From Lachnospiraceae bacterium (GTDB lineage Bacteria > Bacillota > Clostridia > Lachnospirales > Lachnospiraceae), in the NCBI GenBank assembly GCA_022791575.1, contig JAAVZI010000035.1, positions 1 through 64,000 on the forward strand: a stretch of 64,000 bases of DNA, in the 5' to 3' direction. The stretch's first letter is position 1. The number at the start of each line of letters is the position of its first letter. Shown piece by piece: positions 1-64,000 of this stretch. The notes beneath the pieces were generated by a model. The model ran no database searches. It saw only the letters and a list, made by a program, of their open reading frames with translations, and was not told where the DNA came from. Made by a program: the position numbers and the translations under genes.

Positions 1-140
1 GGGCTAATCTCTATGCTGGACTATTACACCGCAAGATGTGTTACATGTTAAGTTGATTGAACCGCCGTGTACCGAACGGTACGCACGGTGGTGTGAGAGG
101 TCGGAAATTTCTCAATTAGAGAAATTTCCTCCTACTCGAT
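1..140 (+). mobile_element. 3' end of a group II intron (domains V and VI)
   Basis: The segment around 58-100 folds as a domain V hairpin. The outer arms CCGCCGTG and CACGGTGG pair, followed by a two-base bulge and an inner TACC/GGTA stem. Domain VI follows as a GGAAATTTCTC/GAGAAATTTCC stem at about 103-131, and the intron ends with the CCTACTCGAT motif near 140. This end structure is typical of bacterial group II retroelements in clostridia. The intron-encoded reverse transcriptase would lie beyond the left edge of the window, so whether it is intact cannot be judged. Confidence 0.82.
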
Positions 141-179
141 TGAAGCATGTTTAAAAATCTTTGATGGATTGCAATACCA

Positions 180-272
180 TCAGGCAATTAACGCATCCAG
201 GAGAAAACGATCCTGAAACGGTTTGGTTACGTAGGCGTCAGCCCCAAGTGCTTTCGCGTTCTGTATCAGTGA
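180..272 (-). pseudogene. Response-regulator receiver domain, C-terminal remnant
   Basis: On the minus strand a short open frame ends in ALGADAYVTKPFQDRFLLDA followed by LIA and a stop. This is the end of a receiver domain: the conserved lysine of the KPF motif, the preceding aromatic residue and the final helix are recognisable. The frame is closed by a stop codon at 273-275 and nothing receiver-like was found further upstream, so the gene is broken. It lies about 40 bases from the group II intron end. Intron insertion or associated decay is a plausible cause, but this is inference. Confidence 0.5.
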
Positions 273-370
273 TTATGGCTTGGCAAACGAGTGGTAAGAC
301 AGAATTCAACTGCTGGGAGAAATGCAGGATTTACAGCCAGCAGCTGAATGGCAGAATAACAACATAAAGA

Positions 371-1000
371 TTAATCATGATAAATAAAAGTTGATTCATA
401 AGCGGAAGCCCTGCGTTTGGCAGCAGAATACAGCGCGGCGGAATGGTCTTCTGGATAAAAGTCTGTGCCAAAATACAATGCTTTGTTCTCTTCCTGAACC
501 TGAATTCGATGATCCAGAATCTTAAGCTGAACATATGTCTTTTCGATTTTTTGTTTCAGCCATTTCTCTTCGAGAATTTTTTTCTCTAACTGTTTTTTGC
601 GTTTTTTACGAATCGCTTCTTTTTCTGCCTTCTCACGTTCCATAATTCTTCTGCGGGTCTGGCGGTCCGGTCTGGAATGTATGGTTTCCTTATAATCCGT
701 TTCTGAAGAACCAAATGATAAAAATACCCAGGAAGCGCAGCCATCAGAAGCACAGGAGTCATAGGCATGACGGATTTTGTCTAGTACCCAGGCTTCATAA
801 GCCGGATTTTGTTTCATGGCTGCAAAGCCTTCGTCGGAGATCGTAACCCAGACCATGTCTTCTCTGTCTGCATTTGCTGCAAATTCCTGTATTTTATTAT
901 AGATAGACCATTTATATTCAGCCATTGAATGATCTTGGCCTTTGGCAGTAGAATAAGTCTTACTGGCAGCAGGGGCACGAACAGTTGAAATATCATACAT
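371..1000 (-). CDS. Unknown protein with a basic coiled-coil centre
   Basis: A 209-residue protein not assigned to a named family. The start at 1000 (MYDISTV) is chosen because AAAGGAGG lies seven bases upstream. A GTG at 1018 would place that ribosome site inside the gene. Residues about 25-105 look globular, with a Trp/Cys-containing stretch (DGCASWVFLSFGSS). Residues about 115-170 are rich in Lys, Arg and Glu (repeated KEAIRKKRKKQLEKK-like text) and should form a long helix. No signal peptide or membrane segment is visible. It is transcribed away from nrdR, and the shared upstream region is at 1001-1221. Confidence 0.7.
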   Translation of the reverse strand: MYDISTVRAPAASKTYSTAKGQDHSMAEYKWSIYNKIQEFAANADREDMVWVTISDEGFAAMKQNPAYEAWVLDKIRHAYDSCASDGCASWVFLSFGSSETDYKETIHSRPDRQTRRRIMEREKAEKEAIRKKRKKQLEKKILEEKWLKQKIEKTYVQLKILDHRIQVQEENKALYFGTDFYPEDHSAALYSAAKRRASAYESTFIYHD

Positions 1001-1114
1001 GGCAGAACCTCCTTTCACAATCGCCTCTATAGTATTATATCGTCTGGAATAAGCCAGAGATTTAGAGGGGATTAGAAAAGTATGTAAGCGCTATCTTCTT
1101 TTATATAGAAATGC

Positions 1115-1143
1115 TTTACACCATATCAAACAGCTGTTATAAT
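1115..1143 (+). promoter_or_regulatory. Sigma-A type promoter for nrdR
   Basis: TTTACA (1115-1120), a 17-base spacer and a consensus TATAAT (1138-1143) lie 79 bases upstream of nrdR. It is the only strong -35/-10 pair seen in the divergent region 1001-1221. Confidence 0.6.
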
Positions 1144-1221
1144 AAACATTACCAGTTTGATGATTTGTAACAAAATTTTCCAATTGACAGATCGTTAGCA
1201 GTAATAAGGAGGATTCTCATC

Positions 1222-1674
1222 ATGAAATGCCCATTTTGTAATCGGGAAAATACACGAGTGATTGATTCTAGGCCGGCAGATGACAATTGTTCAATCCGCC
1301 GCCGCCGTTCTTGTGATTCCTGTGGAAAACGTTTTACTACTTATGAGAAAGTAGAGACGATCCCCCTGATTGTTATTAAGAAGGATAACAACCGTGAGCA
1401 ATATGATCGTTCAAAGATTGAGGCCGGAGTACTTCGGGCCTGTCATAAGCGCCCGATCTCAGCAGCACAGATTAATGAGCTGATTGACTCGGTTGAGGTC
1501 GAGATCTTTAACAGGGAGGAAAAAGAGGTGCCCAGCTATGTGATCGGTGAAATTGTTATGGATAAACTAAAGAGCTTAGAGGCGGTTGCCTATGTCCGCT
1601 TTGCTTCTGTTTATCGGGAGTTTAAGGATATTAATACATTTATGGATGAATTAAAAAAAATGCTGGATAAATAG
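1222..1674 (+). CDS. nrdR: Transcriptional repressor NrdR
   Basis: 150 residues, the normal length for NrdR, which represses ribonucleotide reductase genes in response to nucleotide state. The N-terminus holds the zinc ribbon with Cys3, Cys6, Cys31 and Cys34 (CPFC and CDSC pairs) followed by the basic RRRRS segment. Residues about 49-139 form the ATP-cone domain that senses ATP/dATP. The AAGGAGG-type ribosome site is close upstream. It leads a run of same-strand housekeeping genes. No ribonucleotide reductase gene is present in the window. Confidence 0.96.
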   Translation: MKCPFCNRENTRVIDSRPADDNCSIRRRRSCDSCGKRFTTYEKVETIPLIVIKKDNNREQYDRSKIEAGVLRACHKRPISAAQINELIDSVEVEIFNREEKEVPSYVIGEIVMDKLKSLEAVAYVRFASVYREFKDINTFMDELKKMLDK

Positions 1675-1713
1675 TTTTGGCAGTTTCATTCATAATAGAA
1701 ACAGGAGAAACCT

Positions 1714-2256
1714 ATGTTTGAAAAATTTTATCCCTCTAAATATGTAAAATCTACTTATGAAATTCCATTTGAAAAACTGTTTGAGCGAGGATACCGCGGA
1801 ATTATTTTTGATATTGATAATACGCTGGTTCCACATGGAGCTCCGGCTGACGAACGGGCAGTAAAGCTGTTTGAGCGTCTGCAGAAGATTGGATTTCAAT
1901 GTGTGCTTTTGTCTAATAACAAAGAAGAACGGGTGGAATTATTTAAAAAGGGGATTGTACCGGTTCATTCCATTCATAAGGCCGGAAAACCTGGAATCAA
2001 GAATTATGTAAAAGCGATGGAACAGATGGGAACCGATCAGGACAATACCCTGTTTATCGGCGACCAGCTATTTACGGATGTCTGGGGGGCCAAAAAGGCT
2101 GGTCTATTCACGATTCTGGTATTTCCCATTAACCCGAAAGAGGAGATTCAGATTGTATTGAAAAGGCGGCTTGAATATTTTGTACTGCGGGAATACCGCC
2201 GGAAAATTTTAAAGACCAAAGAAAAAATATTTGATTCCATAGATTCGATCATATAG
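1714..2256 (+). CDS. YqeG-type HAD-IIIA family phosphatase
   Basis: 180 residues. The HAD nucleophile motif is FDIDNTLVPHG (DxDxT), the lysine is in KAGKPG, and the acidic motif is GDQLFTDVWGA. This matches the YqeG/HAD-IIIA family, common in Firmicutes and often placed near shikimate-pathway and late-competence genes. The substrate of this branch is uncertain; a phosphatidylglycerophosphate phosphatase-like role is known for some relatives. A GAAACAGGAGA ribosome site precedes ATG 1714. It ends shortly before aroE and is probably co-transcribed. Confidence 0.87.
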   Translation: MFEKFYPSKYVKSTYEIPFEKLFERGYRGIIFDIDNTLVPHGAPADERAVKLFERLQKIGFQCVLLSNNKEERVELFKKGIVPVHSIHKAGKPGIKNYVKAMEQMGTDQDNTLFIGDQLFTDVWGAKKAGLFTILVFPINPKEEIQIVLKRRLEYFVLREYRRKILKTKEKIFDSIDSII

Positions 2257-2301
2257 GTTTTGATTCGGGATATTAGGTACAATATAGAAAGGATGAGCGT
2301 T

Positions 2302-3171
2302 TTGATAAAAGAAATCAACGGAAGAACCAGACTATGCGGGCTGATTGGCTATCCGGTTATGCATACCCTGTCACCTGTTATTCATAACTACTTAGCAGAG
2401 GTGACTGGCAAGAATCTGGTCTATGTGCCGTTTCAGGTGGAAAATGGTCTGGAATATGCGATAAAAGGCGGCTTTGCCCTCAATGTTTTGGGAATGAATG
2501 TAACTGTGCCCTATAAGACAGCAGTGATGGAATACCTGGCAGAAGTTGATGAAAATGCCAGATGCATTAGTGCGGTCAATACATTGGTACGTATGGAACA
2601 GGGCTATAAAGGTTACAATACGGATTATCTGGGACTAAAGCGTGCTATGCAGGTGCAGGGAATTTCTCTGGCAGGTAAAGATATTGTGGTGCTTGGTGCT
2701 GGAGGAGCTGCCAATGCGGTTGTGTATTTATGCGGGCAGTCAGGTGCGGAACATGTATATCTTTTGAACAGAACGTTGGAGCATGCAGAGAAGCTTTGTC
2801 AGCATATTCGGGGCTTTTTCCCGAAAACGGACTGGACTGCCATGAAGATAGAAGATTATTCTCAATTGCCTGACAAATCGATGCTGGCTGTACAAGCAAC
2901 CTCTGTGGGACTTCATCCGCATATAGAGCAGGTAGTCATTGATGATCCAGCGTTTTATAAGAACATAGAGAAAGCAGTCGATATTATCTATAATCCGGGG
3001 GAGACCCGTTTTATGAAGATGGTGAAGGAACAGGGCGGCCAAGCATATAATGGGCTGGATATGTTATTATACCAGGCAGTGGCTGCATATGAACTATGGA
3101 ATGACCTATCCATTGAAGAGGAGAACTGCAGGAAATTATCAGAGCTGCTTGTAAAGGAACTGCAGGGATAA
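2302..3171 (+). CDS. aroE: Shikimate dehydrogenase
   Basis: It reduces 3-dehydroshikimate to shikimate with NADPH in the aromatic amino acid pathway. Visible are the substrate-binding LIGYPVMHTLSPVIHN segment, the NVTVPYK catalytic lysine motif, the NTLV segment and the Rossmann motif VLGAGGAANAV. The C-terminal NGLDMLLYQAVAAYELW is typical of AroE. Start choice: a TTG at 2302 has AGAAAGG nine bases upstream. ATG 2293 is possible but has no spaced ribosome site, and the TTG at 2260 has none. It lies 12 bases before aroK, so the two are an operon. Confidence 0.93.
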   Translation: MIKEINGRTRLCGLIGYPVMHTLSPVIHNYLAEVTGKNLVYVPFQVENGLEYAIKGGFALNVLGMNVTVPYKTAVMEYLAEVDENARCISAVNTLVRMEQGYKGYNTDYLGLKRAMQVQGISLAGKDIVVLGAGGAANAVVYLCGQSGAEHVYLLNRTLEHAEKLCQHIRGFFPKTDWTAMKIEDYSQLPDKSMLAVQATSVGLHPHIEQVVIDDPAFYKNIEKAVDIIYNPGETRFMKMVKEQGGQAYNGLDMLLYQAVAAYELWNDLSIEEENCRKLSELLVKELQG

Positions 3172-3183
3172 AGAGGAGCCAAT

Positions 3184-3711
3184 ATGTCAAATATTATTTT
3201 AATCGGATTTATGGGAGCTGGAAAAACTACGGCTGGTCTGCGGCTGGCCAAGGAATTAGGAGTTTCTCTGATTGATACGGACCAAAGGATTGAGGAAGAG
3301 CAGCAAAGAAGTATTAATGATATATTTGCGGCAGAAGGAGAGGCATATTTTCGCGGGCTGGAGACACAGCAATTGAAAAAGCTTATGCAGCAAGAACAAG
3401 CAGTTATTTCGGTAGGCGGCGGCCTGCCGGTACAGCGTGTGAATCATCCGCTGTTAAAACAGCTGGGCCAGACGATTTACCTGAAAGCCCAGAAGGAAAC
3501 ACTGGTAAAAAGGCTACAGGGCAGTACGACCCGTCCATTGTTAAAAGGCGGCCAGCTGGAAGAGAAGATTGCCAGCCTGATGGAGGCTAGGGAAGCGGTA
3601 TATGAAGAGGTTGCTGATATCATTGTCGAAACGGATGATAAAAATTTGAATGAAGTTGTTGAAGCGATCAAGGAACAGATTGGATCATTTAGAAGGAAGG
3701 AAATAAAATGA
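3184..3711 (+). CDS. aroK: Shikimate kinase
   Basis: 175 residues. It phosphorylates shikimate with ATP, the step after AroE. The Walker A loop is GFMGAGKTT near the N-terminus, followed by the DTD motif (LIDTDQRIE), the substrate-binding FRGLE and VGGGLP segments, and the lid arginines in TTRPLL. The length is normal. An AGAGGAGCC ribosome site precedes ATG 3184. Its stop overlaps the start of the next gene by four bases (ATGA), a sign of translational coupling. Confidence 0.95.
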   Translation: MSNIILIGFMGAGKTTAGLRLAKELGVSLIDTDQRIEEEQQRSINDIFAAEGEAYFRGLETQQLKKLMQQEQAVISVGGGLPVQRVNHPLLKQLGQTIYLKAQKETLVKRLQGSTTRPLLKGGQLEEKIASLMEAREAVYEEVADIIVETDDKNLNEVVEAIKEQIGSFRRKEIK

Positions 3712-4778
3712 GCAGAATCGGCAGAGTACTGCAGATGATGGAACAGGAAAATCTGGATGCTATATTGGTAGCGGATCGATATAATGTACGTTATATCAGC
3801 TGCTTTACAGGTGATACCGCGTATCTTTACATTTCCCAGAAGAGACGGATTCTTATGACGGATTCCCGGTATACCACGTGGGCCAGATCAGAGGTCAGGG
3901 ACTTTGAGATTATTCAGACAGACCGGACGAACTCCTATCAAGATCAGTTAAGCCGACTTTTAGAGGAAGAACAGATCTCCTGTATCGGTTTTGAAAATAG
4001 GAAAATGCTCTACAGCGATGTGGTTCAGTTTCAGAAAAGGGCAGAGAATGTCCGCTGGCAGGAGCTGGAGGGCCGGCTGGATGCCTTAAGGCAGATTAAG
4101 GATCAGACAGAACGGGAGTATATTGCTCAGGCAGAACGGATTGGCGATCAGGCATTTGCTCAGGTTATAAAAGAAGTGTCTGCGGGTATGACCGAACTGG
4201 AATTGGCCTGGGAACTGGAAACCAATATGCGAAGAGCCGGTGCACAGGGACTCAGCTTTGAGACGATTGCGGTATTTGGAGAGCGGACAGCAATGCCGCA
4301 TGCGGTGCCGGGTGGACGCCGGCTTACGGCAGGCGATTTGATCGTGATGGATTTCGGCTGTATTTATGAGGGCTACTGTTCGGATATGACACGGACAGTG
4401 GTACTGGGAAAAGCGGATCGACAGCAGCAGAAGATCTACGAAACCGTACTGGAGGCACAGTTAAAAGCGCTTTCAACGATTCGAGCGGGATTGAAAGCTT
4501 CGGATGTCGATGCAGCGGCCAGACAGGTGATTGAGGAAGCTGGATATGGGGACTATTTTGGACATGGCTTGGGACACAGTGTTGGACTAGCAATACATGA
4601 GTCACCAGCGCTGGCGCCTAAAGATCATCATATACTACAGGAATATATGTTGGAAACCATAGAACCTGGAATTTATATTCCTGATTTTGGCGGCGTTCGT
4701 ATTGAAGATCTGGTTATTATCAGGGAAAATGGCTGTGATAATCTGACCCATTCGCCCAAGGAGCTGTTAGAACTGTAA
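3708..4778 (+). CDS. M24 family Xaa-Pro aminopeptidase/dipeptidase
   Basis: 356 residues with the creatinase-like N-terminal domain (about 1-125) and the pita-bread M24 metallopeptidase domain (about 130-350). Metal ligands are in VMDFGC (Asp), SDMTRTVV (Asp), GHGLGHSVGL (His), TIEPGIY (Glu) and RIEDLV (Glu). It removes N-terminal residues preceding proline. It overlaps aroK and sits just before efp, an order common in clostridia. Exact specificity (PepP or PepQ) cannot be set from sequence, so no symbol is given. Confidence 0.93.
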   Translation: MSRIGRVLQMMEQENLDAILVADRYNVRYISCFTGDTAYLYISQKRRILMTDSRYTTWARSEVRDFEIIQTDRTNSYQDQLSRLLEEEQISCIGFENRKMLYSDVVQFQKRAENVRWQELEGRLDALRQIKDQTEREYIAQAERIGDQAFAQVIKEVSAGMTELELAWELETNMRRAGAQGLSFETIAVFGERTAMPHAVPGGRRLTAGDLIVMDFGCIYEGYCSDMTRTVVLGKADRQQQKIYETVLEAQLKALSTIRAGLKASDVDAAARQVIEEAGYGDYFGHGLGHSVGLAIHESPALAPKDHHILQEYMLETIEPGIYIPDFGGVRIEDLVIIRENGCDNLTHSPKELLEL

Positions 4779-4835
4779 TCATTTGTAACAATTCAGCCCG
4801 CCGGCGATCATTTTGTAACAGAATAAAAAAAACAG

Positions 4836-4864
4836 TTGAAAAAATCTGGAAAGTATTATAGAAT
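4836..4864 (+). promoter_or_regulatory. Sigma-A type promoter for efp
   Basis: TTGAAA (4836-4841), a 17-base spacer and TAGAAT (4859-4864) lie 52 bases before efp. This suggests efp is also transcribed independently of the aro genes. Confidence 0.55.
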
Positions 4865-4915
4865 AGTACAGAATAAGATTACTATGCAGTTTACGAAGTT
4901 TAAGGAGGAATAAAC

Positions 4916-5473
4916 ATGATTTCAGCAGGAGATTTCAGAAATGGTATTACAATAGAACTGGAGAATAACGTATATCAGATTATTGAGTTCCAACATGTAA
5001 AGCCAGGTAAGGGAGCGGCTTTCGTAAGAACAAAGTTAAAGAATATTAAGAGTGGCGGTGTTGTCGAGAAGACATTCCGTCCAACAGAAAAATGTCCACA
5101 GGCTCGTATTGACAGAAAGGACATGCAGTATCTGTATGCGGATGGAGATCTGTATTATTTCATGGATACAGAGACTTACGACCAGATTCCTCTGTCAAAA
5201 GAATCCATTGGAGAGGCGTTAAAGTTTGTGAAGGAAAATGATATGGTTAAAATTTGTTCTCACAATGGAAATGTATTTGCAGTTGAGCCGCCGTTATTTG
5301 TAGAGCTGGTTGTAACACAGACTGAGCCAGGCGTAAAAGGAGATACAGCGACTGGAGCAACTAAGCCGGCGGTTGTAGAGACAGGAGCAACTGTGTATGT
5401 ACCGTTGTTTGTAAACCAGGATGATGTTATTAAGATTGATACAAGAACGGGAGAATATTTATCCAGAGTATAA
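4916..5473 (+). CDS. efp: Translation elongation factor P
   Basis: 185 residues, the normal EF-P length. The KOW-like domain carries the exposed loop [14 protein letters not shown], whose lysine is the usual site of modification. Two OB domains follow, ending in the typical [12 protein letters not shown]. It relieves ribosome stalling at polyproline stretches. The ribosome site is TAAGGAGG. No modification enzyme (EpmA/B or YmfI) was recognised in the window. Confidence 0.97.
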
Positions 5474-5499
5474 CCAGTTAAAGGGAAGATGGTATTCCT

Positions 5500-7071
5500 A
5501 TGAAGCAGGAGAAAAGAAAAAGACAGTCTAACAGGGGATATCAGGAAAGAGTCCATACGGAAAGTTCCCAGTTAAATAATGGAAATAATATGGAACATTT
5601 CCGTATCATTCCCAAGCAGGAAGAAGCGCCTTTCGGGAAGCAAAGTGCATCGTCAGAACATTCCCAGCAAAAGAAAACTTCTCAGCAGAGCCAAAGGTCT
5701 GATCAGAATCAAGTTCAAAGGTCTGGTCAAAGCAATGCCCGGAAGACGCAGAAAAAACAGGCCAGACCTAATCAGAAAAAAAATACGCAGAAAAATAATA
5801 CACAAAAAAATAACTCAAAAAAGAATAGTGCTAAAAAAAATAACCGGAATACAACGATACAAAAAAAGAGCAATATACAAAAAAAATCTGGGCAAAAGAG
5901 AAAAGAACCAAAGCAGCAGAGCGTTCAGAGGACTCCAAAACAGGAGAGGATTTATTTTGAATATACGCTTGTATTTGTTGTGATTTTTCTTGTTATGTTT
6001 GGGCTGTTGATGCTATATACGGCAAGTCTGTATACAACGGATTTTTTTGTCAAGCAGTGTGTCATTAGTTTATTGGGTGTGGCGGGGCTGTTTATTGCTT
6101 CCTTTGTGGATTATCATTTGTATGCCAAAAAGCCCATGATCATTTTGATAGCGGCTGCTGCGATTATAGTTGTACTGCTTGTAAAAACTCCTCTGGGAAT
6201 GGAATTGAACGGGGCTACCAGATGGATTAAGATTGGTCCAGTTTCCTTTCAGCCGGCAGAGCTTTTTAAAATTGCAGTCATTTTAGTGAATGCGATGCTG
6301 ATTAACAGATTCAGCAGAAGAATGTCAGACTGGCGTATTTTATCAATGTTTGCGGCCATGGCGATATTGGAATTCCTGTACATATATCTGGTGACAGAGA
6401 ATTTAAGTTCAGCGATTATTGTTGCTATGATTACAATGTTAATGGTATTTGTTGCATATCCAGGATACAAGCTTTTTCTGGCTTTAGGTGCAGCAGGAGC
6501 AGGACTGGCGGCTTTGGTGATTTATTATGTATTGAATGCCGGCGCAGATGGCGGGTTTCGTTCAGGCCGTATTATTGCTTGGCTTGCGCCAGAGCGGCTG
6601 GCAGATCAGAAGCTGGTATTTCAGACAAATCAGGCATTGTATGCGATCGGTTCCGGCGGCTTGTGGGGAAAAGGCCTTGGTGCAGGGAAACAGAAAATGC
6701 ATCTGCCTGAGGCAATGAATGATACGATCTTTGCTATTATATGTGAAGAGCTTGGCATGGTAGGAGCATCGCTGGTATTGATTATGTTTGCCATATTGCT
6801 TTACCGGATTATGTTTATTGCCCAAAATTCTAAAGATTTGCTGGGAGGTATGGTTGCGACTGGAATCTTTGCACATTTTATGCTGCAGGTAATATTAAAT
6901 GTTGGAGTTGTGACCAATCTTCTGCCTTCAACCGGTGTAACTTTGCCATTTATCAGCTATGGAGGAAGTGCATTGGTGCTATTGATGGCTGAGATCGGAG
7001 TTGCGTTGAATATCAGCCGACAGATTGATTTTGAAGGGCCGCAGCTGGTTAAGAGAAAGGTAAAAAAGTAA
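5500..7071 (+). CDS. SEDS glycosyltransferase (FtsW/RodA family) with a long basic N-terminus
   Basis: 523 residues, about 130 longer than a usual FtsW/RodA. Residues 1-148 are low-complexity, rich in Lys, Gln, Asn and Ser, with runs such as KKNTQKNNTQKNN. The SEDS membrane domain starts near residue 150. Signatures are GATRWIKIGPVSFQPAELFK and the catalytic-aspartate loop QKMHLPEAMNDTIFAI followed by CEELG. It polymerises lipid II into peptidoglycan at the septum or side wall; which one is undecided because no paired class B PBP is adjacent. The A-rich DNA of the tail (5740-5900) contrasts with the rest of the gene. Confidence 0.9.
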   Translation: MKQEKRKRQSNRGYQERVHTESSQLNNGNNMEHFRIIPKQEEAPFGKQSASSEHSQQKKTSQQSQRSDQNQVQRSGQSNARKTQKKQARPNQKKNTQKNNTQKNNSKKNSAKKNNRNTTIQKKSNIQKKSGQKRKEPKQQSVQRTPKQERIYFEYTLVFVVIFLVMFGLLMLYTASLYTTDFFVKQCVISLLGVAGLFIASFVDYHLYAKKPMIILIAAAAIIVVLLVKTPLGMELNGATRWIKIGPVSFQPAELFKIAVILVNAMLINRFSRRMSDWRILSMFAAMAILEFLYIYLVTENLSSAIIVAMITMLMVFVAYPGYKLFLALGAAGAGLAALVIYYVLNAGADGGFRSGRIIAWLAPERLADQKLVFQTNQALYAIGSGGLWGKGLGAGKQKMHLPEAMNDTIFAIICEELGMVGASLVLIMFAILLYRIMFIAQNSKDLLGGMVATGIFAHFMLQVILNVGVVTNLLPSTGVTLPFISYGGSALVLLMAEIGVALNISRQIDFEGPQLVKRKVKK

Positions 7072-7112
7072 TAAATACAGCAGAAAAATTGAACAATTTG
7101 TGAAATAACGGC

Positions 7113-7155
7113 AACATCCCGGAAAAAGATTGACTTCTTTCTTCGGGATGTTTAT
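7113..7155 (+). terminator. Rho-independent terminator after the SEDS gene
   Basis: AACATCCCG (7113-7121) pairs with CGGGATGTT (7144-7152) and is followed by TTATAC. A weaker inner AAAAAGA/TCTTTCTT pairing extends the stem. It lies 41 bases after the SEDS stop. Confidence 0.65.
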
Positions 7156-7242
7156 ACTTGTAGATAAGCTTTTCTTTCATCAATACTTTCATTAATAAAG
7201 GGGATTCATATTCATTTTGAAATGAAGATGAGAGGAGACTTT

Positions 7243-8184
7243 ATGAGTCAGAAAAAAATGGATTATCATGAGTTCGAGGATTTTGTGAGGGAAGCATTTC
7301 AACAGAAATATATGCAGTCTGCAGAAGTTGAAATCAGGAGTATCTGGAAAAATAACGGTATCCAGCGAAAAGGATTGTCGATTATTCCAAAAGGAAAGAA
7401 AGTAACGCCGACGATTTATCTGGAAGAATTCTATGAGGAATATCTAAGAGGCATTTCACTAGAGGGAATTATCAGTGGAATCGAATCTGTCTATTTAAGG
7501 GAAAAAGTTTCAGAAGATATTGAGATCGAATATTTTAACCAATACAACAGTGTAAAAGATACTTTGCGGGTAAAGCTGATTAATTATGAGCGGAATAAGC
7601 AGCTGCTGGATCAAATACCATATCTAAAGATATTGGACCTGGCGTTGATCTGTTATAGTGTAATAGAAACACCTACGATTCAAAATGGTGCCATAACTGT
7701 ATACCGCAGTTATATGGATATGTGGAAGATAACAGAGGAGGAGCTTTTTACAGAAGCTCTGCGCAACAGCCAGCAGCATGAGAGAGAACTTTTGATAGAA
7801 ATGTCAGAAGTAATTCGAGAATTTCAAAAAGATCTGGCAGATGATATACTGCTGCCAGCAGAACATGAAAAGGAAGAGAGAATGTATGTTCTAACTAATC
7901 AGCCGAAAATGAATGGAGCAGCGGTTCTCTGGTATCCGGGAGTGCTTCAGATGTGCGCGGCAAAACTAAAAACAGAGTTCTATATGTTACCCAGCAGCAT
8001 TCATGAAGTCATATTGGTTCCGGCAGAAGGAAATCAGAAGCAGGAGCTTTTATCTATGGTTAGAGAAGTTAATGACGAACAGGTAGCAGAAGAAGAGATT
8101 CTGTCTTATCATGTTTATAAATATGATAAAACAGACAATACACTGGAAGATCTGGTAACGAAAGAAGTCGTACAGGTGCCATAA
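7243..8184 (+). CDS. DUF5688-type protein of unknown function
   Basis: 313 residues from ATG 7243, chosen because AGAGGAG lies five bases upstream of it. The pattern (YHEFEDFV near the start, GIQRKGLSII and PTIYLEEFYEEYLRG, then a WKITEEELFTEALRN segment) matches the DUF5688 proteins abundant in Lachnospiraceae. No signal peptide, membrane segment or catalytic motif is visible. Function is unknown. It stands alone between two terminator-like hairpins. Confidence 0.82.
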   Translation: MSQKKMDYHEFEDFVREAFQQKYMQSAEVEIRSIWKNNGIQRKGLSIIPKGKKVTPTIYLEEFYEEYLRGISLEGIISGIESVYLREKVSEDIEIEYFNQYNSVKDTLRVKLINYERNKQLLDQIPYLKILDLALICYSVIETPTIQNGAITVYRSYMDMWKITEEELFTEALRNSQQHERELLIEMSEVIREFQKDLADDILLPAEHEKEERMYVLTNQPKMNGAAVLWYPGVLQMCAAKLKTEFYMLPSSIHEVILVPAEGNQKQELLSMVREVNDEQVAEEEILSYHVYKYDKTDNTLEDLVTKEVVQVP

Positions 8185-8200
8185 AGAGAGGATAAAGTCA

Positions 8201-8240
8201 GCCCGGCAGGAGGGGCTGTCGGGCCAGACATTTTGTGTAT
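8201..8240 (+). terminator. Candidate terminator hairpin
   Basis: GCCCGGCAG (8201-8209) pairs with CTGTCGGGC (about 8216-8224) with one G-U pair, followed only by a weak CAGACATTTTG tail. Confidence 0.45.
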
Positions 8241-8332
8241 CTATTGTGAAAAAATAAAATTTAGTATGGACAAATGTTAAGAAACGTGTTAGTATAATAT
8301 TGCTTTGGATTTCATAAAGTCAAAAGCAATGT

Positions 8333-8404
8333 GCGGCTGTAGCTCAGTGGATAGAGCAGCGGTTTCCGGTACCGCGTGCGGGGGTTCGATTCCCTTCAGC
8401 CGTA
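8333..8404 (+). tRNA. tRNA-Arg (anticodon CCG)
   Basis: A 72-base cloverleaf. The acceptor GCGGCTG pairs with CAGCCGT; the D arm is GCTCAGTGGATAGAGC; the anticodon arm is GCGGT-TTCCGGT-ACCGC with CCG at positions 34-36. The T arm contains GGTTCGATTCC. CCA is not encoded. A TATAAT lies about 40 bases upstream. Confidence 0.94.
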
Positions 8405-8463
8405 TTTTTGATGAAAAGAATTGGAACAAAGGAAAACCGTGATTTGAATTTAGGAGGCTTAAC

Positions 8464-9681
8464 ATGAGACAAACCCGTAAGGAGAATTTTTTACTGGGAA
8501 AATTGGTATATGTAGTAATGGGAATTCTGGTGATTGTTCTTCTGGTTTTAATAATGGGAACCATATTCGGTCAATCAGATAAAAAATCAAAGTCTAAAAA
8601 TACAATGATAGAATCAGGAAACAGTCTGGATATTGGAGAAGTGAAAAATGCATTAAAGAAAGATACAATTCCAGCTCTGACAGAATTGGTTCAGCAGTAT
8701 TTTACTGCGATGTCTGCCTCTGACATTTCAACACTTGAGCAGATTGTAAGTCCTGTAACCGACGAAGATAAAGATATTATCCGCAGAAAAAAGGATTACA
8801 TTGAGAGTTATAACAATGTCGTAGTATATAGTAAATTATGCCCGACAGATGGCTCTTATTTGGTTTTTGCAGAACATGATATCAAGTTTAAGAATGAAGA
8901 TACCATGGTGCCAGGGTTGGAAACTCTTTATGTAAAGACTTCTAAGTCCGGCAGTCTGTATATTTACAAAGGGGATGACGTAGAGGCAGAAGTAAGGAAT
9001 TTTATTAATGAACAGCTTGCCAGCAGTACGGTACAGACGCTGTTTGATGATGTAAACAACCGTTATGTAGATGCACTGGCTTCTTCCGCTACTTTACTTG
9101 AGTTCGTAGAAGGTTTTGAAGGAAATACAGAATTAGTTGAGAAAGCAAAGGCGAAGGCAGCTTCTTCCTCAGCAGTAGAGGCAAATGCGAGCCCTACACC
9201 AAAACCAGAGGAGACAAAGCAGCCAGAAGAGACTACAGCGCCAACAGAAGCACCTGCACAGGAACCGGCCCCGCCGGAGAATCCTCAGCCGGCAGATACC
9301 AATGAGACGGTTTTAATTACAGCTAATGTAAATCTCAGAAACGGCAATGATGAAAGTGCTGAGAGAATTACGACGATGATTGTAGGAGATCAGGCAACAA
9401 GGGTGAGTATTACAGATAATGGCTGGAGTAAAGTTCAGTATAATGGAATGGAAGGCTATGTAAAATCAGATTATGTAACTACGTTTAAAATTATGGGAGA
9501 TACTGTTAAGCCTACGACAACAATCAATGTACGTCTGGAGGCAAGTGAAACAGCCAATATGGCAGGCCAGGTAACACCGGATACGACATTGACCAGATAT
9601 GCAGAATGTGACAATGGCTGGAGCCAGGTTCAGTATAACGGCGGAGTAGGTTACGTGAAGTCTGAGTATCTGACTAAATAG
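8464..9681 (+). CDS. Membrane-anchored envelope protein with two SH3 domains
   Basis: 405 residues. Residues 15-37 form one N-terminal membrane anchor; residues about 55-230 are an extracellular helical/NTF2-like domain. A Pro/Glu/Thr-rich linker (about 240-278) leads to two bacterial SH3 domains (about 283-340 and 350-404), each with the VNLRNG/INVRLE start and the GWSKVQYNG-GYVKSEY core. Such SH3 repeats usually bind peptidoglycan. No catalytic domain is present, so a cell-wall sensing or scaffold role is inferred. The gene follows tRNA-Arg and precedes two tRNA-Leu genes. Confidence 0.82.
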   Translation: MRQTRKENFLLGKLVYVVMGILVIVLLVLIMGTIFGQSDKKSKSKNTMIESGNSLDIGEVKNALKKDTIPALTELVQQYFTAMSASDISTLEQIVSPVTDEDKDIIRRKKDYIESYNNVVVYSKLCPTDGSYLVFAEHDIKFKNEDTMVPGLETLYVKTSKSGSLYIYKGDDVEAEVRNFINEQLASSTVQTLFDDVNNRYVDALASSATLLEFVEGFEGNTELVEKAKAKAASSSAVEANASPTPKPEETKQPEETTAPTEAPAQEPAPPENPQPADTNETVLITANVNLRNGNDESAERITTMIVGDQATRVSITDNGWSKVQYNGMEGYVKSDYVTTFKIMGDTVKPTTTINVRLEASETANMAGQVTPDTTLTRYAECDNGWSQVQYNGGVGYVKSEYLTK

Positions 9682-9764
9682 CAATCTTATAAGCAGATTT
9701 CGACAGTAATTGTGTGCATTGTATATATTATTTATATTTTTTTGAAAATTATTACAATTTATGG

Positions 9765-9793
9765 TTGACAATTTGACAAAAACGTGGTATTAT
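9765..9793 (+). promoter_or_regulatory. Promoter for the tRNA-Leu pair
   Basis: TTGACA (9765-9770), a 17-base spacer and TATTAT (9788-9793) lie 29 bases before the first tRNA-Leu gene. Confidence 0.6.
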
Positions 9794-9822
9794 AATTAAG
9801 CACGTTAGGTAATACGTCAAAC

Positions 9823-9906
9823 GCGGGAATGCTGGAATTGGCAGACAGGCTAGACTAAGGATCTAGTGTTGGCAACGACGTGAGGGTTCAAGTCCCTTTT
9901 CCCGCA
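9823..9906 (+). tRNA. tRNA-Leu (anticodon AAG)
   Basis: A class II tRNA of 84 bases with a long variable arm. The acceptor GCGGGAA pairs with TTCCCGC. The anticodon arm is CTAGA-CTAAGGA-TCTAG with AAG at 34-36. The T arm holds GGTTCAAGTCC. CCA is not encoded. Confidence 0.93.
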
Positions 9907-9938
9907 TTTGCGGGGTTGCCGCAGAAGAAGTTTTATAT

Positions 9939-10022
9939 GCAGGAGTGGCGGAATTGGCAGACGCGCAGGCTTCAGGTGCCTGTGGTAGCAATATCGTGTG
10001 GGTTCAAGTCCCATCTCCTGCA
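9939..10022 (+). tRNA. tRNA-Leu (anticodon CAG)
   Basis: A class II tRNA of 84 bases. The acceptor GCAGGAG pairs with CTCCTGC. The anticodon arm is CAGGC-TTCAGGT-GCCTG with CAG at 34-36. It lies 32 bases after tRNA-Leu(AAG) and is presumably co-transcribed with it. Confidence 0.93.
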
Positions 10023-10025
10023 CTG

Positions 10026-10062
10026 ACAAGGACAATGAGTAGATCATTGTCCTTGTTCCTTT
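10026..10062 (+). terminator. Terminator of the tRNA-Leu operon
   Basis: A perfect 13-bp stem, ACAAGGACAATGA with TCATTGTCCTTGT, a five-base loop and a short T-rich tail, directly after the second tRNA. Confidence 0.8.
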
Positions 10063-10102
10063 ATCTGAGTAATTTATCATAATATAGTATGGAGGGTTGA
10101 TA

Positions 10103-10357
10103 ATGTATTCAAAAGGACAGAGAATCATGGCGTGGGCAGGAATCGCCTGTCTGCTTTTGTTATATATTGTAAGTTTTATATTAGGAGTGTCTGGCAGCAA
10201 ACAGGCATTTCCTATGTTTATTGCTTCTTTACTGGCAACATTTTTTATACCGACAATGATTTATCTATTTCAGCTTTTCTTAAAAAATGCCAGGGGACGG
10301 CAGATGATGAACGAAGAGCCGATAGAATCAGATGAGGAAGATTCTTCTGATAATTAA
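10103..10357 (+). CDS. Small two-span membrane protein
   Basis: 84 residues from ATG 10103, with GGAGGG eight bases upstream. Two hydrophobic helices (about residues 10-30 and 38-60) are followed by an acidic tail (ESDEEDSSDN). This type of short membrane protein is common and uncharacterised in Lachnospiraceae. No function can be given. Confidence 0.7.
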   Translation: MYSKGQRIMAWAGIACLLLLYIVSFILGVSGSKQAFPMFIASLLATFFIPTMIYLFQLFLKNARGRQMMNEEPIESDEEDSSDN

Positions 10358-10502
10358 TAATTAGAAATTTATTTCTTATGTATGCAACCAAAGTCATTTG
10401 TTATGGTGATATATTGGTAGAATGGAGTAACATGGAAAAGAAACCAGGTGATTCCATTCTTACAACAGATGAACCAATAACAAAAAGCAGGAGGTTGTAT
10501 TA

Positions 10503-10971
10503 ATGAACAGAAAAGTAACTTTTAAGAAAACGTTGGCCTGTATTATGGCAGCTGTGGCGATAGGTGCTGGTATTAGATCATATAAAAAGGCTGTTTGAAA
10601 AAAATGTCAGGGATCAGGGGGATGAGCATCAATATTAACGATCGCAAGACAGCCAAAACAGCAATCAAGGCCTACCGCAAATTGCCGAGCGTGATCAGCG
10701 CAGAAGTTCAGACCTACGGGAAGGCCTGCTGTTTGGGTGTACTTCGAACGTCAATGGAGCGGATACCGGCTATCTGATGACTTGCTATATCTGGAGTTTT
10801 GATCAGCAGACCTGGATCACCCAGTCCGTTTATGAAGCATCCAACTGTGCCTGGTTTAAAGTATCCAGCCTGCCCAAAGGTACTTATATGATGTATAACT
10901 GTACAGAAAGACGAATGCCGAATGGAGAGCGGCGCAAGCTAAGCTGCGATTATTACCTATTTACTTTATAA
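10503..10971 (+). pseudogene. Decayed paralogue of the secreted Cys-rich protein at 20967
   Basis: A ribosome site (CAGGAGG) and signal peptide (MNRKVTFKKTLACIMAAVAI) are followed after about 31 codons by a stop. A later piece in the same frame (MSININDRKTAKTAIKAYRK) aligns with ISLNKNKTVSTAVKQY of the intact copy. After a deletion and frameshift near 10722 the C-terminal module continues in another frame (GLLFGCTSNVNGADTGYL, then the TCYIWSFDQQTW region to the stop at 10971). The last part is very similar to residues 295-376 of the intact protein. The middle of the gene is missing. Confidence 0.82.
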
Positions 10972-11042
10972 AAGGTTCAAAATACATAAGAAGAAAACAA
11001 CGAAACGGATGAAAACGCATGTGAGCTCTTGAGCATTTTATA

Positions 11043-11095
11043 AAAGCACTCTTGAATTGATATTGTGATGATATCAAAACAGGAGTGCTTTTTAC
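11043..11095 (+). terminator. Terminator-like hairpin
   Basis: AAAGCACTCTTG (11043-11054) pairs with CAGGAGTGCTTT (11080-11091) with one G-U pair. A second inner GATAT/ATATC stem and a T tract follow. It separates the decayed gene from the marR promoter. Confidence 0.6.
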
Positions 11096-11205
11096 TTACA
11101 ATCAATATGTTAGGAATTGGTTTGATACGAAAAAGAATAGAACAAAATACCAGCTGCTAGAATATCAAAAGATTCATTCCAAATAGAAAAATAAAAAGGA
11201 TGTGC

Positions 11206-11275
11206 TTGACATTTAAAGACGCACGTGATAACATAAAACTATTCTATATAGAACTGTTCTATGCAGAATAGTTTT
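11206..11275 (+). promoter_or_regulatory. marR promoter with a nested palindromic operator
   Basis: TTGACA (11206-11211), a 17-base spacer and TAACAT (11229-11234) form the promoter. Directly downstream, AAAACTATTCT (11235-11245) and AGAATAGTTTT (11265-11275) form a perfect inverted repeat. A second palindrome, ATAGAAC-T-GTTCTAT, lies between them. MarR proteins commonly bind such sites and repress their own operon, so autoregulation is the likely reading. Confidence 0.65.
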
Positions 11276-11316
11276 ATATGGAATGGTTTTGATTAGATGA
11301 TATTAGAGGTGATGGA

Positions 11317-11784
11317 TTGGAAACAAAAGGTGGATTTTATATCACGCAGATCAAACAGCTTCAGGACCGAATCTTCGAACAACTGCTGCAGGAGCACAAC
11401 ATCGAAATCAGCGGCGGCCAGGGACGCATTTTATTTATCCTCTGGAAAACGGACCATCTCACGATCAGCCAAATCAGTGAAAAAACATCCCTAGCCAAAA
11501 ATACAGTTTCGGCTGTAGTGGATGGAATGGTTCGCAAAGGAATCATAGAACGAAAAGTAAATCCCCAAAACCGCCGCCAGGCCATTGTATCGCTGACCGA
11601 CTATGCCAAATCCCTGCAGTCCCGATACGAACAAGTATCACAGAAAATGAATCTGCTGTTCTACCAGGGATTTTCCCAAGAAGAGCAGCAGCAGTTCGAA
11701 CAGTATCTGAACCGTATTTTAGATACCCTGACCGGGTATCTGCGCGCTGACAAAGACGAAAAGAGCAAGGAGGTTTCCCCATGA
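11317..11784 (+). CDS. MarR family transcriptional regulator
   Basis: 155 residues with the winged-helix fold: helices around ISGGQGRILFILW, the recognition region SQISEKTSLAKNTVSAVVDG and the wing (KVNPQNRRQAIVSLT). A TTG start at 11317 follows the AGAGGTGA site. Translation is coupled to the next gene by a four-base overlap, so the ligand is probably linked to that flavin-type enzyme. The palindromic operator lies 42 bases upstream. Confidence 0.92.
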   Translation: METKGGFYITQIKQLQDRIFEQLLQEHNIEISGGQGRILFILWKTDHLTISQISEKTSLAKNTVSAVVDGMVRKGIIERKVNPQNRRQAIVSLTDYAKSLQSRYEQVSQKMNLLFYQGFSQEEQQQFEQYLNRILDTLTGYLRADKDEKSKEVSP

Positions 11785-12209
11785 AAACAAAAGAAGAACT
11801 GACAGCATTTATCCAAAAACAAAAGACAGCCTTTCTATCCTCCGTTGATGAAGAGGGTTTTCCGAATATCAAGGCTATGTTCACGCCGCGTAAAATCGAC
11901 GGCAGCTGTCTCTATTTTTCAACCAATACTTCTTCCATGCGCACGCAGCAGTTTATGCAAAATCCCAAGGCATGCTTCTATGTCTATCATAGAGGCCGCT
12001 TCAAGTATGAGGGCCTAATGCTGACAGGCACGGTAGAAGTTTTGCAGGACGAGGAAATCAAAAAAGAAATCTGGTGCACCGGGGATTCGATATATTATAA
12101 ACAGGGCGTATCCGACCCGGATTACTGCGTATTAAAATTTACAGCAGTAAAAGGCAGACGATACCGTAACTTAAAATCAGAAAGTTTTCAGATTGCAGAT
12201 TTGGCATAG
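11781..12209 (+). CDS. Pyridoxamine 5'-phosphate oxidase-like flavin protein
   Basis: 142 residues with the split-barrel FMN-binding fold: AFLSSVDEEGFPNIKAM near the start, LYFSTNTSSMRTQQFMQNPKAC-type central text (split here), and VEVLQDEEIKKEIW later. Members of this small-protein group bind FMN or F420 and often act as general oxidoreductases. The true substrate is unknown. It overlaps marR and is the only other gene of that operon. Confidence 0.85.
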   Translation: MKTKEELTAFIQKQKTAFLSSVDEEGFPNIKAMFTPRKIDGSCLYFSTNTSSMRTQQFMQNPKACFYVYHRGRFKYEGLMLTGTVEVLQDEEIKKEIWCTGDSIYYKQGVSDPDYCVLKFTAVKGRRYRNLKSESFQIADLA

Positions 12210-12491
12210 CAGGAGCTCAAATTGTCAGGGTAGACGCGATATTTCTTTCCCATAAAAGAATTTTAGGCGGGCAGTACAAAGCCCGTTCAAATGTTCTTGG
12301 ATTGTTACAGCCATGCACCCCATGTTGATTCGGCAAATAAAAAGTTACCGCATACAAGCATTGATAAATTTCAAGTGCTGCCGCCAGATAAGAAAATAGA
12401 AATAAAAAGACAGCAGCAGATATAAAGCGCAGTATTGTCAGAAAGCAGCAAACTGCAAAACTATAGTCGTATTTCCTCTTTAATGATCTAA
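12210..12491. other. Non-coding stretch before the biotin promoter
   Basis: About 280 bases without a convincing gene on either strand. The minus-strand open frame across it shows no family pattern or spaced ribosome site. The stretch ends at the BirA-type box. Confidence 0.5.
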
Positions 12492-12544
12492 TTGTTAACA
12501 AAAACAAGAAACTGGTTGACAATTCGCCCCGCATCCTCTATACT
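12492..12544 (+). promoter_or_regulatory. BirA-type operator overlapping a promoter
   Basis: TTGTTAAC (12492-12499), a 15-base gap and GTTGACAA (12515-12522) match the known BirA box TTGTTAAC-N15-GTTAACAA with one mismatch. The right half contains the -35 hexamer TTGACA (12516-12521); a 17-base spacer and TATACT (12539-12544) complete the promoter. Biotin-loaded BirA bound here would block transcription of the downstream membrane protein and probably of the biotin genes. Confidence 0.83.
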
Positions 12545-12583
12545 GATAAAAAACTATTTCAAATAATTTCCACCGAGGTGTAT

Positions 12584-13072
12584 ATGCAGAACAGACAAAA
12601 GACAAGAGAAATCACCACAACCGCACTTATGGCCGTATTACTGGCCGTTCTGGGAATGCTGAAGCTCCCAAGTATCATTCCCGGAACCGAATTTCAGCTG
12701 TCCGCGCCCTTCGCTATTTGCATTGCCGCTTGTTTCGGCTTTAAGAAATACATAAAAATCGGCCTTCTCGCCAGCGCGGTCAACCTGATTCTCGGCGTCC
12801 ATACCATAGTAAATGTCACCATTGCCATGATCTTCCGCCTGGTTGCCGGAGGATTTCTCGCTATTGCCGGCGTTGGACCGGTCACGCTTGTGGTCAGCGG
12901 CCCCCTGGGAACAACAGCGGGAAGACTGGTATTAAGCACCGTCACAGGTACAGATCCGTTCGCCCTTCTGGCCGCCGCCGTGCCCGGTATGGTATTTACC
13001 GCCGTGAGCACCGCCGTAATGTATCCGGTTATGAAACGGGTAGTACGTAAAACAGGGGTTAGCCTAGACTAA
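12584..13072 (+). CDS. S-component-like membrane protein of the biotin regulon
   Basis: About 162 residues with five to six hydrophobic helices and little soluble sequence. The pattern (TTALMAVLLAVLG at the start, GTEFQLSAPFAICIAACFG in the first loop) resembles substrate-capture S components of ECF transporters. It lacks the usual BioY text. GTG 12578 is possible, but ATG 12584 is better placed after GAGGTG. Placement directly behind the BirA box and ahead of bioW points to uptake of biotin or a precursor such as pimelate; this is inference. No ECF ATPase genes are nearby. Confidence 0.72.
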   Translation: MQNRQKTREITTTALMAVLLAVLGMLKLPSIIPGTEFQLSAPFAICIAACFGFKKYIKIGLLASAVNLILGVHTIVNVTIAMIFRLVAGGFLAIAGVGPVTLVVSGPLGTTAGRLVLSTVTGTDPFALLAAAVPGMVFTAVSTAVMYPVMKRVVRKTGVSLD

Positions 13073-13269
13073 CATAAAAACAAACGCGCACTTCCACCGT
13101 GCGCACAGACCATTTGCTTCCATCCATGGAACCCCCAATGCTGCCGCAGAAACTGTGAGGCAAAAGTGCGGCCTGCATTTGCAGGCGCTGCTCAGTGGCA
13201 AAACTGGCTAAAAACCGTCGCACACAAAACCAGCCACACACAAAACCAGCCAACAGGAGAATAAAGACC

Positions 13270-13539
13270 ATGAGTACAGAAATAGAATTACTGGCCCATC
13301 TGGACCAGCTGCATACAACCGAATTAGGCGTTGGCCGTATTAAAAGCAATCTATCACTAGATACAGAGGATGTAGTAGAGTGGTGCAGAGAAAAGATCCA
13401 ATCCAAGCAGGCAGTCATTACAAGAAAGGGAAAAAATTGGTATATCCACGTGGATGCCTGTATCCTTACAGTAAATGCCCACAGCTACACCATCATCACC
13501 GCGCATAAAGAAAAACCATACCCAAAAAACAGCCCGTAA
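13270..13539 (+). CDS. DUF3781 family protein
   Basis: 89 residues from ATG 13270, preceded by CAGGAGAATAAAGACC. The pattern HTTELGVGRIKSNLSL, VVEWCREKI, ITRKGKNWYIHVDACI and NAHSYTIITAHK fits DUF3781, a small family of unknown function. It lies between the putative transporter and bioW, so it is probably transcribed with the biotin genes. No role in biotin synthesis is known. Confidence 0.75.
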   Translation: MSTEIELLAHLDQLHTTELGVGRIKSNLSLDTEDVVEWCREKIQSKQAVITRKGKNWYIHVDACILTVNAHSYTIITAHKEKPYPKNSP

Positions 13540-13616
13540 TGAACACATTTTGCGCTGTAAAAATCAGATAGAAGTTACCCCAAAACAGTTCCCCAGCAGA
13601 AAGAACAGGAATCCAC

Positions 13617-14345
13617 ATGAACCGTTACAGCATTAAAATGCGGGCCTCCAACAAAGAAGAAGGCCATATCTCCGGCGCCGAAAAAATCATCCCGGAAGAA
13701 GAACTGGAGCAGTACTGCACGCGGCTGTTAGCGCGCGCCTTGCAGCACAGCAAAGGAAAGCCCGATTTTATTAATCTAAAAATCGAAGCCATCAAAGAAG
13801 AAGAGATTCTGCGCCTCCCCGCCCTCCCGGTAACAACTGTTGAAACCGCCTCAGCCGAGGAGGGACAGGCAGTGGTACAAGACTACCTGCGCCGGCTGGG
13901 CCTTGCACACACCAAAGAAATACTCTCCATCTGGCAGCAAAGCTACGCCATGCGCGGCGCCATGCTTCTGCACGCCGACACGCTGCAGCGCCTAGAGCCC
14001 GACCGTGCGCGCGGAATCCGCGCCACCTACATGGATCTGGAAACCAGCGATCCGGCCGCAAAAACTGCCTGCAGCGGTAAAAACCATTTTAATGAAGCAC
14101 TCGTTCTGGCTACCAAAGTCGTCAGCCATCCCAATATTGTGGCCGAGCTGTGCATTTCCGACGACCCCGATTATGTCACCGGCTATATTGCCTCGAAACA
14201 ATTCGGCTACGTGCGCATTACAACCCTCAAAGAAATGGGAAGCCCCCAGGGCGGCCGCATTTTTCTGTTTCGTGGAAATGAACAGGAATGCAGCGCCTGC
14301 ATAGAATACTTGCAGCAGCAGAAAGTGCTCGTGCAGCGGACATAA
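13617..14345 (+). CDS. bioW: 6-carboxyhexanoate-CoA ligase (pimeloyl-CoA synthetase)
   Basis: 242 residues, normal for BioW. It activates pimelate with ATP and CoA to pimeloyl-CoA, the substrate of BioF. Family text includes YSIKMRASN and HISGAEKI near the start, ATYMDLETSDP in the centre and GGRIFLFRGN near the end. With bioF, bioB, bioD and bioA in the region, the cell can make biotin from pimelate; no bioC/bioH or bioI route is visible here. An AGAAAGAACAGGAATCCAC leader precedes ATG 13617. Confidence 0.94.
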   Translation: MNRYSIKMRASNKEEGHISGAEKIIPEEELEQYCTRLLARALQHSKGKPDFINLKIEAIKEEEILRLPALPVTTVETASAEEGQAVVQDYLRRLGLAHTKEILSIWQQSYAMRGAMLLHADTLQRLEPDRARGIRATYMDLETSDPAAKTACSGKNHFNEALVLATKVVSHPNIVAELCISDDPDYVTGYIASKQFGYVRITTLKEMGSPQGGRIFLFRGNEQECSACIEYLQQQKVLVQRT

Positions 14346-14445
14346 CATGCCCGACATATCCGTAATCGAACGTATTTGAACAAGCATTTACGCCCGCCGC
14401 ATTTCCCGCTTTGCGGGCAGTCTGCAGCAGAGGAAAGGAAGAGCC

Positions 14446-15609
14446 ATGAATAAATGGAAACGAATGGAAGATCATCTGTGTATGCTCCGGGAATCCCATC
14501 TGTACCGTACGCTCAAGGTTATTGAAAGCGCCCAGAGCTCCCACATCCGCTATCAGGGCCGGGAACTGCTGATGTTAGCCTCCAATTCCTATCTGGACTT
14601 CTGCGGCGAACCACGCATAAAACAGTACGCCGCAGAAATATTAGAACAATACGGAGTAGGCTCTGGCGGCTCCCGGCTGACTACCGGGACGACCGATTTA
14701 CATATCAAACTCGAAGAACACCTGGCCCGTTTCAAAGGACGGGAAGCGGCCATGGTCTTTAACACCGGCTTTGCTGCCAACAGCGGCGTCCTGCCGGCGC
14801 TCTGCCGGGACGGCGACGTCATTTATAGCGACGAATACAACCATGCCAGCATCATAGACGGCTGCCGCCAGTCGCGGGCAGAAACGGTCATTTACCGTCA
14901 TAACGACATGGACGATCTGGAGCAGAAAATCCTGGCTCGACCAGGACGTTTTGGATTGATTGTCAGCGACGGCGTATTTAGTATGGATGGAGATATCGTC
15001 AATCTGCCGCGGCTGGTCAGGCTGGCCGACACCTATGGCCTGCTGTCTATGATCGACGAAGCGCATGCCACTGGCGTCATTGGAAAGAGCGGCCGCGGCT
15101 GCGAAGAACATTTTCAAATGGAGGGCCGAACAGATGTTCTGATGGGAACTTTGAGCAAAGCACTTGGCACAGAGGGCGGCTACATCTGCGGCCCGCGCCC
15201 GCTGATTGAATATCTGAAAAATACAGCGCGTAGCTATATTTTCTCCACCTCTCTTTCACCGGTCACCATGGCGGCGGCCAAACGCGCACTGGAGCTGATC
15301 GAAGCAGAACCCCAGCGCATACAAAGGCTGCAGCAAAATATCCGCTGGTTCTGTCAATGTCTGCAGCAGCAGGGTCTGAACGCCCAGTCCGAGACGGCAA
15401 TCATTCCTATACGAATCGGTGACGAAGCGGCAGCTCTCCAGGCTTCCGAATGGCTGCTGCAGCACGGTTATTTTATCCCCGCTATCCGCTACCCCACAGT
15501 CCCCCAAGGCCAGGCCATGCTGCGCGCCGCGCTGATGGCAAGCCATACCAGAGAAGAGCTGGCCGGGGCGGCGCAGGCCATTGCCGAGGCAGTCAAAGCT
15601 GCAGGATAA
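14446..15609 (+). CDS. bioF: 8-amino-7-oxononanoate synthase
   Basis: 387 residues. This PLP enzyme condenses pimeloyl-CoA with alanine to KAPA. Visible are the glycine-rich YGVGSGGSRLTTGTTDLHIKL region, FNTGFAANSGV, the DEAHATGVIG motif (the Asp contacts the PLP ring nitrogen) and the PLP-lysine segment TLSKALGTEGGYICG. Length is typical. It starts 100 bases after bioW behind GAGGAAAGGAAGAGCC. The DNA is clearly more GC-rich than the flanking genes. Confidence 0.95.
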   Translation: MNKWKRMEDHLCMLRESHLYRTLKVIESAQSSHIRYQGRELLMLASNSYLDFCGEPRIKQYAAEILEQYGVGSGGSRLTTGTTDLHIKLEEHLARFKGREAAMVFNTGFAANSGVLPALCRDGDVIYSDEYNHASIIDGCRQSRAETVIYRHNDMDDLEQKILARPGRFGLIVSDGVFSMDGDIVNLPRLVRLADTYGLLSMIDEAHATGVIGKSGRGCEEHFQMEGRTDVLMGTLSKALGTEGGYICGPRPLIEYLKNTARSYIFSTSLSPVTMAAAKRALELIEAEPQRIQRLQQNIRWFCQCLQQQGLNAQSETAIIPIRIGDEAAALQASEWLLQHGYFIPAIRYPTVPQGQAMLRAALMASHTREELAGAAQAIAEAVKAAG

Positions 15610-15632
15610 ACAGCAAGGCCTATCACAAATTT

Positions 15633-15743
15633 TATTAGTAATTGCGTAAGTCGTATTTTAGGCGGTGTCAGTACTTGATTCGCTGCATTTTTGTATCGAT
15701 TGTCCAAACCCTGACAGTGAAATAAGAGTTTCGCAAGTGCCTA
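15633..15743 (+). repeat. Palindromic intergenic element, copy E (one arm deleted)
   Basis: The right arm and end of the element family are present: ATTCGCTGCATTTTTGTAT, then CGATTGTCCAAACCCTGACA and GAGTTTCGCAAGTGCCTA. The left end (TAATTGCGTAAGTCG) is also present, but the left long arm is missing, so the hairpin cannot form fully. Its loop edge (reverse strand GCGAATCAAGTACTGACA) matches that of copy C at 34156, suggesting one subfamily. It sits between bioF and bioB. Confidence 0.78.
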
Positions 15744-15772
15744 ACAAATTTACATAGAAAAGAGGAGCAATC

Positions 15773-16747
15773 ATGAGTATCGTGCAGGATTTAAAGGAAA
15801 AGGTATTAAATAGCGGACAGATCAGCAAAAAAGAGGCGCTAGAGCTATCACAAGCCCCATTGGCAGAGCTGACAGAAGCTGCAGATGAGATCCGCCGCAG
15901 ATTCTGCGGCGCAGGCTTTGACCTCTGCACCATTGTCAATGGCAAATGCGGCCGCTGCTCGGAGGACTGTAAATACTGCGCCCAGAGTGCCTATTATCAG
16001 AGCGAAAGCACGCAGAGCTACCCGCTTTTGTCCACAGAAGCGCTTTTAGAGGAGGCCAAACACAACGACGCCCAGGGGGTGCTGCGTTATTCGATTGTAA
16101 CCTCCGGCCGGAAGTTATCGGACCGCGAGGTGGAACAGGTCTGCGAAAGTATCCGTGCCATTAAAGCCCAGACCAGTCTCCAGGTCTGCGTATCGTTCGG
16201 TCTGCTTGAAGAAGAATCGTTTCGAAAACTCAAGGAAGCCGGCGCCTCCCGCGTGCACTGCAACCTGGAATCCTCAGCCGCATTTTTCCCCAGCGTCTGC
16301 ACCACCCACACCTACGAGGAAAAGATAGAGACGCTCAAAGCGGCCAAGCGGGCCGGCCTGTCTATCTGCTCCGGCGGCATTCTAGGGCTGGGCGAAACAA
16401 TGGAAGACCGCATAGATCTGGTTCTGACCGCAAGAGAGCTGGGCGTTAAATCAATCCCAGTCAATCTGCTCAATCCCATTCCCGGCACCCCTTATGAAAA
16501 TAATCAGCCTCTGAGCAGCGCAGAGGCGCGCCGCTGCGTGGCGGTGTTCCGCTTTCTGATTCCCGATGCGTCCATCCGCCTGGCCGGCGGCCGCGGCCTG
16601 TTGGGGGATAAGGGAAAAGGTTGTTTTCAGAGCGGCGCCAACGCGGCCATTTCCGGCGATATGCTGACAACGGCCGGCATTACGGTAGAAACGGACTTAC
16701 AGTTAATCAAAGAATTAGGATTCGAGGCGAGACTTTGCAATGAGTAA
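15773..16747 (+). CDS. bioB: Biotin synthase
   Basis: 324 residues. This radical SAM enzyme inserts sulfur into dethiobiotin. The radical cluster motif is CSEDCKYC (CxxxCxxC) preceded by VNGKCGRC. The SGGILGLGE and NLLNPIPGTPYE motifs and the auxiliary cluster arginine segment (SIRLAGGR) are present. An AGAGGAG site precedes ATG 15773. The last eight bases overlap the start of bioD, so the two are translationally coupled. Element copy E lies just upstream. Confidence 0.97.
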   Translation: MSIVQDLKEKVLNSGQISKKEALELSQAPLAELTEAADEIRRRFCGAGFDLCTIVNGKCGRCSEDCKYCAQSAYYQSESTQSYPLLSTEALLEEAKHNDAQGVLRYSIVTSGRKLSDREVEQVCESIRAIKAQTSLQVCVSFGLLEEESFRKLKEAGASRVHCNLESSAAFFPSVCTTHTYEEKIETLKAAKRAGLSICSGGILGLGETMEDRIDLVLTARELGVKSIPVNLLNPIPGTPYENNQPLSSAEARRCVAVFRFLIPDASIRLAGGRGLLGDKGKGCFQSGANAAISGDMLTTAGITVETDLQLIKELGFEARLCNE

Positions 16748-17423
16748 ACAGATATTTATAACGGGAACCGGTACCGACGTCGGCAAAACGTTTGTGACCG
16801 GATTGATTTTAAAGAAATTACAGGAAAGCGGCAGAAGCTGCGGCTACTATAAAGCCGCCATGAGCGGCAATGAGCGGCAAAACGGCACACTGATTCCAGG
16901 GGATGCGGTGTCTGTGAAACGTTGTTCGGGAATCAGCCAGCCCTTGGCAGAAATGTGTCCTTATGTCTATGAGCATGCCGTATCCCCCCATTTAGCGTCG
17001 CGGCTGGAGGGCAGTCCGGTGCGGCTGGACGTGGTGGAAGAGGGCTTTCAGCGGGTGTGCCGCACATATGATTATGTTACTGTGGAGGGCAGCGGCGGCA
17101 TTGTCTGCCCGCTTTGCTTTGACGAGACGAAGATTGGGCTGGAGGACGTGATTAAGCGGCTGGGGCTTTCCTGTCTGCTCGTTGCCCACGCCGGACTGGG
17201 TACAATCAACCAGGTTGTGCTGACCGTAGAATATATGCGTGCCCGCAGCATTCCGCTAAAAGGAATCATTTTCAATCATTTTCATGCAGGAAATGTCATG
17301 GAGGAGGATAATCTGCGCATGTGCAAATACCTGACCGGGCTGAACGTGCTTGCCTGCGTCGAGGACGGGGCGGAGCAGCTGGAACTGGAGGCGGATGACC
17401 TGGCTTCGCTGTATGAAGAGTAG
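16740..17423 (+). CDS. bioD: Dethiobiotin synthetase
   Basis: 227 residues. It closes the ureido ring of DAPA using ATP and CO2. The P-loop is GTGTDVGKTF, followed by the YYKAA lysine, the VEGSGGIVCPL segment and the base-binding FNH region. Normal length. Its start overlaps the bioB stop. Confidence 0.96.
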   Translation: MSKQIFITGTGTDVGKTFVTGLILKKLQESGRSCGYYKAAMSGNERQNGTLIPGDAVSVKRCSGISQPLAEMCPYVYEHAVSPHLASRLEGSPVRLDVVEEGFQRVCRTYDYVTVEGSGGIVCPLCFDETKIGLEDVIKRLGLSCLLVAHAGLGTINQVVLTVEYMRARSIPLKGIIFNHFHAGNVMEEDNLRMCKYLTGLNVLACVEDGAEQLELEADDLASLYEE

Positions 17424-17519
17424 AAACGCTGGAAAATATCGTTGGCAGGTAAAATCCTGCCATCTTTTATGCGCAAAATGGGGAAAACAGAGAGAGGTTC
17501 CATTAATGGATGTTGTATG

Positions 17520-17568
17520 TTGACTTTTCGTTCTAAGTTTTATATAATTAAAACAGATGTTATAGAAC
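17520..17568 (+). promoter_or_regulatory. tetR promoter with a candidate operator
   Basis: TTGACT (17520-17525), a 17-base spacer and TATAAT (17543-17548). GTTTTA-TATAAT-TAAAAC is a perfect palindrome centred on the -10. An outer GTTCTA/TAGAAC pair flanks it. The position suits repression by the TetR protein encoded 28 bases further on. Confidence 0.55.
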
Positions 17569-17595
17569 AATGGTTTTAGAAAGGGGCTGACCAAT

Positions 17596-18156
17596 GTGCC
17601 ACCAAAAGCAAAATTTACCAGAGCACAGATTACACAGGCTGCTTTAGAGCTCGTGAGGGAAGAGGGGATTGGCGGATTGACTGCAAGAACGCTTGCGAAG
17701 AAGCTTGGAAGTTCTTCCTGCCCGATTTTTACGGTATTTGAAAATATGGAAGAGGTACAGCAATCGGTGTTGGAAGCTGCCAAAGCCTGTTACAAAGGGT
17801 ATGTAGAGCAAGGGCTTGCGCAGGCCGCTGCCTTTAAGGGCGTAGGGACGCAGTATATTCTTTTTGCCGTTCAGGAGCCGAAGTTGTTTCAGCTTCTGTT
17901 TATGAATGAGCAGAGCGCGGTTCCTGATATTGACGGAGTACTGCCCATAATTGATGAAAGCTATGAAAAAATCCTTGCTTCTATAACAGAGGGATACGGA
18001 CTTGACAAGGAGAGCGCCGAGAAGCTGTATCGCCATTTATGGATTTACTCGCATGGAATTGCAGCCCTGTGCGCTACAAAGATGTGTCATTTTTCAGGCG
18101 AAGAAATAAGCGGAATGATGACAGAAGTAATGGTTGGGCTGATGGAACGTGTTTGA
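17596..18156 (+). CDS. TetR/AcrR family regulator
   Basis: 186 residues. The N-terminal helix-turn-helix spans about residues 8-55, with TARTLAKKLGSSSCPIFTVF as recognition region; the C-terminal part is all-helical ligand-binding sequence. It starts at GTG 17596 behind AGAAAGGGG. It separates bioBD from bioA. Whether it controls biotin genes or only itself and the next small protein is not clear. Confidence 0.88.
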   Translation: MPPKAKFTRAQITQAALELVREEGIGGLTARTLAKKLGSSSCPIFTVFENMEEVQQSVLEAAKACYKGYVEQGLAQAAAFKGVGTQYILFAVQEPKLFQLLFMNEQSAVPDIDGVLPIIDESYEKILASITEGYGLDKESAEKLYRHLWIYSHGIAALCATKMCHFSGEEISGMMTEVMVGLMERV

Positions 18157-18240
18157 GTATTAAATTATGTCAATCATATTTTAGAGCAGGACACATGCAT
18201 TACGGAAGGCCCGTTCGGGACTAGTCAGGAGGAACGCAGT

Positions 18241-18441
18241 ATGGATTTATGGAAAATATTTGAAATGGACGAACATTTAACAGAGTTGTGGAAGGAGTTA
18301 GGCATGAGTGCAGGGACAGCAATTGTTGTTCTGATTGCCTTGTATTTTGTGATAAAATGGGCGGTTAAAAATGGAATATTGGAAGCCCATAAAAAGATGG
18401 AAGAAAAGAAAATCGAGCAGAAGGCAGTAATGAACAAATAA
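18241..18441 (+). CDS. Small single-span membrane protein
   Basis: 66 residues. One membrane helix (about residues 25-45, GTAIVVLIALYFVIKWAV) is followed by a Lys/Glu-rich helix (EAHKKMEEKKIEQKA). CAGGAGGAACGCAGT precedes ATG 18241. No family was recognised. It lies between tetR and bioA on the same strand. Confidence 0.6.
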   Translation: MDLWKIFEMDEHLTELWKELGMSAGTAIVVLIALYFVIKWAVKNGILEAHKKMEEKKIEQKAVMNK

Positions 18442-18496
18442 GAAGTGGTACAAACGAATGAAAGAAACAAGGTTTTCAGTTAAGGAGAGATGAACT

Positions 18497-19696
18497 ATGA
18501 TTTGGTATCCATACCAACAAATGAAGACAATGAAGACGCCATATAAAATCATCGACGCCCAGGGTGTTTTTCTTTACACGGAGGATCAGAAGCTGATTGA
18601 TTCGGTTTCTTCGTGGTGGAGCGTGATTCATGGCTATAAGCATCCGGTTTTGACCGAGGCCATCAAGGCGCAGGCGGATCATTTTTCCCATGTCATGCTA
18701 GGCGGGCTGACGCATGAGCCGGTACAAAAATTAGCCGACAAGCTGGCACAATGGCTGCCGGGGGATTTGGATTACTGCTTTTTCTCGGATTCCGGCAGTG
18801 TGGCGGTGGAAGTGGCATTGAAAATGGCGCTGCAATATTATGTAAACCAAAAGGACTGGAAGCGAACCAAGGTTTTATCACTGACCCATGCGTACCACGG
18901 CGATACATTTAAGGCGATGGAAGTGGGGGATGATGAGGATTATCATTTTATTCTGGAAGCATATGGCGAGAAGAAAGATGTCATTCATATTCCTACGCAG
19001 ATTTCAGCGCTGGAGGAAGCATTTTCCAGGTATCACGAGGAGCTCAACTGCATGATTGTAGAGCCGCTTCTGCAGGGTGCGGGCGGCATGCGCATGTACG
19101 ACGTGTCATTCTTGCAGCGGGCAAGGCAGCTGTGCGACGAATACGGGGTGCTGCTGATCTTCGACGAGGTGGCGACAGGCTTTGGGCGCACCGGAAATCG
19201 TTTTGTCTCGGATCTGGTGCAGCCGGATATCCTTGTGCTGGGCAAAGCGCTGACCGGCGGTTATATCGGGCATGCGGTCACAATTGCCAATCATAGGGTA
19301 TATAACGGCTTTTATGGGGATGAGCCGGACAAGGCGCTGATGCACGGGCCGACCTTTATGGGAAATGCGCTGGCCTGCAGTGTGGCCTTAAAGTCTATTG
19401 AGCTGTTTGAGCAGGGTGATTATCTGTCCAAAATCGCCCGCATTGAGGAGATTACCAAACGGGAAATGGCAGGGCTTTCACACCCGCAGATTCGTGAGGT
19501 GCGGATCATGGGCGGCTGTGTCTGTGTGGAGGTAAGGGGCGCGGCTTCGCTGCAGGGATTTCAGCAGTTTGCCTATGAGCGCGGCGTGTTTAGCCGGCCG
19601 TTTCTGAATTATATGTATGCGATGGTGCCATATGTGCTCAATGAGGACGAGCTGGTGCAGGTGCTGACTGTAATGAAAGAGTGGTTTCGGCAGTAA
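18497..19696 (+). CDS. bioA: Adenosylmethionine-8-amino-7-oxononanoate aminotransferase
   Basis: 399 residues. This PLP aminotransferase converts KAPA to DAPA, with S-adenosylmethionine as usual amino donor. It begins with WYPYQQMKTMKTP, a BioA-type start. Other motifs are SWWSVIHGYKHP, the GSVAVEVALKMALQYY helix, HAYHGDT, DEVATGFGRTG and the PLP-lysine in LGKALTGGYIGHA. It completes the biotin set, though separated from bioD by tetR and the 66-residue protein. Confidence 0.95.
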   Translation: MIWYPYQQMKTMKTPYKIIDAQGVFLYTEDQKLIDSVSSWWSVIHGYKHPVLTEAIKAQADHFSHVMLGGLTHEPVQKLADKLAQWLPGDLDYCFFSDSGSVAVEVALKMALQYYVNQKDWKRTKVLSLTHAYHGDTFKAMEVGDDEDYHFILEAYGEKKDVIHIPTQISALEEAFSRYHEELNCMIVEPLLQGAGGMRMYDVSFLQRARQLCDEYGVLLIFDEVATGFGRTGNRFVSDLVQPDILVLGKALTGGYIGHAVTIANHRVYNGFYGDEPDKALMHGPTFMGNALACSVALKSIELFEQGDYLSKIARIEEITKREMAGLSHPQIREVRIMGGCVCVEVRGAASLQGFQQFAYERGVFSRPFLNYMYAMVPYVLNEDELVQVLTVMKEWFRQ

Positions 19697-19707
19697 GGAG
19701 AAGAACG

Positions 19708-20277
19708 ATGGGAAAACGAGATAAGTTAAGTGTATTTATCAGCCTTGTGCTGCGGCATAATCCTGGTGCGGCTCAGATTACCTTAGACGAGCATGGCTGG
19801 GCGGACGTGAAGGAATTGCTGGCAGGAGTGAACAACACAGGAAGAAGCATTGACCGGGAAACGTTGGAGGAGATTGTTCGAACGGATCAAAAGCAGCGGT
19901 ATTCTTTTAGTGAAGATCATTCGTTGATCCGCGCCAACCAGGGGCACAGCATTTCTGTGGATGTGGAGTTAAAGGAGCAGGAGCCGCCGGAGGTTCTATA
20001 TCATGGAACGGCGCAGCGGTTTTTGGATCTTATCCGGCTGGAGGGATTAAAGCCAATGAGCCGACTGTATGTGCACCTTTCGAAGGAGATCGAAACTGCG
20101 GCTCAGGTTGGCAGACGGCATGGGCAGGCAGTGATTTTGCAGGTCAAGAGCGGGCAGATGAGCCGTGACGGCGGGAAGTTCTATCTTTCTGAAAATGGCG
20201 TGTGGCTGACGAAGAGGGTGGATGTGAAATATTTGAAGAAGCTGGATGGGTCAGGCTGTGAAGAAAGGGAAGTTTGA
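19708..20277 (+). CDS. kptA: RNA 2'-phosphotransferase, Tpt1/KptA family
   Basis: 189 residues from ATG 19708, chosen for the TAAGGAG site eight bases upstream and 11 bases after the bioA stop. KptA enzymes transfer an RNA 2'-phosphate to NAD. Family motifs are LRHNP, the HGW/ADVKELL winged-helix domain, YHGTAQRF, SRLYVHLS and the C-terminal GVWLTKRV. Bacterial members lack the tRNA-splicing route of eukaryotes and their natural substrate is not settled. The link with bioA is probably only positional. Confidence 0.92.
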   Translation: MGKRDKLSVFISLVLRHNPGAAQITLDEHGWADVKELLAGVNNTGRSIDRETLEEIVRTDQKQRYSFSEDHSLIRANQGHSISVDVELKEQEPPEVLYHGTAQRFLDLIRLEGLKPMSRLYVHLSKEIETAAQVGRRHGQAVILQVKSGQMSRDGGKFYLSENGVWLTKRVDVKYLKKLDGSGCEEREV

Positions 20278-20412
20278 AACTACTTCGATGAATGAGAGGC
20301 TGGGTAAATGTTAAGAAAAAACTGGCACATGCATAAGCTGTATTGAAAAAATCGATGCTTGTTCAAAAAAATTAAAAATCAGAGGATTGAACCAGATTGG
20401 AATCAGTTGTGA

Positions 20413-20466
20413 AAATCTTTGCAGTTGGCAAAACGCGATAAATAGTGCTGCTGCAAAGATTTTTTT
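20413..20466 (+). terminator. Terminator after bioA-kptA
   Basis: AAATCTTTGCAG (20413-20424) pairs with CTGCAAAGATTT (20451-20462) and runs into a seven-base T tract. Confidence 0.78.
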
Positions 20467-20966
20467 ATGGTAAATATTATTTTGGATATAAATTGCCAAT
20501 TCAGTTAAAAAATGTATGTTGATATATAGAAAAATTTTAAATTATTTAAATTACAGTTTATTTAATTACAAATAATGGTATAAGTATTGAAAATGTGCTG
20601 TAATTAATTTTCCAAAAATATATAAGAAGAAATGAATTTAAAAAAAAGCCTTTTTTCAAACAAAATTTGCGAGAGACCATGCTTACACAAGCATTTATAT
20701 CTGCTATTTAGGGCGGAAATAATAAGGAACTACAATAAAACAATAATGATACGAAACAAAATAAAAAAATTTTATTGAAGTGCAACCAAAACAGATAATT
20801 ACGATGTTATATAATAAGGTGCAATAAAATTAGAAAATGTAATAGTTATCATTATTCTGATGTACAGTGAGACAGAATTTGAAAGCATTCAATGCTGACA
20901 GAAGAGGCGGGTGAGGCCACATATATTTAAGTATGGATTACTGACAGAAAACAAAAAGGAGGTTCT
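20467..20966. other. AT-rich non-coding stretch
   Basis: About 500 bases, very AT-rich, without a credible gene on either strand. AAAGGAGGTTCT at its end is the ribosome site of the secreted protein. No structured RNA was recognised. Confidence 0.5.
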
Positions 20967-22097
20967 ATGAAAATAAAACAAATGAAAACCAAAAGTAAAT
21001 TATCTATCCTGCTAATCGTAGGAATGTTAGCCATAGGAAGCTCTCTTTGTACTGTTCAGGCAAAGGAAGTTTCCGAAGAAATTCGGGTGAATTTCGTTGG
21101 TAAAGAAGCGCTACAAAATAAAATGCAACCATTCTATTATGAAAATGATGACCCAGATGATATTAAAAATGTAAACATCACAACCCAAGAAGCGATTGCT
21201 GCCCAAGAAGAAAGGACAGTTGGAGAGGTTGGATTGGGGTATAGTCCTGGTATCATTCATGTATATTTTGATCGTAAAAAAGCAGGCGAAAAAGTTATAG
21301 AACTTGGATTGGAAAATGAGACAGCTCTTTATCAAAAAGCTTTAAAAGAATATGGAGATAACGATATATCCGAGCAAATGAGCAGTAGCGACACCATGAT
21401 GGTTCAGATCAGCCTGAACAAAAATAAAACTGTTTCAACAGCAGTAAAACAATATTCTGCATTACCTTATGTTACAGGTGTATATCCCATTAAGACAACT
21501 CATGAAGTGGAGCCCTTTGAACCGCCCTCAAACTTTAAACCAGATGGCATATACCCGGTTTATAATGACGATTCCATATCGCTTGGCTGTGTCTGTCCAA
21601 ATGCCTCTTTTTATACAAAATACCGTTGGGAATACTGCAAAATAGGAACCAATGAATGGAAACTTCTCAGCGACTGGAGCACAAGCGAATGGTGCACCTG
21701 GTATCCAGATGCCAATGAAGATTATGCAGTCGTATGCAAGGTATCTTATCATGGCCGCGGAGAAATAACAGCACAAACCGTATGGTATGCCTCCCGACCA
21801 CAGATGAAAAAACGTATTACCGGCCGCTGTGCACTGCCAGACAAAGATGGAATCTTATTCGGCTGTACATCCACTGTCGGAAAAAATGATGCTGGCTACT
21901 TAACAACTTGTTATATCTGGAGCTTTGACCAGCAGAGCTGGATCACCAAATCCGCCTATGAAGCCTCCAACTGTGCATGGTTCCGTTCCTCTGTTCTACC
22001 CAAAGGTACATACATGATGTACAATTGCACCGAACGGCGGCTGCCAGATGGAACGCTGCGCAAATTAAGCTGCGATTATTACGTATTTACAATATAA
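20967..22097 (+). CDS. Secreted Cys/Trp-rich protein of unknown function
   Basis: 376 residues. A signal peptide covers about residues 1-32 (basic start, then LSILLIVGMLAIGSSL, cleavage after VQA). The middle contains an alpha/beta segment (MVQISLNKNKTVSTAVKQY). The C-terminal half (about 195-376) carries at least ten spaced Cys and many Trp/Tyr residues (CVCPNASF, WEYCKIG, EWCTWYP, TTCYIWSFDQQ, MYNCTERR, LSCDYYVF). It is probably a disulfide- or aromatic-stabilised beta domain outside the cell. No enzymatic motif was seen. A broken paralogue lies at 10503. Confidence 0.75.
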   Translation: MKIKQMKTKSKLSILLIVGMLAIGSSLCTVQAKEVSEEIRVNFVGKEALQNKMQPFYYENDDPDDIKNVNITTQEAIAAQEERTVGEVGLGYSPGIIHVYFDRKKAGEKVIELGLENETALYQKALKEYGDNDISEQMSSSDTMMVQISLNKNKTVSTAVKQYSALPYVTGVYPIKTTHEVEPFEPPSNFKPDGIYPVYNDDSISLGCVCPNASFYTKYRWEYCKIGTNEWKLLSDWSTSEWCTWYPDANEDYAVVCKVSYHGRGEITAQTVWYASRPQMKKRITGRCALPDKDGILFGCTSTVGKNDAGYLTTCYIWSFDQQSWITKSAYEASNCAWFRSSVLPKGTYMMYNCTERRLPDGTLRKLSCDYYVFTI

Positions 22098-22123
22098 CAG
22101 TTCCGAAGTCGTTCGATTAATAA

Positions 22124-22180
22124 TATACTCTCCTTATAGTGATAGATGATTAGTTGCCTGTCTACTATAAGGGGAGTATA
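22124..22180. repeat. 17-bp inverted repeat downstream of the secreted protein
   Basis: TATACTCTCCTTATAGT (22124-22140) pairs with ACTATAAGGGGAGTATA (22164-22180) with one G-U pair. No T tract follows, so it may be a processing site or a poor terminator. It also marks the edge of the broken ABC gene. Confidence 0.6.
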
Positions 22181-22740
22181 TCATACTATAAACCGCTTGA
22201 TTGACAGATCAATCAATACGTCTGGAACTTCGCTCCGGAATTTGCACAATAGTTTCAACCACTATATACAAACCATGGCAAAGCTGAAGAGCCACAAAGG
22301 CGTACATAGTATTATTTTCCAGAAAGTTCAGGAAGTGGATCTGGAAAACTATGATATTACGAAATTCTATAACGATTATATCTGGGCTCTGGAAAAGGCG
22401 GATACCCAGATTCTAAGCAGCTATGAAAATCTGTGCCATTTTTACGAGGCATTTGGCAATGCAGCCGCCCTTTTTTCGGTAACTTTGTTTTATCGACGAA
22501 GCTTCCAGCGCGCTTGATCCGATTTCTGAAGCTTAGATTAATCAGACAATTATGGAACAGATGAAAGAAAAGAGCATGATTATCATTTCCCATCGGCTTT
22601 CAACAATCCAGCATGTGGATACCATATATTTTTTGGAACAAGGACAGGTTCTCTAACAGGGTAGCCATGAAGAATTAATGGCATACAATGGAAAATATGC
22701 GGAAATGTACACCGTCCAGGCGCAGCAATATGTTTTGCCG
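22146..22740 (+). pseudogene. Broken ABC exporter
   Basis: The upstream frame holds part of an exporter membrane domain (ENYDITKFYNDYIWALEKAD region). Near 22485 it shifts and jumps to the end of a nucleotide-binding domain: FIDEASSALDPISEA, then a stop, NQTIMEQMKEKSMIIISHRL with the H-loop, LEQGQVL, another stop, and GSHEELMAYNGKYAEMY. Walker A and the signature motif are missing. It therefore has an internal deletion, a frameshift and at least two nonsense codons and cannot be functional. Confidence 0.82.
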
Positions 22741-22881
22741 TCTGGGTGCAGATTGTGCCGGATTGGTGCAGAAGAACATTTCCCCGCGGATGTATGATAC
22801 AATAACGGCAGAATTTGATAAAACCAGCAGGCGGGCAGGAATTTCCAGTTCCGCAGGCCGGTCAACGCAAGGAGGAGAATT

Positions 22882-23226
22882 ATGCCGTTTATTCATTCCA
22901 GAGTCAGCGCCACTATGACCCAACAGCAGAAGGAAACCATTATAAAGGAGCTGGGAGAAGCGATTGCCATCATTCCAGGAAAATCTGAGGAGTGGCTGAT
23001 GGTAGAGCTTGCCGACCAATGCGATCTCTATTTTCGAGGAAGAAGAGAGAAAGCACTGGCCTATATTGAAGTAAAGGTGTTCGGCAAGATTTCTGCGGAC
23101 GCCGCACGCAGCCTGACAGAGCGTATCTGTGCTATTTACGAAACGCATCTGCAGATTGAAAGGGACTGTGTTTATATAAAATACGAGGAAGTCAGCAAAT
23201 GGGGCTGGAACGGAAGTAATTTTTAG
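22882..23226 (+). CDS. MIF-like tautomerase superfamily protein
   Basis: 114 residues, the length of macrophage-migration-inhibitory-factor homologues. Met1 precedes Pro2, which becomes the catalytic N-terminal proline (MPFIHSRVSA). IPGKSEEWLMVEL and the ending VSKWGWNGSNF fit the bacterial MIF group. A CAAGGAGGAG site supports ATG 22882. The enzymes tautomerise keto/enol substrates; the physiological substrate is unknown. Confidence 0.87.
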   Translation: MPFIHSRVSATMTQQQKETIIKELGEAIAIIPGKSEEWLMVELADQCDLYFRGRREKALAYIEVKVFGKISADAARSLTERICAIYETHLQIERDCVYIKYEEVSKWGWNGSNF

Positions 23227-23426
23227 TGCGGATTTGGAGGTGCAAATTCGCTTTGGGAATGTAACAATAAGAATCGGGCATTGGGGGATGCTGGGTTCTT
23301 TTTTTCGTATGAATTGTTCTGGCAGGGATTTCATGCTATAATTGAATGAAAACATTCAAAACGATGTTAGGAACGATTTAAAAATTATTTCTTAACAGTT
23401 TCTTGGAGTAAGAAAGGGGAACAGCC

Positions 23427-24665
23427 ATGTCAATACTTGCAGCCGTTATGCTTCCTCACCCTCCGCTGATTGTGCCTGAGATCGGCCGGGGAGAGGAAAG
23501 GAAGATTCAGGATACGATAAATGCTTATGAGGAGGCCGCTGAGAGAATCGGTGCGTTAAAACCGCAGACGATTGTTTTGCTCTCTCCGCACCAGACCATG
23601 TACGCGGATTATTTTCACATTTCTCCAGGAGATAGGGCGGTCGGGGATTTCGGGCAGTTTGGTGCTGCCAAGGTGCAGGTAGAGGCCGTCTATGATACGG
23701 AGTTTGTAGAGGAACTATGCCAGCTGGCCGGATGGGAAGGGCTTGCGGCCGGAACGGCGGGGGAGCGTGAGCCGCAGCTGGATCATGGGACGATGGTGCC
23801 GCTTTATTTTGTGCGTGCACAGCTAAGTGGGTATCGGCTTGTGCGTATCGGACTTTCGGGTTTGCCGCTGGCTGCGCATTATCGGCTGGGGCAGCTGATA
23901 CAGGAGGCGTCCAGGAAGCTGGGGCGCCGTACGGTAGTGATTGGCAGCGGCGATTTGTCGCATCGTCTGAAGGAGGACGGGCCTTATGGATACCGCCCGG
24001 AGGGTTCTCAATATGACCAGCGTATCATGGATGTGATGGGAAATGCGGATTTTGGGAAACTGCTGGATTTTTCAGAGTCGTTTTGTGAAAAGGCGGGAGA
24101 GTGCGGGCATCGTTCTTTTACGATTCTGGCGGGGACGCTGGATGGGCAGAATGTGGCGGCAGAACGGTTATCTTATGAAGGTCCGTTTGGCGTGGGATAC
24201 GGAGTGTGCTGGTTTACGCCCAAGGAGCCGAATTCCGGGCGCAAGTTTGGGGAGCAGTATGAACAGCGCCAGCAGCAGTGGTTTCGGCAGCTGCGGGGCT
24301 GTATCGGCACGATTGCAGCTGTGCAGGATTCCATTGCAGAAGAAATTATAGAAAATGCCATCAGCGCTTCGCAGAGAGACCCAAGATTCGAGCCGATTGT
24401 CGAGGACGAGCTGGAACGGCTGGTAATCAGTGTGGATGTATTGGGAGAACCGGAGCGGATTACCTCGGCAGCGGAGCTGGATGTGAAGCGCTATGGCGTA
24501 ATTGTGACGAAAGGCCATCGGCGTGGCCTGCTGCTGCCGAACTTAGACGGTGTGGATACGGTCGAAGAGCAGGTGGCTATTGCCAGAAGTAAGGCGGGGA
24601 TTGGCGAGGAAGAGGACGTGGAGCTGGAGCGGTTTGAAGTTGTGCGGCATTCGGTGACTGGGTGA
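23427..24665 (+). CDS. AmmeMemoRadiSam protein: Memo-like and AMMECR1 domains fused
   Basis: 412 residues. About 1-250 is a class III extradiol dioxygenase-like (Memo) domain with conserved His in LPHPP, LLSPHQT, LDHGTMVPL and GSGDLSHRL. About 260-412 is an AMMECR1 domain with RDPRFEPI, LVISVDVLGEPERI, GVIVTKGHRRGLLLP and a GVDTVEEQVAIARSKAGI stretch. It is followed, 23 bases after its stop, by the partner radical SAM gene. The system is widespread but its reaction is unknown; the two-domain fusion and pairing argue for one complex or pathway. Confidence 0.9.
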   Translation: MSILAAVMLPHPPLIVPEIGRGEERKIQDTINAYEEAAERIGALKPQTIVLLSPHQTMYADYFHISPGDRAVGDFGQFGAAKVQVEAVYDTEFVEELCQLAGWEGLAAGTAGEREPQLDHGTMVPLYFVRAQLSGYRLVRIGLSGLPLAAHYRLGQLIQEASRKLGRRTVVIGSGDLSHRLKEDGPYGYRPEGSQYDQRIMDVMGNADFGKLLDFSESFCEKAGECGHRSFTILAGTLDGQNVAAERLSYEGPFGVGYGVCWFTPKEPNSGRKFGEQYEQRQQQWFRQLRGCIGTIAAVQDSIAEEIIENAISASQRDPRFEPIVEDELERLVISVDVLGEPERITSAAELDVKRYGVIVTKGHRRGLLLPNLDGVDTVEEQVAIARSKAGIGEEEDVELERFEVVRHSVTG

Positions 24666-24688
24666 TGGGATCGAAGGAGGTCTGCAGT

Positions 24689-25522
24689 ATGTATAAGAAA
24701 GCGGTTTGTCAGGTATGTATGCACCAGTGCCGGCTGGAGCCGGGACAGAGGGGGCTCTGCCGGGCGAGGAAGAATGAGAGCGGGGTTGTGGTTTGCGAAA
24801 ATTATGGCAGGGTCATTTCACTGGCCTTGGATCCGATTGAGAAAAAGCCGCTGCAGTTATTTTATCCGGGCAGCCTGATTTTATCGGTGGGGAGTTATGG
24901 CTGTAATCTTTGCTGTTCGTTTTGTCAGAATCATGAGATTTCTATGGTAGATTCGGAACATGCGCAAAGCGTTTACATTTCCCCGCAGGAGCTGGCCGAG
25001 AAGGCACAGGAGTATCGGGCTGCGGGCAATATCGGTGTGGCGTTTACGTATAATGAGCCTCTGGTGGGCTGGGAATATGTGCGCGATACGGCCAGGCTGG
25101 TCCGGGAGTCTGGCATGAAAACGGTACTGGTGACGAATGGTTCGGCTTCGTTAGAGGTGCTGGAAGCGCTTCTGCCGGATATCGATGCGATGAATGTTGA
25201 TTTGAAAGGCTTTCGGGAGGAGACGTATCACCGGCTGGGCGGAGATTTGAAGACGGTGCAGAGGTTTATCCGCCGTGCGGCGGCGGATTGTCATGTGGAG
25301 CTGACAACGTTGATTGTTCCGGGGGAAAATGACAGCCGAGCAGAGATGGAAGAGGAGGCGGCATGGATTGCTTCTATTAATAAGGAGATTCCTCTGCATG
25401 TGACACGGTTTTTTCCGTGTTATCGGATGCTGGATCGGGAGGCGCCGGAGGTTCAGACGGTGTATGCGCAGGCAGAGGCTGCGGAACAGCATTTAGAACA
25501 TGTATTTGTGGGAAATGTGTGA
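24689..25522 (+). CDS. amrS: AmmeMemoRadiSam radical SAM enzyme
   Basis: 277 residues from ATG 24689, with GAAGGAGG eight bases upstream. The cluster motif is GCNLCCSFCQNHEIS (CxxxCxxC). The N-terminus carries a Cys-rich segment (CQVCMHQCRLEPGQRGLCRAR) typical of this group and of activating-enzyme relatives. Further text (AFTYNEPLVGWEYV, VTNGSASLEVLEALLP, LVGENDSR-like VPGENDS) matches AmrS. It lacks the ferredoxin insert of glycyl-radical activases. It forms an operon with the Memo/AMMECR1 gene. Confidence 0.92.
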   Translation: MYKKAVCQVCMHQCRLEPGQRGLCRARKNESGVVVCENYGRVISLALDPIEKKPLQLFYPGSLILSVGSYGCNLCCSFCQNHEISMVDSEHAQSVYISPQELAEKAQEYRAAGNIGVAFTYNEPLVGWEYVRDTARLVRESGMKTVLVTNGSASLEVLEALLPDIDAMNVDLKGFREETYHRLGGDLKTVQRFIRRAAADCHVELTTLIVPGENDSRAEMEEEAAWIASINKEIPLHVTRFFPCYRMLDREAPEVQTVYAQAEAAEQHLEHVFVGNV

Positions 25523-25540
25523 ACAAGGAGGAGTGCGGTT

Positions 25541-25630
25541 ATGCATTTTGTAGTGGCAAAGGGGATATTGTCATCTGGAAATGGAATGAATATTTACCGC
25601 GGCTCTGCCAATATTTGGAAAAAAGGTTGA
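25541..25630 (+). pseudogene. Truncated N-terminus of a second radical SAM protein
   Basis: Behind a perfect AGGAGG, 29 codons begin MHFVVAKGILSSGNGMNIYR, the typical start of SPL-like radical SAM proteins. In those the Cys cluster motif would follow directly. Here the sequence turns to GSANIWKKG and stops before any Cys. The remainder of the gene is absent. It is most likely the leftover of a deletion, and it now contains the promoter of the next gene. Confidence 0.62.
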
Positions 25631-25655
25631 CAAATAGAAAAAGACAGGTTACAAT
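25627..25655 (+). promoter_or_regulatory. Promoter for the gene at 25768
   Basis: TTGACA (25627-25632), a 17-base spacer and TACAAT (25650-25655), overlapping the end of the truncated radical SAM frame. Confidence 0.6.
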
Positions 25656-25767
25656 ATATTTAGCACGTGCGCACGTAAGCGATTTGGGAATTATATTTTA
25701 GGAACATGTTAATAATCTGTTAATACTGATATTTGTAAAACTAATAATAGACAGAGAAGGAACGATT

Positions 25768-26277
25768 ATGGATACGATTCAAGAACTACAGAATTTCCGA
25801 ACACAGTTAATTCAGCAAATTAATGTACAATTTGATGATCTGATTCAAAAAATGCGTATGGAACAGGACATAACAGAATCTGTTCCAGAGATCAGAAACT
25901 ATGAAAGCATATACCCATTAACAACTGCTACAGCCTTTTTTAAAGGAAAGAAGCCAACCGGAGTGATTTTCTCTGATCAAACAAGGGAGGATGTTTCTAC
26001 CTGGAAACGGGCAGTGGAAGTGGTTTTAAAGAAATGCAACAGCGATGGTGCGAAACACAGGAAGCTCTTGGAACTTCGCGGCAAAGTGGCCGGCAGGAAC
26101 CGGATATTTCTTGGAAAATCAGCGGAATCCATGCGCAGTCCTTTAAAAATTGATCAGGACCTTTGGGTAGAGACCCACTATGATACAGAAACACTTTTAA
26201 GAATTCTAAAGGTACATATACTAGAGCCGGTGGGGTATGATTATAGTGGAATTACCATAACCATACGTAATAATTAA
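25768..26277 (+). CDS. Unknown protein, 169 residues
   Basis: It starts with a probable coiled coil (residues about 3-36, IQELQNFRTQLIQQINVQFD), followed by a folded C-terminal part with IYPLTTATAFFKGKKPTGVIF and a DVSTWKRAVEVVLKKC helix. The ending EPVGYDYSGITITIRNN is distinctive. No membrane segment or catalytic motif. GAGAAGGAACG precedes ATG 25768. It has its own promoter and stands alone. Similar open frames occur in clostridia as hypothetical proteins; function unknown. Confidence 0.68.
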   Translation: MDTIQELQNFRTQLIQQINVQFDDLIQKMRMEQDITESVPEIRNYESIYPLTTATAFFKGKKPTGVIFSDQTREDVSTWKRAVEVVLKKCNSDGAKHRKLLELRGKVAGRNRIFLGKSAESMRSPLKIDQDLWVETHYDTETLLRILKVHILEPVGYDYSGITITIRNN

Positions 26278-26411
26278 TAGAAAAAAAGAGAATCTGTCAT
26301 ACGAATTTTGAAATAATAGGTAAAAACGCCATGAATCTGCACAAACATTTTTCAAGAATAGCAGAAAATCTATCTAATTCACTTAAAATCCTGTATCATG
26401 TGTGGATTAAC

Positions 26412-26441
26412 TTGACATACCAGGGTAAATCGTTGTAAAAT
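26412..26441 (+). promoter_or_regulatory. Promoter for glgP
   Basis: TTGACA (26412-26417) and TAAAAT (26436-26441) with an 18-base spacer, 92 bases upstream of glgP. Confidence 0.5.
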
Positions 26442-26533
26442 CTCATTAGATTTAGGCACTTATTTTAACAATTAGTTGGTGGACAGAATCTATATACAAA
26501 GATAAAGTAAAATAACGAAAGGCAGGAAAAAAA

Positions 26534-28999
26534 ATGAGTAATATCAGCCCGAAATTCGAAAAAGAGAATTTCAAAAAGGAAGTAAAGGAAAATGTAAAGA
26601 CTTTATTCAGAAAAACCATTGATGAAGCAAGTCCGCAGCAGGTATTCCAGGCTGTTTCTTATGCCGTAAAGGATGTTATCGTTGATAACTGGCTGGAAAC
26701 ACAGAAAGAATATGAGAAAAAAGATCCGAAGACAGTCTATTATCTCTCTATGGAATTCCTCATGGGAAGAGCGCTGGGTAATAATTTAATTAACCTGACC
26801 GCTTATCAGGAAGTGAAAGAAGCATTGGATGAATTAGGTTTTGATATCAATGCGATTGAGGACGAGGAACCGGATGCAGCGCTGGGTAACGGCGGTCTGG
26901 GACGTCTGGCAGCTTGTTTCCTGGATTCTCTAGCAACATTGGGATACTCCGCTTATGGCTGCGGAATCCGTTACCGTTATGGTATGTTTAAACAGAAGGT
27001 AGAAGACGGATATCAGATTGAAGTACCAGATAACTGGTTGAAGGACGGCAATCCATTCGAGCTGAGAAGGCCGGAATATGCCACAGAAGTTAAGTTTGGC
27101 GGTTATGTACGCGTAGAAACAGACGAAAAGGGCAGAAGTCATTTTAAACAGGATGGTTATCAGTCAGTCATGGCGATTCCTTATGATCTTCCGATCGTCG
27201 GTTATGGCAACGGCATTGTCAATACCCTGCGGATCTGGGATGCAGAGCCAGTCAGCTGTTTCCAGCTGGATTCTTTTGATAAAGGAGATTATCAGAAAGC
27301 CGTAGAGCAGGAGAACTTGGCAAGAAATATTGTAGAAGTTCTTTATCCGAATGATAATCATTACGCAGGAAAAGAGCTTCGTCTGAAACAGCAGTATTTC
27401 TTTATTTCAGCTAGTATTCAGACAGCTGTTAAGAAATATAAGGATAAGCATGGAGATGTCCGCAAGCTGTATGAGAAGGTGACATTCCAGCTGAACGATA
27501 CGCATCCGACCGTTACAGTTGCTGAATTAATGCGTATTTTAATGGATGAGGAAGGTCTGGAATGGGATGAAGCATGGGAGGTTACCAGCAAAACTTGTGC
27601 TTATACCAATCATACCATTATGGCAGAGGCTTTGGAAAAATGGCCGATCGAGCTATTCTCCAGACTGTTGCCAAGAATCTATCAGATTGTAGAAGAAATT
27701 AACCGCCGTTTTGTCCTTGAAATTCAGAAGAAATATCCGGGCAACCAGGAAAAAGTTCGCAAGATGGCAATTATCTATGATGGACAGGTGAAGATGGCTC
27801 ATCTTGCGATTGCTGCCGGTTATTCCGTAAATGGCGTGGCACAGCTTCACACAGAGATCTTAAAGAAACAGGAATTAAAAGATTTCTATGAAATGATGCC
27901 AGAAAAATTCAATAATAAAACCAATGGTATTACACAGAGAAGATTCCTGCTTCACGGCAATCCGCTTCTGGCAGACTGGGTGACTGACCATATTGGAAAA
28001 GAGTGGATTACAGATTTGTCCCAGATTAATAAACTTGCTGTATTCGCAGATGATGAGAAGGCACAGCAGGAATTTATGAATATTAAATATAAGAATAAAC
28101 AGCGTCTGGCAAAATATATTTTAGAGCATAACGGTGTAGAAGTCGATCCTCGTTCAATTTTCGATGTACAGGTAAAACGTCTGCATGAATATAAGAGACA
28201 GCTCTTAAACATTCTACATGTGATGTATCTCTATAATGAGATCAAAGAGCATCCGGAAATGCCGTTCTATCCAAGGACTTTTATCTTTGGAGCTAAGGCT
28301 GCTGCTGGTTACAGACGTGCCAAACTGACCATTAAGTTAATCAATGCCGTTGCGGATGTTGTAAACAATGATAAATCCATTAACAATAAGTTAAAAGTGG
28401 TATTTATTGAGAACTATCGTGTATCCAATGCCGAATTAATTTTTGCGGCTGCAGATGTAAGCGAGCAGATTTCTACTGCTAGTAAAGAAGCTTCCGGTAC
28501 TGGTAATATGAAGTTTATGTTAAATGGTGCATTAACTATAGGTACGATGGATGGTGCTAATGTGGAAATCGTAGAAGAAGTTGGCGATGAGAATGCATTT
28601 ATCTTTGGTATGGGTTCGGACGAAGTCATTAATTATGAAAATAACGGCGGATACAATCCAATGGATATTTTCAACAGCGATCAGGGAATTCGCCAGGTGC
28701 TGATGCAGCTGATCAACGGATTCTATGCATCCAATGATCCAGAATTGTTCCGTGAAATTTATGATTCACTGCTGAATACAAACAGCAGCGACCGTGCAGA
28801 TACCTACTTTATCTTAAAGGATTTCCGTTCTTATGCAGAAGCTCATAAGAAAGTAGAAGAGGCTTACAGGGATGAAGCAGGCTGGGCAAGAAGTGCTATT
28901 TTGAACACTGCATGCTGCGGTAAGTTTACTTCTGACAGAACTATCCAAGAATATGTGGATGAAATCTGGAAGCTGGATAAAGTTGTAATTGGCGAATAA
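26534..28999 (+). CDS. glgP: Glycogen/alpha-glucan phosphorylase
   Basis: 821 residues, full length. It releases glucose-1-phosphate from glycogen or maltodextrin. The PLP-lysine region is EASGTGNMKFMLNGALTIGT; DANDDALGNGGLGRLAACF-like text appears as EPDAALGNGGLGRLAACFLD; VKRLHEYKRQLLNILH is conserved. A GAAAGGCAGGAAA leader precedes ATG 26534. It is monocistronic, with a strong terminator behind it. It gives the cell access to stored glucan. Confidence 0.97.
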   Translation: MSNISPKFEKENFKKEVKENVKTLFRKTIDEASPQQVFQAVSYAVKDVIVDNWLETQKEYEKKDPKTVYYLSMEFLMGRALGNNLINLTAYQEVKEALDELGFDINAIEDEEPDAALGNGGLGRLAACFLDSLATLGYSAYGCGIRYRYGMFKQKVEDGYQIEVPDNWLKDGNPFELRRPEYATEVKFGGYVRVETDEKGRSHFKQDGYQSVMAIPYDLPIVGYGNGIVNTLRIWDAEPVSCFQLDSFDKGDYQKAVEQENLARNIVEVLYPNDNHYAGKELRLKQQYFFISASIQTAVKKYKDKHGDVRKLYEKVTFQLNDTHPTVTVAELMRILMDEEGLEWDEAWEVTSKTCAYTNHTIMAEALEKWPIELFSRLLPRIYQIVEEINRRFVLEIQKKYPGNQEKVRKMAIIYDGQVKMAHLAIAAGYSVNGVAQLHTEILKKQELKDFYEMMPEKFNNKTNGITQRRFLLHGNPLLADWVTDHIGKEWITDLSQINKLAVFADDEKAQQEFMNIKYKNKQRLAKYILEHNGVEVDPRSIFDVQVKRLHEYKRQLLNILHVMYLYNEIKEHPEMPFYPRTFIFGAKAAAGYRRAKLTIKLINAVADVVNNDKSINNKLKVVFIENYRVSNAELIFAAADVSEQISTASKEASGTGNMKFMLNGALTIGTMDGANVEIVEEVGDENAFIFGMGSDEVINYENNGGYNPMDIFNSDQGIRQVLMQLINGFYASNDPELFREIYDSLLNTNSSDRADTYFILKDFRSYAEAHKKVEEAYRDEAGWARSAILNTACCGKFTSDRTIQEYVDEIWKLDKVVIGE

Positions 29000-29033
29000 T
29001 TAATGATCTATCCTTAAAAATAAACTCTACAGG

Positions 29034-29066
29034 AAAAAGGACTGTCTTATGACAGTCCTTTTTGAA
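29034..29066. terminator. Bidirectional terminator between glgP and the SOD-like gene
   Basis: A perfect 13-bp stem, AAAAAGGACTGTC with GACAGTCCTTTTT, and a four-base loop. A and T runs on the two sides let it serve both strands. Confidence 0.85.
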
Positions 29067-29111
29067 CGGGCTGTATCACCCGCCTGCCTGTATTTATATA
29101 ATAGGAAGAAT

Positions 29112-29603
29112 TTAACGATAGGCCTGTATGACACCGCAGCCAATCTTAGTGCCGGAATCTCCAGAAGGCTGCGAGGTAAAGTCATCTCTTTGGCTGTGGA
29201 TGATGATGGATTTTCCAATGATCTGCTCCAAAGTAAAACGTTTATCATAAAACACACTGTACGCATAGCCCTGATTACCGAATAAAGGCGGCAGATCTCC
29301 AAGATGGTCGGGATGTTCCTGCCCGGATGGATTAAAATGATTTCCTGTATTTTGAAATTGATGAGAGCAGTCCCCGTATTCATGAATATGCATGCCATAG
29401 AACTGCGTGGATTGCGGAGTATTGACATTGGGCAGGTTAAAGACTTCTGCTTCCACCAGAACACCTCCATACTGCGTCTGGTAGAAATTAATAATACCAC
29501 TTAATTGGAGATTGGGAGAAGCGCTTCGAACCCAGGCCTGAGCCTGTGGTGGATAATGGGAAAGCAGATCGACAAAAGTATCTGCTGGCGTAGGATATGG
29601 CAT
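29112..29603 (-). CDS. Cu/Zn superoxide dismutase-like protein
   Basis: 163 residues from ATG 29603, with GAAAGGAAACGATCT upstream; the longer open frame lacks a ribosome site. Copper ligands are in GMHIHEYGDCS, the bridging and zinc ligands in GNHFNPSGQEHPDHLGDLP, and the second copper histidine region is IIIHSQRDDF. The arginine normally before the last Cys (GGRLACGVI) is replaced by Lys (GTKIGCGVI). No signal peptide is evident, so it looks cytoplasmic, unlike most bacterial SodC. Dismutase activity is likely but unproven because of the Arg change. Confidence 0.83.
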   Translation of the reverse strand: MPYPTPADTFVDLLSHYPPQAQAWVRSASPNLQLSGIINFYQTQYGGVLVEAEVFNLPNVNTPQSTQFYGMHIHEYGDCSHQFQNTGNHFNPSGQEHPDHLGDLPPLFGNQGYAYSVFYDKRFTLEQIIGKSIIIHSQRDDFTSQPSGDSGTKIGCGVIQAYR

Positions 29604-29831
29604 AGATCGTTTCCTTTCAGGTCGGCCCGTCATACGGGATGGTTCTTTGTATGACAAGGGCGGAATCTTCTGGTAATAGGATATGCACAAACAATAAAAA
29701 GGTTACAAGAGAATAATGATTTTACAATATTTAGGCATAAGCGCCAATGAAAAAATATGGACAATATAGTGCAAGAAAAGAAGAAAAGTCTGCAAGACAC
29801 ACAAGATTATTTCTGATATGCTTTTATATAC
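29604..29831. other. Non-coding stretch upstream of the SOD-like gene
   Basis: It contains the SOD-like gene's leader. No further gene or structured RNA was recognised. Copy A of the palindromic element follows immediately. Confidence 0.4.
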
Positions 29832-29985
29832 AAGTTAGGGATTTGCGAAACTCTTATCTCACTGTTAGGATTTGGACAAGATATACAAAAATGTAGCGAA
29901 TCTAAAATGTCTTTGAGCGGAATTTTTGTATATCTTGTTCAAATCCGTCGCTTAGAATACAACTTTCGCAATCACCTATATTATA
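29832..29985. repeat. Palindromic intergenic element, copy A
   Basis: The left arm at 29868-29892 (GGATTTGGACAAGATATACA then AAAAT) pairs with 29922-29946 over 25 bp with one G-U pair. The loop GTAGCGAATCTAAAATGTCT then TTGAGCGGA is shared with the other copies. The outer ends (TTTGCGAAACTC and ACTTTCGCAATCACCTA) are imperfect inverted repeats. It lies just upstream of the Gfo/Idh gene. Confidence 0.83.
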
Positions 29986-30012
29986 CAAGTAGAGTAAAGG
30001 AGCAGGAATCAT

Positions 30013-31095
30013 ATGAAAAAGTTAAAATTAGGTGTGTTGGGACTTGGGGAAGGAAGAAGTATCATTTCAGCAGTGCAGCAAAGTGCATACTGGGAACTGG
30101 GAATGCTGTGTGATCTGAATGAGGATCTATGCAGGCAGCGCTGTCAGGAGTTTGCGATAGAACCCTGTTATACAACCGATTACAAGGAAATGCTGGCAGA
30201 TCCGGAAATTGATGTTATAGGTGTATATACACCGGACCAGCTTCATGCATTACATATCAGAATGGCATTGGAAGCAGGAAAGCATGTGATCTGTACCAAA
30301 CCTTTAATGATTAGCCTCGACGAAGCAAAGGAACTTCTGGAGGTTGAGAAAAAGAGCGGCAAACTGGTGTTCGTAGGACAAAGTTCCCGATATTTTGAGC
30401 CTATGCGGCATCAGAGAGAAGACTTTGAAGCAGGCAGACACGGAGAACTGGTGACATTGGAAACCCACTATATGAGTGATTCCCGCTGGTTTTTGGAAAG
30501 GGATTGGAGCCATAGCAGCGGATTTTCCTGGATGTATAATTTTATGATTCATGCAGTAGACTTGGCGGCATGGTATCTGCCTGAGATTGAAGAAGTCTAT
30601 GGTATGGGAATGGTCAGTGCGAATACTAGGGAGCGGGAGTTGGAAGTTCCAGATACCATGAAATTTCTTATGAAAAATAAAGATGGCAGATTTGCTTCCG
30701 TTACAGGAGCTTATGCCACTCCGACATTAGGCAGTGCCATAGAGCAGTCCATAAGCTGTACGTTGCGGGGAACGAAAGGAATCAGCCGAGCAGGCTATCC
30801 AAAGCTGCAGTATTATACGAATTTTGAGCCGATACAAAAAACAGCGAGTCTGCATAGCTATGAAGAAAAGCATGACTATTATTTTCGCTTCGAAGCAGAG
30901 AATCATCATGCTGGTGAATATCAGAATTACATTGAAGAATTTGCACAGGAGCTGATTGCCGGTCGAACACCAAAGCCAGATTTAAGAGAGGGCATTCATA
31001 CACTGGCAGTGATGGAAGCCATGGAGGAATCGTTAAAGAAGGGAATGCCGGTTAGAGTAGAAGAGATTCTGGCGCGGAGGGGAATCGTGCTTTAA
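30013..31095 (+). CDS. Gfo/Idh/MocA family oxidoreductase
   Basis: 360 residues. The N-terminal Rossmann domain has GVLGLGEGRSIISAV, a variation of the usual GxGxxG, then the VYTPDQLHALH loop and the lysine-proline motif in VICTKPLMISLDEA. The C-terminal part is the alpha/beta dimerisation domain. These enzymes act on sugars or inositol with NAD(P). The substrate is not predictable here. TAAAGGAGCAGGAATCAT precedes ATG 30013. It is monocistronic. Confidence 0.9.
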   Translation: MKKLKLGVLGLGEGRSIISAVQQSAYWELGMLCDLNEDLCRQRCQEFAIEPCYTTDYKEMLADPEIDVIGVYTPDQLHALHIRMALEAGKHVICTKPLMISLDEAKELLEVEKKSGKLVFVGQSSRYFEPMRHQREDFEAGRHGELVTLETHYMSDSRWFLERDWSHSSGFSWMYNFMIHAVDLAAWYLPEIEEVYGMGMVSANTRERELEVPDTMKFLMKNKDGRFASVTGAYATPTLGSAIEQSISCTLRGTKGISRAGYPKLQYYTNFEPIQKTASLHSYEEKHDYYFRFEAENHHAGEYQNYIEEFAQELIAGRTPKPDLREGIHTLAVMEAMEESLKKGMPVRVEEILARRGIVL

Positions 31096-31220
31096 AGCCT
31101 CTGATTGGGTGGGACAGTACTTTTTGTGCATTCTCTGGAAAAATATAGAAAAATTGTTGTTCCGTTACCGAAAAGATAGTATAATAAATAAAAAATATTA
31201 TTTATTCAGGAGGAATTGAC

Positions 31221-31733
31221 ATGCATAACTTTCAACCGGTTCCGGTAGATTTTTTTGAGAAAAGTCCATTTGAATTGATAGGAAAGGACTGGATGCTGAT
31301 TACAGCGCTTAAAGATAACAAAGTCAATACCATGACAGCTTCGTGGGGCGGTCTCGGTGTAATGTGGGGAAAAAATGTGGCGTTTATCGTTGTTCGAAAC
31401 AGCCGTTATACCAAGGAATTTATTGATGGTTCAACGACCTTTTCCCTAAGCTTTTTTGATGAAAAATACAAGACAACACTAAAATATCTGGGTGCAGTAT
31501 CCGGCCGGGATGAGGATAAGATATCGAATGCAAAGCTGAAGGTTCAGATTCATGAGCCAGGTGAAACGCCATTTATTGATGAAGCGAATCTGGTACTGAT
31601 CTGCAGGAAGATGTATATGGGCGAACTGGGACCGGATGGTTTCCAGCTTCCGCAGATTCAGGAACAGTGGTATAAGGATGAAGATTATCATGTTCTGTAT
31701 ATCGGGGAGATTACGGAGATTCTGGCAAGATAA
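31221..31733 (+). CDS. Flavin reductase-like FMN-binding protein
   Basis: 170 residues with the flavin reductase split-barrel pattern: LITALKDNKVNTMTASWGGLGVMW-type text (NTMTASWGGLGVMWGKN), FIVVRNSRYTKEFID, FSLSFFDEKY and LGAVSGRDEDKI. It probably binds FMN and supplies reduced flavin or acts on a small molecule. A CAGGAGGAATTGAC site precedes ATG 31221. It is not linked to an obvious monooxygenase partner. Confidence 0.88.
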   Translation: MHNFQPVPVDFFEKSPFELIGKDWMLITALKDNKVNTMTASWGGLGVMWGKNVAFIVVRNSRYTKEFIDGSTTFSLSFFDEKYKTTLKYLGAVSGRDEDKISNAKLKVQIHEPGETPFIDEANLVLICRKMYMGELGPDGFQLPQIQEQWYKDEDYHVLYIGEITEILAR

Positions 31734-31828
31734 GGTCTTTTTGTAAATTTAGGGACAGCAGTCATATTTTCAGGCAGGATTCATATATATGAAATAAGGA
31801 CGATAAAGCTTTATGGAAGGGGAAATAT

Positions 31829-32821
31829 ATGAAGAATCCAATGCTTAGGGATGTGGCTGCTGTTTTTGTCATTCTTTTTCTGCTTCCATATGTGGTTACG
31901 ATTCTGGCTTTTGGTTTTCCGGAAAAGAACAGCAGCAGAAGCAATTCTGCCGAACAGAGTGTATACATATCTTATGACGGCAGACAGGAGAAAATCACGG
32001 TTACACAGTATCTGACAGGAGTTCTGGCGGCACAGATTCCAGTGGATTATCAGATGGAAGCACTGAAAGCCCATGCGGTGCTGGCTCGAACGTATTTTCG
32101 GCTTCATGTGGGTAAGGATACTGTGATTGAGAAGGATACCGCAGCGCAGACATTTCTAACAAAGGAACAGATGAAGAATCTCTGGGGGGACAAGTTTGAG
32201 GAGAACTATAAGAAGCTGGAGCAGGCGGTTACAGATACCGGTGATGAGTGCCTGTATGCAGATGACAGGCTGGCAGAACCTTATTTTCATGCGGCCAGCG
32301 CAGGAAAGACAAGAGATGGTACGGAAGTGTTCGGAGAAGCATCTTATGCGTATCTTGCAGGATGTGACTGTAAGAAGGATCTGCAGGCAGATAATTATGT
32401 GACAATTCGATCATTTACCGAGGAAGAAATTGAGGAATATCTGGTACAGCTTTCCGAGAAGAGCGGAATACAACAGGAAACGGTACAGACAGAAGAGAGT
32501 ACGCAGGAGGGAGTGTCAAAGGAATCGTCTTCGGCACTGATCGACTTATTTCAGGTACTCAATCGTGACAGCTGCGGGTATGTAACCCGTATTCAGGTAC
32601 AGGGACGGACCGTACATGGGGAGACATTTCGCAATGTATTCGGTCTGCCTTCGGCTGCTTTTCAGATCGAAGAATGGGAATCGGGCCTTCGCTTTGTCTG
32701 CAAAGGGCTGGGGCATGGTCTGGGAATGAGTCTGTACAGCGCCAATGAAATGGCAAAAGAGGGGGATACTCATAGGGAAATTCTGCAGTATTTTTTTAAA
32801 AATATTTCGATAAAAAAATAA
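31829..32821 (+). CDS. spoIID: Stage II sporulation protein D (SpoIID/LytB family)
   Basis: 330 residues. One N-terminal membrane anchor (about 8-28) precedes the SpoIID domain. The amidase-transglycosylase segment is YLTGVLAAQIPVDYQMEALK, with AHAVLARTYF after it (catalytic Glu in MEAL). A C-terminal GLGHGLGMSLYSANEMAKEG closes the domain. A Glu/Ser/Thr-rich insertion (about 215-235) is non-conserved. SpoIID is a lytic transglycosylase needed for engulfment by the mother cell. It lies 135 bases before the SpoIIQ-like gene, its usual functional partner at the septum. Confidence 0.93.
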   Translation: MKNPMLRDVAAVFVILFLLPYVVTILAFGFPEKNSSRSNSAEQSVYISYDGRQEKITVTQYLTGVLAAQIPVDYQMEALKAHAVLARTYFRLHVGKDTVIEKDTAAQTFLTKEQMKNLWGDKFEENYKKLEQAVTDTGDECLYADDRLAEPYFHAASAGKTRDGTEVFGEASYAYLAGCDCKKDLQADNYVTIRSFTEEEIEEYLVQLSEKSGIQQETVQTEESTQEGVSKESSSALIDLFQVLNRDSCGYVTRIQVQGRTVHGETFRNVFGLPSAAFQIEEWESGLRFVCKGLGHGLGMSLYSANEMAKEGDTHREILQYFFKNISIKK

Positions 32822-32956
32822 AGCAGAAACCGTTAAAAAAATAACTATTACAAAATTTATCTCGAAACATTTGACACCTTATGAATAAAAGTAATCGAAC
32901 AGGCAATGCTATGAGTACGGAAAAGTTTCTGTAGATTTTTATTCAGAGGTGATAGG

Positions 32957-33820
32957 ATGAGAAGTAGAAAAAAAGCGTTTTATAAAAGAAGAACCGTCAT
33001 TGTGGCAGCCGCCCTCTGCCTGCTGTCGATCTTGGGGCTTGCCGGAATATACCGGCTGGAAAGCAATAAGAATAAGCAGGACAAAGAGCTTGTGAACTGG
33101 GAAGAGATTGATGACACAAGGCAGGCAAAGGGCAAAGATTCCCTCAAGGAATCTCAAGAGAAAAAAGATACACAGGATGAGAACCGTTCAGGCTTAGTGA
33201 ATAAGGATGAAGCAGACGGGCAGGAGAGCCGTCTCGGAGAATCAGCAGCTCCAACACCGGTTCCTTTGGCAAGTGCGGAACCATCAGAATTGCCTGTAAT
33301 AGAAACACCAGTTCCTCAGGAGAGCCCTGTACCACAGCCAGCGGCAGAAGAATCATCAGAGGGAGAAACGGCACAGGCATCGGTCCAGAATGCAATTAAC
33401 CTGAATTTTAAACCGGAATCTGGTATGATCTGGCCGGTTGAAGGAAATGTAATATTGGATTACAGTATGGACCATTCCATTTATTTTCCTACATTGAATC
33501 AGTACAAATATAATCCGGCAATTGCCATTCAAAGTGAGACAGGCACTCCCGTGTTGTCTGTTGCCAATGGGGTGATTGAGTCTATCACAGAAACCGATGA
33601 GACCGGGCTGACGATGACCGTGGATCTGGGGAGTGGCTATCAGGCTGTGTATGGACAATTAGCAGAAGTATCCTTAAGTACAGGCAGCTATGTGGAAGCC
33701 GGGAGCCAGATTGCTACAGTAGCAGAACCAAGCATATACTATCAGGTGGAAGGTGACAACCTGTATTTCCAGGTGCTGAAGGATGGCCAGCCAGTAGACC
33801 CATTAGATTATATCAAATAA
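32957..33820 (+). CDS. SpoIIQ-like M23 family protein lacking metal ligands
   Basis: 287 residues: N-terminal membrane anchor (about 12-30), an acidic and Pro-rich linker (about 35-140), then an M23/LytM-type domain (about 150-287). The fold is clear (GTPVLSVANGVIESI, VDLGSGYQAVYGQLAEV, GSYVEAGSQIATV), but the usual zinc histidines are absent: NPAIAI replaces HxGxD, VYGQL replaces the YxHL histidine, and LYFQV replaces HFEV. It is therefore probably a non-enzymatic SpoIIQ that binds SpoIIIAH across the septum. The link is supported by spoIID next door. Confidence 0.83.
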   Translation: MRSRKKAFYKRRTVIVAAALCLLSILGLAGIYRLESNKNKQDKELVNWEEIDDTRQAKGKDSLKESQEKKDTQDENRSGLVNKDEADGQESRLGESAAPTPVPLASAEPSELPVIETPVPQESPVPQPAAEESSEGETAQASVQNAINLNFKPESGMIWPVEGNVILDYSMDHSIYFPTLNQYKYNPAIAIQSETGTPVLSVANGVIESITETDETGLTMTVDLGSGYQAVYGQLAEVSLSTGSYVEAGSQIATVAEPSIYYQVEGDNLYFQVLKDGQPVDPLDYIK

Positions 33821-33978
33821 GAAGAAGCAGAGAGAAAGGTGTTGCGCGGCAATGCCTTTTTTCATTGTGCTCAGTTTGTGAAGTAAGAATTCGAAATTTC
33901 TGTGTTTTACATTGCAAATGTAAAAATGGTATGATAGAATGCTACGTAGTGGAAATATAAGGTAACTTTTGTATTGGT

Positions 33979-34128
33979 ACAATAATTGCGAAAGTTGTAT
34001 TCGGGCGACGAGTTTGAGCAATCAATACAAAAATTCCGCTCAAAGACGTTTTTAATTCGCTGCATTTTTGTATTGATTGCTCAAACTCTGACAGTGAAAT
34101 ACAAGCTTTACAAATGCCTATTAGTACA
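33979..34128. repeat. Palindromic intergenic element, copy B
   Basis: Arms 34010-34034 and 34064-34088 form a perfect 25-bp inverted repeat (GAGTTTGAGCAATCAATACA then AAAAT). The loop is the reverse complement of the loops in A and D, so this copy is in the opposite orientation. The outer ends are AATTGCGAAAGTTG and CAAGCTTTACAAATGCCTA. TAGTACAAT borders the element. Confidence 0.85.
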
Positions 34129-34155
34129 ATGACCTTTTGACACCCTAATTCTAAA

Positions 34156-34394
34156 GTACAATAATAGGTATTTACGAATTTTAATCTAATGTCAGGGTTT
34201 AGACAATCAATACAAAAATGTAGCAAATCAAGTACTGATATCAGGACTCTTCCCACTTCGTGGGCCCAGTGACACCAGGGCTCCTCCCACCTTGTGGGTC
34301 CCTCCTCATGTCCAATCAACGCTTTTGAGCTGCATTTTTGTATTGATTGTTCAAATCCGTTGCCTTGAATATAACTTTCGCAATCATCTATAGT
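34156..34394. repeat. Palindromic intergenic element, copy C, with a loop insertion
   Basis: Arms 34195-34220 and 34333-34358 pair over 26 bp with a few mismatches. The loop is about 112 bases instead of about 29. It carries two tandem related hairpins, CCCACTTCGTGGG (near 34252) and CCCACCTTGTGGG (near 34286). The start of the insertion (AATCAAGTACTGA) is shared with copy E at 15633. Confidence 0.8.
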
Positions 34395-34556
34395 ACAATA
34401 ATAGATAATTGCAAAACTTAGGATTGAACACCAGATTTTAGGCAAATCCTACAAAAACAGAGCGAATTTAAAACGCTTTTGAGCGGCGTTTTTGTAGGAT
34501 TTGTCTAAAATCGTCGCTTTGATTCAAACTTTCGCAATTACCTAATAGTACAATAA
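34385..34556. repeat. Palindromic intergenic element, copy D
   Basis: Arms 34435-34458 and 34488-34511 pair over 24 bp with one G-U pair (ATTTTAGGCAAATCCTACAA then AAAC). The arm sequence differs from A, B and C, but the pairing is kept. The loop AGAGCGAATTTAAAACGCTT then TTGAGCGGC is the shared family loop. It ends 18 bases before the first ABC exporter gene. Confidence 0.85.
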
Positions 34557-34574
34557 CACAGAAAGGAGATAAAC

Positions 34575-36986
34575 ATGTTAAACATATTTCGTTATTTGAA
34601 ACAGTTTAAAGGGACGGTGCTGATTATTTTTCTTCTGCTGATGGTTCAGGCCTGGTGTGATCTGGCACTACCTACTTACACATCTAATATTGTAGATGTA
34701 GGTATTTCGCAGAATGGAATAGAAGAGACCGTACCGAAGCAGATTCGGGAGAGCAGTATGGAGGATCTGAAGTTGTTTCTCGAAGAAGAGGAAGGGAAGC
34801 TTCTGGACGACTGCTATGAGAAGACTAATCAAACGGTAAAGACCAAACCTTCTATGATTGGAGCCAAGGCAGTTGAGAAAATGGCTGAATACGCAGAGCA
34901 AATGCAGCAGAATGGAGGAAACGATCAGGTTACGGCAGCGCAGAATGGCCAGATGAAAGAAGATCCTTCTGCAATGATTGCGCAGCTTTCGCAAGGGCTG
35001 GAGGAGATCGAGACTCCGATCTATGAGTTAAAAAAACAGATTTCCCAGGAAAAGATAGAAGAGCTGGAGAAACTTCTGGAAAAGCCGGAGATGTTCTATG
35101 GCATGATGAATGCTGCTTTGATGGAAGGAGAGAACGCCAGTTCGGAGAAAATGGAAATAACCGAAGAAGAGATGCAGGAAATAAGCAGTCAGGTCATGGA
35201 GATGATCAGTCCTCAGACGCAGGTCAGCCGTAGAAAGGAAATCCTGGATACTATGATGCGCCGGTATGAAAGTATGTGGGATACCATGTCTAAGAGCCTG
35301 ACTGCTATGTATATAAAAGGCGAATATGAAGCTGCCGGCATTAATATGGAAGAGTATCAAAAAGATTATCTTTTATTTACTGGGTTTAAGATGCTGGGGG
35401 TTGCCATGGGTGTGATGGTGACGATGATTATTGTCGGTCTGCTGGCTTCTAAGGCAGCGGCAGGGGCAGCCATGAATCTGAGAACGAAAATGTTTGCCAA
35501 TGTACTGCGGTTTTCCAATAAGGAACTGGATCAGTTTTCGACAGCTTCGCTGATTACAAGAAGTACCAATGATATTCAGCAGATTCAGATGGTTCTGGTT
35601 ATGCTGATGCGTATGATCTTATATGCGCCGATCTTGGGTATCGGTGCTGTATTTAAGATTCTGAATGACGGCAAAGCGTCTATGGCTTGGATTATTGTAG
35701 TCGCAGTTGCGGCAATTCTGTGTTTGGTAGGAGTCCTGTTTGCAGTTGCTATGCCGAAATTTAAGAAAATGCAGATATTAGTAGATAAGCTGAATCAGGT
35801 GGCAAGAGAGATTTTAACCGGTATTCCGGTAATCCGTGCGTTTTCTCGTGAAGATCATGAGGAACAGCGTTTTGAAGCTGCTAATAAGAACCTGATGCGT
35901 ACGCAGCTATTTACCAGTCGCGTGATGACAACGATGATGCCAGCTATGATGCTGATTATGTATCTGGTAAATATTATGATTCTTTGGTTCGGTGCTAAGG
36001 GAATTAATGCCGGAGACCTGCAGGTAGGTGATATGATGGCTTTTATTACGTATACCATGCAGATTATTATGTCCTTCCTAATGCTGACGATGATGTCTAT
36101 TATGCTGCCGCGTGCAGGAGTAGCAGCTAAGCGTATTGATGAGGTAATCAGCGCTGAGCCCAGCATTGTAGATCAGGACAATGCAAAGACAGTTACGAAA
36201 GAAGGATTTGTTACTTTTGATCACGTATCCTTTGCCTATCCGGGTGCAGAAGGAAATGTTCTGACCGATATTTCCTTTACGGCAGAGCCAGGCAAGACAA
36301 CGGCTATTATCGGAGGGGCCGGAAGTGGGAAATCGACTTTAGTGAATCTAATCCCCAGATTTTATGATGTGACAGAGGGTAAAATACTAATTGATGGAAC
36401 TGATGTTCGGGAGGTCAGACAGGCGGAGCTTCGTTCTTTGCTTGGCTATGTACCGCAAAAGGGTGTACTGTTTTCCGGTACGATTGAGAGTAACATTAAA
36501 TTCGGTAATCTGACAGCTTCAGAAGAACTGATGAAAGAATCGGCTGCTATTGCCCAGGCTGCGGACTTTATTGAAGAGAAGAACGATCAGTATGAAAGTG
36601 GAATTGCCCAAGGAGGAACTAATGTTTCCGGCGGACAGAAACAGAGGCTTTCCATTGCCAGAGCCATTGCCAGAGAACCGAAAATCTATATTTTTGATGA
36701 CAGTTTTTCCGCGCTTGATTTTAAGACCGATGCGGCACTGCGGAAAGCATTAAAAGAGAAAACGAAAGATAGTACGGTTTTAATTGTTGCCCAGCGGATT
36801 AGTACAATTATGCATGCAGAACAGATTCTGGTTCTGGATGATGGAAAGCTGGTTGGCAAAGGAACTCATCAGGAACTGCTGCGAAACTGCGAAGTCTATG
36901 AGCAGATTGCAAGCTCCCAGCTTTCTCAGCAGGAGATTGAAGAGACAAAACGGGCAGCAGGAGGAAAGGAGGCCAGTCATGAGTGA
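34575..36986 (+). CDS. ABC exporter half-transporter with a large extracellular insert
   Basis: 803 residues, some 200 more than usual. TM1 (about 13-33) is followed by a long Glu/Gln/Met-rich extracellular insert (about 40-265), then TM2-TM6 and the ATPase domain (about 540-790). Walker A is GGAGSGKST, the signature VSGGQKQR. Walker B ends IFDDSFSALD, with Asp in place of the catalytic Glu. That marks the degenerate site of a heterodimeric exporter. The partner gene overlaps its stop by eight bases. Substrate unknown; drug or peptide export is usual in this class. Confidence 0.92.
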   Translation: MLNIFRYLKQFKGTVLIIFLLLMVQAWCDLALPTYTSNIVDVGISQNGIEETVPKQIRESSMEDLKLFLEEEEGKLLDDCYEKTNQTVKTKPSMIGAKAVEKMAEYAEQMQQNGGNDQVTAAQNGQMKEDPSAMIAQLSQGLEEIETPIYELKKQISQEKIEELEKLLEKPEMFYGMMNAALMEGENASSEKMEITEEEMQEISSQVMEMISPQTQVSRRKEILDTMMRRYESMWDTMSKSLTAMYIKGEYEAAGINMEEYQKDYLLFTGFKMLGVAMGVMVTMIIVGLLASKAAAGAAMNLRTKMFANVLRFSNKELDQFSTASLITRSTNDIQQIQMVLVMLMRMILYAPILGIGAVFKILNDGKASMAWIIVVAVAAILCLVGVLFAVAMPKFKKMQILVDKLNQVAREILTGIPVIRAFSREDHEEQRFEAANKNLMRTQLFTSRVMTTMMPAMMLIMYLVNIMILWFGAKGINAGDLQVGDMMAFITYTMQIIMSFLMLTMMSIMLPRAGVAAKRIDEVISAEPSIVDQDNAKTVTKEGFVTFDHVSFAYPGAEGNVLTDISFTAEPGKTTAIIGGAGSGKSTLVNLIPRFYDVTEGKILIDGTDVREVRQAELRSLLGYVPQKGVLFSGTIESNIKFGNLTASEELMKESAAIAQAADFIEEKNDQYESGIAQGGTNVSGGQKQRLSIARAIAREPKIYIFDDSFSALDFKTDAALRKALKEKTKDSTVLIVAQRISTIMHAEQILVLDDGKLVGKGTHQELLRNCEVYEQIASSQLSQQEIEETKRAAGGKEASHE

Positions 36987-38838
36987 GGAAGTAAAACAGG
37001 AAGGAAAGAGGCCGAGAGGCCCGATGGGGCACGGCGGCGGTCCGATGGGTGGCGGCGAGAAGCCAAAACATTTTAAGAAAACCATGCGCCAGCTTTTGAA
37101 TTATGTTGGCAGATATAAAATCGCACTGGTGTTTGTCACGATCTTTGCAATTGCCAGTACCTGTTTTAGTATTGTCGGCCCTAAGATTATGGGTAAAATT
37201 GCAACTAAGATTGCAGAGGGTCTGAGCGATAAGATCATGGGCAGCGGCGGGATTGACTTTGACGGAATCTTTAAGATTATCCTGATTTTGATTGGCCTGT
37301 ATGTAACCAGTTCATTGTTTTCCTTTATACAGGGCTGGCTGATGACTGGAATTTCCCAGAAGATCAGCTACAGGCTTCGTGCGGAGATGTCGGCTAAGAT
37401 TAACCGGCTGCCGATGAACTATTATGATACCCGGACTCACGGTGAAGTGCTGTCCAGAATTACCAATGATGTGGATACGCTGGGAATGAGTCTGAGTCAG
37501 AGTATCGCTCAGCTGGTTACTTCTGTGACTATGGTAATTGGTATTTTAGTCATGATGCTCAGCATCAGTCCGCTGCTGACTCTGCTATCCCTTTTGATTC
37601 TGCCGATATCGGTAGCATTTATGGGAATTACAGTGAAGAAGTCTCATAAATTTTTTAAACAGCAGCAGGAATATTTAGGGCATGTCAATGGCCAGGTAGA
37701 AGAGGTATTCAGCGGCCAGAATATTGTAAAGGCTTTTAACCGAGAAGAACAGGCACTGAAGGAATTCAATGAAACGAATGAAATTTTATATAAGTCTGCT
37801 TGGAAATCTCAGTTTTTATCCGGCATGATGCAGCCGATTATGAACTTTGTTGGTAATCTGGGATATGCCGGAGTTGCCATTGTCGGCGGTTTTCTGGCTA
37901 TTAATGGTAGCATTGAAATTGGTGATATTCTTTCGTTTATTCAATATGTAAAACAGTTTACACAGCCGATTGCGCAGATTGCCCAGGTGACGAATATGCT
38001 ACAGTCTATGGCAGCGGCAGCAGAACGTGTGTTTGAATTTCTTGAAGAAGAAGAGGAAGCACAGAAGGCAGAACATGAGATTGGCGTGACAGAAAAGGAT
38101 TTTATAGGAAATGTTTCCTTTAAAAATGTCTCATTTGGCTATAAGCAAGACCAAACCATTATCCATAACTTTAATGCAGAAGTGAAGCAGGGGCAGAAGA
38201 TTGCAATTGTTGGGCCAACTGGTGCTGGTAAAACGACCATGGTAAAGCTTTTGATGCGTTTCTATGATGTCAACAGCGGGGAAATTCTGGTTGATGGATA
38301 TAATATCAGGGATTTTGACAGAAGTGAGCTTCGTAAAGCATTTGGCATGGTATTGCAGGATACATGGCTGTTCCAGGGAACCATTATGGAAAATATCCGT
38401 TACGGGCGTTTAGACGCAACCGATGAGGAAGTCATTGCAGCAGCTAAGGCAGCGCATGCCCATCACTTTATATCTACATTGCCGGGCGGTTATCAGATGG
38501 AATTAAATGAGGAAGCCAGCAATGTCAGTCAGGGCCAGAAGCAGCTTCTAACGATTGCCAGGGCAATTCTGGCAAATAATAAGATTCTGATTTTAGATGA
38601 GGCCACCAGCTCCGTTGATACCAGAACAGAAGTTCGGATTCAGAAGGCAATGGATAATCTGATGAAGGGCAGAACTAGCTTTATTATTGCTCATCGTTTG
38701 TCCACAATCCGGGATGCAGACTGCATTCTGGTTATGAAAGACGGCGATATCGTGGAACAGGGGAACCATGAAGAGCTGATGCAAAAAGATGGATTCTATG
38801 CGAATCTGTATAACAGCCAGTTTGAGAGGTCAGCGTAA
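36979..38838 (+). CDS. ABC exporter half-transporter, catalytic partner
   Basis: 619 residues from ATG 36979, behind AGGAGG. A Gly/Lys-rich cytoplasmic start (GPMGHGGGPMGGGEKPK) precedes six membrane helices. In the ATPase domain, Walker A is GPTGAGKTT and Walker B is LILDEATSSVD with the catalytic Glu. The signature is the atypical VSQGQKQLL. The degenerate and intact motifs complement those of the preceding gene, as expected for a heterodimer. Translation is coupled by an eight-base overlap. Confidence 0.94.
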   Translation: MSEEVKQEGKRPRGPMGHGGGPMGGGEKPKHFKKTMRQLLNYVGRYKIALVFVTIFAIASTCFSIVGPKIMGKIATKIAEGLSDKIMGSGGIDFDGIFKIILILIGLYVTSSLFSFIQGWLMTGISQKISYRLRAEMSAKINRLPMNYYDTRTHGEVLSRITNDVDTLGMSLSQSIAQLVTSVTMVIGILVMMLSISPLLTLLSLLILPISVAFMGITVKKSHKFFKQQQEYLGHVNGQVEEVFSGQNIVKAFNREEQALKEFNETNEILYKSAWKSQFLSGMMQPIMNFVGNLGYAGVAIVGGFLAINGSIEIGDILSFIQYVKQFTQPIAQIAQVTNMLQSMAAAAERVFEFLEEEEEAQKAEHEIGVTEKDFIGNVSFKNVSFGYKQDQTIIHNFNAEVKQGQKIAIVGPTGAGKTTMVKLLMRFYDVNSGEILVDGYNIRDFDRSELRKAFGMVLQDTWLFQGTIMENIRYGRLDATDEEVIAAAKAAHAHHFISTLPGGYQMELNEEASNVSQGQKQLLTIARAILANNKILILDEATSSVDTRTEVRIQKAMDNLMKGRTSFIIAHRLSTIRDADCILVMKDGDIVEQGNHEELMQKDGFYANLYNSQFERSA

Positions 38839-38863
38839 TAAGAGGAGGCATATGTAGAGAAGG

Positions 38864-39295
38864 ATGGAATGGGAAAAATTTAATTGGGATGAAGTTGCAT
38901 ATTATTGTAAAAGTACAAAGTCACTGGCGATTTTTCATTGTGGCCCTTTGAGTTTTCAGCTGGAGGAAATGCTGGGAATTTTTTGGCATTATGACATTCG
39001 GAGTTTTCAGCTGGAGGATCTGCAAAGGATTTATTCTGTACTGCAGATTCCTAAAATGAAAAGCGAGGGAATTCTGCTTCCAAGTCCAGGTAAGCTGCGG
39101 ACAATTCTGGAGCGGCTTGCCGCTAAGAATAAGGTGATTCTGGAATTACCAGATTATGTGATTACTGATGTCAACAAAGACCGGAGTGAAATCTATCGAA
39201 AGGAGATAGATGAAGGTTACCAAAAAGATTATATCAGCGGGTGGATTACTTATGAAAAAGAGCATTCCATTTTAAAGCGAGAGTTTATGCCTTAG
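38864..39295 (+). CDS. Unknown protein, 143 residues
   Basis: Begins MEWEKFNWDEVAYYCKSTKS and is soluble. It contains a repeated short phrase, SFQLEEMLGIFWHYDIRSFQ then LEDL. No family or active site was recognised. It starts 25 bases after the exporter and ends before a strong terminator, so it may be the third gene of that operon. The start has only a moderate AGAAGG site. Confidence 0.6.
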   Translation: MEWEKFNWDEVAYYCKSTKSLAIFHCGPLSFQLEEMLGIFWHYDIRSFQLEDLQRIYSVLQIPKMKSEGILLPSPGKLRTILERLAAKNKVILELPDYVITDVNKDRSEIYRKEIDEGYQKDYISGWITYEKEHSILKREFMP

Positions 39296-39348
39296 ATATG
39301 TTTCCCAGGAGCTCTAAATATTGTCAGACGATTAACATGTAGATTAGC

Positions 39349-39392
39349 AAAGGCTGTATACTGGAAGAGCAATCACAGTATACAGCCTTTGT
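39349..39392. terminator. Bidirectional terminator between the exporter operon and the TSCPD gene
   Basis: AAAGGCTGTATACTG (39349-39363) and CAGTATACAGCCTTT (39376-39390) form a perfect 15-bp stem with a 12-base loop. Confidence 0.8.
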
Positions 39393-39434
39393 TGACAAAA
39401 TTTTGCAACAGAACAAATGTTCTTGCAATAATCT

Positions 39435-39695
39435 TTATTGCTTTAAAGAAAGTTCGTAAGCTTCCCTGCATGCTTTGGCCAACTGGTCGGCACAGGAAGT
39501 ACCTCTTCCGTTACAGGAAATTCCCTTTACTTTCTGTTCAATCTGTTCAACCGTCAGTCCTTCTACTAACTTCGGGATTGCCTGAAGGTTGCCGTTGCAG
39601 CCACCAGTAAATGCTACGTTATGAACAACGTCTCCCTCAATATCAAGAACAATTTTGGTGGAACAGGTTCCGCGTGTTTGATAAGTATAATGCAT
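39435..39695 (-). CDS. TIGR03905-type TSCPD domain protein
   Basis: 86 residues from ATG 39695, behind AAGGAGG. The domain matches the C-terminal part of class II ribonucleotide reductases (TRGTCSTKIVLDIEG, FTGGCNGNLQAIPKLVEG, CNGRGTSCADQLAKAC). Small free-standing TSCPD proteins of this kind are common in clostridia; function is unknown, though the Cys-rich fold suggests metal or redox binding. It lies just 10 bases after pyrG and is probably co-transcribed. Confidence 0.88.
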   Translation of the reverse strand: MHYTYQTRGTCSTKIVLDIEGDVVHNVAFTGGCNGNLQAIPKLVEGLTVEQIEQKVKGISCNGRGTSCADQLAKACREAYELSLKQ

Positions 39696-39705
39696 ATTGA
39701 CCTCC

Positions 39706-41313
39706 TTATGCTTTTCTTTCATTGATGGCATGTTCTATAAAGCCTTTAAATAACGGATGAGGACGGTTTGGACGGGACTTTAATTCGGGATGCGCCTGGG
39801 TTGCTACAAACCAGGGATGATCCTTTATTTCTACCATTTCCACAATCCGTCCATCCGGTGAAAGGCCGGATAACAGCATACCATATTTGGTTAGATCCTT
39901 GCGATAATCATTGTTAACTTCATAGCGGTGACGGTGTCTTTCATGGATGGTTTTTTCACCATAAACTTCATAAGCCTTAGAGGATTCATCCAATACACAG
40001 GGATATGAACCAAGCCTTAAGGTACCGCCAATATCCTCAATGCCATCCTGATCCGGCATGAGGTGAATTACCGGGTTTATGGTATCCGGTTTTAATTCCA
40101 CACTGTGGGCATCTTCGTAGCCAATTACATTGCGGGCAAATTCCACAATGGACAGTTGCATGCCAAGACAGAGACCGAGAAACGGTATCTTGTGGGCCCG
40201 CGCATAGTGGATGGCGGCAATTTTACCATCAATGCCTCGATCTCCAAAGCCGCCTGGCACAAGAATGCCATCTGCATGTCCTAAACGTTCTGCTACATTT
40301 TCTTCTGTCAGTTCTTCAGAGTCAATCCAGCTGATATTTACTGTGGCATGGCTGGCGATACCAGCATGCTTTAACGCTTCTACCACGCTGATATATGCAT
40401 CATGAAGCTGGATATATTTACCAACCAGAGCAATATGGACCTCTTTCGTTGGATTTTTCAGGGAGTGGACCATTTCTTTCCATTCTTCCAAATCCGGTTC
40501 TGGACAGGGCAGATGCAGACACTCACAGGCTACCTGCGCCAAGTTTTCTTCTTCCATGGCAAGGGGGGCCTCATACAGATATTCTACATCCAGATTCTGA
40601 AGAACATGTTTATTAGGCACATTGCAGAATAGGGCAATTTTGTCTTTGATGCCTTTATCCAGCGGGTGTTCAGAACGACAGACAATGATATCTGGTTGAA
40701 TACCCATTCCCTGCAGCTCTTTGACACTTGCCTGCGTGGGTTTTGTTTTCATTTCCCCAGATGCCCTGAGATAAGGAATCAGTGTAACATGAATCAAAAT
40801 GGCATTGTCGTGTCCAACCTTGTGCTGAAATTGGCGGATGGATTCTAAGAATGGCTGGCTTTCAATGTCACCGACAGTTCCCCCGACTTCAATAATGGCA
40901 ATCCGCATTTCATCGTCCTTGTAATTTCTATAAAAACGGCTTTGTATTTCATTGGTGATATGGGGAATCACTTGTACGGTTCCTCCGCCGAAATCACCTC
41001 TTCGCTCTTTGTGCAGCACAGACCAGTAGATTTTACCAGTTGTAACATTGGAATTCTTGTCCAGACTCTCATCAATAAAACGCTCATAGTGGCCAAGATC
41101 CAAGTCCGTCTCAGCGCCGTCGTCAGTCACAAAGACCTCACCGTGCTGAATGGGGTTCATGGTTCCTGGATCAATATTGATATAAGGGTCGAATTTCTGC
41201 ATGGTAACCTGGTAGCCACGGGATTTTAAAAGCCTTCCCAGGGAAGCGGCGGTTATGCCTTTACCAAGACCAGATACCACGCCTCCTGTAACAAACACAT
41301 ATTTTACTGCCAT
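39706..41313 (-). CDS. pyrG: CTP synthase
   Basis: 535 residues, full length. It aminates UTP to CTP using glutamine. The synthetase domain has [19 protein letters not shown] and the ADP/CTP-binding segments; the glutaminase domain has PGGFGDRG, the nucleophile segment [11 protein letters not shown] and the later [10 protein letters not shown] triad text. AAAGGAGGTCCCAACTC precedes ATG 41313. It is divergent from the Bax-inhibitor-like gene. Confidence 0.97.
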
Positions 41314-41551
41314 GAGTTGGGACCTCCTTTGTATTTATAATACAACAATCTCTCTAAGTAATACATTATACAACGAAAAGCAAGAGAAATCTACTGTTTT
41401 CTGGAAAATTTTATAGGGGAATCATTTGTGAAGTATTAGTGAATCTGCAAATGGAATTTTATTGACGCTGTCAGGCGATTATGTTATGCTTAATATAACA
41501 GCAGGAAATGTTAATAGAAAGCTGCAAAAAATGTTAGAAAGGATATCAGAT

Positions 41552-42349
41552 ATGGACAATCGAACAAATTACAATGAAAACAATACTCAATACACCGAAT
41601 ATCAAAGCGGCAGCAATTATGATTACCAGCCGCAGGGAACGTTCAATGGAAATGCTTATGAAACCAGCAGTTATTATGAAAGTGCTGCCGACCGGGCGGA
41701 TATTAAGGCTAAGGTAATCAGCCGTTCCTTTATCGTAATGTTTCTCTCCCTCTTAATTACAGCATTTGCAGCAACTATGGTGGCTATGAATCCAGAATGG
41801 TTTTACCAAGTGGCACAATCATTTGGAATATTTCTTGTCATAGAACTGGTAGTCGTAATCGGCGCTTCCTTTGCAGTCAGCAAGAGAAAGGCAATACTTG
41901 CAGGAATTTTGTATACTATTTATACGATCATAAATGGTATGACCCTTTCCATTATATTTTATGTCTATGAATTAGGCTCCGTGCAAGAAATATTTTTGAT
42001 GACAGCTGTATTGTTCGGAGTTATGGCAGTTCTGGGTATGACAACTAAGATTGATCTCTCGAAGGTAGGTGGAATCTGCACCATGCTGCTAATCGGTGCC
42101 TTAATTGTCACAGCAGTCAATTTCATCTTCCTGCACAGTACCGGCCTAGACTTATTACTGGATTATCTCGTAGTAGCAATCTTCGTTGGCCTTACTGCTT
42201 GGGATACGCAGAAAATGAAACGAATGGCAGAGACCGCCGGAAACAGTGAGGTAAATGTAATTGCCATATATTGCGGAATGGAATTATATCTGGATTTTAT
42301 CAACCTCTTTTTGCGCCTGCTTGCTATATTTGGCAAAAAAAGAAATTAA
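41552..42349 (+). CDS. Bax inhibitor-1 (YccA/BI-1) family membrane protein
   Basis: 265 residues from ATG 41552 behind GAAAGGATATCAG. A polar N-terminal tail rich in Asn/Tyr/Ser (1-50) precedes seven hydrophobic helices (from about 60). The C-terminal DTQKMKRMAE and YLDFINLFLRLLAIFGKKRN match the family. BI-1 proteins are pH-sensitive calcium-leak channels in some bacteria; the role here is unknown. Confidence 0.9.
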   Translation: MDNRTNYNENNTQYTEYQSGSNYDYQPQGTFNGNAYETSSYYESAADRADIKAKVISRSFIVMFLSLLITAFAATMVAMNPEWFYQVAQSFGIFLVIELVVVIGASFAVSKRKAILAGILYTIYTIINGMTLSIIFYVYELGSVQEIFLMTAVLFGVMAVLGMTTKIDLSKVGGICTMLLIGALIVTAVNFIFLHSTGLDLLLDYLVVAIFVGLTAWDTQKMKRMAETAGNSEVNVIAIYCGMELYLDFINLFLRLLAIFGKKRN

Positions 42350-42377
42350 ACGATATCATAATAAGAAAATAGTCAGA

Positions 42378-42406
42378 AGATCCGGCAGAGTGTCGGATCT
42401 TTTTTC
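42378..42406 (+). terminator. Terminator after the Bax-inhibitor-like gene
   Basis: AGATCCGGCA (42378-42387) pairs with TGTCGGATCT (42391-42400) with one G-U pair and runs into six T. The remaining stretch up to the BMC promoter shows no gene. Confidence 0.85.
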
Positions 42407-42607
42407 ATCACAGCCTATTGCTGTTAAAAAATGCCAATCTGTATTTTCAGCGGGTACTTTGTTAAAAACACATTGGCATTATGTTGTTTTGTGTGGTTTT
42501 ATGAAAACGATGGGAATTTGTGTAAAAAAATACTAAATTTTTCTATCCTGCTTCTTTCATTTTGTGAAAAAAACCTAGGATTCCTGCTATAAATATCTGA
42601 AAAACGG

Positions 42608-42636
42608 TTGCTTTTTTGTCCCAAAAGTGATAAAAT
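42608..42636 (+). promoter_or_regulatory. Promoter of the BMC operon
   Basis: TTGCTT (42608-42613), a 17-base spacer and TAAAAT (42631-42636). Downstream, ACATAAT-CAA-ACATAAT (about 42659-42675) is a direct repeat between the promoter and the first gene. It could be a DeoR binding site, which is inference. Confidence 0.55.
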
Positions 42637-42695
42637 AGAGTGAACCAAAAATAAAACAACATAATCAAACATAATTTATAAGGAGGAATCAATCA

Positions 42696-43502
42696 ATGGC
42701 AAATGAGTATGAAATCAAAAAACAAATCTGTGAGATTGGTAAAAGGATCTATGACAGAGGAATGGTAGCAGCAAACGATGGAAATATTTCCGTAAAGCTC
42801 AACGACAATGAATTCCTTTGCACACCCACTGGTGTATCCAAAGGCTTTATGACACCGGAGTATATCTGTAAGGTAGATGCAGAGGGCAATGTAATCCAGG
42901 CCAATGGCAATTTCCGCCCATCTTCAGAGATTAAAATGCATATGCGGGTATATAAGTGCAGACCAGATGTAAACTCTGTAGTACATGCACATCCTTCCTA
43001 TGCAACCAGTTTTGCAATTGCAGGTATTCCGTTAACCGCACCGATTATGCCGGAAGCAGTGATTGCATTAGGCTGCGTTCCCATTGCTGAATATGGTACA
43101 CCTTCTACAAATGAGATTCCGGATGCAGTAGAAAAATATTTACCATACTACGATGCAGTATTATTAGAGAATCATGGCGCATTATCTTTCAGCGTTGACC
43201 TTCTGGCTGCATACCACAAGATGGAATCCTTAGAGTTCTATGCAGAATTGCTGTACAAAGCACGTCAGTTAGGCGGACCAAAGGAATTAAGCGAAGCACA
43301 GGTTCAGAGATTATACGAGATCAGAAGACAGTTCGGACTTCCAGGCAAGCATCCGGCAAACCTTTGCGCAGAATTAGGCGGAAAATGCGGCGGCGGCTGT
43401 CATGCACACTGCAAGAACAGCGGCAGTGCACAGTCCGGTGATGCAGATGTAGAGAAGATTGTGGCAGAAGTAACTAAGAAGATTTTAGCTCAGATGAAAT
43501 AA
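42696..43502 (+). CDS. Class II aldolase (rhamnulose/fuculose-1-phosphate type) with C-terminal encapsulation helix
   Basis: 268 residues. It cleaves rhamnulose- or fuculose-1-phosphate to DHAP and lactaldehyde. Zinc ligands are in VVHAHPSY (His97, His99) and LLENHGAL (His160); the acid region is PSSEIKMH. After the catalytic domain (about 1-212) comes an unusual Cys-rich linker (Cys224, Cys231, Cys235, Cys239), then an amphipathic helix (about 250-268, DVEKIVAEVTKKILAQMK) typical of BMC encapsulation peptides. It opens the BMC operon behind AAGGAGG. Rhamnulokinase downstream favours rhamnose as substrate. Confidence 0.92.
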   Translation: MANEYEIKKQICEIGKRIYDRGMVAANDGNISVKLNDNEFLCTPTGVSKGFMTPEYICKVDAEGNVIQANGNFRPSSEIKMHMRVYKCRPDVNSVVHAHPSYATSFAIAGIPLTAPIMPEAVIALGCVPIAEYGTPSTNEIPDAVEKYLPYYDAVLLENHGALSFSVDLLAAYHKMESLEFYAELLYKARQLGGPKELSEAQVQRLYEIRRQFGLPGKHPANLCAELGGKCGGGCHAHCKNSGSAQSGDADVEKIVAEVTKKILAQMK

Positions 43503-43533
43503 TCTGAGAATACATATTTGAGAGGTGCCAAAC

Positions 43534-44955
43534 ATGACAGAACAAGAAATTAAAGATGTTGTCCGCGGCGTACTGCAGAACATGGGAACCAACCAGGGAA
43601 ATGCATCCAAAGCCGCAACTGCACCATCCTCCGGCAGACAGATGGGTATCTTTGTACATATAGAAGATGCCATTGCAGCGGCTAAGAAAGCACAAAAAGA
43701 GATTCAGCCGATGCCTCTGGAATTCCGGGAGAAGATTATTGCCAATATTCGTAAGAAAACACTGGAGAATGCCAAGACATTGGCAGAAATGGGTGTGGAA
43801 GAGACCAAGATGGGAAATGTGGGCCATAAGATCTTAAAGCACCAGCTGGTAGCTGAGAAAACTCCGGGAACCGAAGATCTGACTACTGTTGCATGGTCTG
43901 GAGACCGGGGACTGACATTGATTGAACAGGGACCGTTTGGAGTCATTGGTGCGGTAACTCCGTCTACCAATCCTTCCGAAACTGTAATCTGTAATTCAAT
44001 CGGTATGCTGGCAGCCGGCAATGCAGTTGTATTTGCCCCCCATCCAGGAGCTAAAAATGTTTCGAATTTTGCTATTGATATGATTAACCGTGCCAGTGTA
44101 GAAGTCGGCGGACCGGAGAATCTGGCAGTAGCCGTTCAGAATCCGACCATGGAAGTCAGCAAGACCATCTTTTCACACAAGGATATTTCCTTGCTGGTTG
44201 CTACAGGCGGCCCTGGTGTTGTAACTACCGTATTATCAAGCGGTAAGAGAGCACTGGGAGCAGGAGCAGGCAATCCTCCAGTATTAGTGGATGAGACGGC
44301 GGACATTAAGAAGGCAGCAGAAGATATCGTTAATGGATGTACATTTGATAACAATCTTCCTTGTATTGCTGAGAAGGAAGTCATTGCGGTAGATACGATA
44401 GCGGATGAATTGATTTACTATATGGAACAGGTAGGCTGCTATCATGCCAGCAAGGAAGAGGTTGAAAAATTAACGAATACCGTATTTACAACGAAGAATG
44501 GCAGACAGATCCTCAACAGAGAATGTGTGGGCCGTAGTGCTAAAGTAATCTTAAGCAAGATTGGAGTTACCGTTGGAGATGACGTGCGCTGTATTATTTT
44601 CGAAGGCGATAAGAAACAGCCGATGATTGATGAAGAGTTGATGATGCCGATCCTGGGTATTGTCAGAGTGAAAGATGTGGATGAGGGAATTGAGACTGCC
44701 GTAGAATTAGAGCATGGCAACCGTCATTCCGCACATATGCATTCCAAGAATATAGAGAACCTGACCAAATACGGCAAGGCGTTAGATACCGCTATTTTTG
44801 TGAAAAACGGCCCATCCTACGCAGCACTTGGCTTTGGCGGTGAAGGCTACACAACCTTTACCATCTGCAGCCGTACTGGTGAAGGGTTAACTTCTGCAAA
44901 GACATTTACAAAGAGCAGACGCTGTACGATGTGTGATGCCCTTTGTATTAGATAA
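43534..44955 (+). CDS. CoA-acylating aldehyde dehydrogenase of the microcompartment (PduP/EutE-like)
   Basis: 473 residues from ATG 43534 behind GAGAGGTG. Residues 1-18 (MTEQEIKDVVRGVLQNMG) form an amphipathic targeting helix, followed by a flexible Ala/Ser linker. The dehydrogenase domain holds the catalytic Cys in DNNLPCIAEKEV, an ATGGPGVV cofactor segment and the C-terminal CTMCDALCIR. It should oxidise lactaldehyde or propionaldehyde with NAD and CoA to acyl-CoA, which PduL can convert to acyl-phosphate. It lies between aldolase and alcohol dehydrogenase. Confidence 0.94.
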   Translation: MTEQEIKDVVRGVLQNMGTNQGNASKAATAPSSGRQMGIFVHIEDAIAAAKKAQKEIQPMPLEFREKIIANIRKKTLENAKTLAEMGVEETKMGNVGHKILKHQLVAEKTPGTEDLTTVAWSGDRGLTLIEQGPFGVIGAVTPSTNPSETVICNSIGMLAAGNAVVFAPHPGAKNVSNFAIDMINRASVEVGGPENLAVAVQNPTMEVSKTIFSHKDISLLVATGGPGVVTTVLSSGKRALGAGAGNPPVLVDETADIKKAAEDIVNGCTFDNNLPCIAEKEVIAVDTIADELIYYMEQVGCYHASKEEVEKLTNTVFTTKNGRQILNRECVGRSAKVILSKIGVTVGDDVRCIIFEGDKKQPMIDEELMMPILGIVRVKDVDEGIETAVELEHGNRHSAHMHSKNIENLTKYGKALDTAIFVKNGPSYAALGFGGEGYTTFTICSRTGEGLTSAKTFTKSRRCTMCDALCIR

Positions 44956-44967
44956 GGAGTGAAAAAA

Positions 44968-46182
44968 GTGGATATAAATATTGAACAGATTGTAAAACAG
45001 GTATTAACAGAGATGAACGGCGGACAGTCGGTTGGAAATGCTTCTGCTTCTCCTTCCAGAACAACAGCGCCGGGAGCAATCCCTAAGACTTCCCGTGTTG
45101 CTATGCTGACAGCTCTGGAGAATTATGAGATTCAGGAATATCCGATTCCTGAACTTGGTGATGACGATATCCTGGTAAAAGTAGAAGGCTGCGGCGTATG
45201 CGGTACCGACGCCCATGAGTTCAAGAGAGACCCATTTGGTCTGATTCCTCTGGTTCTGGGACATGAAGGAACCGGCGAGATTGTCAAGATGGGTAAAAAT
45301 GTAAAGAAGGACAGTGCAGGAAAGCCGTTAAATCTTGGCGATAAAGTGGTTACCTGTATGATCTTCAAGGACAATCCGGATATTACGATGTTTGATCTGA
45401 ACAAACAGAATGTAGGTGGAGCAGATGTATATGGACTACTTCCAGATGATGACATTCATTTGAACGGATGGTTTTCAGATTACATATTAGTTAGAGGCGG
45501 TTCCACGATCTTTAATGTAAGCGACCTGGATTTGGATTCCCGTATTCTGATTGAGCCCTGTGCAGTTTTAATTCATGCCGTAGAACGGGCTAAGACAACT
45601 GGAATCTTAAGATTCAACAGCAGAGTCGTTGTACAGGGCTGCGGTCCGATTGGTTTAATCTGTATTGCTATTTTAAAGACTATGGGGATACAGAATATCG
45701 TAGCAGTTGACGGAGAGCAGAAGCGTTTGGATTTTGCACGGGAAATGGGTGCGAGCGGGACTGTCAACTTCAAAGATCATAAAGGAATTGAAGCATTAAC
45801 AGAAGGTGTGAAGGATCAGTTCGGCGGATATCTGGCAGACTTTGCATTCCAGTGTACAGGTTCTCCGATTGCACATGCCAACATCTATAAATTTATCAGA
45901 AACGGCGGCGGCCTCTGTGAACTTGGATTCTTTATCAACGGCGGAGACGCAACGATCAATCCGCACTTTGACATTTGCTCTAAAGAAATCACAACCGTTG
46001 GTTCCTGGGTATATACACTCAGAGATTATGCAACGACCTTTGATTTCTTAAAGAGTGCCAAAGAGATTGGACTGCCGATGAGCAAATTGATTACACACCG
46101 GTTCCCGTTAGACCAGATTAACGAAGCGCATAAGACCAACCTGGCTATGTCCGGTCTTAAGATTGCAATTATTAACGAATAG
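44968..46182 (+). CDS. Zinc-dependent alcohol dehydrogenase with N-terminal encapsulation helix
   Basis: 404 residues from GTG 44968; AAGGAG lies eight bases before it and overlaps the alternative GTG at 44959. Residues 1-16 (VDINIEQIVKQVLTEM) form the targeting helix; residues about 17-42 are a Ser/Ala/Pro linker. The medium-chain domain carries CGVCGTDAHEF, GHEGTGEIVKMG and the Rossmann GCGPIGLICI. The usual four-Cys structural zinc lobe is not visible. It would reduce lactaldehyde to 1,2-propanediol (or propanal to propanol), recycling NADH inside the shell. Confidence 0.9.
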   Translation: MDINIEQIVKQVLTEMNGGQSVGNASASPSRTTAPGAIPKTSRVAMLTALENYEIQEYPIPELGDDDILVKVEGCGVCGTDAHEFKRDPFGLIPLVLGHEGTGEIVKMGKNVKKDSAGKPLNLGDKVVTCMIFKDNPDITMFDLNKQNVGGADVYGLLPDDDIHLNGWFSDYILVRGGSTIFNVSDLDLDSRILIEPCAVLIHAVERAKTTGILRFNSRVVVQGCGPIGLICIAILKTMGIQNIVAVDGEQKRLDFAREMGASGTVNFKDHKGIEALTEGVKDQFGGYLADFAFQCTGSPIAHANIYKFIRNGGGLCELGFFINGGDATINPHFDICSKEITTVGSWVYTLRDYATTFDFLKSAKEIGLPMSKLITHRFPLDQINEAHKTNLAMSGLKIAIINE

Positions 46183-46250
46183 CAGGATAGATTTCCGGAA
46201 GTTCACATTTGCTGGACTTTCCTGGTAAGAGAGAAAAGGAGCGGCAGGCA

Positions 46251-46553
46251 ATGGAAGCAGTAGGTTTATTAGAGGTATATGGCTGCTGTGCGGCCTTTGT
46301 AGCGGCAGATGCGGCCTGCAAGGCAGGAAATGTCCGTATTGACGCCCTGGATAAGAATAAACCAGCACATGCGGAGACACTTCCGGTACCGCTTGTTATG
46401 GTGGTTAAGATGCGTGGCAGTGTTGCAGATGTGGAAGCAGCCATGGAAGCGGCAGAAGAGGCTGCCAAGAGTCTTACAGGAGTTGTTTCAAGGTATATTA
46501 TTCCGAATCCGACGGAGGATACGGAGAAATTATTAAGAATTAGTGCCATTTAA
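46251..46553 (+). CDS. Divergent BMC-H shell protein
   Basis: 100 residues from ATG 46251 behind AAAAGGAGCGG. Single BMC domain: VGLLEVYGCCAAFVAADAAC at the start, RGSVADVEAAMEAAEEAA later and YIIPNPTEDTEKLL at the end. The stretch after GNVRID is longer than usual (DALDKNKPAHAETLPVPL), so a loop of the hexamer is altered. Two adjacent Cys (residues 12-13) are unusual. It probably makes a minor or specialised hexamer. Confidence 0.9.
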   Translation: MEAVGLLEVYGCCAAFVAADAACKAGNVRIDALDKNKPAHAETLPVPLVMVVKMRGSVADVEAAMEAAEEAAKSLTGVVSRYIIPNPTEDTEKLLRISAI

Positions 46554-46646
46554 CTGGCATAGCGTAGATCAGAAGCAAAGAAGCACAGTTTAGATGCTTC
46601 GTACTAAATTTACGAAATAACACATATTTTAAGGAGGATTTATATT

Positions 46647-46925
46647 ATGACACAGGAAGCATTAGGAATGGTAGAAACAAGAGGATTGGTAGCGTCCATC
46701 GAAGCAGCAGATGCTATGGTAAAATCAGCAGACGTTACATTAGTAGGAACAGAGAAAATCGGTTCTGGACTTGTAACCATCATGGTTCGCGGTGATGTTG
46801 GAGCTGTTAAGGCTGCTACAGAAGCTGGTTCTGCTGCAGCACAGAGATTAGGTGAATTAGTGGCTGTACATGTAATTCCAAGACCACACTCTGATGTTGA
46901 GAAAATCTTACCAGTTATCAAATAA
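46647..46925 (+). CDS. Canonical BMC-H shell protein
   Basis: 92 residues, with [20 protein letters not shown], the pore-loop region [20 protein letters not shown] and the C-terminal [16 protein letters not shown]. The length and sequence are those of abundant PduA/PduJ-type hexamers. It is very close to the second canonical gene (47388). AAGGAGG precedes ATG 46647. It is likely a main facet protein. Confidence 0.95.
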
Positions 46926-46946
46926 TTTGGAAGAGTTGATTCGCGT

Positions 46947-47240
46947 ATGAATAAAAAAGCGTTAGGTTTAATTGAATTACCAAATTGTGCAGATGCGGTG
47001 GAAGCATTGGATGTCATGCTGAAGACGGCAGATGTGGAGTTTCTTACATGGGAGAAAAAATTGGGAGGAAGATTGGTAACAATCTTCCTCCAGGGTGCGG
47101 TATCTGCGGTGACAGAAGCTGTGGAGGCTGCCAAGAGAAGTGCAAAGGGCAACATTGTTGCCAGCTATGTAATTGCCAATCCCCACGAAGAAACAATGCG
47201 GCTTGTGGAACTGAGCAGGAAGAAAAATAAGTTTGCTTAG
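46947..47240 (+). CDS. Divergent BMC-H shell protein
   Basis: 97 residues with one BMC domain: KALGLIELPNCADAVEALDV, TWEKKLGGRLVTIFLQGAVS and VIANPHEETMRLVEL, ending in a basic tail (SRKKNKFA). The usual pore region EKIGSG is replaced by EKKLGG. It starts 21 bases after the canonical BMC-H gene, with GGAAGAG as ribosome site. Probably a pore variant. Confidence 0.9.
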   Translation: MNKKALGLIELPNCADAVEALDVMLKTADVEFLTWEKKLGGRLVTIFLQGAVSAVTEAVEAAKRSAKGNIVASYVIANPHEETMRLVELSRKKNKFA

Positions 47241-47258
47241 GCAAGTGAGGTATCTAAT

Positions 47259-47663
47259 ATGGCAGATGAAAAAGAAGTAAAAAGCGGTGCCAAAAAGGCG
47301 CCGGCGAAGAAAACTAAGACAAGTACGAAGAAAGCTGCTGCCGAATCAGTGCCAGCAGCAGAAACCGTAGTTAAGGAGGTAAAGAGAATGGAACTTCAGG
47401 CATTAGGAATGGTGGAGACAAGAGGACTGGTAGCATCCATTGAAGCAGCAGATGCTATGCTGAAGGCTGCAAACGTTGTATTAGTAGGAACAGAGAAGAT
47501 CGGTTCCGGTCTTGTAAGCGTTATGGTCCGCGGAGATGTAGGCGCTGTTAAGGCTGCTGTAGAAGCAGGTTCTGCAACCGCATCCAAGTTAGGCGAAGTC
47601 ATTGCTGTACATGTAATTCCAAGACCCCATGGAGATGTAGAGAAAATCTTACCGCAGGTATAG
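47259..47663 (+). CDS. BMC-H shell protein with Lys-rich N-terminal extension and an internal start
   Basis: 134 residues. Residues 1-43 are a low-complexity basic tail ([19 protein letters not shown]) followed by [12 protein letters not shown]. The BMC domain begins at Met44 ([20 protein letters not shown]) and is nearly identical to the 46647 protein. Met44 (ATG 47388) has a perfect AAGGAGG eight bases upstream, much better than the weak GTGAGGT before ATG 47259. Two products, a 134- and a 91-residue form, are therefore likely. BMC-H termini usually lie on the cytosol-facing side, so the tail would be outside the shell. Confidence 0.88.
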
Positions 47664-47680
47664 GGTGAAGGAGTGAGCAT

Positions 47681-48322
47681 ATGCAGGAACAATTAGTGCA
47701 GGAAATTGCCAATATTGTCCTGAAACAGCTTCAGGGCAGTGGGGCAGTGGAAGCAGAAGAGAGAATACCAATCGGCGTTTCTGCAAGACACGTGCATTTA
47801 TGCCGGGAACATATTGATGTCCTTTTTGGCAAAGGGTATCAGCTCAATAAGAAAAAAGATTTAATGGGCGGGCAGTACGCAGCACAAGAATGTGTGACTT
47901 TAGTCGGAACGAAGCTTCGCGCCATTGAAAATGTCCGTATCCTTGGACCCGAGAGAAAGGCTTCCCAGGTAGAAGTTGCGAAGACCGATGCCATCCGGCT
48001 GGGTGTGAATCCTCCGATCCGCGAGTCAGGAAAGATCGAAGGTTCTGCGCCGATTGCACTGGTAGGACCTAAGGGAGTCCTATATCTGGAGGAAGGCTGT
48101 ATTGTCGCTATGCGCCATATTCATATGTCGCCAGAGGATGCGAGACGGTTTGGTGTAACAAACGGACAGATTGTGAATGTGCGTTTTGACGGTCCGAGAG
48201 GCGGTACGTTTGAGGATGTGCTGGTTCGCGTCGATGCCTCATTTACATTAGAGATGCATATAGATACGGATGAGGCAAACGGCCTGGATGTTGGAAAGAC
48301 AATGGGAATTTTGCTGAAGTAA
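47681..48322 (+). CDS. pduL: PduL-type phosphotransacylase
   Basis: 213 residues. It converts acyl-CoA and phosphate to acyl-phosphate, recycling CoA in the lumen. Zinc histidines are in VSARHVHLCREH and MRHIHMSPEDA; the two PduL domains are complete. Residues 1-20 (MQEQLVQEIANIVLKQLQGS) form an amphipathic targeting helix. GAAGGAGTGAGCAT precedes ATG 47681. It works with the aldehyde dehydrogenase to make lactyl-phosphate and, outside, ATP. Confidence 0.94.
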   Translation: MQEQLVQEIANIVLKQLQGSGAVEAEERIPIGVSARHVHLCREHIDVLFGKGYQLNKKKDLMGGQYAAQECVTLVGTKLRAIENVRILGPERKASQVEVAKTDAIRLGVNPPIRESGKIEGSAPIALVGPKGVLYLEEGCIVAMRHIHMSPEDARRFGVTNGQIVNVRFDGPRGGTFEDVLVRVDASFTLEMHIDTDEANGLDVGKTMGILLK

Positions 48323-48338
48323 CCTGCAGGAGGTTCTT

Positions 48339-48614
48339 ATGATAATAGGTAAGGTTGTGGGTACAGTGATTTGTACCCGTAAGAATACAAATCTTGTTGG
48401 AAGCAAATTTCTGATTGTTGATCCTATGGAGAAGATGACAGCAGCGGTCGGAGACCGGATTGTTGCTGTAGATAACGTGGGCGCCGGTATTGGTGAGATC
48501 GTACTGGTGGCCACGGGAAGTGCGGCGCGAGTGGGCTGCGATAATGAGGATTCTCCAGTCGATGCATGTATTGTCGGTATTGTAGATGATCCGGAAAAAA
48601 TAATAATAGCATAA
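48339..48614 (+). CDS. BMC-P vertex protein (EutN/CcmL family)
   Basis: 91 residues. It forms pentamers that cap shell vertices. Family text: IIGKVVGTVICTRKNTNLVG at the start, FLIVDPM, AVDNVGAGIGEIVLVATGSAA and a final DDPEKIII. A CAGGAGG site precedes ATG 48339. Confidence 0.95.
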   Translation: MIIGKVVGTVICTRKNTNLVGSKFLIVDPMEKMTAAVGDRIVAVDNVGAGIGEIVLVATGSAARVGCDNEDSPVDACIVGIVDDPEKIIIA

Positions 48615-48638
48615 TAGAAATAGGTTGGAGTGAGCTTA

Positions 48639-49964
48639 ATGGATATAACAGAATTAAAAAAGGCTTTATTCGACGGTGGAGTAGTCGGCGCCGGAGGTGC
48701 AGGGTTTCCAACACATGCCAAGCTTTCTGAGCAGGCCGATACGATTATCTTAAACTGTGCAGAATGTGAACCTCTGATCAAGGTTGACAGACAGCTGATT
48801 ACAGACTATGTAGAAGAGGTTCTTTCCGGTATGCAGTTACTGGCAGATACGCTGGGTGCAAAGGAAGGCATTATTGCAGTTAAAAAGTCCTACACTGCTT
48901 CCATCGAGGCTGTAAAAAGCAAAATTGGCGAATATAAAAGCCTAAAACTTCACATTTTACCGGATATCTATCCGGCAGGTGATGAAGTGATATTGATATA
49001 TGAGACAACCGGCAGAGTCGTTCCTCAAGGTAAGATTCCGATTGTAGTCGGATGTATGGTAGTGAATGTAGAGACCGTACTCAATGCTTACCGTAAGGTG
49101 ACAAGCGGCACGAATGTCGTTACGAAGTTTGTAACGGTAGCCGGACTGGTTAAGAATCCGCTGACCGTCGAAGTGCCTGTGGGAATTACCGTACAGGACT
49201 TAATTGACATGGCAGGAGGATTTACTACCAATGACAGTGTTATGATTATGGGTGGACCAATGACAGGACGAATCTGTTCCACCGGCGATATCGTAACCAA
49301 GACTACAAAGGCAGTTTTGGTACTGCCACCTGCCTGTCCGCCGATTACTAAGCGGCAGAGCAGTTCCAGATTAAATATACGAAATGCAATGAGTGTTTGT
49401 TCACAGTGTTCCATGTGTACCAGCCTTTGCCCTAGAAATCTTCTTGGTGCAGCGATTAAGCCTCATGAATTTATGCGGGCAGTTGGCAATGGATTAACGC
49501 ACGAGGTGGATACATTCCTGAACTCATTCTTCTGTGTTTCCTGTGGATTGTGTGAAATGTATTCCTGTCATCAGGGATTATCTCCGCGAACCTTATTGGA
49601 TCAGTATAAAGGTGGCTTAAGAGCCAACGGTGTAAAACCTCCGGAACGGGCAATGAAGCCGGTGAACAGTATGCGCGAGGAGCGTAAGGTTCCAGAGCAT
49701 CGACTGCTTCTGCGTTTAGGGCTGGCACCATATGATGTTCCAGCACCAATGGGCAAGTGCACGGCAGATATTAAAGAAGTGAAACTGATGCTTCGTCAAT
49801 GCATTGGAGCGCCTTGTGCAGCAGTGGTGAAGGCCGGTGATACCGTGGAAGTTGGCCAGGTGGTCGGAGAACCTCCGGAAGGTGCTTTAGGTACATCGCT
49901 GCATGCAAGTCTTGCAGGTAAGGTTACAGCAGTCACTGATAATTATATTACAATAAGTAAATAG
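48639..49964 (+). CDS. PduS/RnfC-like Fe-S flavoprotein of the microcompartment
   Basis: 441 residues from ATG 48639. The N-terminal RnfC-like domain has GGVVGAGGAGFPTHAKL and a nucleotide-binding NCAECEPL segment. Two 4Fe-4S motifs follow: CSQCSMCTSLCP and CVSCGLCEMYSC. A barrel-sandwich hybrid domain ends the protein (VKAGDTVEVGQVVGEP). In Pdu systems PduS moves electrons between cofactors in the lumen and the cytosol. The PduT-like gene follows at once, so an electron conduit through the shell is likely. Confidence 0.93.
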   Translation: MDITELKKALFDGGVVGAGGAGFPTHAKLSEQADTIILNCAECEPLIKVDRQLITDYVEEVLSGMQLLADTLGAKEGIIAVKKSYTASIEAVKSKIGEYKSLKLHILPDIYPAGDEVILIYETTGRVVPQGKIPIVVGCMVVNVETVLNAYRKVTSGTNVVTKFVTVAGLVKNPLTVEVPVGITVQDLIDMAGGFTTNDSVMIMGGPMTGRICSTGDIVTKTTKAVLVLPPACPPITKRQSSSRLNIRNAMSVCSQCSMCTSLCPRNLLGAAIKPHEFMRAVGNGLTHEVDTFLNSFFCVSCGLCEMYSCHQGLSPRTLLDQYKGGLRANGVKPPERAMKPVNSMREERKVPEHRLLLRLGLAPYDVPAPMGKCTADIKEVKLMLRQCIGAPCAAVVKAGDTVEVGQVVGEPPEGALGTSLHASLAGKVTAVTDNYITISK

Positions 49965-49979
49965 ATGGAGATGATATAG

Positions 49980-50528
49980 ATGAGCAGAGCAATAGGAATG
50001 GTAGAATATAAAACTGTCTCCACCGGAATTAAGGCAGCGGACCTTATTGTGAAGACAGCAGAAGTTGAATTAATCCAGTCCCAGACTGTCTGCCCAGGCA
50101 AATTCATTATTTTATTTGCCGGAGATTTAAGTGCAGTCAGGGTATGTGTGGATGCAGCAGAGAAGAATTATCCGGAGAGCCTGATTGACAAATTTGTGCT
50201 TGGTAATCCTCATGAGTCGATTTTCAAGGCTCTGACCTGTACGGCAGAGATTGAGAATGTGGCGGCTTTGGGAGTATTAGAGACATTTACGGCAGCCTCC
50301 ATTATAGTAGCAGCCGATCATGCAGCTAAGACTGCAGAGGTGGATTTGTTTGAGATTCGTGTGGCAAGAGGTATGTGCGGAAAATCCTATTTACTGCTGA
50401 CCGGGTCAGTAGCGGCCGTTACAGAAGCCATAGAGTCTTCCTGCAAATTAATTAAAGAAGATGGACTGCTGTTAGATTATGCAGTGATTCCAAGTCCATC
50501 TAAGGATTTTGTTAATACATTGATATAA
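49980..50528 (+). CDS. BMC-T shell protein, PduT-like
   Basis: 182 residues: two BMC domains in tandem (1-90 and about 94-182) making a pseudohexameric trimer. Cys38 in SQTVCPGKF matches the cysteine that binds a 4Fe-4S cluster at the centre of PduT trimers. It follows the PduS-like gene by 15 bases. Together they should carry electrons across the shell and regenerate NAD inside. Confidence 0.93.
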   Translation: MSRAIGMVEYKTVSTGIKAADLIVKTAEVELIQSQTVCPGKFIILFAGDLSAVRVCVDAAEKNYPESLIDKFVLGNPHESIFKALTCTAEIENVAALGVLETFTAASIIVAADHAAKTAEVDLFEIRVARGMCGKSYLLLTGSVAAVTEAIESSCKLIKEDGLLLDYAVIPSPSKDFVNTLI

Positions 50529-50686
50529 CAGAGATCCTCTGAGGACCCAGCTGGGTTTGTAGGAATTGGAGTTACATAATGTATGCAATCAAAGGGAGTA
50601 TCAGTGAAAGCTGGTACTCTTTTTTAAGACAGGAATAGAACATTGGAAACAGCAAGTATTCAATCTTGCTGATAAGGAGATTATTC

Positions 50687-51670
50687 ATGAAAGAAAAGTA
50701 TTTTTTGGGCATTAGTTTTGTACTAAGCTGGGGGATCGAACTGGTTTTAATTCTCACCGGACACACCAAGGATGCCATGTTCAGTTATCTTTCCCCATTG
50801 ATCGTGCTGGCACCTGCATTAGCGATACTGGTAACCAAATATGCAATCAAAGAACCATTGTGGATGAATTTTTGGCTGAAGCCGGAAGGACGCGGTACAG
50901 TTAAGTATTCATTAATTGGCTGGTTGGCACCAGTACTATTAGTTGTTGTCGGCACCGGATTTTATTTTCTGATTTTTAGAGACAATTTTGACAGTTCTAT
51001 GTCTTCCTACATTGCAGCGCTGCAGGAAAAGGATGAGGCTTTAAAAGAATTCAATAACAATGAAATACGTGATACTTTGATTTATAATATTCTATTAAAT
51101 ATTCCGCTGGCACCATTCTTGAATTTGTTCACCTGTGTAGGAGAAGAGGTAAGCTGGCGCGGTTATTTCCTCAATATGCTTTGTAACAAGCATCCGAAGT
51201 GGCGGGCGGTATTGATTGACGGTATCGTCTGGGGAATCTGGTATTTTCCATTGGTGATTGGAATGGGGCTTTTCTATGGAAAAGATTACGCCGGATATCC
51301 ATTTATAGGCTGTCTTAGTACATTGGTTTATTGTATGGTTATGGGAACCATCTATTCCTATTTGACGATTAAGACTAACAGCTGTATACCGGCCATACTA
51401 GCGAATGCCTGTGTGAGTACCATGACGCCTGTCGGAAGTGTTTTTCTGAAAGATCCTGATCGTGTTGGTGTATTTCTGAATTATATGCCAACCAGTATCA
51501 TAGGCGGAATTGGTTTTATACTGACAGCATTGGTACTGATGTATTTCTTTATCAAGGACAGAATCGGACCGGAACCGATAAAACTGCCGGGTGTTTCCAA
51601 TAAGAATTACTCAGGAACATCTATGAAGCAGCGAATGCAGAATGAGCATTTAAAAAGAAACCGATCATAG
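50687..51670 (+). CDS. CPBP family intramembrane metalloprotease
   Basis: 327 residues from ATG 50687 (TAAGGAGA). About eight hydrophobic segments. CPBP motifs: VGEEVSWRGYFLNML (EExxxR type) and later NxxxN-type helices (LANACVST). The family includes Rce1-like proteases and bacteriocin-related proteins. Its place between the shell genes and the DeoR regulator is unusual and its role there is unknown. Confidence 0.88.
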   Translation: MKEKYFLGISFVLSWGIELVLILTGHTKDAMFSYLSPLIVLAPALAILVTKYAIKEPLWMNFWLKPEGRGTVKYSLIGWLAPVLLVVVGTGFYFLIFRDNFDSSMSSYIAALQEKDEALKEFNNNEIRDTLIYNILLNIPLAPFLNLFTCVGEEVSWRGYFLNMLCNKHPKWRAVLIDGIVWGIWYFPLVIGMGLFYGKDYAGYPFIGCLSTLVYCMVMGTIYSYLTIKTNSCIPAILANACVSTMTPVGSVFLKDPDRVGVFLNYMPTSIIGGIGFILTALVLMYFFIKDRIGPEPIKLPGVSNKNYSGTSMKQRMQNEHLKRNRS

Positions 51671-51708
51671 AAAGATTTGTTCAAAGCGGAAGGAATGGGA
51701 GGAGTTCC

Positions 51709-52494
51709 ATGCTTGCAATTGAAAGAAAAAGTGAGATTTTGGCGATCTTGCAGCGGGAAAAGAGCGTTCTGGTAGCAGAGCTGAGCCAGAAATATAATGT
51801 GACAGAGGAGACGATACGCAGGGATCTTGATAAGCTTGAGAAGGAAGGATATGTGAAGAAAACCTACGGCGGTGCTGTACTGAGTAAGAATACCAGTATG
51901 GAAATGCCGTTTAAAGTAAGGGCCAAGACCAATAAACAGGAAAAGCAGACTATAGCCCGCCTGGTGCAGGGAACTATTGAAGAGGGAGAGAGTATTATGC
52001 TGGATTCTTCGACTACATCACTGATGGTTGCCAGAAATCTAAAGCAATATAAGAATCTGACAGTTATTACCAATTCAGTAGAAATTCTGTTAGAACTGTC
52101 TGACTGCAAAGGAATAAAGGTTATCTCTACAGGCGGAGAGCTGCGGGATTCTGCACTTTCTCTGGGAGGGAGACAGGCAGAACAGATGCTGGAGCGCTAC
52201 AATGTAGATAAGGCGGTACTTTCCTGTAAGGGCGTCAGTATGGAGAAAGGCATTACAGATTCGAATGAGCCGGAGGCTCATATTAAAGGCACCATGCGCG
52301 AATGTGCCAAAACAACGATCTGGGCCATCGACAGTACGAAATTTGACAACGTATCATTTGTCCAGCTGGCCAAGTTTCAAAAGGGGGATATTGTCGTTAC
52401 CGATAAGCCGCTGGAGCAGCGCTGGCAGGAGTTTTTTCAGGATCATGCGATTCAGGTTGTTGCCTATCGAAAATCTGATAAAGTGATTGATTGA
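51709..52494 (+). CDS. DeoR family transcriptional regulator
   Basis: 261 residues. The N-terminal helix-turn-helix is ILQREKSVLVAELSQKYNVT then EETIRRDLDKLEKEG; the C-terminal sugar-phosphate sensing domain includes DSSTTSLMVARNL, VITNSVEI and STGGELRDS. DeoR proteins usually repress sugar operons and respond to phosphorylated intermediates, here plausibly rhamnulose-1-phosphate. It sits between shell genes and rhamnulokinase and is the likely local regulator. Confidence 0.93.
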   Translation: MLAIERKSEILAILQREKSVLVAELSQKYNVTEETIRRDLDKLEKEGYVKKTYGGAVLSKNTSMEMPFKVRAKTNKQEKQTIARLVQGTIEEGESIMLDSSTTSLMVARNLKQYKNLTVITNSVEILLELSDCKGIKVISTGGELRDSALSLGGRQAEQMLERYNVDKAVLSCKGVSMEKGITDSNEPEAHIKGTMRECAKTTIWAIDSTKFDNVSFVQLAKFQKGDIVVTDKPLEQRWQEFFQDHAIQVVAYRKSDKVID

Positions 52495-52555
52495 GAAGGT
52501 AGAATATGTTAAAATATACAATAATAACAAAAGATTTTAAAAGGAGGATTCGAAT

Positions 52556-53974
52556 ATGAGCATAATTTACAATTTAGCGTTCGATTTTGGGGCATCCAGT
52601 GGAAGGATGATACTCAGCAAATTCGAAAATGGAAAGATCGAACTGGAAGAACTGCATCGTTTTGCCAATGAACCAGTAAGAATTGGTAAATATTTCTACT
52701 GGGATACGTTCCGCCTATATCATGAATTAAAAACTGGTTTGAAAAAAGCAGCAGCCAGAAAAATTCCCATCAGCAGTTTGGCCATTGATACCTGGGGTGT
52801 GGATTATGGTTTGATTGACAAGCAGGGGAATCTGATCGGCAATCCGGTAAATTATCGAGATGACCGTACGATTGGAGTGATTGACGAAGTGGATGCTGTG
52901 GTGCCGTTAGAGGAATTATATGCCTCTACTGGTATCCAGTTTATGAATTTTAATACCGTCTTTCAGTTTTATGCAGATAAGAAAATGAGACCGGAAATCT
53001 ATAATAAGGCAGATAAATTCCTGATGATGCCGGATTTATTTAATTATTTTCTGACGGGAAAAATGTACAATGAGTATACTAACGCCAGTACAGGACAGCT
53101 GCTGGATGCAAAGAAGCGTACTTGGGATATTGAGTTATTAAAACGGATTGGAATTCGTACAGATCTATTCTGTGATATGATTCAGCCGGGAACGATTGTG
53201 GGCGATCTCATTGATGAAGTAGTGAAAGAAACTGGGCTGGAGCATGTCAAGGTGATTGCAGTAGGAAGCCATGATACCGCCTCTGCAGTTGCTGGAACTC
53301 CATTTGAGGAAGAACATGCGGCATTTTTAAGCTGTGGAACCTGGTCACTGCTGGGAATGGAAATGGATGAGCCAGTATTGACAAAAGAATCATTTGATTA
53401 TAACTATACAAATGAAGGCGGTGTAGAAGGGAAGATCCGTCTGCTTAAGAATATCAATGGACTTTGGATTATGCAGAATCTGAGAAAGAACTGGTGTGAA
53501 TTCGAAGAACAGGTATCCTTCCCGGATATTATTAAAGCGGCCAGAGAAGCAGAAAATAAGACATTTACCATTGACCCGAATGATGCCAGATTTACAGCCC
53601 CTTACAATATGATGAAGGAAGTAATCGCCTATTGTGAAGAGAGTTTACAAGGAACACCTAAAGGCCTGGGAGAAATTGCTATGGCTATTTATAATGGATT
53701 GACGAAAGAATATGCAACAACTGTTCAGAACTTAGAAGTGATTACTGGAAATAAAATTCCTTGTATTAATATGGTGGGCGGCGGAATTCAGGATCAGCTT
53801 TTGTGTGAATTGACAGCTAAAGCAACCGGTAAAAGGGTAGTAGCAGGTCCGATTGAAGGTTCTGTATTAGGAAATGTTATGATGCAGTTAAAGACATTAG
53901 GTGCGATCGCTTCTCTTGAAGAAGGACGAAAAGTGATTAAGAATTCCTTTGAACAGAAGATTTACGAACCATAA
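52556..53974 (+). CDS. rhaB: Rhamnulokinase
   Basis: 472 residues of the FGGY kinase family. It phosphorylates L-rhamnulose at C1, giving the substrate of the aldolase at 42696. RhaB-specific text: FDFGASSGRMILS, HRFANEPVRIGKYFYWD, DTWGVDYGLID, CGTWSLLGMEMDEP and NEGGVEGKIRLLKNINGLW. AAAAGGAGG precedes ATG 52556. No isomerase or permease gene for rhamnose is in the window. Confidence 0.94.
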   Translation: MSIIYNLAFDFGASSGRMILSKFENGKIELEELHRFANEPVRIGKYFYWDTFRLYHELKTGLKKAAARKIPISSLAIDTWGVDYGLIDKQGNLIGNPVNYRDDRTIGVIDEVDAVVPLEELYASTGIQFMNFNTVFQFYADKKMRPEIYNKADKFLMMPDLFNYFLTGKMYNEYTNASTGQLLDAKKRTWDIELLKRIGIRTDLFCDMIQPGTIVGDLIDEVVKETGLEHVKVIAVGSHDTASAVAGTPFEEEHAAFLSCGTWSLLGMEMDEPVLTKESFDYNYTNEGGVEGKIRLLKNINGLWIMQNLRKNWCEFEEQVSFPDIIKAAREAENKTFTIDPNDARFTAPYNMMKEVIAYCEESLQGTPKGLGEIAMAIYNGLTKEYATTVQNLEVITGNKIPCINMVGGGIQDQLLCELTAKATGKRVVAGPIEGSVLGNVMMQLKTLGAIASLEEGRKVIKNSFEQKIYEP

Positions 53975-54009
53975 ACAGCGCAATTACATATAGAAACAGC
54001 AGGTGGCTT

Positions 54010-54996
54010 ATGAAAGAATTACAGCAGGAATTGAATAATGGATTGCTTCAGTCGGTATATCTGCTCTACGGTGAAGAAGCTTATTTGAAAAATCAGTTTG
54101 AACAGAAGATTAAACGGGCTTGTCTCCACGATGGGGATACCATCAATTTTCACCAGTATGAGGGCAAAGGAATCGCAGTAGGAGAAATTATTGATTTAGC
54201 TCAGACAATGCCCTTTTTTGCAGAAAAGAGGCTGATTCTCCTTAAGGATACTGGATTTTTCAAATCCGCTTGTGATGAACTGGCTGACTATATCAGTGAA
54301 GTTCCAGAGACAGCCTGCCTGCTGTTTGTAGAGGAGGAAGTAGATAAGCGGACCCGGCTTTATAAGGCAGTAAAAAAGGCTGGAAAAATAGTAGAGTTTA
54401 AATCCCAAAATGAAAAGACTTTGACTACATGGATTCTGTCGATTCTAAAAAAAGAAGGAAAACAGATTACACAGGCAGATCTGAGGCTGTTTCTTGAAAA
54501 AACAGGAATGGATATGAATAATATCCGCCAGGAGCTGGAAAAGCTAATCTGTTATACGTATGAACGGTCCGTCATTACCAGAGCAGATATAGAGAACATA
54601 TGTACGTCACAGATTACCAATCAGATCTTTGATATGATTAATGCTATGGCAGAGAGGAAGCAGAAGAAAGCATTGGACCTGTATTATAATCTGCTGGCAT
54701 TAAAGGAGGCGCCGTTAAAGATTCTGGCCTTAATTAACCGTCAATTTAACCTGTTAATGCAGGTAAAGGATCTGCTGCGCCTGGGCCGGGATAAATCAGA
54801 GATTGCGTCCAAAGCCGGGCTGCCGCCGTTCTTTGTAGGACGCTATATCAGCCAGTCCCAGGGATTTACGATGGAACAGCTCCGCTGTGCATTAGAAGAT
54901 AGTGTACAGGCAGAAGAGGATGTTAAAATGGGCAATCTAGCAGATCAATTAAGCGTTGAGCTGTTGATTGTGAAATACAGCAGTCAAATAGAATAA
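54010..54996 (+). CDS. holA: DNA polymerase III delta subunit
   Basis: 328 residues. The delta subunit opens the sliding clamp in the clamp loader. Typical: YLLYGEEAYLKNQFEQKIK near the start, PFFAEKRLILLKD, then the NNIRQELEKLICY and LLRLGRDKSEIASKAGLPPF segments. Normal length. It starts 36 bases after rhaB, but this is a housekeeping gene and the link is probably only positional. Confidence 0.93.
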   Translation: MKELQQELNNGLLQSVYLLYGEEAYLKNQFEQKIKRACLHDGDTINFHQYEGKGIAVGEIIDLAQTMPFFAEKRLILLKDTGFFKSACDELADYISEVPETACLLFVEEEVDKRTRLYKAVKKAGKIVEFKSQNEKTLTTWILSILKKEGKQITQADLRLFLEKTGMDMNNIRQELEKLICYTYERSVITRADIENICTSQITNQIFDMINAMAERKQKKALDLYYNLLALKEAPLKILALINRQFNLLMQVKDLLRLGRDKSEIASKAGLPPFFVGRYISQSQGFTMEQLRCALEDSVQAEEDVKMGNLADQLSVELLIVKYSSQIE

Positions 54997-55011
54997 GAAG
55001 CTATTAATAAT

Positions 55012-55056
55012 CAGAGCGTTGCTGTTAAATTGGTTCAGCAACGCTCTGGTTGGTTA
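55012..55056 (+). terminator. Terminator-like hairpin after holA
   Basis: A perfect 13-bp stem, CAGAGCGTTGCTG with CAGCAACGCTCTG, with an 11-base loop and a weak GTTGGTT tail. It lies between holA and the convergent sortase gene. Confidence 0.65.
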
Positions 55057-55131
55057 GGAACTGTTTAAAAATAATTTTTAAATAGTGTTTGTCTTTTTCT
55101 CGAAACTGTAATAAAGTTGTCAGAACATGAC

Positions 55132-55974
55132 TTACTGTGTAACAGCTTCAGGAGAAACCGGTTCCTGCGGTGCGGAGCCGGGAAGAATCAGAGTATCGGG
55201 AATGATAATATCTGGTTCTCCCTGCACTTTGGAAAGAACGGCCTGCACAAGATACCGAGTCTCTGAGTTTCCGGTACAGGTCTGCAAGGTAATGATTTTA
55301 TTGGCAGAATTCAAGTTCATGCCAGTATCAATGTGGCCTTTCTTCATCATAACTGCTCTTAAATATTCTGTATATACATTTGGATTAGAAAAATCATAGG
55401 TATACAGCAGATGAGCGTTATCTGAAACATAGGCAGCAAATATGGTGTATTCTAAAATCTGTGTTGGTGTGTATATATACATGGTACGATGTGTATCAAA
55501 AAAGCTGCGGTCTTCAAATTTATGTAGATGCTTGAACATGGAACCATTTTTCATATTATGTCCATAGATAATCGTATTTGGATCGTTAAAGTCCTTGGTA
55601 TTATAATTCTCTGTATAAATAGAGCCTTCGGTTTTTTGTTCACCGAACATGGTATGTGTCAGGTAGTAGGCATTATCTTCCGGATGCTGCAGAATTGGGT
55701 AATTGATATTTGTATCTGGAATCTGTATCCATGCATATACATGGGGATTCTGTGCCTGCAGGGAGGCAAAGTCAATAGGGATCACCAAAGGGGGTTTTGT
55801 AGGTACCGAAATCGCTTCTGCGGAAAGCTCTGGAACGGGTCTGGCAGTAGGAGCCGGCGGCGGATTCTCAGGTTCTTTGCCTGATACCAGAATGATAACG
55901 ACAGCTGCAACAAAGATGAAAGCCGAAAGAGAAGCAATCAATAGCGGCTTTTTTTTGTTTAGTAAATCTTTCAT
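55132..55974 (-). CDS. Class B sortase
   Basis: 280 residues. An N-terminal membrane anchor (about 10-31) and a Pro-rich linker (35-65) precede the sortase barrel. The catalytic set is His139 (IIYGHNM), Cys233 (LQTCTG) and Arg240 (SETRYLV). GAAGGAGGTTCCATAT precedes ATG 55974. It anchors proteins to peptidoglycan or builds polymers. No substrate with a clear sorting signal lies next to it. Confidence 0.92.
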   Translation of the reverse strand: MKDLLNKKKPLLIASLSAFIFVAAVVIILVSGKEPENPPPAPTARPVPELSAEAISVPTKPPLVIPIDFASLQAQNPHVYAWIQIPDTNINYPILQHPEDNAYYLTHTMFGEQKTEGSIYTENYNTKDFNDPNTIIYGHNMKNGSMFKHLHKFEDRSFFDTHRTMYIYTPTQILEYTIFAAYVSDNAHLLYTYDFSNPNVYTEYLRAVMMKKGHIDTGMNLNSANKIITLQTCTGNSETRYLVQAVLSKVQGEPDIIIPDTLILPGSAPQEPVSPEAVTQ

Positions 55975-56186
55975 ATATGGAACCTCCTTCTTATGTGAAT
56001 CACTGATTCTATTCTATCATATTCAGAATTAGATGTCTATTTGATTTTTATTTTTTGGATTTTAAGATTTCTTAAATTTACAGGGCTTGCATATTTTCAT
56101 AAGGATGTTATAATAGACGGATAGGACAGAAGGTGGTTTCTGTCTGCAATGTCTGAATAATAAAGATTAAGAAAGGGGAATGCTGT

Positions 56187-57104
56187 ATGCCTATTAAGAT
56201 TCAGAGTGATCTGCCGGCTAAGGAAATTCTGGAAGCGGAAAATATATTTGTAATGGATGAAAATAGAGCCATGCATCAGGATATCCGTCCCATTCATATA
56301 TTAATACTGAACTTGATGCCGCTGAAGCAGGACACAGAAATCCAGCTTTTAAGGGCTTTGTCGAATACCCCCCTGCAGGTGGATATTTCATTTTTACATA
56401 TGAGCAGCCATGTATCAAAGAATACGCCGGCCAACCATTTGAACAAATTCTATCTGACTTTTGGGGATATTAAGAAGGAAATGTTTGATGGAATGATAAT
56501 TACTGGTGCGCCGGTAGAGAAAATGGAGTTTGAAGAGGTGGGGTATTGGGCCGAGTTAAAGCAAATTATGGCTTGGTCCGATTCGCATGTCACCTCCACC
56601 CTGCATATTTGCTGGGGAGCACAGGCGGGGTTGTATTATCACTATCAGATTCAGAAGCACGAACTACCAGAAAAGTTGTCAGGTATCTACAGCCATCAGG
56701 TTATGAATCGAAAAGAGCCGCTGGTAAGGGGATTTGATGATGTCTTTATGGCGCCGCATTCCAGATATACGGGAATTGATGAGAAAGCGGTGGAGGAGGA
56801 TAATAGATTGAAAATTCTGGCGCGTTCCCAGGAGGCTGGAATCTATATTCTTATGGCGGAAGAGGGGAAACGTATTTTTGTGATGGGGCATCCGGAATAT
56901 GACAGGATTACTTTGCAGCAGGAATATATACGGGATAAGGATAAAGGTCTTAAGATTAAAATGCCTGTGAATTATTTCCCGGAAGGGGATGAGACAAAGC
57001 GGCCGCTGCTGCAGTGGCGTTCGCATGCCAATAACCTTTATACAAATTGGCTGAATTATTATGTCTATCAGCAGACGCCGTATGATTTATCTAGGAATGA
57101 ATGA
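56187..57104 (+). CDS. metA: Homoserine O-acetyltransferase (MetA type)
   Basis: 305 residues. It acylates homoserine in methionine synthesis. Catalytic Cys142 ([10 protein letters not shown]), His235 and Glu237 (VMGHPEYDR) are present. Residue 111 is Glu ([12 protein letters not shown]); Glu at this position marks acetyl-CoA use, while Gly marks succinyl-CoA. AGAAAGGGGAATGCTGT precedes ATG 56187. No SAM riboswitch was recognised in the 130 bases upstream. Confidence 0.95.
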
Positions 57105-57194
57105 TATCGCTGTTTTAGTTTAAAGAAGTTTATATACAAAATGGATGAAATTGGTATTGTTTCACAATAAATTGCAAAAGAGGGGAAGTAAGAT

Positions 57195-58571
57195 ATGAAA
57201 AATATTAAAGGTTTAGTTTTGTATAGTTTCTTCATTATGTTGGTGCTTTTATTTCCAATGGCATCATTTGCTCATTCTGGAAGAACAGATAGCAGTGGCG
57301 GGCATAAAGATAATAAAAATAAAAGTGGACTGGGTTCTTATCATTATCATTGTGGTGGACATCCGGCACATTTACATACAAATGGGGTATGTCCATATAG
57401 CAATAATGGAGGCAGTTCAAAATCAACTGTGAATACTCCTGCGCCAACACCGGTACCAACACCTGTGCCTACGCGTTCGCCATCCATTTCGTTAAAGAGT
57501 TATCCTAATATTCTTAAGGTTGGTGAAAGTTCAAAAGTAGAGTATTCCATAGAACATGCAGCAGATAGCAAGAGTGAGATCATATCAAGCAGCCCGGAGA
57601 TTGTTAAGGTAAATAAGGATGGTACTCTGACTGGAGTAGGAGTAGGAACTGCGGAAATAACAATCAAAGCCTCGGGTGTTGTGCAGACATTTCCTGTGGA
57701 AGTACAAGCAATACCAGTGGATCATATACAAATTACTAATGTTATAGACAAGCTTCAGTTGGGAAAAACATATAAATTTAATATTTCTGTGTTACCTGAT
57801 AATGCTACAGACAAAACGGTTACTTGGCAGTCTGATCATACGGAAATCTTAGACGTAAATCATGATGGAACGATTGTAGCCAAATCAGCAGGTGTTGCTA
57901 CAATTACATGTGTATCTTTAAATAATATAGAATGTAAAGCAGTTGTTGAAGTGTATGAAATCTTACCGCAGGAGATAAGATGTGAAGATTTTATTAAAGT
58001 TACTATAGGGGATACCTATCAATTGTCTATTGATATTCTCCCAAAAGATACAAATAGGAAAGAGTATACTATTATTAGTGATGATGAGGGAATTGTAAAA
58101 TGTTCTGATTCGTCTATATCTGCACTTAACGAAGGTACGGCTACTTTATCTATTGAAACATGGAATGGAATCAAAAAAGAGATACCTGTACAGATTGAGG
58201 CAATTCCTGTAAAAGATATAAAAATTCAAGATACAACCGATTATATGTATTCGAATATTATTAATACATCTGATAAAATATTGCTTGATGTTGAAATAAG
58301 CCCAAGTAATGCCACACATCAAGATGTTATATGGAAGAGTTCTGATAAAAGTATTATTGATATCGAACATAATGAATTTATTATTAAGGGTACAGGGAAA
58401 GTAATACTTTCATGTATTGTGAATGACAGTATTCGTGAGGAGATTGAGATTGTAATTATCAATAAGAATTTGATTATTGGAATAAGTATGGTGGCAGGAA
58501 TAATTATTGTTATTGTATGTTTCTTTATTTATAAAAAGGTAAGTAAAAGAAAAATGTCAATTTCTAATTAA
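57195..58571 (+). CDS. YHYH-domain surface protein with Ig-like repeats
   Basis: 458 residues. Signal peptide about 1-26 (LVLYSFFIMLVLLFPMASFA). Residues about 27-70 form the YHYH domain (AHSGRTDSSGGHKDNKNKSG, then GSYHYHCGGHPAHLH). A Thr/Pro linker leads to four Big_2-like domains (about 95-425) with DGTLTGVGVGTAEITIKA-type units. A membrane helix (about 432-450) and a Lys/Arg tail (KKVSKRKMS) end the protein. It is a membrane-anchored cell-surface protein. The His-rich head probably binds metal. Confidence 0.86.
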   Translation: MKNIKGLVLYSFFIMLVLLFPMASFAHSGRTDSSGGHKDNKNKSGLGSYHYHCGGHPAHLHTNGVCPYSNNGGSSKSTVNTPAPTPVPTPVPTRSPSISLKSYPNILKVGESSKVEYSIEHAADSKSEIISSSPEIVKVNKDGTLTGVGVGTAEITIKASGVVQTFPVEVQAIPVDHIQITNVIDKLQLGKTYKFNISVLPDNATDKTVTWQSDHTEILDVNHDGTIVAKSAGVATITCVSLNNIECKAVVEVYEILPQEIRCEDFIKVTIGDTYQLSIDILPKDTNRKEYTIISDDEGIVKCSDSSISALNEGTATLSIETWNGIKKEIPVQIEAIPVKDIKIQDTTDYMYSNIINTSDKILLDVEISPSNATHQDVIWKSSDKSIIDIEHNEFIIKGTGKVILSCIVNDSIREEIEIVIINKNLIIGISMVAGIIIVIVCFFIYKKVSKRKMSISN

Positions 58572-58706
58572 ATATATTATTAAAAGATTTATAAATATTT
58601 GTATTATATGATATAAAGTATTCAACGTATTTTGAGGTTAGGTATTGTGTCATAAATAGAAGCTCATGACTTTTAGGCTAGGATTAAGTAATTGAAAAAT
58701 ACCTAT

Positions 58707-58751
58707 AAAAATAGAACTGGCAGATTTGATAATTTCTGCCAGTTCTATTTT
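58707..58751. terminator. Bidirectional terminator
   Basis: A perfect 17-bp stem, AAAATAGAACTGGCAGA with TCTGCCAGTTCTATTTT and a ten-base loop. It separates the convergent YHYH gene and the repeat-rich fibre gene. A and T runs serve both strands. Confidence 0.85.
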
Positions 58752-58784
58752 GAATCATTTGAAATGGTTTTATTCTACTACTTA

Positions 58785-61700
58785 TTATTTTAAAATTACA
58801 GAAATGATATGATCGTTGATTCGTTCGATTACCATATATGTGTCAAAATCTCGTTTGGAAGCATAAGTTGCGATTCCGTCGGTTCCGCATTTGCATAAAT
58901 GTCCGGCAATGCAGGTTCCGTCATCGCGGACTGGAAGTACACCGATCATGCCGACATAGTCCCATTCTCTTCGGTCTTTTCGTTCTACATAGGTGTTCTG
59001 ACGGGATGGATCATAATTAGCAGATTGCTTCATTTTTGCATTTTTTAGTATATTTCCAGTTTCTATTTTAATTGGCTGATTTGTTTTTTCATCATAGATT
59101 ACATTTCCATTTTCATCTGTTTTTTCGATAGTTTCAAGTATATCCTCCATAATAACCCGGTTGAATTCATCTCGTTCCCAGCGCCAGTAATAATCTTCAT
59201 CTGCATTTCCGACAACAGATGGACAGCCGGAGGTGATTCCTGCAATCAGATCTCCTTCGTTGGCTTTGTGAAGCAGTCCGTTTTTGACAGTTACAAAATA
59301 TCCAACCCGGTCTTCGTTCTGTTCATTGTTGTCGTGCCAAGGTTTGATGAATTCGGCATAGTCAGCGCCGGAGGATTTAAAGGCGGATGTGCCATAAACT
59401 TCGCCACTATAGGTTACACGGAATGCGTTAGAGCGGGCAGTGTCGGAGGTGCCGTTGCCTACAACGAAACAGTCAGCTGTTTGGTTGTCTTCTTCAAATG
59501 TTTGACCTTTCATTTCTTTATTATATTTTCCACTAGCATGAGAACCGATAGTAATAGCTCTAGTGTAATAACCTTCAGCATGAGAAGCAGGATTACTTGT
59601 ATAGGTGTGAGAACCCTCGGAATGACTTCCATATCCAGTAGAGATACAACTATTTCCTTCTGCATGGCTGTTGCTTCCTGATGCTTTACAACCATCTCCT
59701 TCAGCATGTGAACCATATGCACTGGAAGTACATGCATAACCTTCAGCATGTGCATAATTATAGGTTGCTTTACAACTTCTGCCTTCAGCATGAGAAGCTA
59801 ATCCTTCTGAAATATTTCCATAGCCTTCAGCGTGAGAAGCTTCGCCTTTTGAATAATTTCCCCTTCCTTCAGCAAAAGAGTATTGTCCACTGGCTGAATT
59901 AATAAACCCAACTGCACAACTGCGTTCGCCAATTGTGGAATTTAATTCTCTTCCTAAATTAATCGTTGTATCACCATAAATACTTTTCAAAGCATATGCA
60001 TTTGTATCTATATCACCTGAACTATTCTCCCACGGAACGTTAACAAATGCATTATGATTACTATCTAACTGTACCTTATAGTTTTTCCCATTATTGTTAT
60101 ATCCTGTCTTTATTCCACCCAATATAGAAGAAGCGGCTGCAGGCAGAGTATAGTTATTTGCATCCGCTGAAATATTATTCAGTTTAGTAACCATTTCAGA
60201 AGTCATAAGTCCGTTAGTGCCGGGAGTGGCGGCAGTATAGGTAGTATCGGTATCCATAACAGTGCTTTCAGAACCATCGCTTCCAGTTAATTTAATAGTA
60301 GAGCCGGATTTTGAAAGATTGTAGGTAACCGCATTACCTGTCAGATGACTTAAGCTGTTTTCCTTGTCGCCATTGACATAAATATCGCCGCTTAAATACA
60401 GATTCCCTTCCCAGTCAAGGGTAGAAATATTCTTTCTGTCGCTGTTGCTTGTGCCACCTCCGATAATGTCAGCATATTTTCCTTCGGTGTCTTCTATGTT
60501 GTATTTTCCCTGGACATGCTGGCAGCTACATGTTTCTCCGGTTATGGTTTCCCGGCCTTCTGCGTGGGAATTGGTTCCTTTAGCGATGGTTTCTTCGCCT
60601 TCTGCATGGGAGTTTGAGCCAGAGGCAGTTGAGAAGGAGCCTTCCGCATGGGAAGAATGTCCCTCAGTGGATGTATAATTGCCTTCTGCATGGGAGCATT
60701 GTGCCAAGGAGGTTGTTCCAAAACCTTCTGCGTGTGAAGAATCCCCAGCAGCAGTAGAATCCTGTCCTTCCGCATGAGAATATTCACCAGAGGCAGTAGT
60801 GCTTTTTCCTTCTGCGTGTGATGAGAATGCTTCTGCCTTTGTACTTTGCCCTTCTGCATGGCTGTCCTGTCCAGAGGCGATGCTTCCCCAGCCTTCGGCA
60901 TGAGAATTTGCTTCGCTGGCAATTGTTTGAAATCCTTCTGCGTGAGAATCGGAACCAGAAGCTTTTGTTTCGGTTCCTTCCGCATGGCTGCCGTCACCGG
61001 AAGCAGTGGTGCTTAATCCTTCCGCATGGCTGTATTGTCCAGAAGAGGTGGTGTGTGTCCCTTCCGCATGAGAACTTTCACCAATGGATGTAGTGTTATT
61101 TCCTTCCGCATGAGAATATTCACCAGAAGCAGTAGTGCTTTTCCCTTCTGCGTGTGATGAGAATGCTTCGGCTTTTGTGCTTTGTCCTTCCGCATGGCTG
61201 TCCTGTCCAGAGGCGATGCTTCCCCAGCCCTCCGCATGAGAATTTGCTTTACTGGCCGTTGTTTCATGTCCTTCGGTATGAGAATATAATCCAGATGCTA
61301 ATGTTCGATAGCCTTCCGCATGGCTGTTTGGCCCAGAAGCAGTCGTATGTTCTCCTTCTGCATGACTGTGGTTTCCAGATGCAACGGAATCCTTCCCTTC
61401 GGAATGTGCATGATCGCCTGTAGCAGAACTTCGATAGCCTTCAGCATGGGAACTAACGCCACTGGCAGTTGTGCTGCAGCCCTCTGCATGGCAGGCTGCA
61501 CCTTCGGCTTTTGTGTTTTGCCCTTCCGCATGGCTGTCCTGCTCTGAGGCAATTGTATAACTTCCTTCCGAGTGGGAATCTATACCGCTGGCAACAGTTT
61601 CAATCCCTTCAGCGTGACTAGCATATCCGCTGGCAGTAGTATTGTTTCCTTCAGAATGGGAGCATTGTGCTGTGGCTTTACTAACAGCTCCTTCCGCATG

Positions 61701-62480
61701 CGCCCAAGCGCCGCTGGCAATAGATTCTTCCCCTTCTGCATGGGAGCAGTCCCCGCTGGCTTCGTTGTTGCGTCCAAAAGAAAAGCTGCTGTTTCCGACA
61801 GTAGTATCTGCTTTGCGGTTCATATTCACGGAACTGCGGGAATAGATCCTGCCGTCAGCAAAATTCGGGGAGTTCGTTACATCCCTGATTTTATTGTCTA
61901 TTTCCTGGGAAGTATAAGTTCCAACCTGGGAAGCTGTGACCTGATGCGGATTTAATTTATTAGTTACATGATTTTCGTATTGAGTTACTTTTTCTTCAAA
62001 TGTATCGATTTTGCCAATAAAGTCTTCGAATCTTTCATATTCGCTTGATGACACCACATCTTCTTCTCGCTTCACTCCAGCTTCTACACGCATTTTGAAT
62101 AATACACTTTTTAATGTTGTAGTGCTGGATGCGCTATTCCCTTGAAGTATGGATAACTTACAGTGCAGTATGCCTTCTACTGCGCAGGTATTTTTTCCAA
62201 CGGTATAATTTAATATTAAAGGGGTGGTGCTTTTGATCCGAATATGGTTGTGATCTGTGATTTTATCAGTGGTGGACGTGATGATAGTTGTGCCGTCCGG
62301 TTTGTCAATCTGTAGTTTGCAGATGAATTGGTCAGTGGTGGCTGCAAGAGGAGTGTAATCGGCTCCATTTTGCATGACATGGAACTGAATTCCGCGGCCG
62401 CCGTCTTCCCCCTGCTGAAGTGTGCATAAAACTTTATCCGAATAGGAATTTAAGTCAATATCTAAATTGTAGTTTATCAT
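58785..62480 (-). CDS. Phage-fibre-like protein with YadA-head repeats and a Peptidase_G2-type tail
   Basis: 1231 residues behind AAAGGAGG. About 1-200 resembles phage baseplate upper protein BppU (MINYNLDIDLNSYSDKV, KLQIDKPDGTTIITSTTDK). Residues 246-651 hold 29 tandem 14-residue units of the form SHAEGxxTxASGxx, as in YadA heads. A linker with LSGDIYVNGDKENS leads to a second block of eight to nine units (about 866-985). The last 220 residues (NAFRVTYSGEVYGTSAFKSS, GADYAEFI, DRVGYFVTVKNG) match the Peptidase_G2 intramolecular chaperone that cleaves itself off trimeric fibres. It probably forms a trimeric receptor-binding fibre. No portal, capsid or lysis genes are in the window. Confidence 0.82.
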   Translation of the reverse strand: MINYNLDIDLNSYSDKVLCTLQQGEDGGRGIQFHVMQNGADYTPLAATTDQFICKLQIDKPDGTTIITSTTDKITDHNHIRIKSTTPLILNYTVGKNTCAVEGILHCKLSILQGNSASSTTTLKSVLFKMRVEAGVKREEDVVSSSEYERFEDFIGKIDTFEEKVTQYENHVTNKLNPHQVTASQVGTYTSQEIDNKIRDVTNSPNFADGRIYSRSSVNMNRKADTTVGNSSFSFGRNNEASGDCSHAEGEESIASGAWAHAEGAVSKATAQCSHSEGNNTTASGYASHAEGIETVASGIDSHSEGSYTIASEQDSHAEGQNTKAEGAACHAEGCSTTASGVSSHAEGYRSSATGDHAHSEGKDSVASGNHSHAEGEHTTASGPNSHAEGYRTLASGLYSHTEGHETTASKANSHAEGWGSIASGQDSHAEGQSTKAEAFSSHAEGKSTTASGEYSHAEGNNTTSIGESSHAEGTHTTSSGQYSHAEGLSTTASGDGSHAEGTETKASGSDSHAEGFQTIASEANSHAEGWGSIASGQDSHAEGQSTKAEAFSSHAEGKSTTASGEYSHAEGQDSTAAGDSSHAEGFGTTSLAQCSHAEGNYTSTEGHSSHAEGSFSTASGSNSHAEGEETIAKGTNSHAEGRETITGETCSCQHVQGKYNIEDTEGKYADIIGGGTSNSDRKNISTLDWEGNLYLSGDIYVNGDKENSLSHLTGNAVTYNLSKSGSTIKLTGSDGSESTVMDTDTTYTAATPGTNGLMTSEMVTKLNNISADANNYTLPAAASSILGGIKTGYNNNGKNYKVQLDSNHNAFVNVPWENSSGDIDTNAYALKSIYGDTTINLGRELNSTIGERSCAVGFINSASGQYSFAEGRGNYSKGEASHAEGYGNISEGLASHAEGRSCKATYNYAHAEGYACTSSAYGSHAEGDGCKASGSNSHAEGNSCISTGYGSHSEGSHTYTSNPASHAEGYYTRAITIGSHASGKYNKEMKGQTFEEDNQTADCFVVGNGTSDTARSNAFRVTYSGEVYGTSAFKSSGADYAEFIKPWHDNNEQNEDRVGYFVTVKNGLLHKANEGDLIAGITSGCPSVVGNADEDYYWRWERDEFNRVIMEDILETIEKTDENGNVIYDEKTNQPIKIETGNILKNAKMKQSANYDPSRQNTYVERKDRREWDYVGMIGVLPVRDDGTCIAGHLCKCGTDGIATYASKRDFDTYMVIERINDHIISVILK
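59525..59883 (-). repeat. Second block of 14-residue repeats in the fibre gene
   Basis: About eight to nine 42-base units encoding SHAEG- or AHAEG-type repeats with more variation (SFAEGRGNYSKGEA, AHAEGYACTSSAYG, SHSEGSHTYTSNPA), ending in SHASGKYN. Confidence 0.8.
60528..61745 (-). repeat. Main block of 29 tandem 42-base repeats in the fibre gene
   Basis: 29 units of 42 bases encode the 14-residue head repeat. Three consecutive units (WGSIASGQD, QSTKAEAFS, KSTTASGEY cores) occur twice with identical protein sequence. At DNA level the copies begin near 60781 and 61117, exactly eight units (336 bases) apart, with only scattered silent changes. This shows growth by unequal recombination. Confidence 0.88.
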
Positions 62481-62502
62481 AATTGTAAATCCTCCTTTTA
62501 AT

Positions 62503-62551
62503 TAAAAATAAAAGCTGCTGCATTGGAACATAGGAAGTTTCATGCAGCAGC
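62503..62551 (-). terminator. Terminator on the minus strand before the fibre gene
   Basis: Read on the minus strand, GCTGCTGCAT (62551-62542) pairs with ATGCAGCAGC (62523-62514), followed by TTTTATTTTT. It ends transcription from the upstream tail-like gene. Confidence 0.7.
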
Positions 62552-62603
62552 ATAGTCTTTGAAAACTATTCTCTTTTGGAGTAATAGTTTTTGTAGGTTA
62601 TAG

Positions 62604-64000
62604 TTATTTTTTGTTTTTTCTATACGCATAACCGATTTTGCGCATAATAGAATCGTTTTCTTTTACAGCCAGTGAACTAATGTTATCGCAGGTAAAAGAA
62701 AAATTTTTCTCTGGGTCCGAGAAATCAATATGAATTTCTTTTATTGTTACTTGTAATGTGTAATCATTGCGCAGGACAATATTGATTTTATTGCCTAATG
62801 AAAAAAGATGTTTTTGAATCACCCCCTTAAATTCTTCTCGCATAAACAGGTTGGCCGTATCTGCAGTAAAAGAAAGAGAGGGTTTATTTAGCTCGCAGAT
62901 TTTTGTTAATCCATTCTGGTATAGTCTCTGGGAATTCTTAAGGATTTCTGCACGGCTATCATCCTTATGGAGTTTAAAGTTACTGTCCCGGTATTCATCC
63001 TCAGATTCAAGTGCTTTTAGGATACGGATTTCATCTTTAGTAAAATAAGGTTTGCCACAGATTCCCATTTTCTCTTTGATCTTATCATTGGAAAGATCTC
63101 CGTTCGGGTCCATAAATGCAGAATAGCAAAGATCATAGATCCAGCTGTTGCAGCCATGTCCATCAGAACGATAAATAAATTCTATGGGTTCCAGCGGAAT
63201 GGTTTCTTTATGAACGGAAGAAGAACTGTTTTCTTCGGAATATTCATAATTATAAACGGTTTTCTCCAAATCCTTGCATATATCATTACTCCATCCATAA
63301 CCGAATGCATTTCCGCCTGCACCTAATTCAGAAAAATGTTCAATAGCTCCCAAATATTGTGTTTTGGCAATGATAAATTCATAATTGTCATTCACAAATA
63401 ATTTGTTATTGAGAATTTGGTTTTCTTCCCATTTATTAGATTTGAATATATTGTTGCTGGTGGATGGAAAATCGTTGTCATGAACAAAACCTTCATAGGA
63501 ATAATAGTTACGCAGGACTTCAGACATATGTCTCAGAGCCGGAATGATTTCATTTTCATAACGTATTCGAAGAATGAAATTTTTGATAAATAATCCATTG
63601 GAGTAAAATTTCTGAATGGACTTGTAAATATGCTCTCTGGAATATTCCTGCTCACCTGAAGTTCGTTTTTCCATTTCTGCTTCAATCATAGTATCAAGAG
63701 TACAGATACCTTCTTTTAAATAGTTAATTCCATATTCAGGAAGGCACAAGAGCTGTTTTGTGTCAACCAGAGATTGAACTTGCTTTTTGACATAATGCTT
63801 TATATAACGTCTAAGAAATATAGTTTCAAGGGTATATTTATAATTCTCAGCCTCTTCTCTCTTTTTTTCTGCTTCTGCCCAATTTCCTTCCGCTTCTTTG
63901 TCTGCCATCTCCTTTTCTGCTTTGGCAATAGCTTCTTCATACATATCAAGTATTTCATAATTATATTTGCTAAACCATTCCCACACATGCTGTCCGTTCT
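62604..64000 (-). CDS. Probable phage tail structural protein, C-terminal part (runs off the window)
   Basis: At least 460 residues; the frame is open to the window edge and ATG 63986 has no ribosome site, so the true start is outside. A Lys/Glu coiled coil (about 15-50) comes first. The C-terminal segment (SLSFTADTANLFMREEFKGV, then LGNKINIVLRNDYTLQVTIK and the FSDPEKNFSFTCDNISSL end) has the layout of clostridial phage minor tail or baseplate hub proteins. Assignment rests on this layout and on the fibre gene next to it. Together they suggest the edge of a prophage or tail-like particle locus. Confidence 0.6.
   Translation of the reverse strand, partial: NGQHVWEWFSKYNYEILDMYEEAIAKAEKEMADKEAEGNWAEAEKKREEAENYKYTLETIFLRRYIKHYVKKQVQSLVDTKQLLCLPEYGINYLKEGICTLDTMIEAEMEKRTSGEQEYSREHIYKSIQKFYSNGLFIKNFILRIRYENEIIPALRHMSEVLRNYYSYEGFVHDNDFPSTSNNIFKSNKWEENQILNNKLFVNDNYEFIIAKTQYLGAIEHFSELGAGGNAFGYGWSNDICKDLEKTVYNYEYSEENSSSSVHKETIPLEPIEFIYRSDGHGCNSWIYDLCYSAFMDPNGDLSNDKIKEKMGICGKPYFTKDEIRILKALESEDEYRDSNFKLHKDDSRAEILKNSQRLYQNGLTKICELNKPSLSFTADTANLFMREEFKGVIQKHLFSLGNKINIVLRNDYTLQVTIKEIHIDFSDPEKNFSFTCDNISSLAVKENDSIMRKIGYAYRKNKK

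Follow-up and report, generated by a model that had tools for sequence, protein, structure and literature searches.

The unusually long fibre of 1231 residues encoded on contig C72 (72275 bp), of which bases 1–64000 form the window analysed here, is probably the receptor-binding fibre of one module in a headless, non-contractile tail array that derives from an SPbeta-like phage. The resulting particle would be a domesticated one, similar to F-type tailocins. Domestication is considered probable because the array is headless and lies behind its own YonO-like polymerase in many gut Lachnospiraceae. The features on which this reading is built are listed in Table 1.

Table 1. Coordinates of the fibre, its domains and the associated features; positions without a prefix are those of the window.
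Feature	Position	Strand	Basis or remark
Fibre ORF, 1231 aa	58785..62480	(-)	Uninterrupted; BppU-like base, YadA-head shaft, Peptidase_G2 tail
BppU-like N-terminal domain, residues 1-133	62082..62480	(-)	Paralogue identity, alignment, fold match
Helical stalk, residues 139-215	61836..62066	(-)	AlphaFold2 helix 145-176; low confidence beyond residue 177
YadA-head block 1, 30 units x 14 aa, residues 223-642	60555..61814	(-)	Exact periodicity
YadA-head block 2, 9 units, residues 859-984	59529..59906	(-)	Periodicity
Peptidase_G2 intramolecular chaperone, residues 1001-1212	58845..59480	(-)	PF11962 4e-24; 3GQH/phi29 gp12 match
Hub (Tal-like), 779 aa	C72:62604-64943; 62604..64000 (~465 C-terminal codons) in window	(-)	Homology and position
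Hairpin and T-rich tail behind fibre stop	58708..58751	(-)	Fold -24.1 kcal/mol, z -5.8
Sigma-like gene, 720 aa	C36:20459-22621	(-)	Sigma-70-like N-terminus and GmrSD_N/DUF262-like part, both below curated cut-offs
Split tape measure / insertion	C36:31303-32511; C70/C72 junction (L015 2858-3331 with L004 15072-15276); L118, L134, L140, L169		
Zinc-ribbon gene	L004:14601-15071	(+)	

The shaft of the fibre consists of YadA-head units, and the corresponding Pfam family (PF05658) matched the protein with an E-value of 9e-17. In the first block, all 29 consecutive unit spacings measure exactly 14 residues, and self-identity amounts to 0.50–0.51 at lags of 14, 28, 42 and 56 residues against a mean of 0.08 at non-multiples of 14. 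The block is followed by a degenerate unit, and a spacer of about 200 residues lies between the two blocks. Strict counting gave 38 units in the whole fibre and loose counting 39–41. The first-pass annotation was thus right about the periodicity and slightly low in its counts (29 regular units, about 37 in all). Within block 1, a stretch of 49 residues (412–460) recurs identically 112 residues, or 8 units, later, with 94% identity at the DNA level, and this exact repeat suggests a recent duplication. A YadA_anchor was sought with Pfam and NCBIfam at the C-terminus of the fibre and gave no match; that position is occupied by the Peptidase_G2 domain, whose presence had been proposed from the sequence and was confirmed by the Pfam match. 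The domain aligns with gp12 of phi29 (3GQH) and with SPR. By alignment, the solved phi29 chain begins at the Asp of S/DFAEYF (the slash marks the cut) and the equivalent site of the fibre reads GA/DYAEF. For this reason self-cleavage is predicted between A1039 and D1040 in the motif GADYAEF, the codon of D1040 being located at 59361-59363.

The assignment of the N-terminus required structural comparison. Pfam BppU_N gave no match to the fibre's own N-terminus, and a BppU-like paralogue on contig C87, which is 35–37% identical to it, reached 1.7e-4, which falls slightly short of the cut-off. Sequence-based profile searches of the PDB, done with the BppU alignment and with the hub alignment, returned no phage baseplate match. 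The model of the N-terminal domain, submitted to Foldseek, matched best the baseplate of TP901-1 (4v96, 8.6e-9), and those of NF5 and 80alpha were found too. Comparison with the isolated ORF48 (BppU) domain of TP901-1 (3uh8) gave 8.5e-7 and a TM-score of 0.73 to the target. As the fold search matched, the BppU identity is taken as settled; the type of N-terminus proposed earlier is supported by this fold match together with the weak Pfam score of the paralogue, the direct Pfam result being negative.

The fibre gene is the last of a tail module with the order tape measure, Dit, hub and fibre, all on the minus strand. Its neighbour, described before as an apparent tail hub, is a real gene cut by the edge of the window, and its product shares 40% identity with the hub encoded at the tail locus on C87. 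Extending the analysis past position 64000, as had been advised, revealed the remainder of the hub gene, a Dit gene (DUF6558, phrog_33) and a tape-measure gene (phrog_4211 match); capsid and lysis genes were not recognised on the array contigs. No stop interrupts the fibre, hub and Dit genes, and the tape-measure gene contains a TAA in frame close to its end. The terminator claimed at the fibre gene corresponds to the hairpin behind its 3' end, which is likely the terminator of the array. A consensus terminator scan missed this hairpin because its loop has 10 nt, and it was found by folding. Chromosomal genes are located beyond it. A Big_2-domain protein (57195-58571 of the window, plus strand) adjoins the end of the array.

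Contig C72 ends in a repeat, and overlaps of 117 or 141 identical bases link the ends of C36, C70, C29 and C72. A single path uses all of these overlaps, C36-C70-C29-C70-C72, which rests on repeat overlaps of the assembly and not on long reads. Along this path, the C72 module comes last, at the 3' end, in a tandem series of tail modules that is flanked on both sides by chromosomal genes, with the translation genes infB and nusA on one side and a metA-like gene (recognised by eye) on the other. At the 5' end a sigma-like gene is divergent from the YonO-like polymerase gene, which is followed by a phrog_4051 protein and by three tail modules. The C36 module, with a hub and a BppU-like fibre of its own, is open apart from a conserved insertion; the C29 module is truncated in the tape measure, beside a PF04754 transposase-like gene. 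A fourth tail module stands alone on C87 between chromosomal genes with no polymerase nearby. The genome has three full copies of the tail tube (90–100% identical to the query copy), and the predicted fold of the tube (mean pLDDT 75, moderate) matched best the tail tube of phage SPR (8ygm, E 5e-14). The gene set is thus of the siphophage type, with tube, tape measure, Dit, hub (assigned by homology and position) and fibre. No lysis gene was recognised among the ORFs of this genome's array contigs; holin and amidase occur in several headless loci of relatives (for example G014/L118). Tandem or multi-contig cassettes of tube and tape measure, resembling the C36-C72 array, were also seen in Lachnospiraceae bacterium isolate A96_90.MI.DSS (L121, L116, L117).

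The array polymerase is a single chain of 923 residues of the YonO/RdRP kind, with the motif SDKDGD at residue 546. The D-x-D-G/S-D triad is kept in 50 of its 52 relatives, one of which matched RdRP (PF05183) at 1.2e-8. Identity to SPbeta-group phages is 23.5% over residues 115–609 (tblastn) and reaches 35–37% with Enterocloster phages such as CB457P1 and PMBT24. YonO is a DNA-dependent enzyme that transcribes the late structural and lysis genes of SPbeta (PMC5467207). The divergent sigma-like gene may encode a promoter factor or a regulator of the polymerase.

Head genes were searched for at several levels. No terminase, portal or capsid was recognisable among the ORFs of the array contigs, nor was any replication gene, and PF05065 (capsid) and PF04860 (portal) are absent from the whole genome. 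Scans with these two families miss other head-gene families, and their absence alone is not decisive because the head genes of a prophage on C42 belong to such other families. The terminase match on C42, first recorded as having stops inside, turned out to be an open gene of this separate contractile-tailed prophage (L219), which also carries an SPP1-type portal and a sheath; the idea of a genome without any head genes was dropped accordingly. A complete prophage next to the fibre, the case that would have spoken against the first-pass annotation, was not found, and the head genes that were located are those of the C42 prophage. The relative G086, assembled as a single contig, has the same headless locus, and neither PF05065 capsid nor PF04860 portal occurs anywhere in its genome.

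By kinship, the host belongs to the Lachnospiraceae. The tube profile, run against named genomes, retrieved 77 loci, nearly all labelled as Lachnospiraceae, Clostridia/Eubacteriales or member genera; among 397 genomes of the family, the tube was found in 18 and the polymerase in 30. Linkage to the polymerase was counted in the 59 tail-tube loci with at least 9 kb of upstream sequence. The polymerase lies upstream on the same strand as the tube in 50 of them, and 38 of the 59 have the divergent sigma-like gene in addition. From the polymerase stop to the tube start the median distance is 1.8 kb, and in 48 of the 50 loci it is below 3 kb, too short for a head module. Locus L166 has a gap of 6 kb with an ORF of 449 residues that, judged by eye, is a putative portal. 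A complete relative, G321, carries, in this order, polymerase, terminase (phrog_2, 2e-20), portal (phrog_2739, 1e-24), phrog_4051, tube and tape measure. Because there are phages that carry this polymerase and these tail genes along with terminase and portal, the array resembles a phage from which the head module has gone; most simply, the segment separating the polymerase from the tail genes would have been lost. The same gene order has been retained in many species.

The tape measure is split at one shared place in the comparable modules: the front part ends at phrog_4211 position 943 and the back part starts at 960–965. In G321 it is one uninterrupted gene of 2115 residues. The insertion shows, in several loci, group-I-intron-like Q/R/S elements in order, and an Rfam search for a group I intron gave no match at any threshold used. 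A group I intron with putative splicing is regarded as a lead. Zinc-ribbon genes lie antisense in the insertion (all 25 on the minus strand) and were found in 19 of 25 front/back pairs; about ten tandem copies are present in G086 (L041/L042, joined positions 12713-23294). They could form an array of immunity genes or be carried by an intron.

Relatives of the fibre were found in 16 of the 397 family genomes. A scan of viral contigs with the whole fibre as query retrieved none. A match on C37 was set aside, as it is surrounded by transporter genes. Each pair of domains (YadA-head with G2, BppU with YadA-head, BppU with G2) is present in related tail or prophage loci, and a tail locus of G340 has a YadA-G2 fibre about 21 kb downstream of its YonO-like polymerase. 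Among the relatives examined, only the C72 fibre combines all three domains in one chain, and its 38–40 YadA-head units compare with at most 23 in the others.

From these data the following function can be proposed. The YonO-like polymerase would transcribe the tail genes of the array late, by analogy with YonO in SPbeta. The fibre chains would assemble into trimers with the aid of the G2 domain, which would then cut itself off at the predicted site. The BppU end would dock on the Dit/hub complex, and the YadA head of about 40 units would form a long beta-solenoid that keeps the surface for receptor contact at a distance from the tail. The particle would attach to related Gram-positive gut bacteria and most likely kill them, as an F-type tailocin does.

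The main competitor to this domesticated tailocin-like particle is a decaying remnant, in which the fibre would be intact in a headless prophage leftover whose module no longer makes tails. It is the less favoured reading, at roughly one chance in four, and draws on the in-frame TAA in the tape measure of C72, the truncated tape measure of C29 beside its transposase-like gene and the C87 locus devoid of a nearby polymerase. The TAA is indeed the reason to suspect that this particular module may be decaying; other possible accounts are a sequencing error and a fibre-gene reservoir for recombination. Against decay in general stand the open fibre, hub and Dit genes of C72 and the C36 module, open apart from the conserved insertion, as well as the shared gene order in many species and the polymerase triad kept in nearly all relatives. 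Plain decay would not preserve one headless layout across many species.

An ordinary prophage whose head genes were missed in a fragmented assembly appears improbable. The genome is in 94 contigs and complete phages found in relatives carry a polymerase and a tube of this kind, but both flanks of the array are chromosomal, the contig ends join through repeats and the single-contig G086 shows the same headless locus. The first-pass annotation had left the choice between a prophage and a domesticated tail-like particle: the tail genes, the polymerase, the chromosomal flanks and the absence of recognisable head genes favour the latter, and the ordinary prophage is not supported. Very improbable is a cell-surface adhesin of the trimeric autotransporter kind, which the YadA-head repeats and weak NCBIfam matches to Ata, BimA, EmaA and YadA (far under the cut-offs) would suggest; the lack of a YadA anchor, the BppU base, the G2 chaperone, the position in a tail operon and the Gram-positive host all speak against it.

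Beyond this genome, it is about an even chance that the chromosomal YonO-like polymerases of Lachnospiraceae are dedicated engines of domesticated headless tail arrays, with the sigma-like gene serving promoter recognition and tandem modules with differing hubs and fibres providing several target specificities per cell. The Lachnospiraceae gene set now appears as a headless phage tail with a candidate promoter factor as neighbour. If true, common gut bacteria would possess a polymerase-driven, modular tailocin-like system with exchangeable fibres, of which the C72 fibre is one example. Taken singly, the fibre domains, the headless tail and the YonO-like polymerase are all known; no description of a conserved, modular, polymerase-headed headless tail locus in Lachnospiraceae was found in the open-licence papers searched.

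At the level of the fibre, a Peptidase_G2 chaperone with a DYAE-type site is common to phi29 gp12, the G2 fibres of the SPbeta group, Lachnospiraceae prophage fibres and the C72 fibre, the cleavage site being S/DFAE in phi29 and the predicted one here GA/DYAEF. With SPbeta/SPR and the Enterocloster phages the array shares the YonO-like polymerase and the SPR-type tube fold, and with SPR also the G2 fibre; those are full phages of about 97–131 kb, whereas the array keeps only polymerase, regulator and tail genes. The F-type tailocins (Listeria monocins, F-pyocin, rhizoviticin) likewise consist of a headless non-contractile tube, tape measure, Dit/hub and fibre encoded in a chromosomal cluster; holin and amidase occur in several array relatives, and no lysis gene was recognised in this genome's array. 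Unlike F-type tailocins, the array has an SPbeta-like tube, a split tape measure with an antisense zinc-ribbon gene, and tandem modules behind one YonO-like polymerase.
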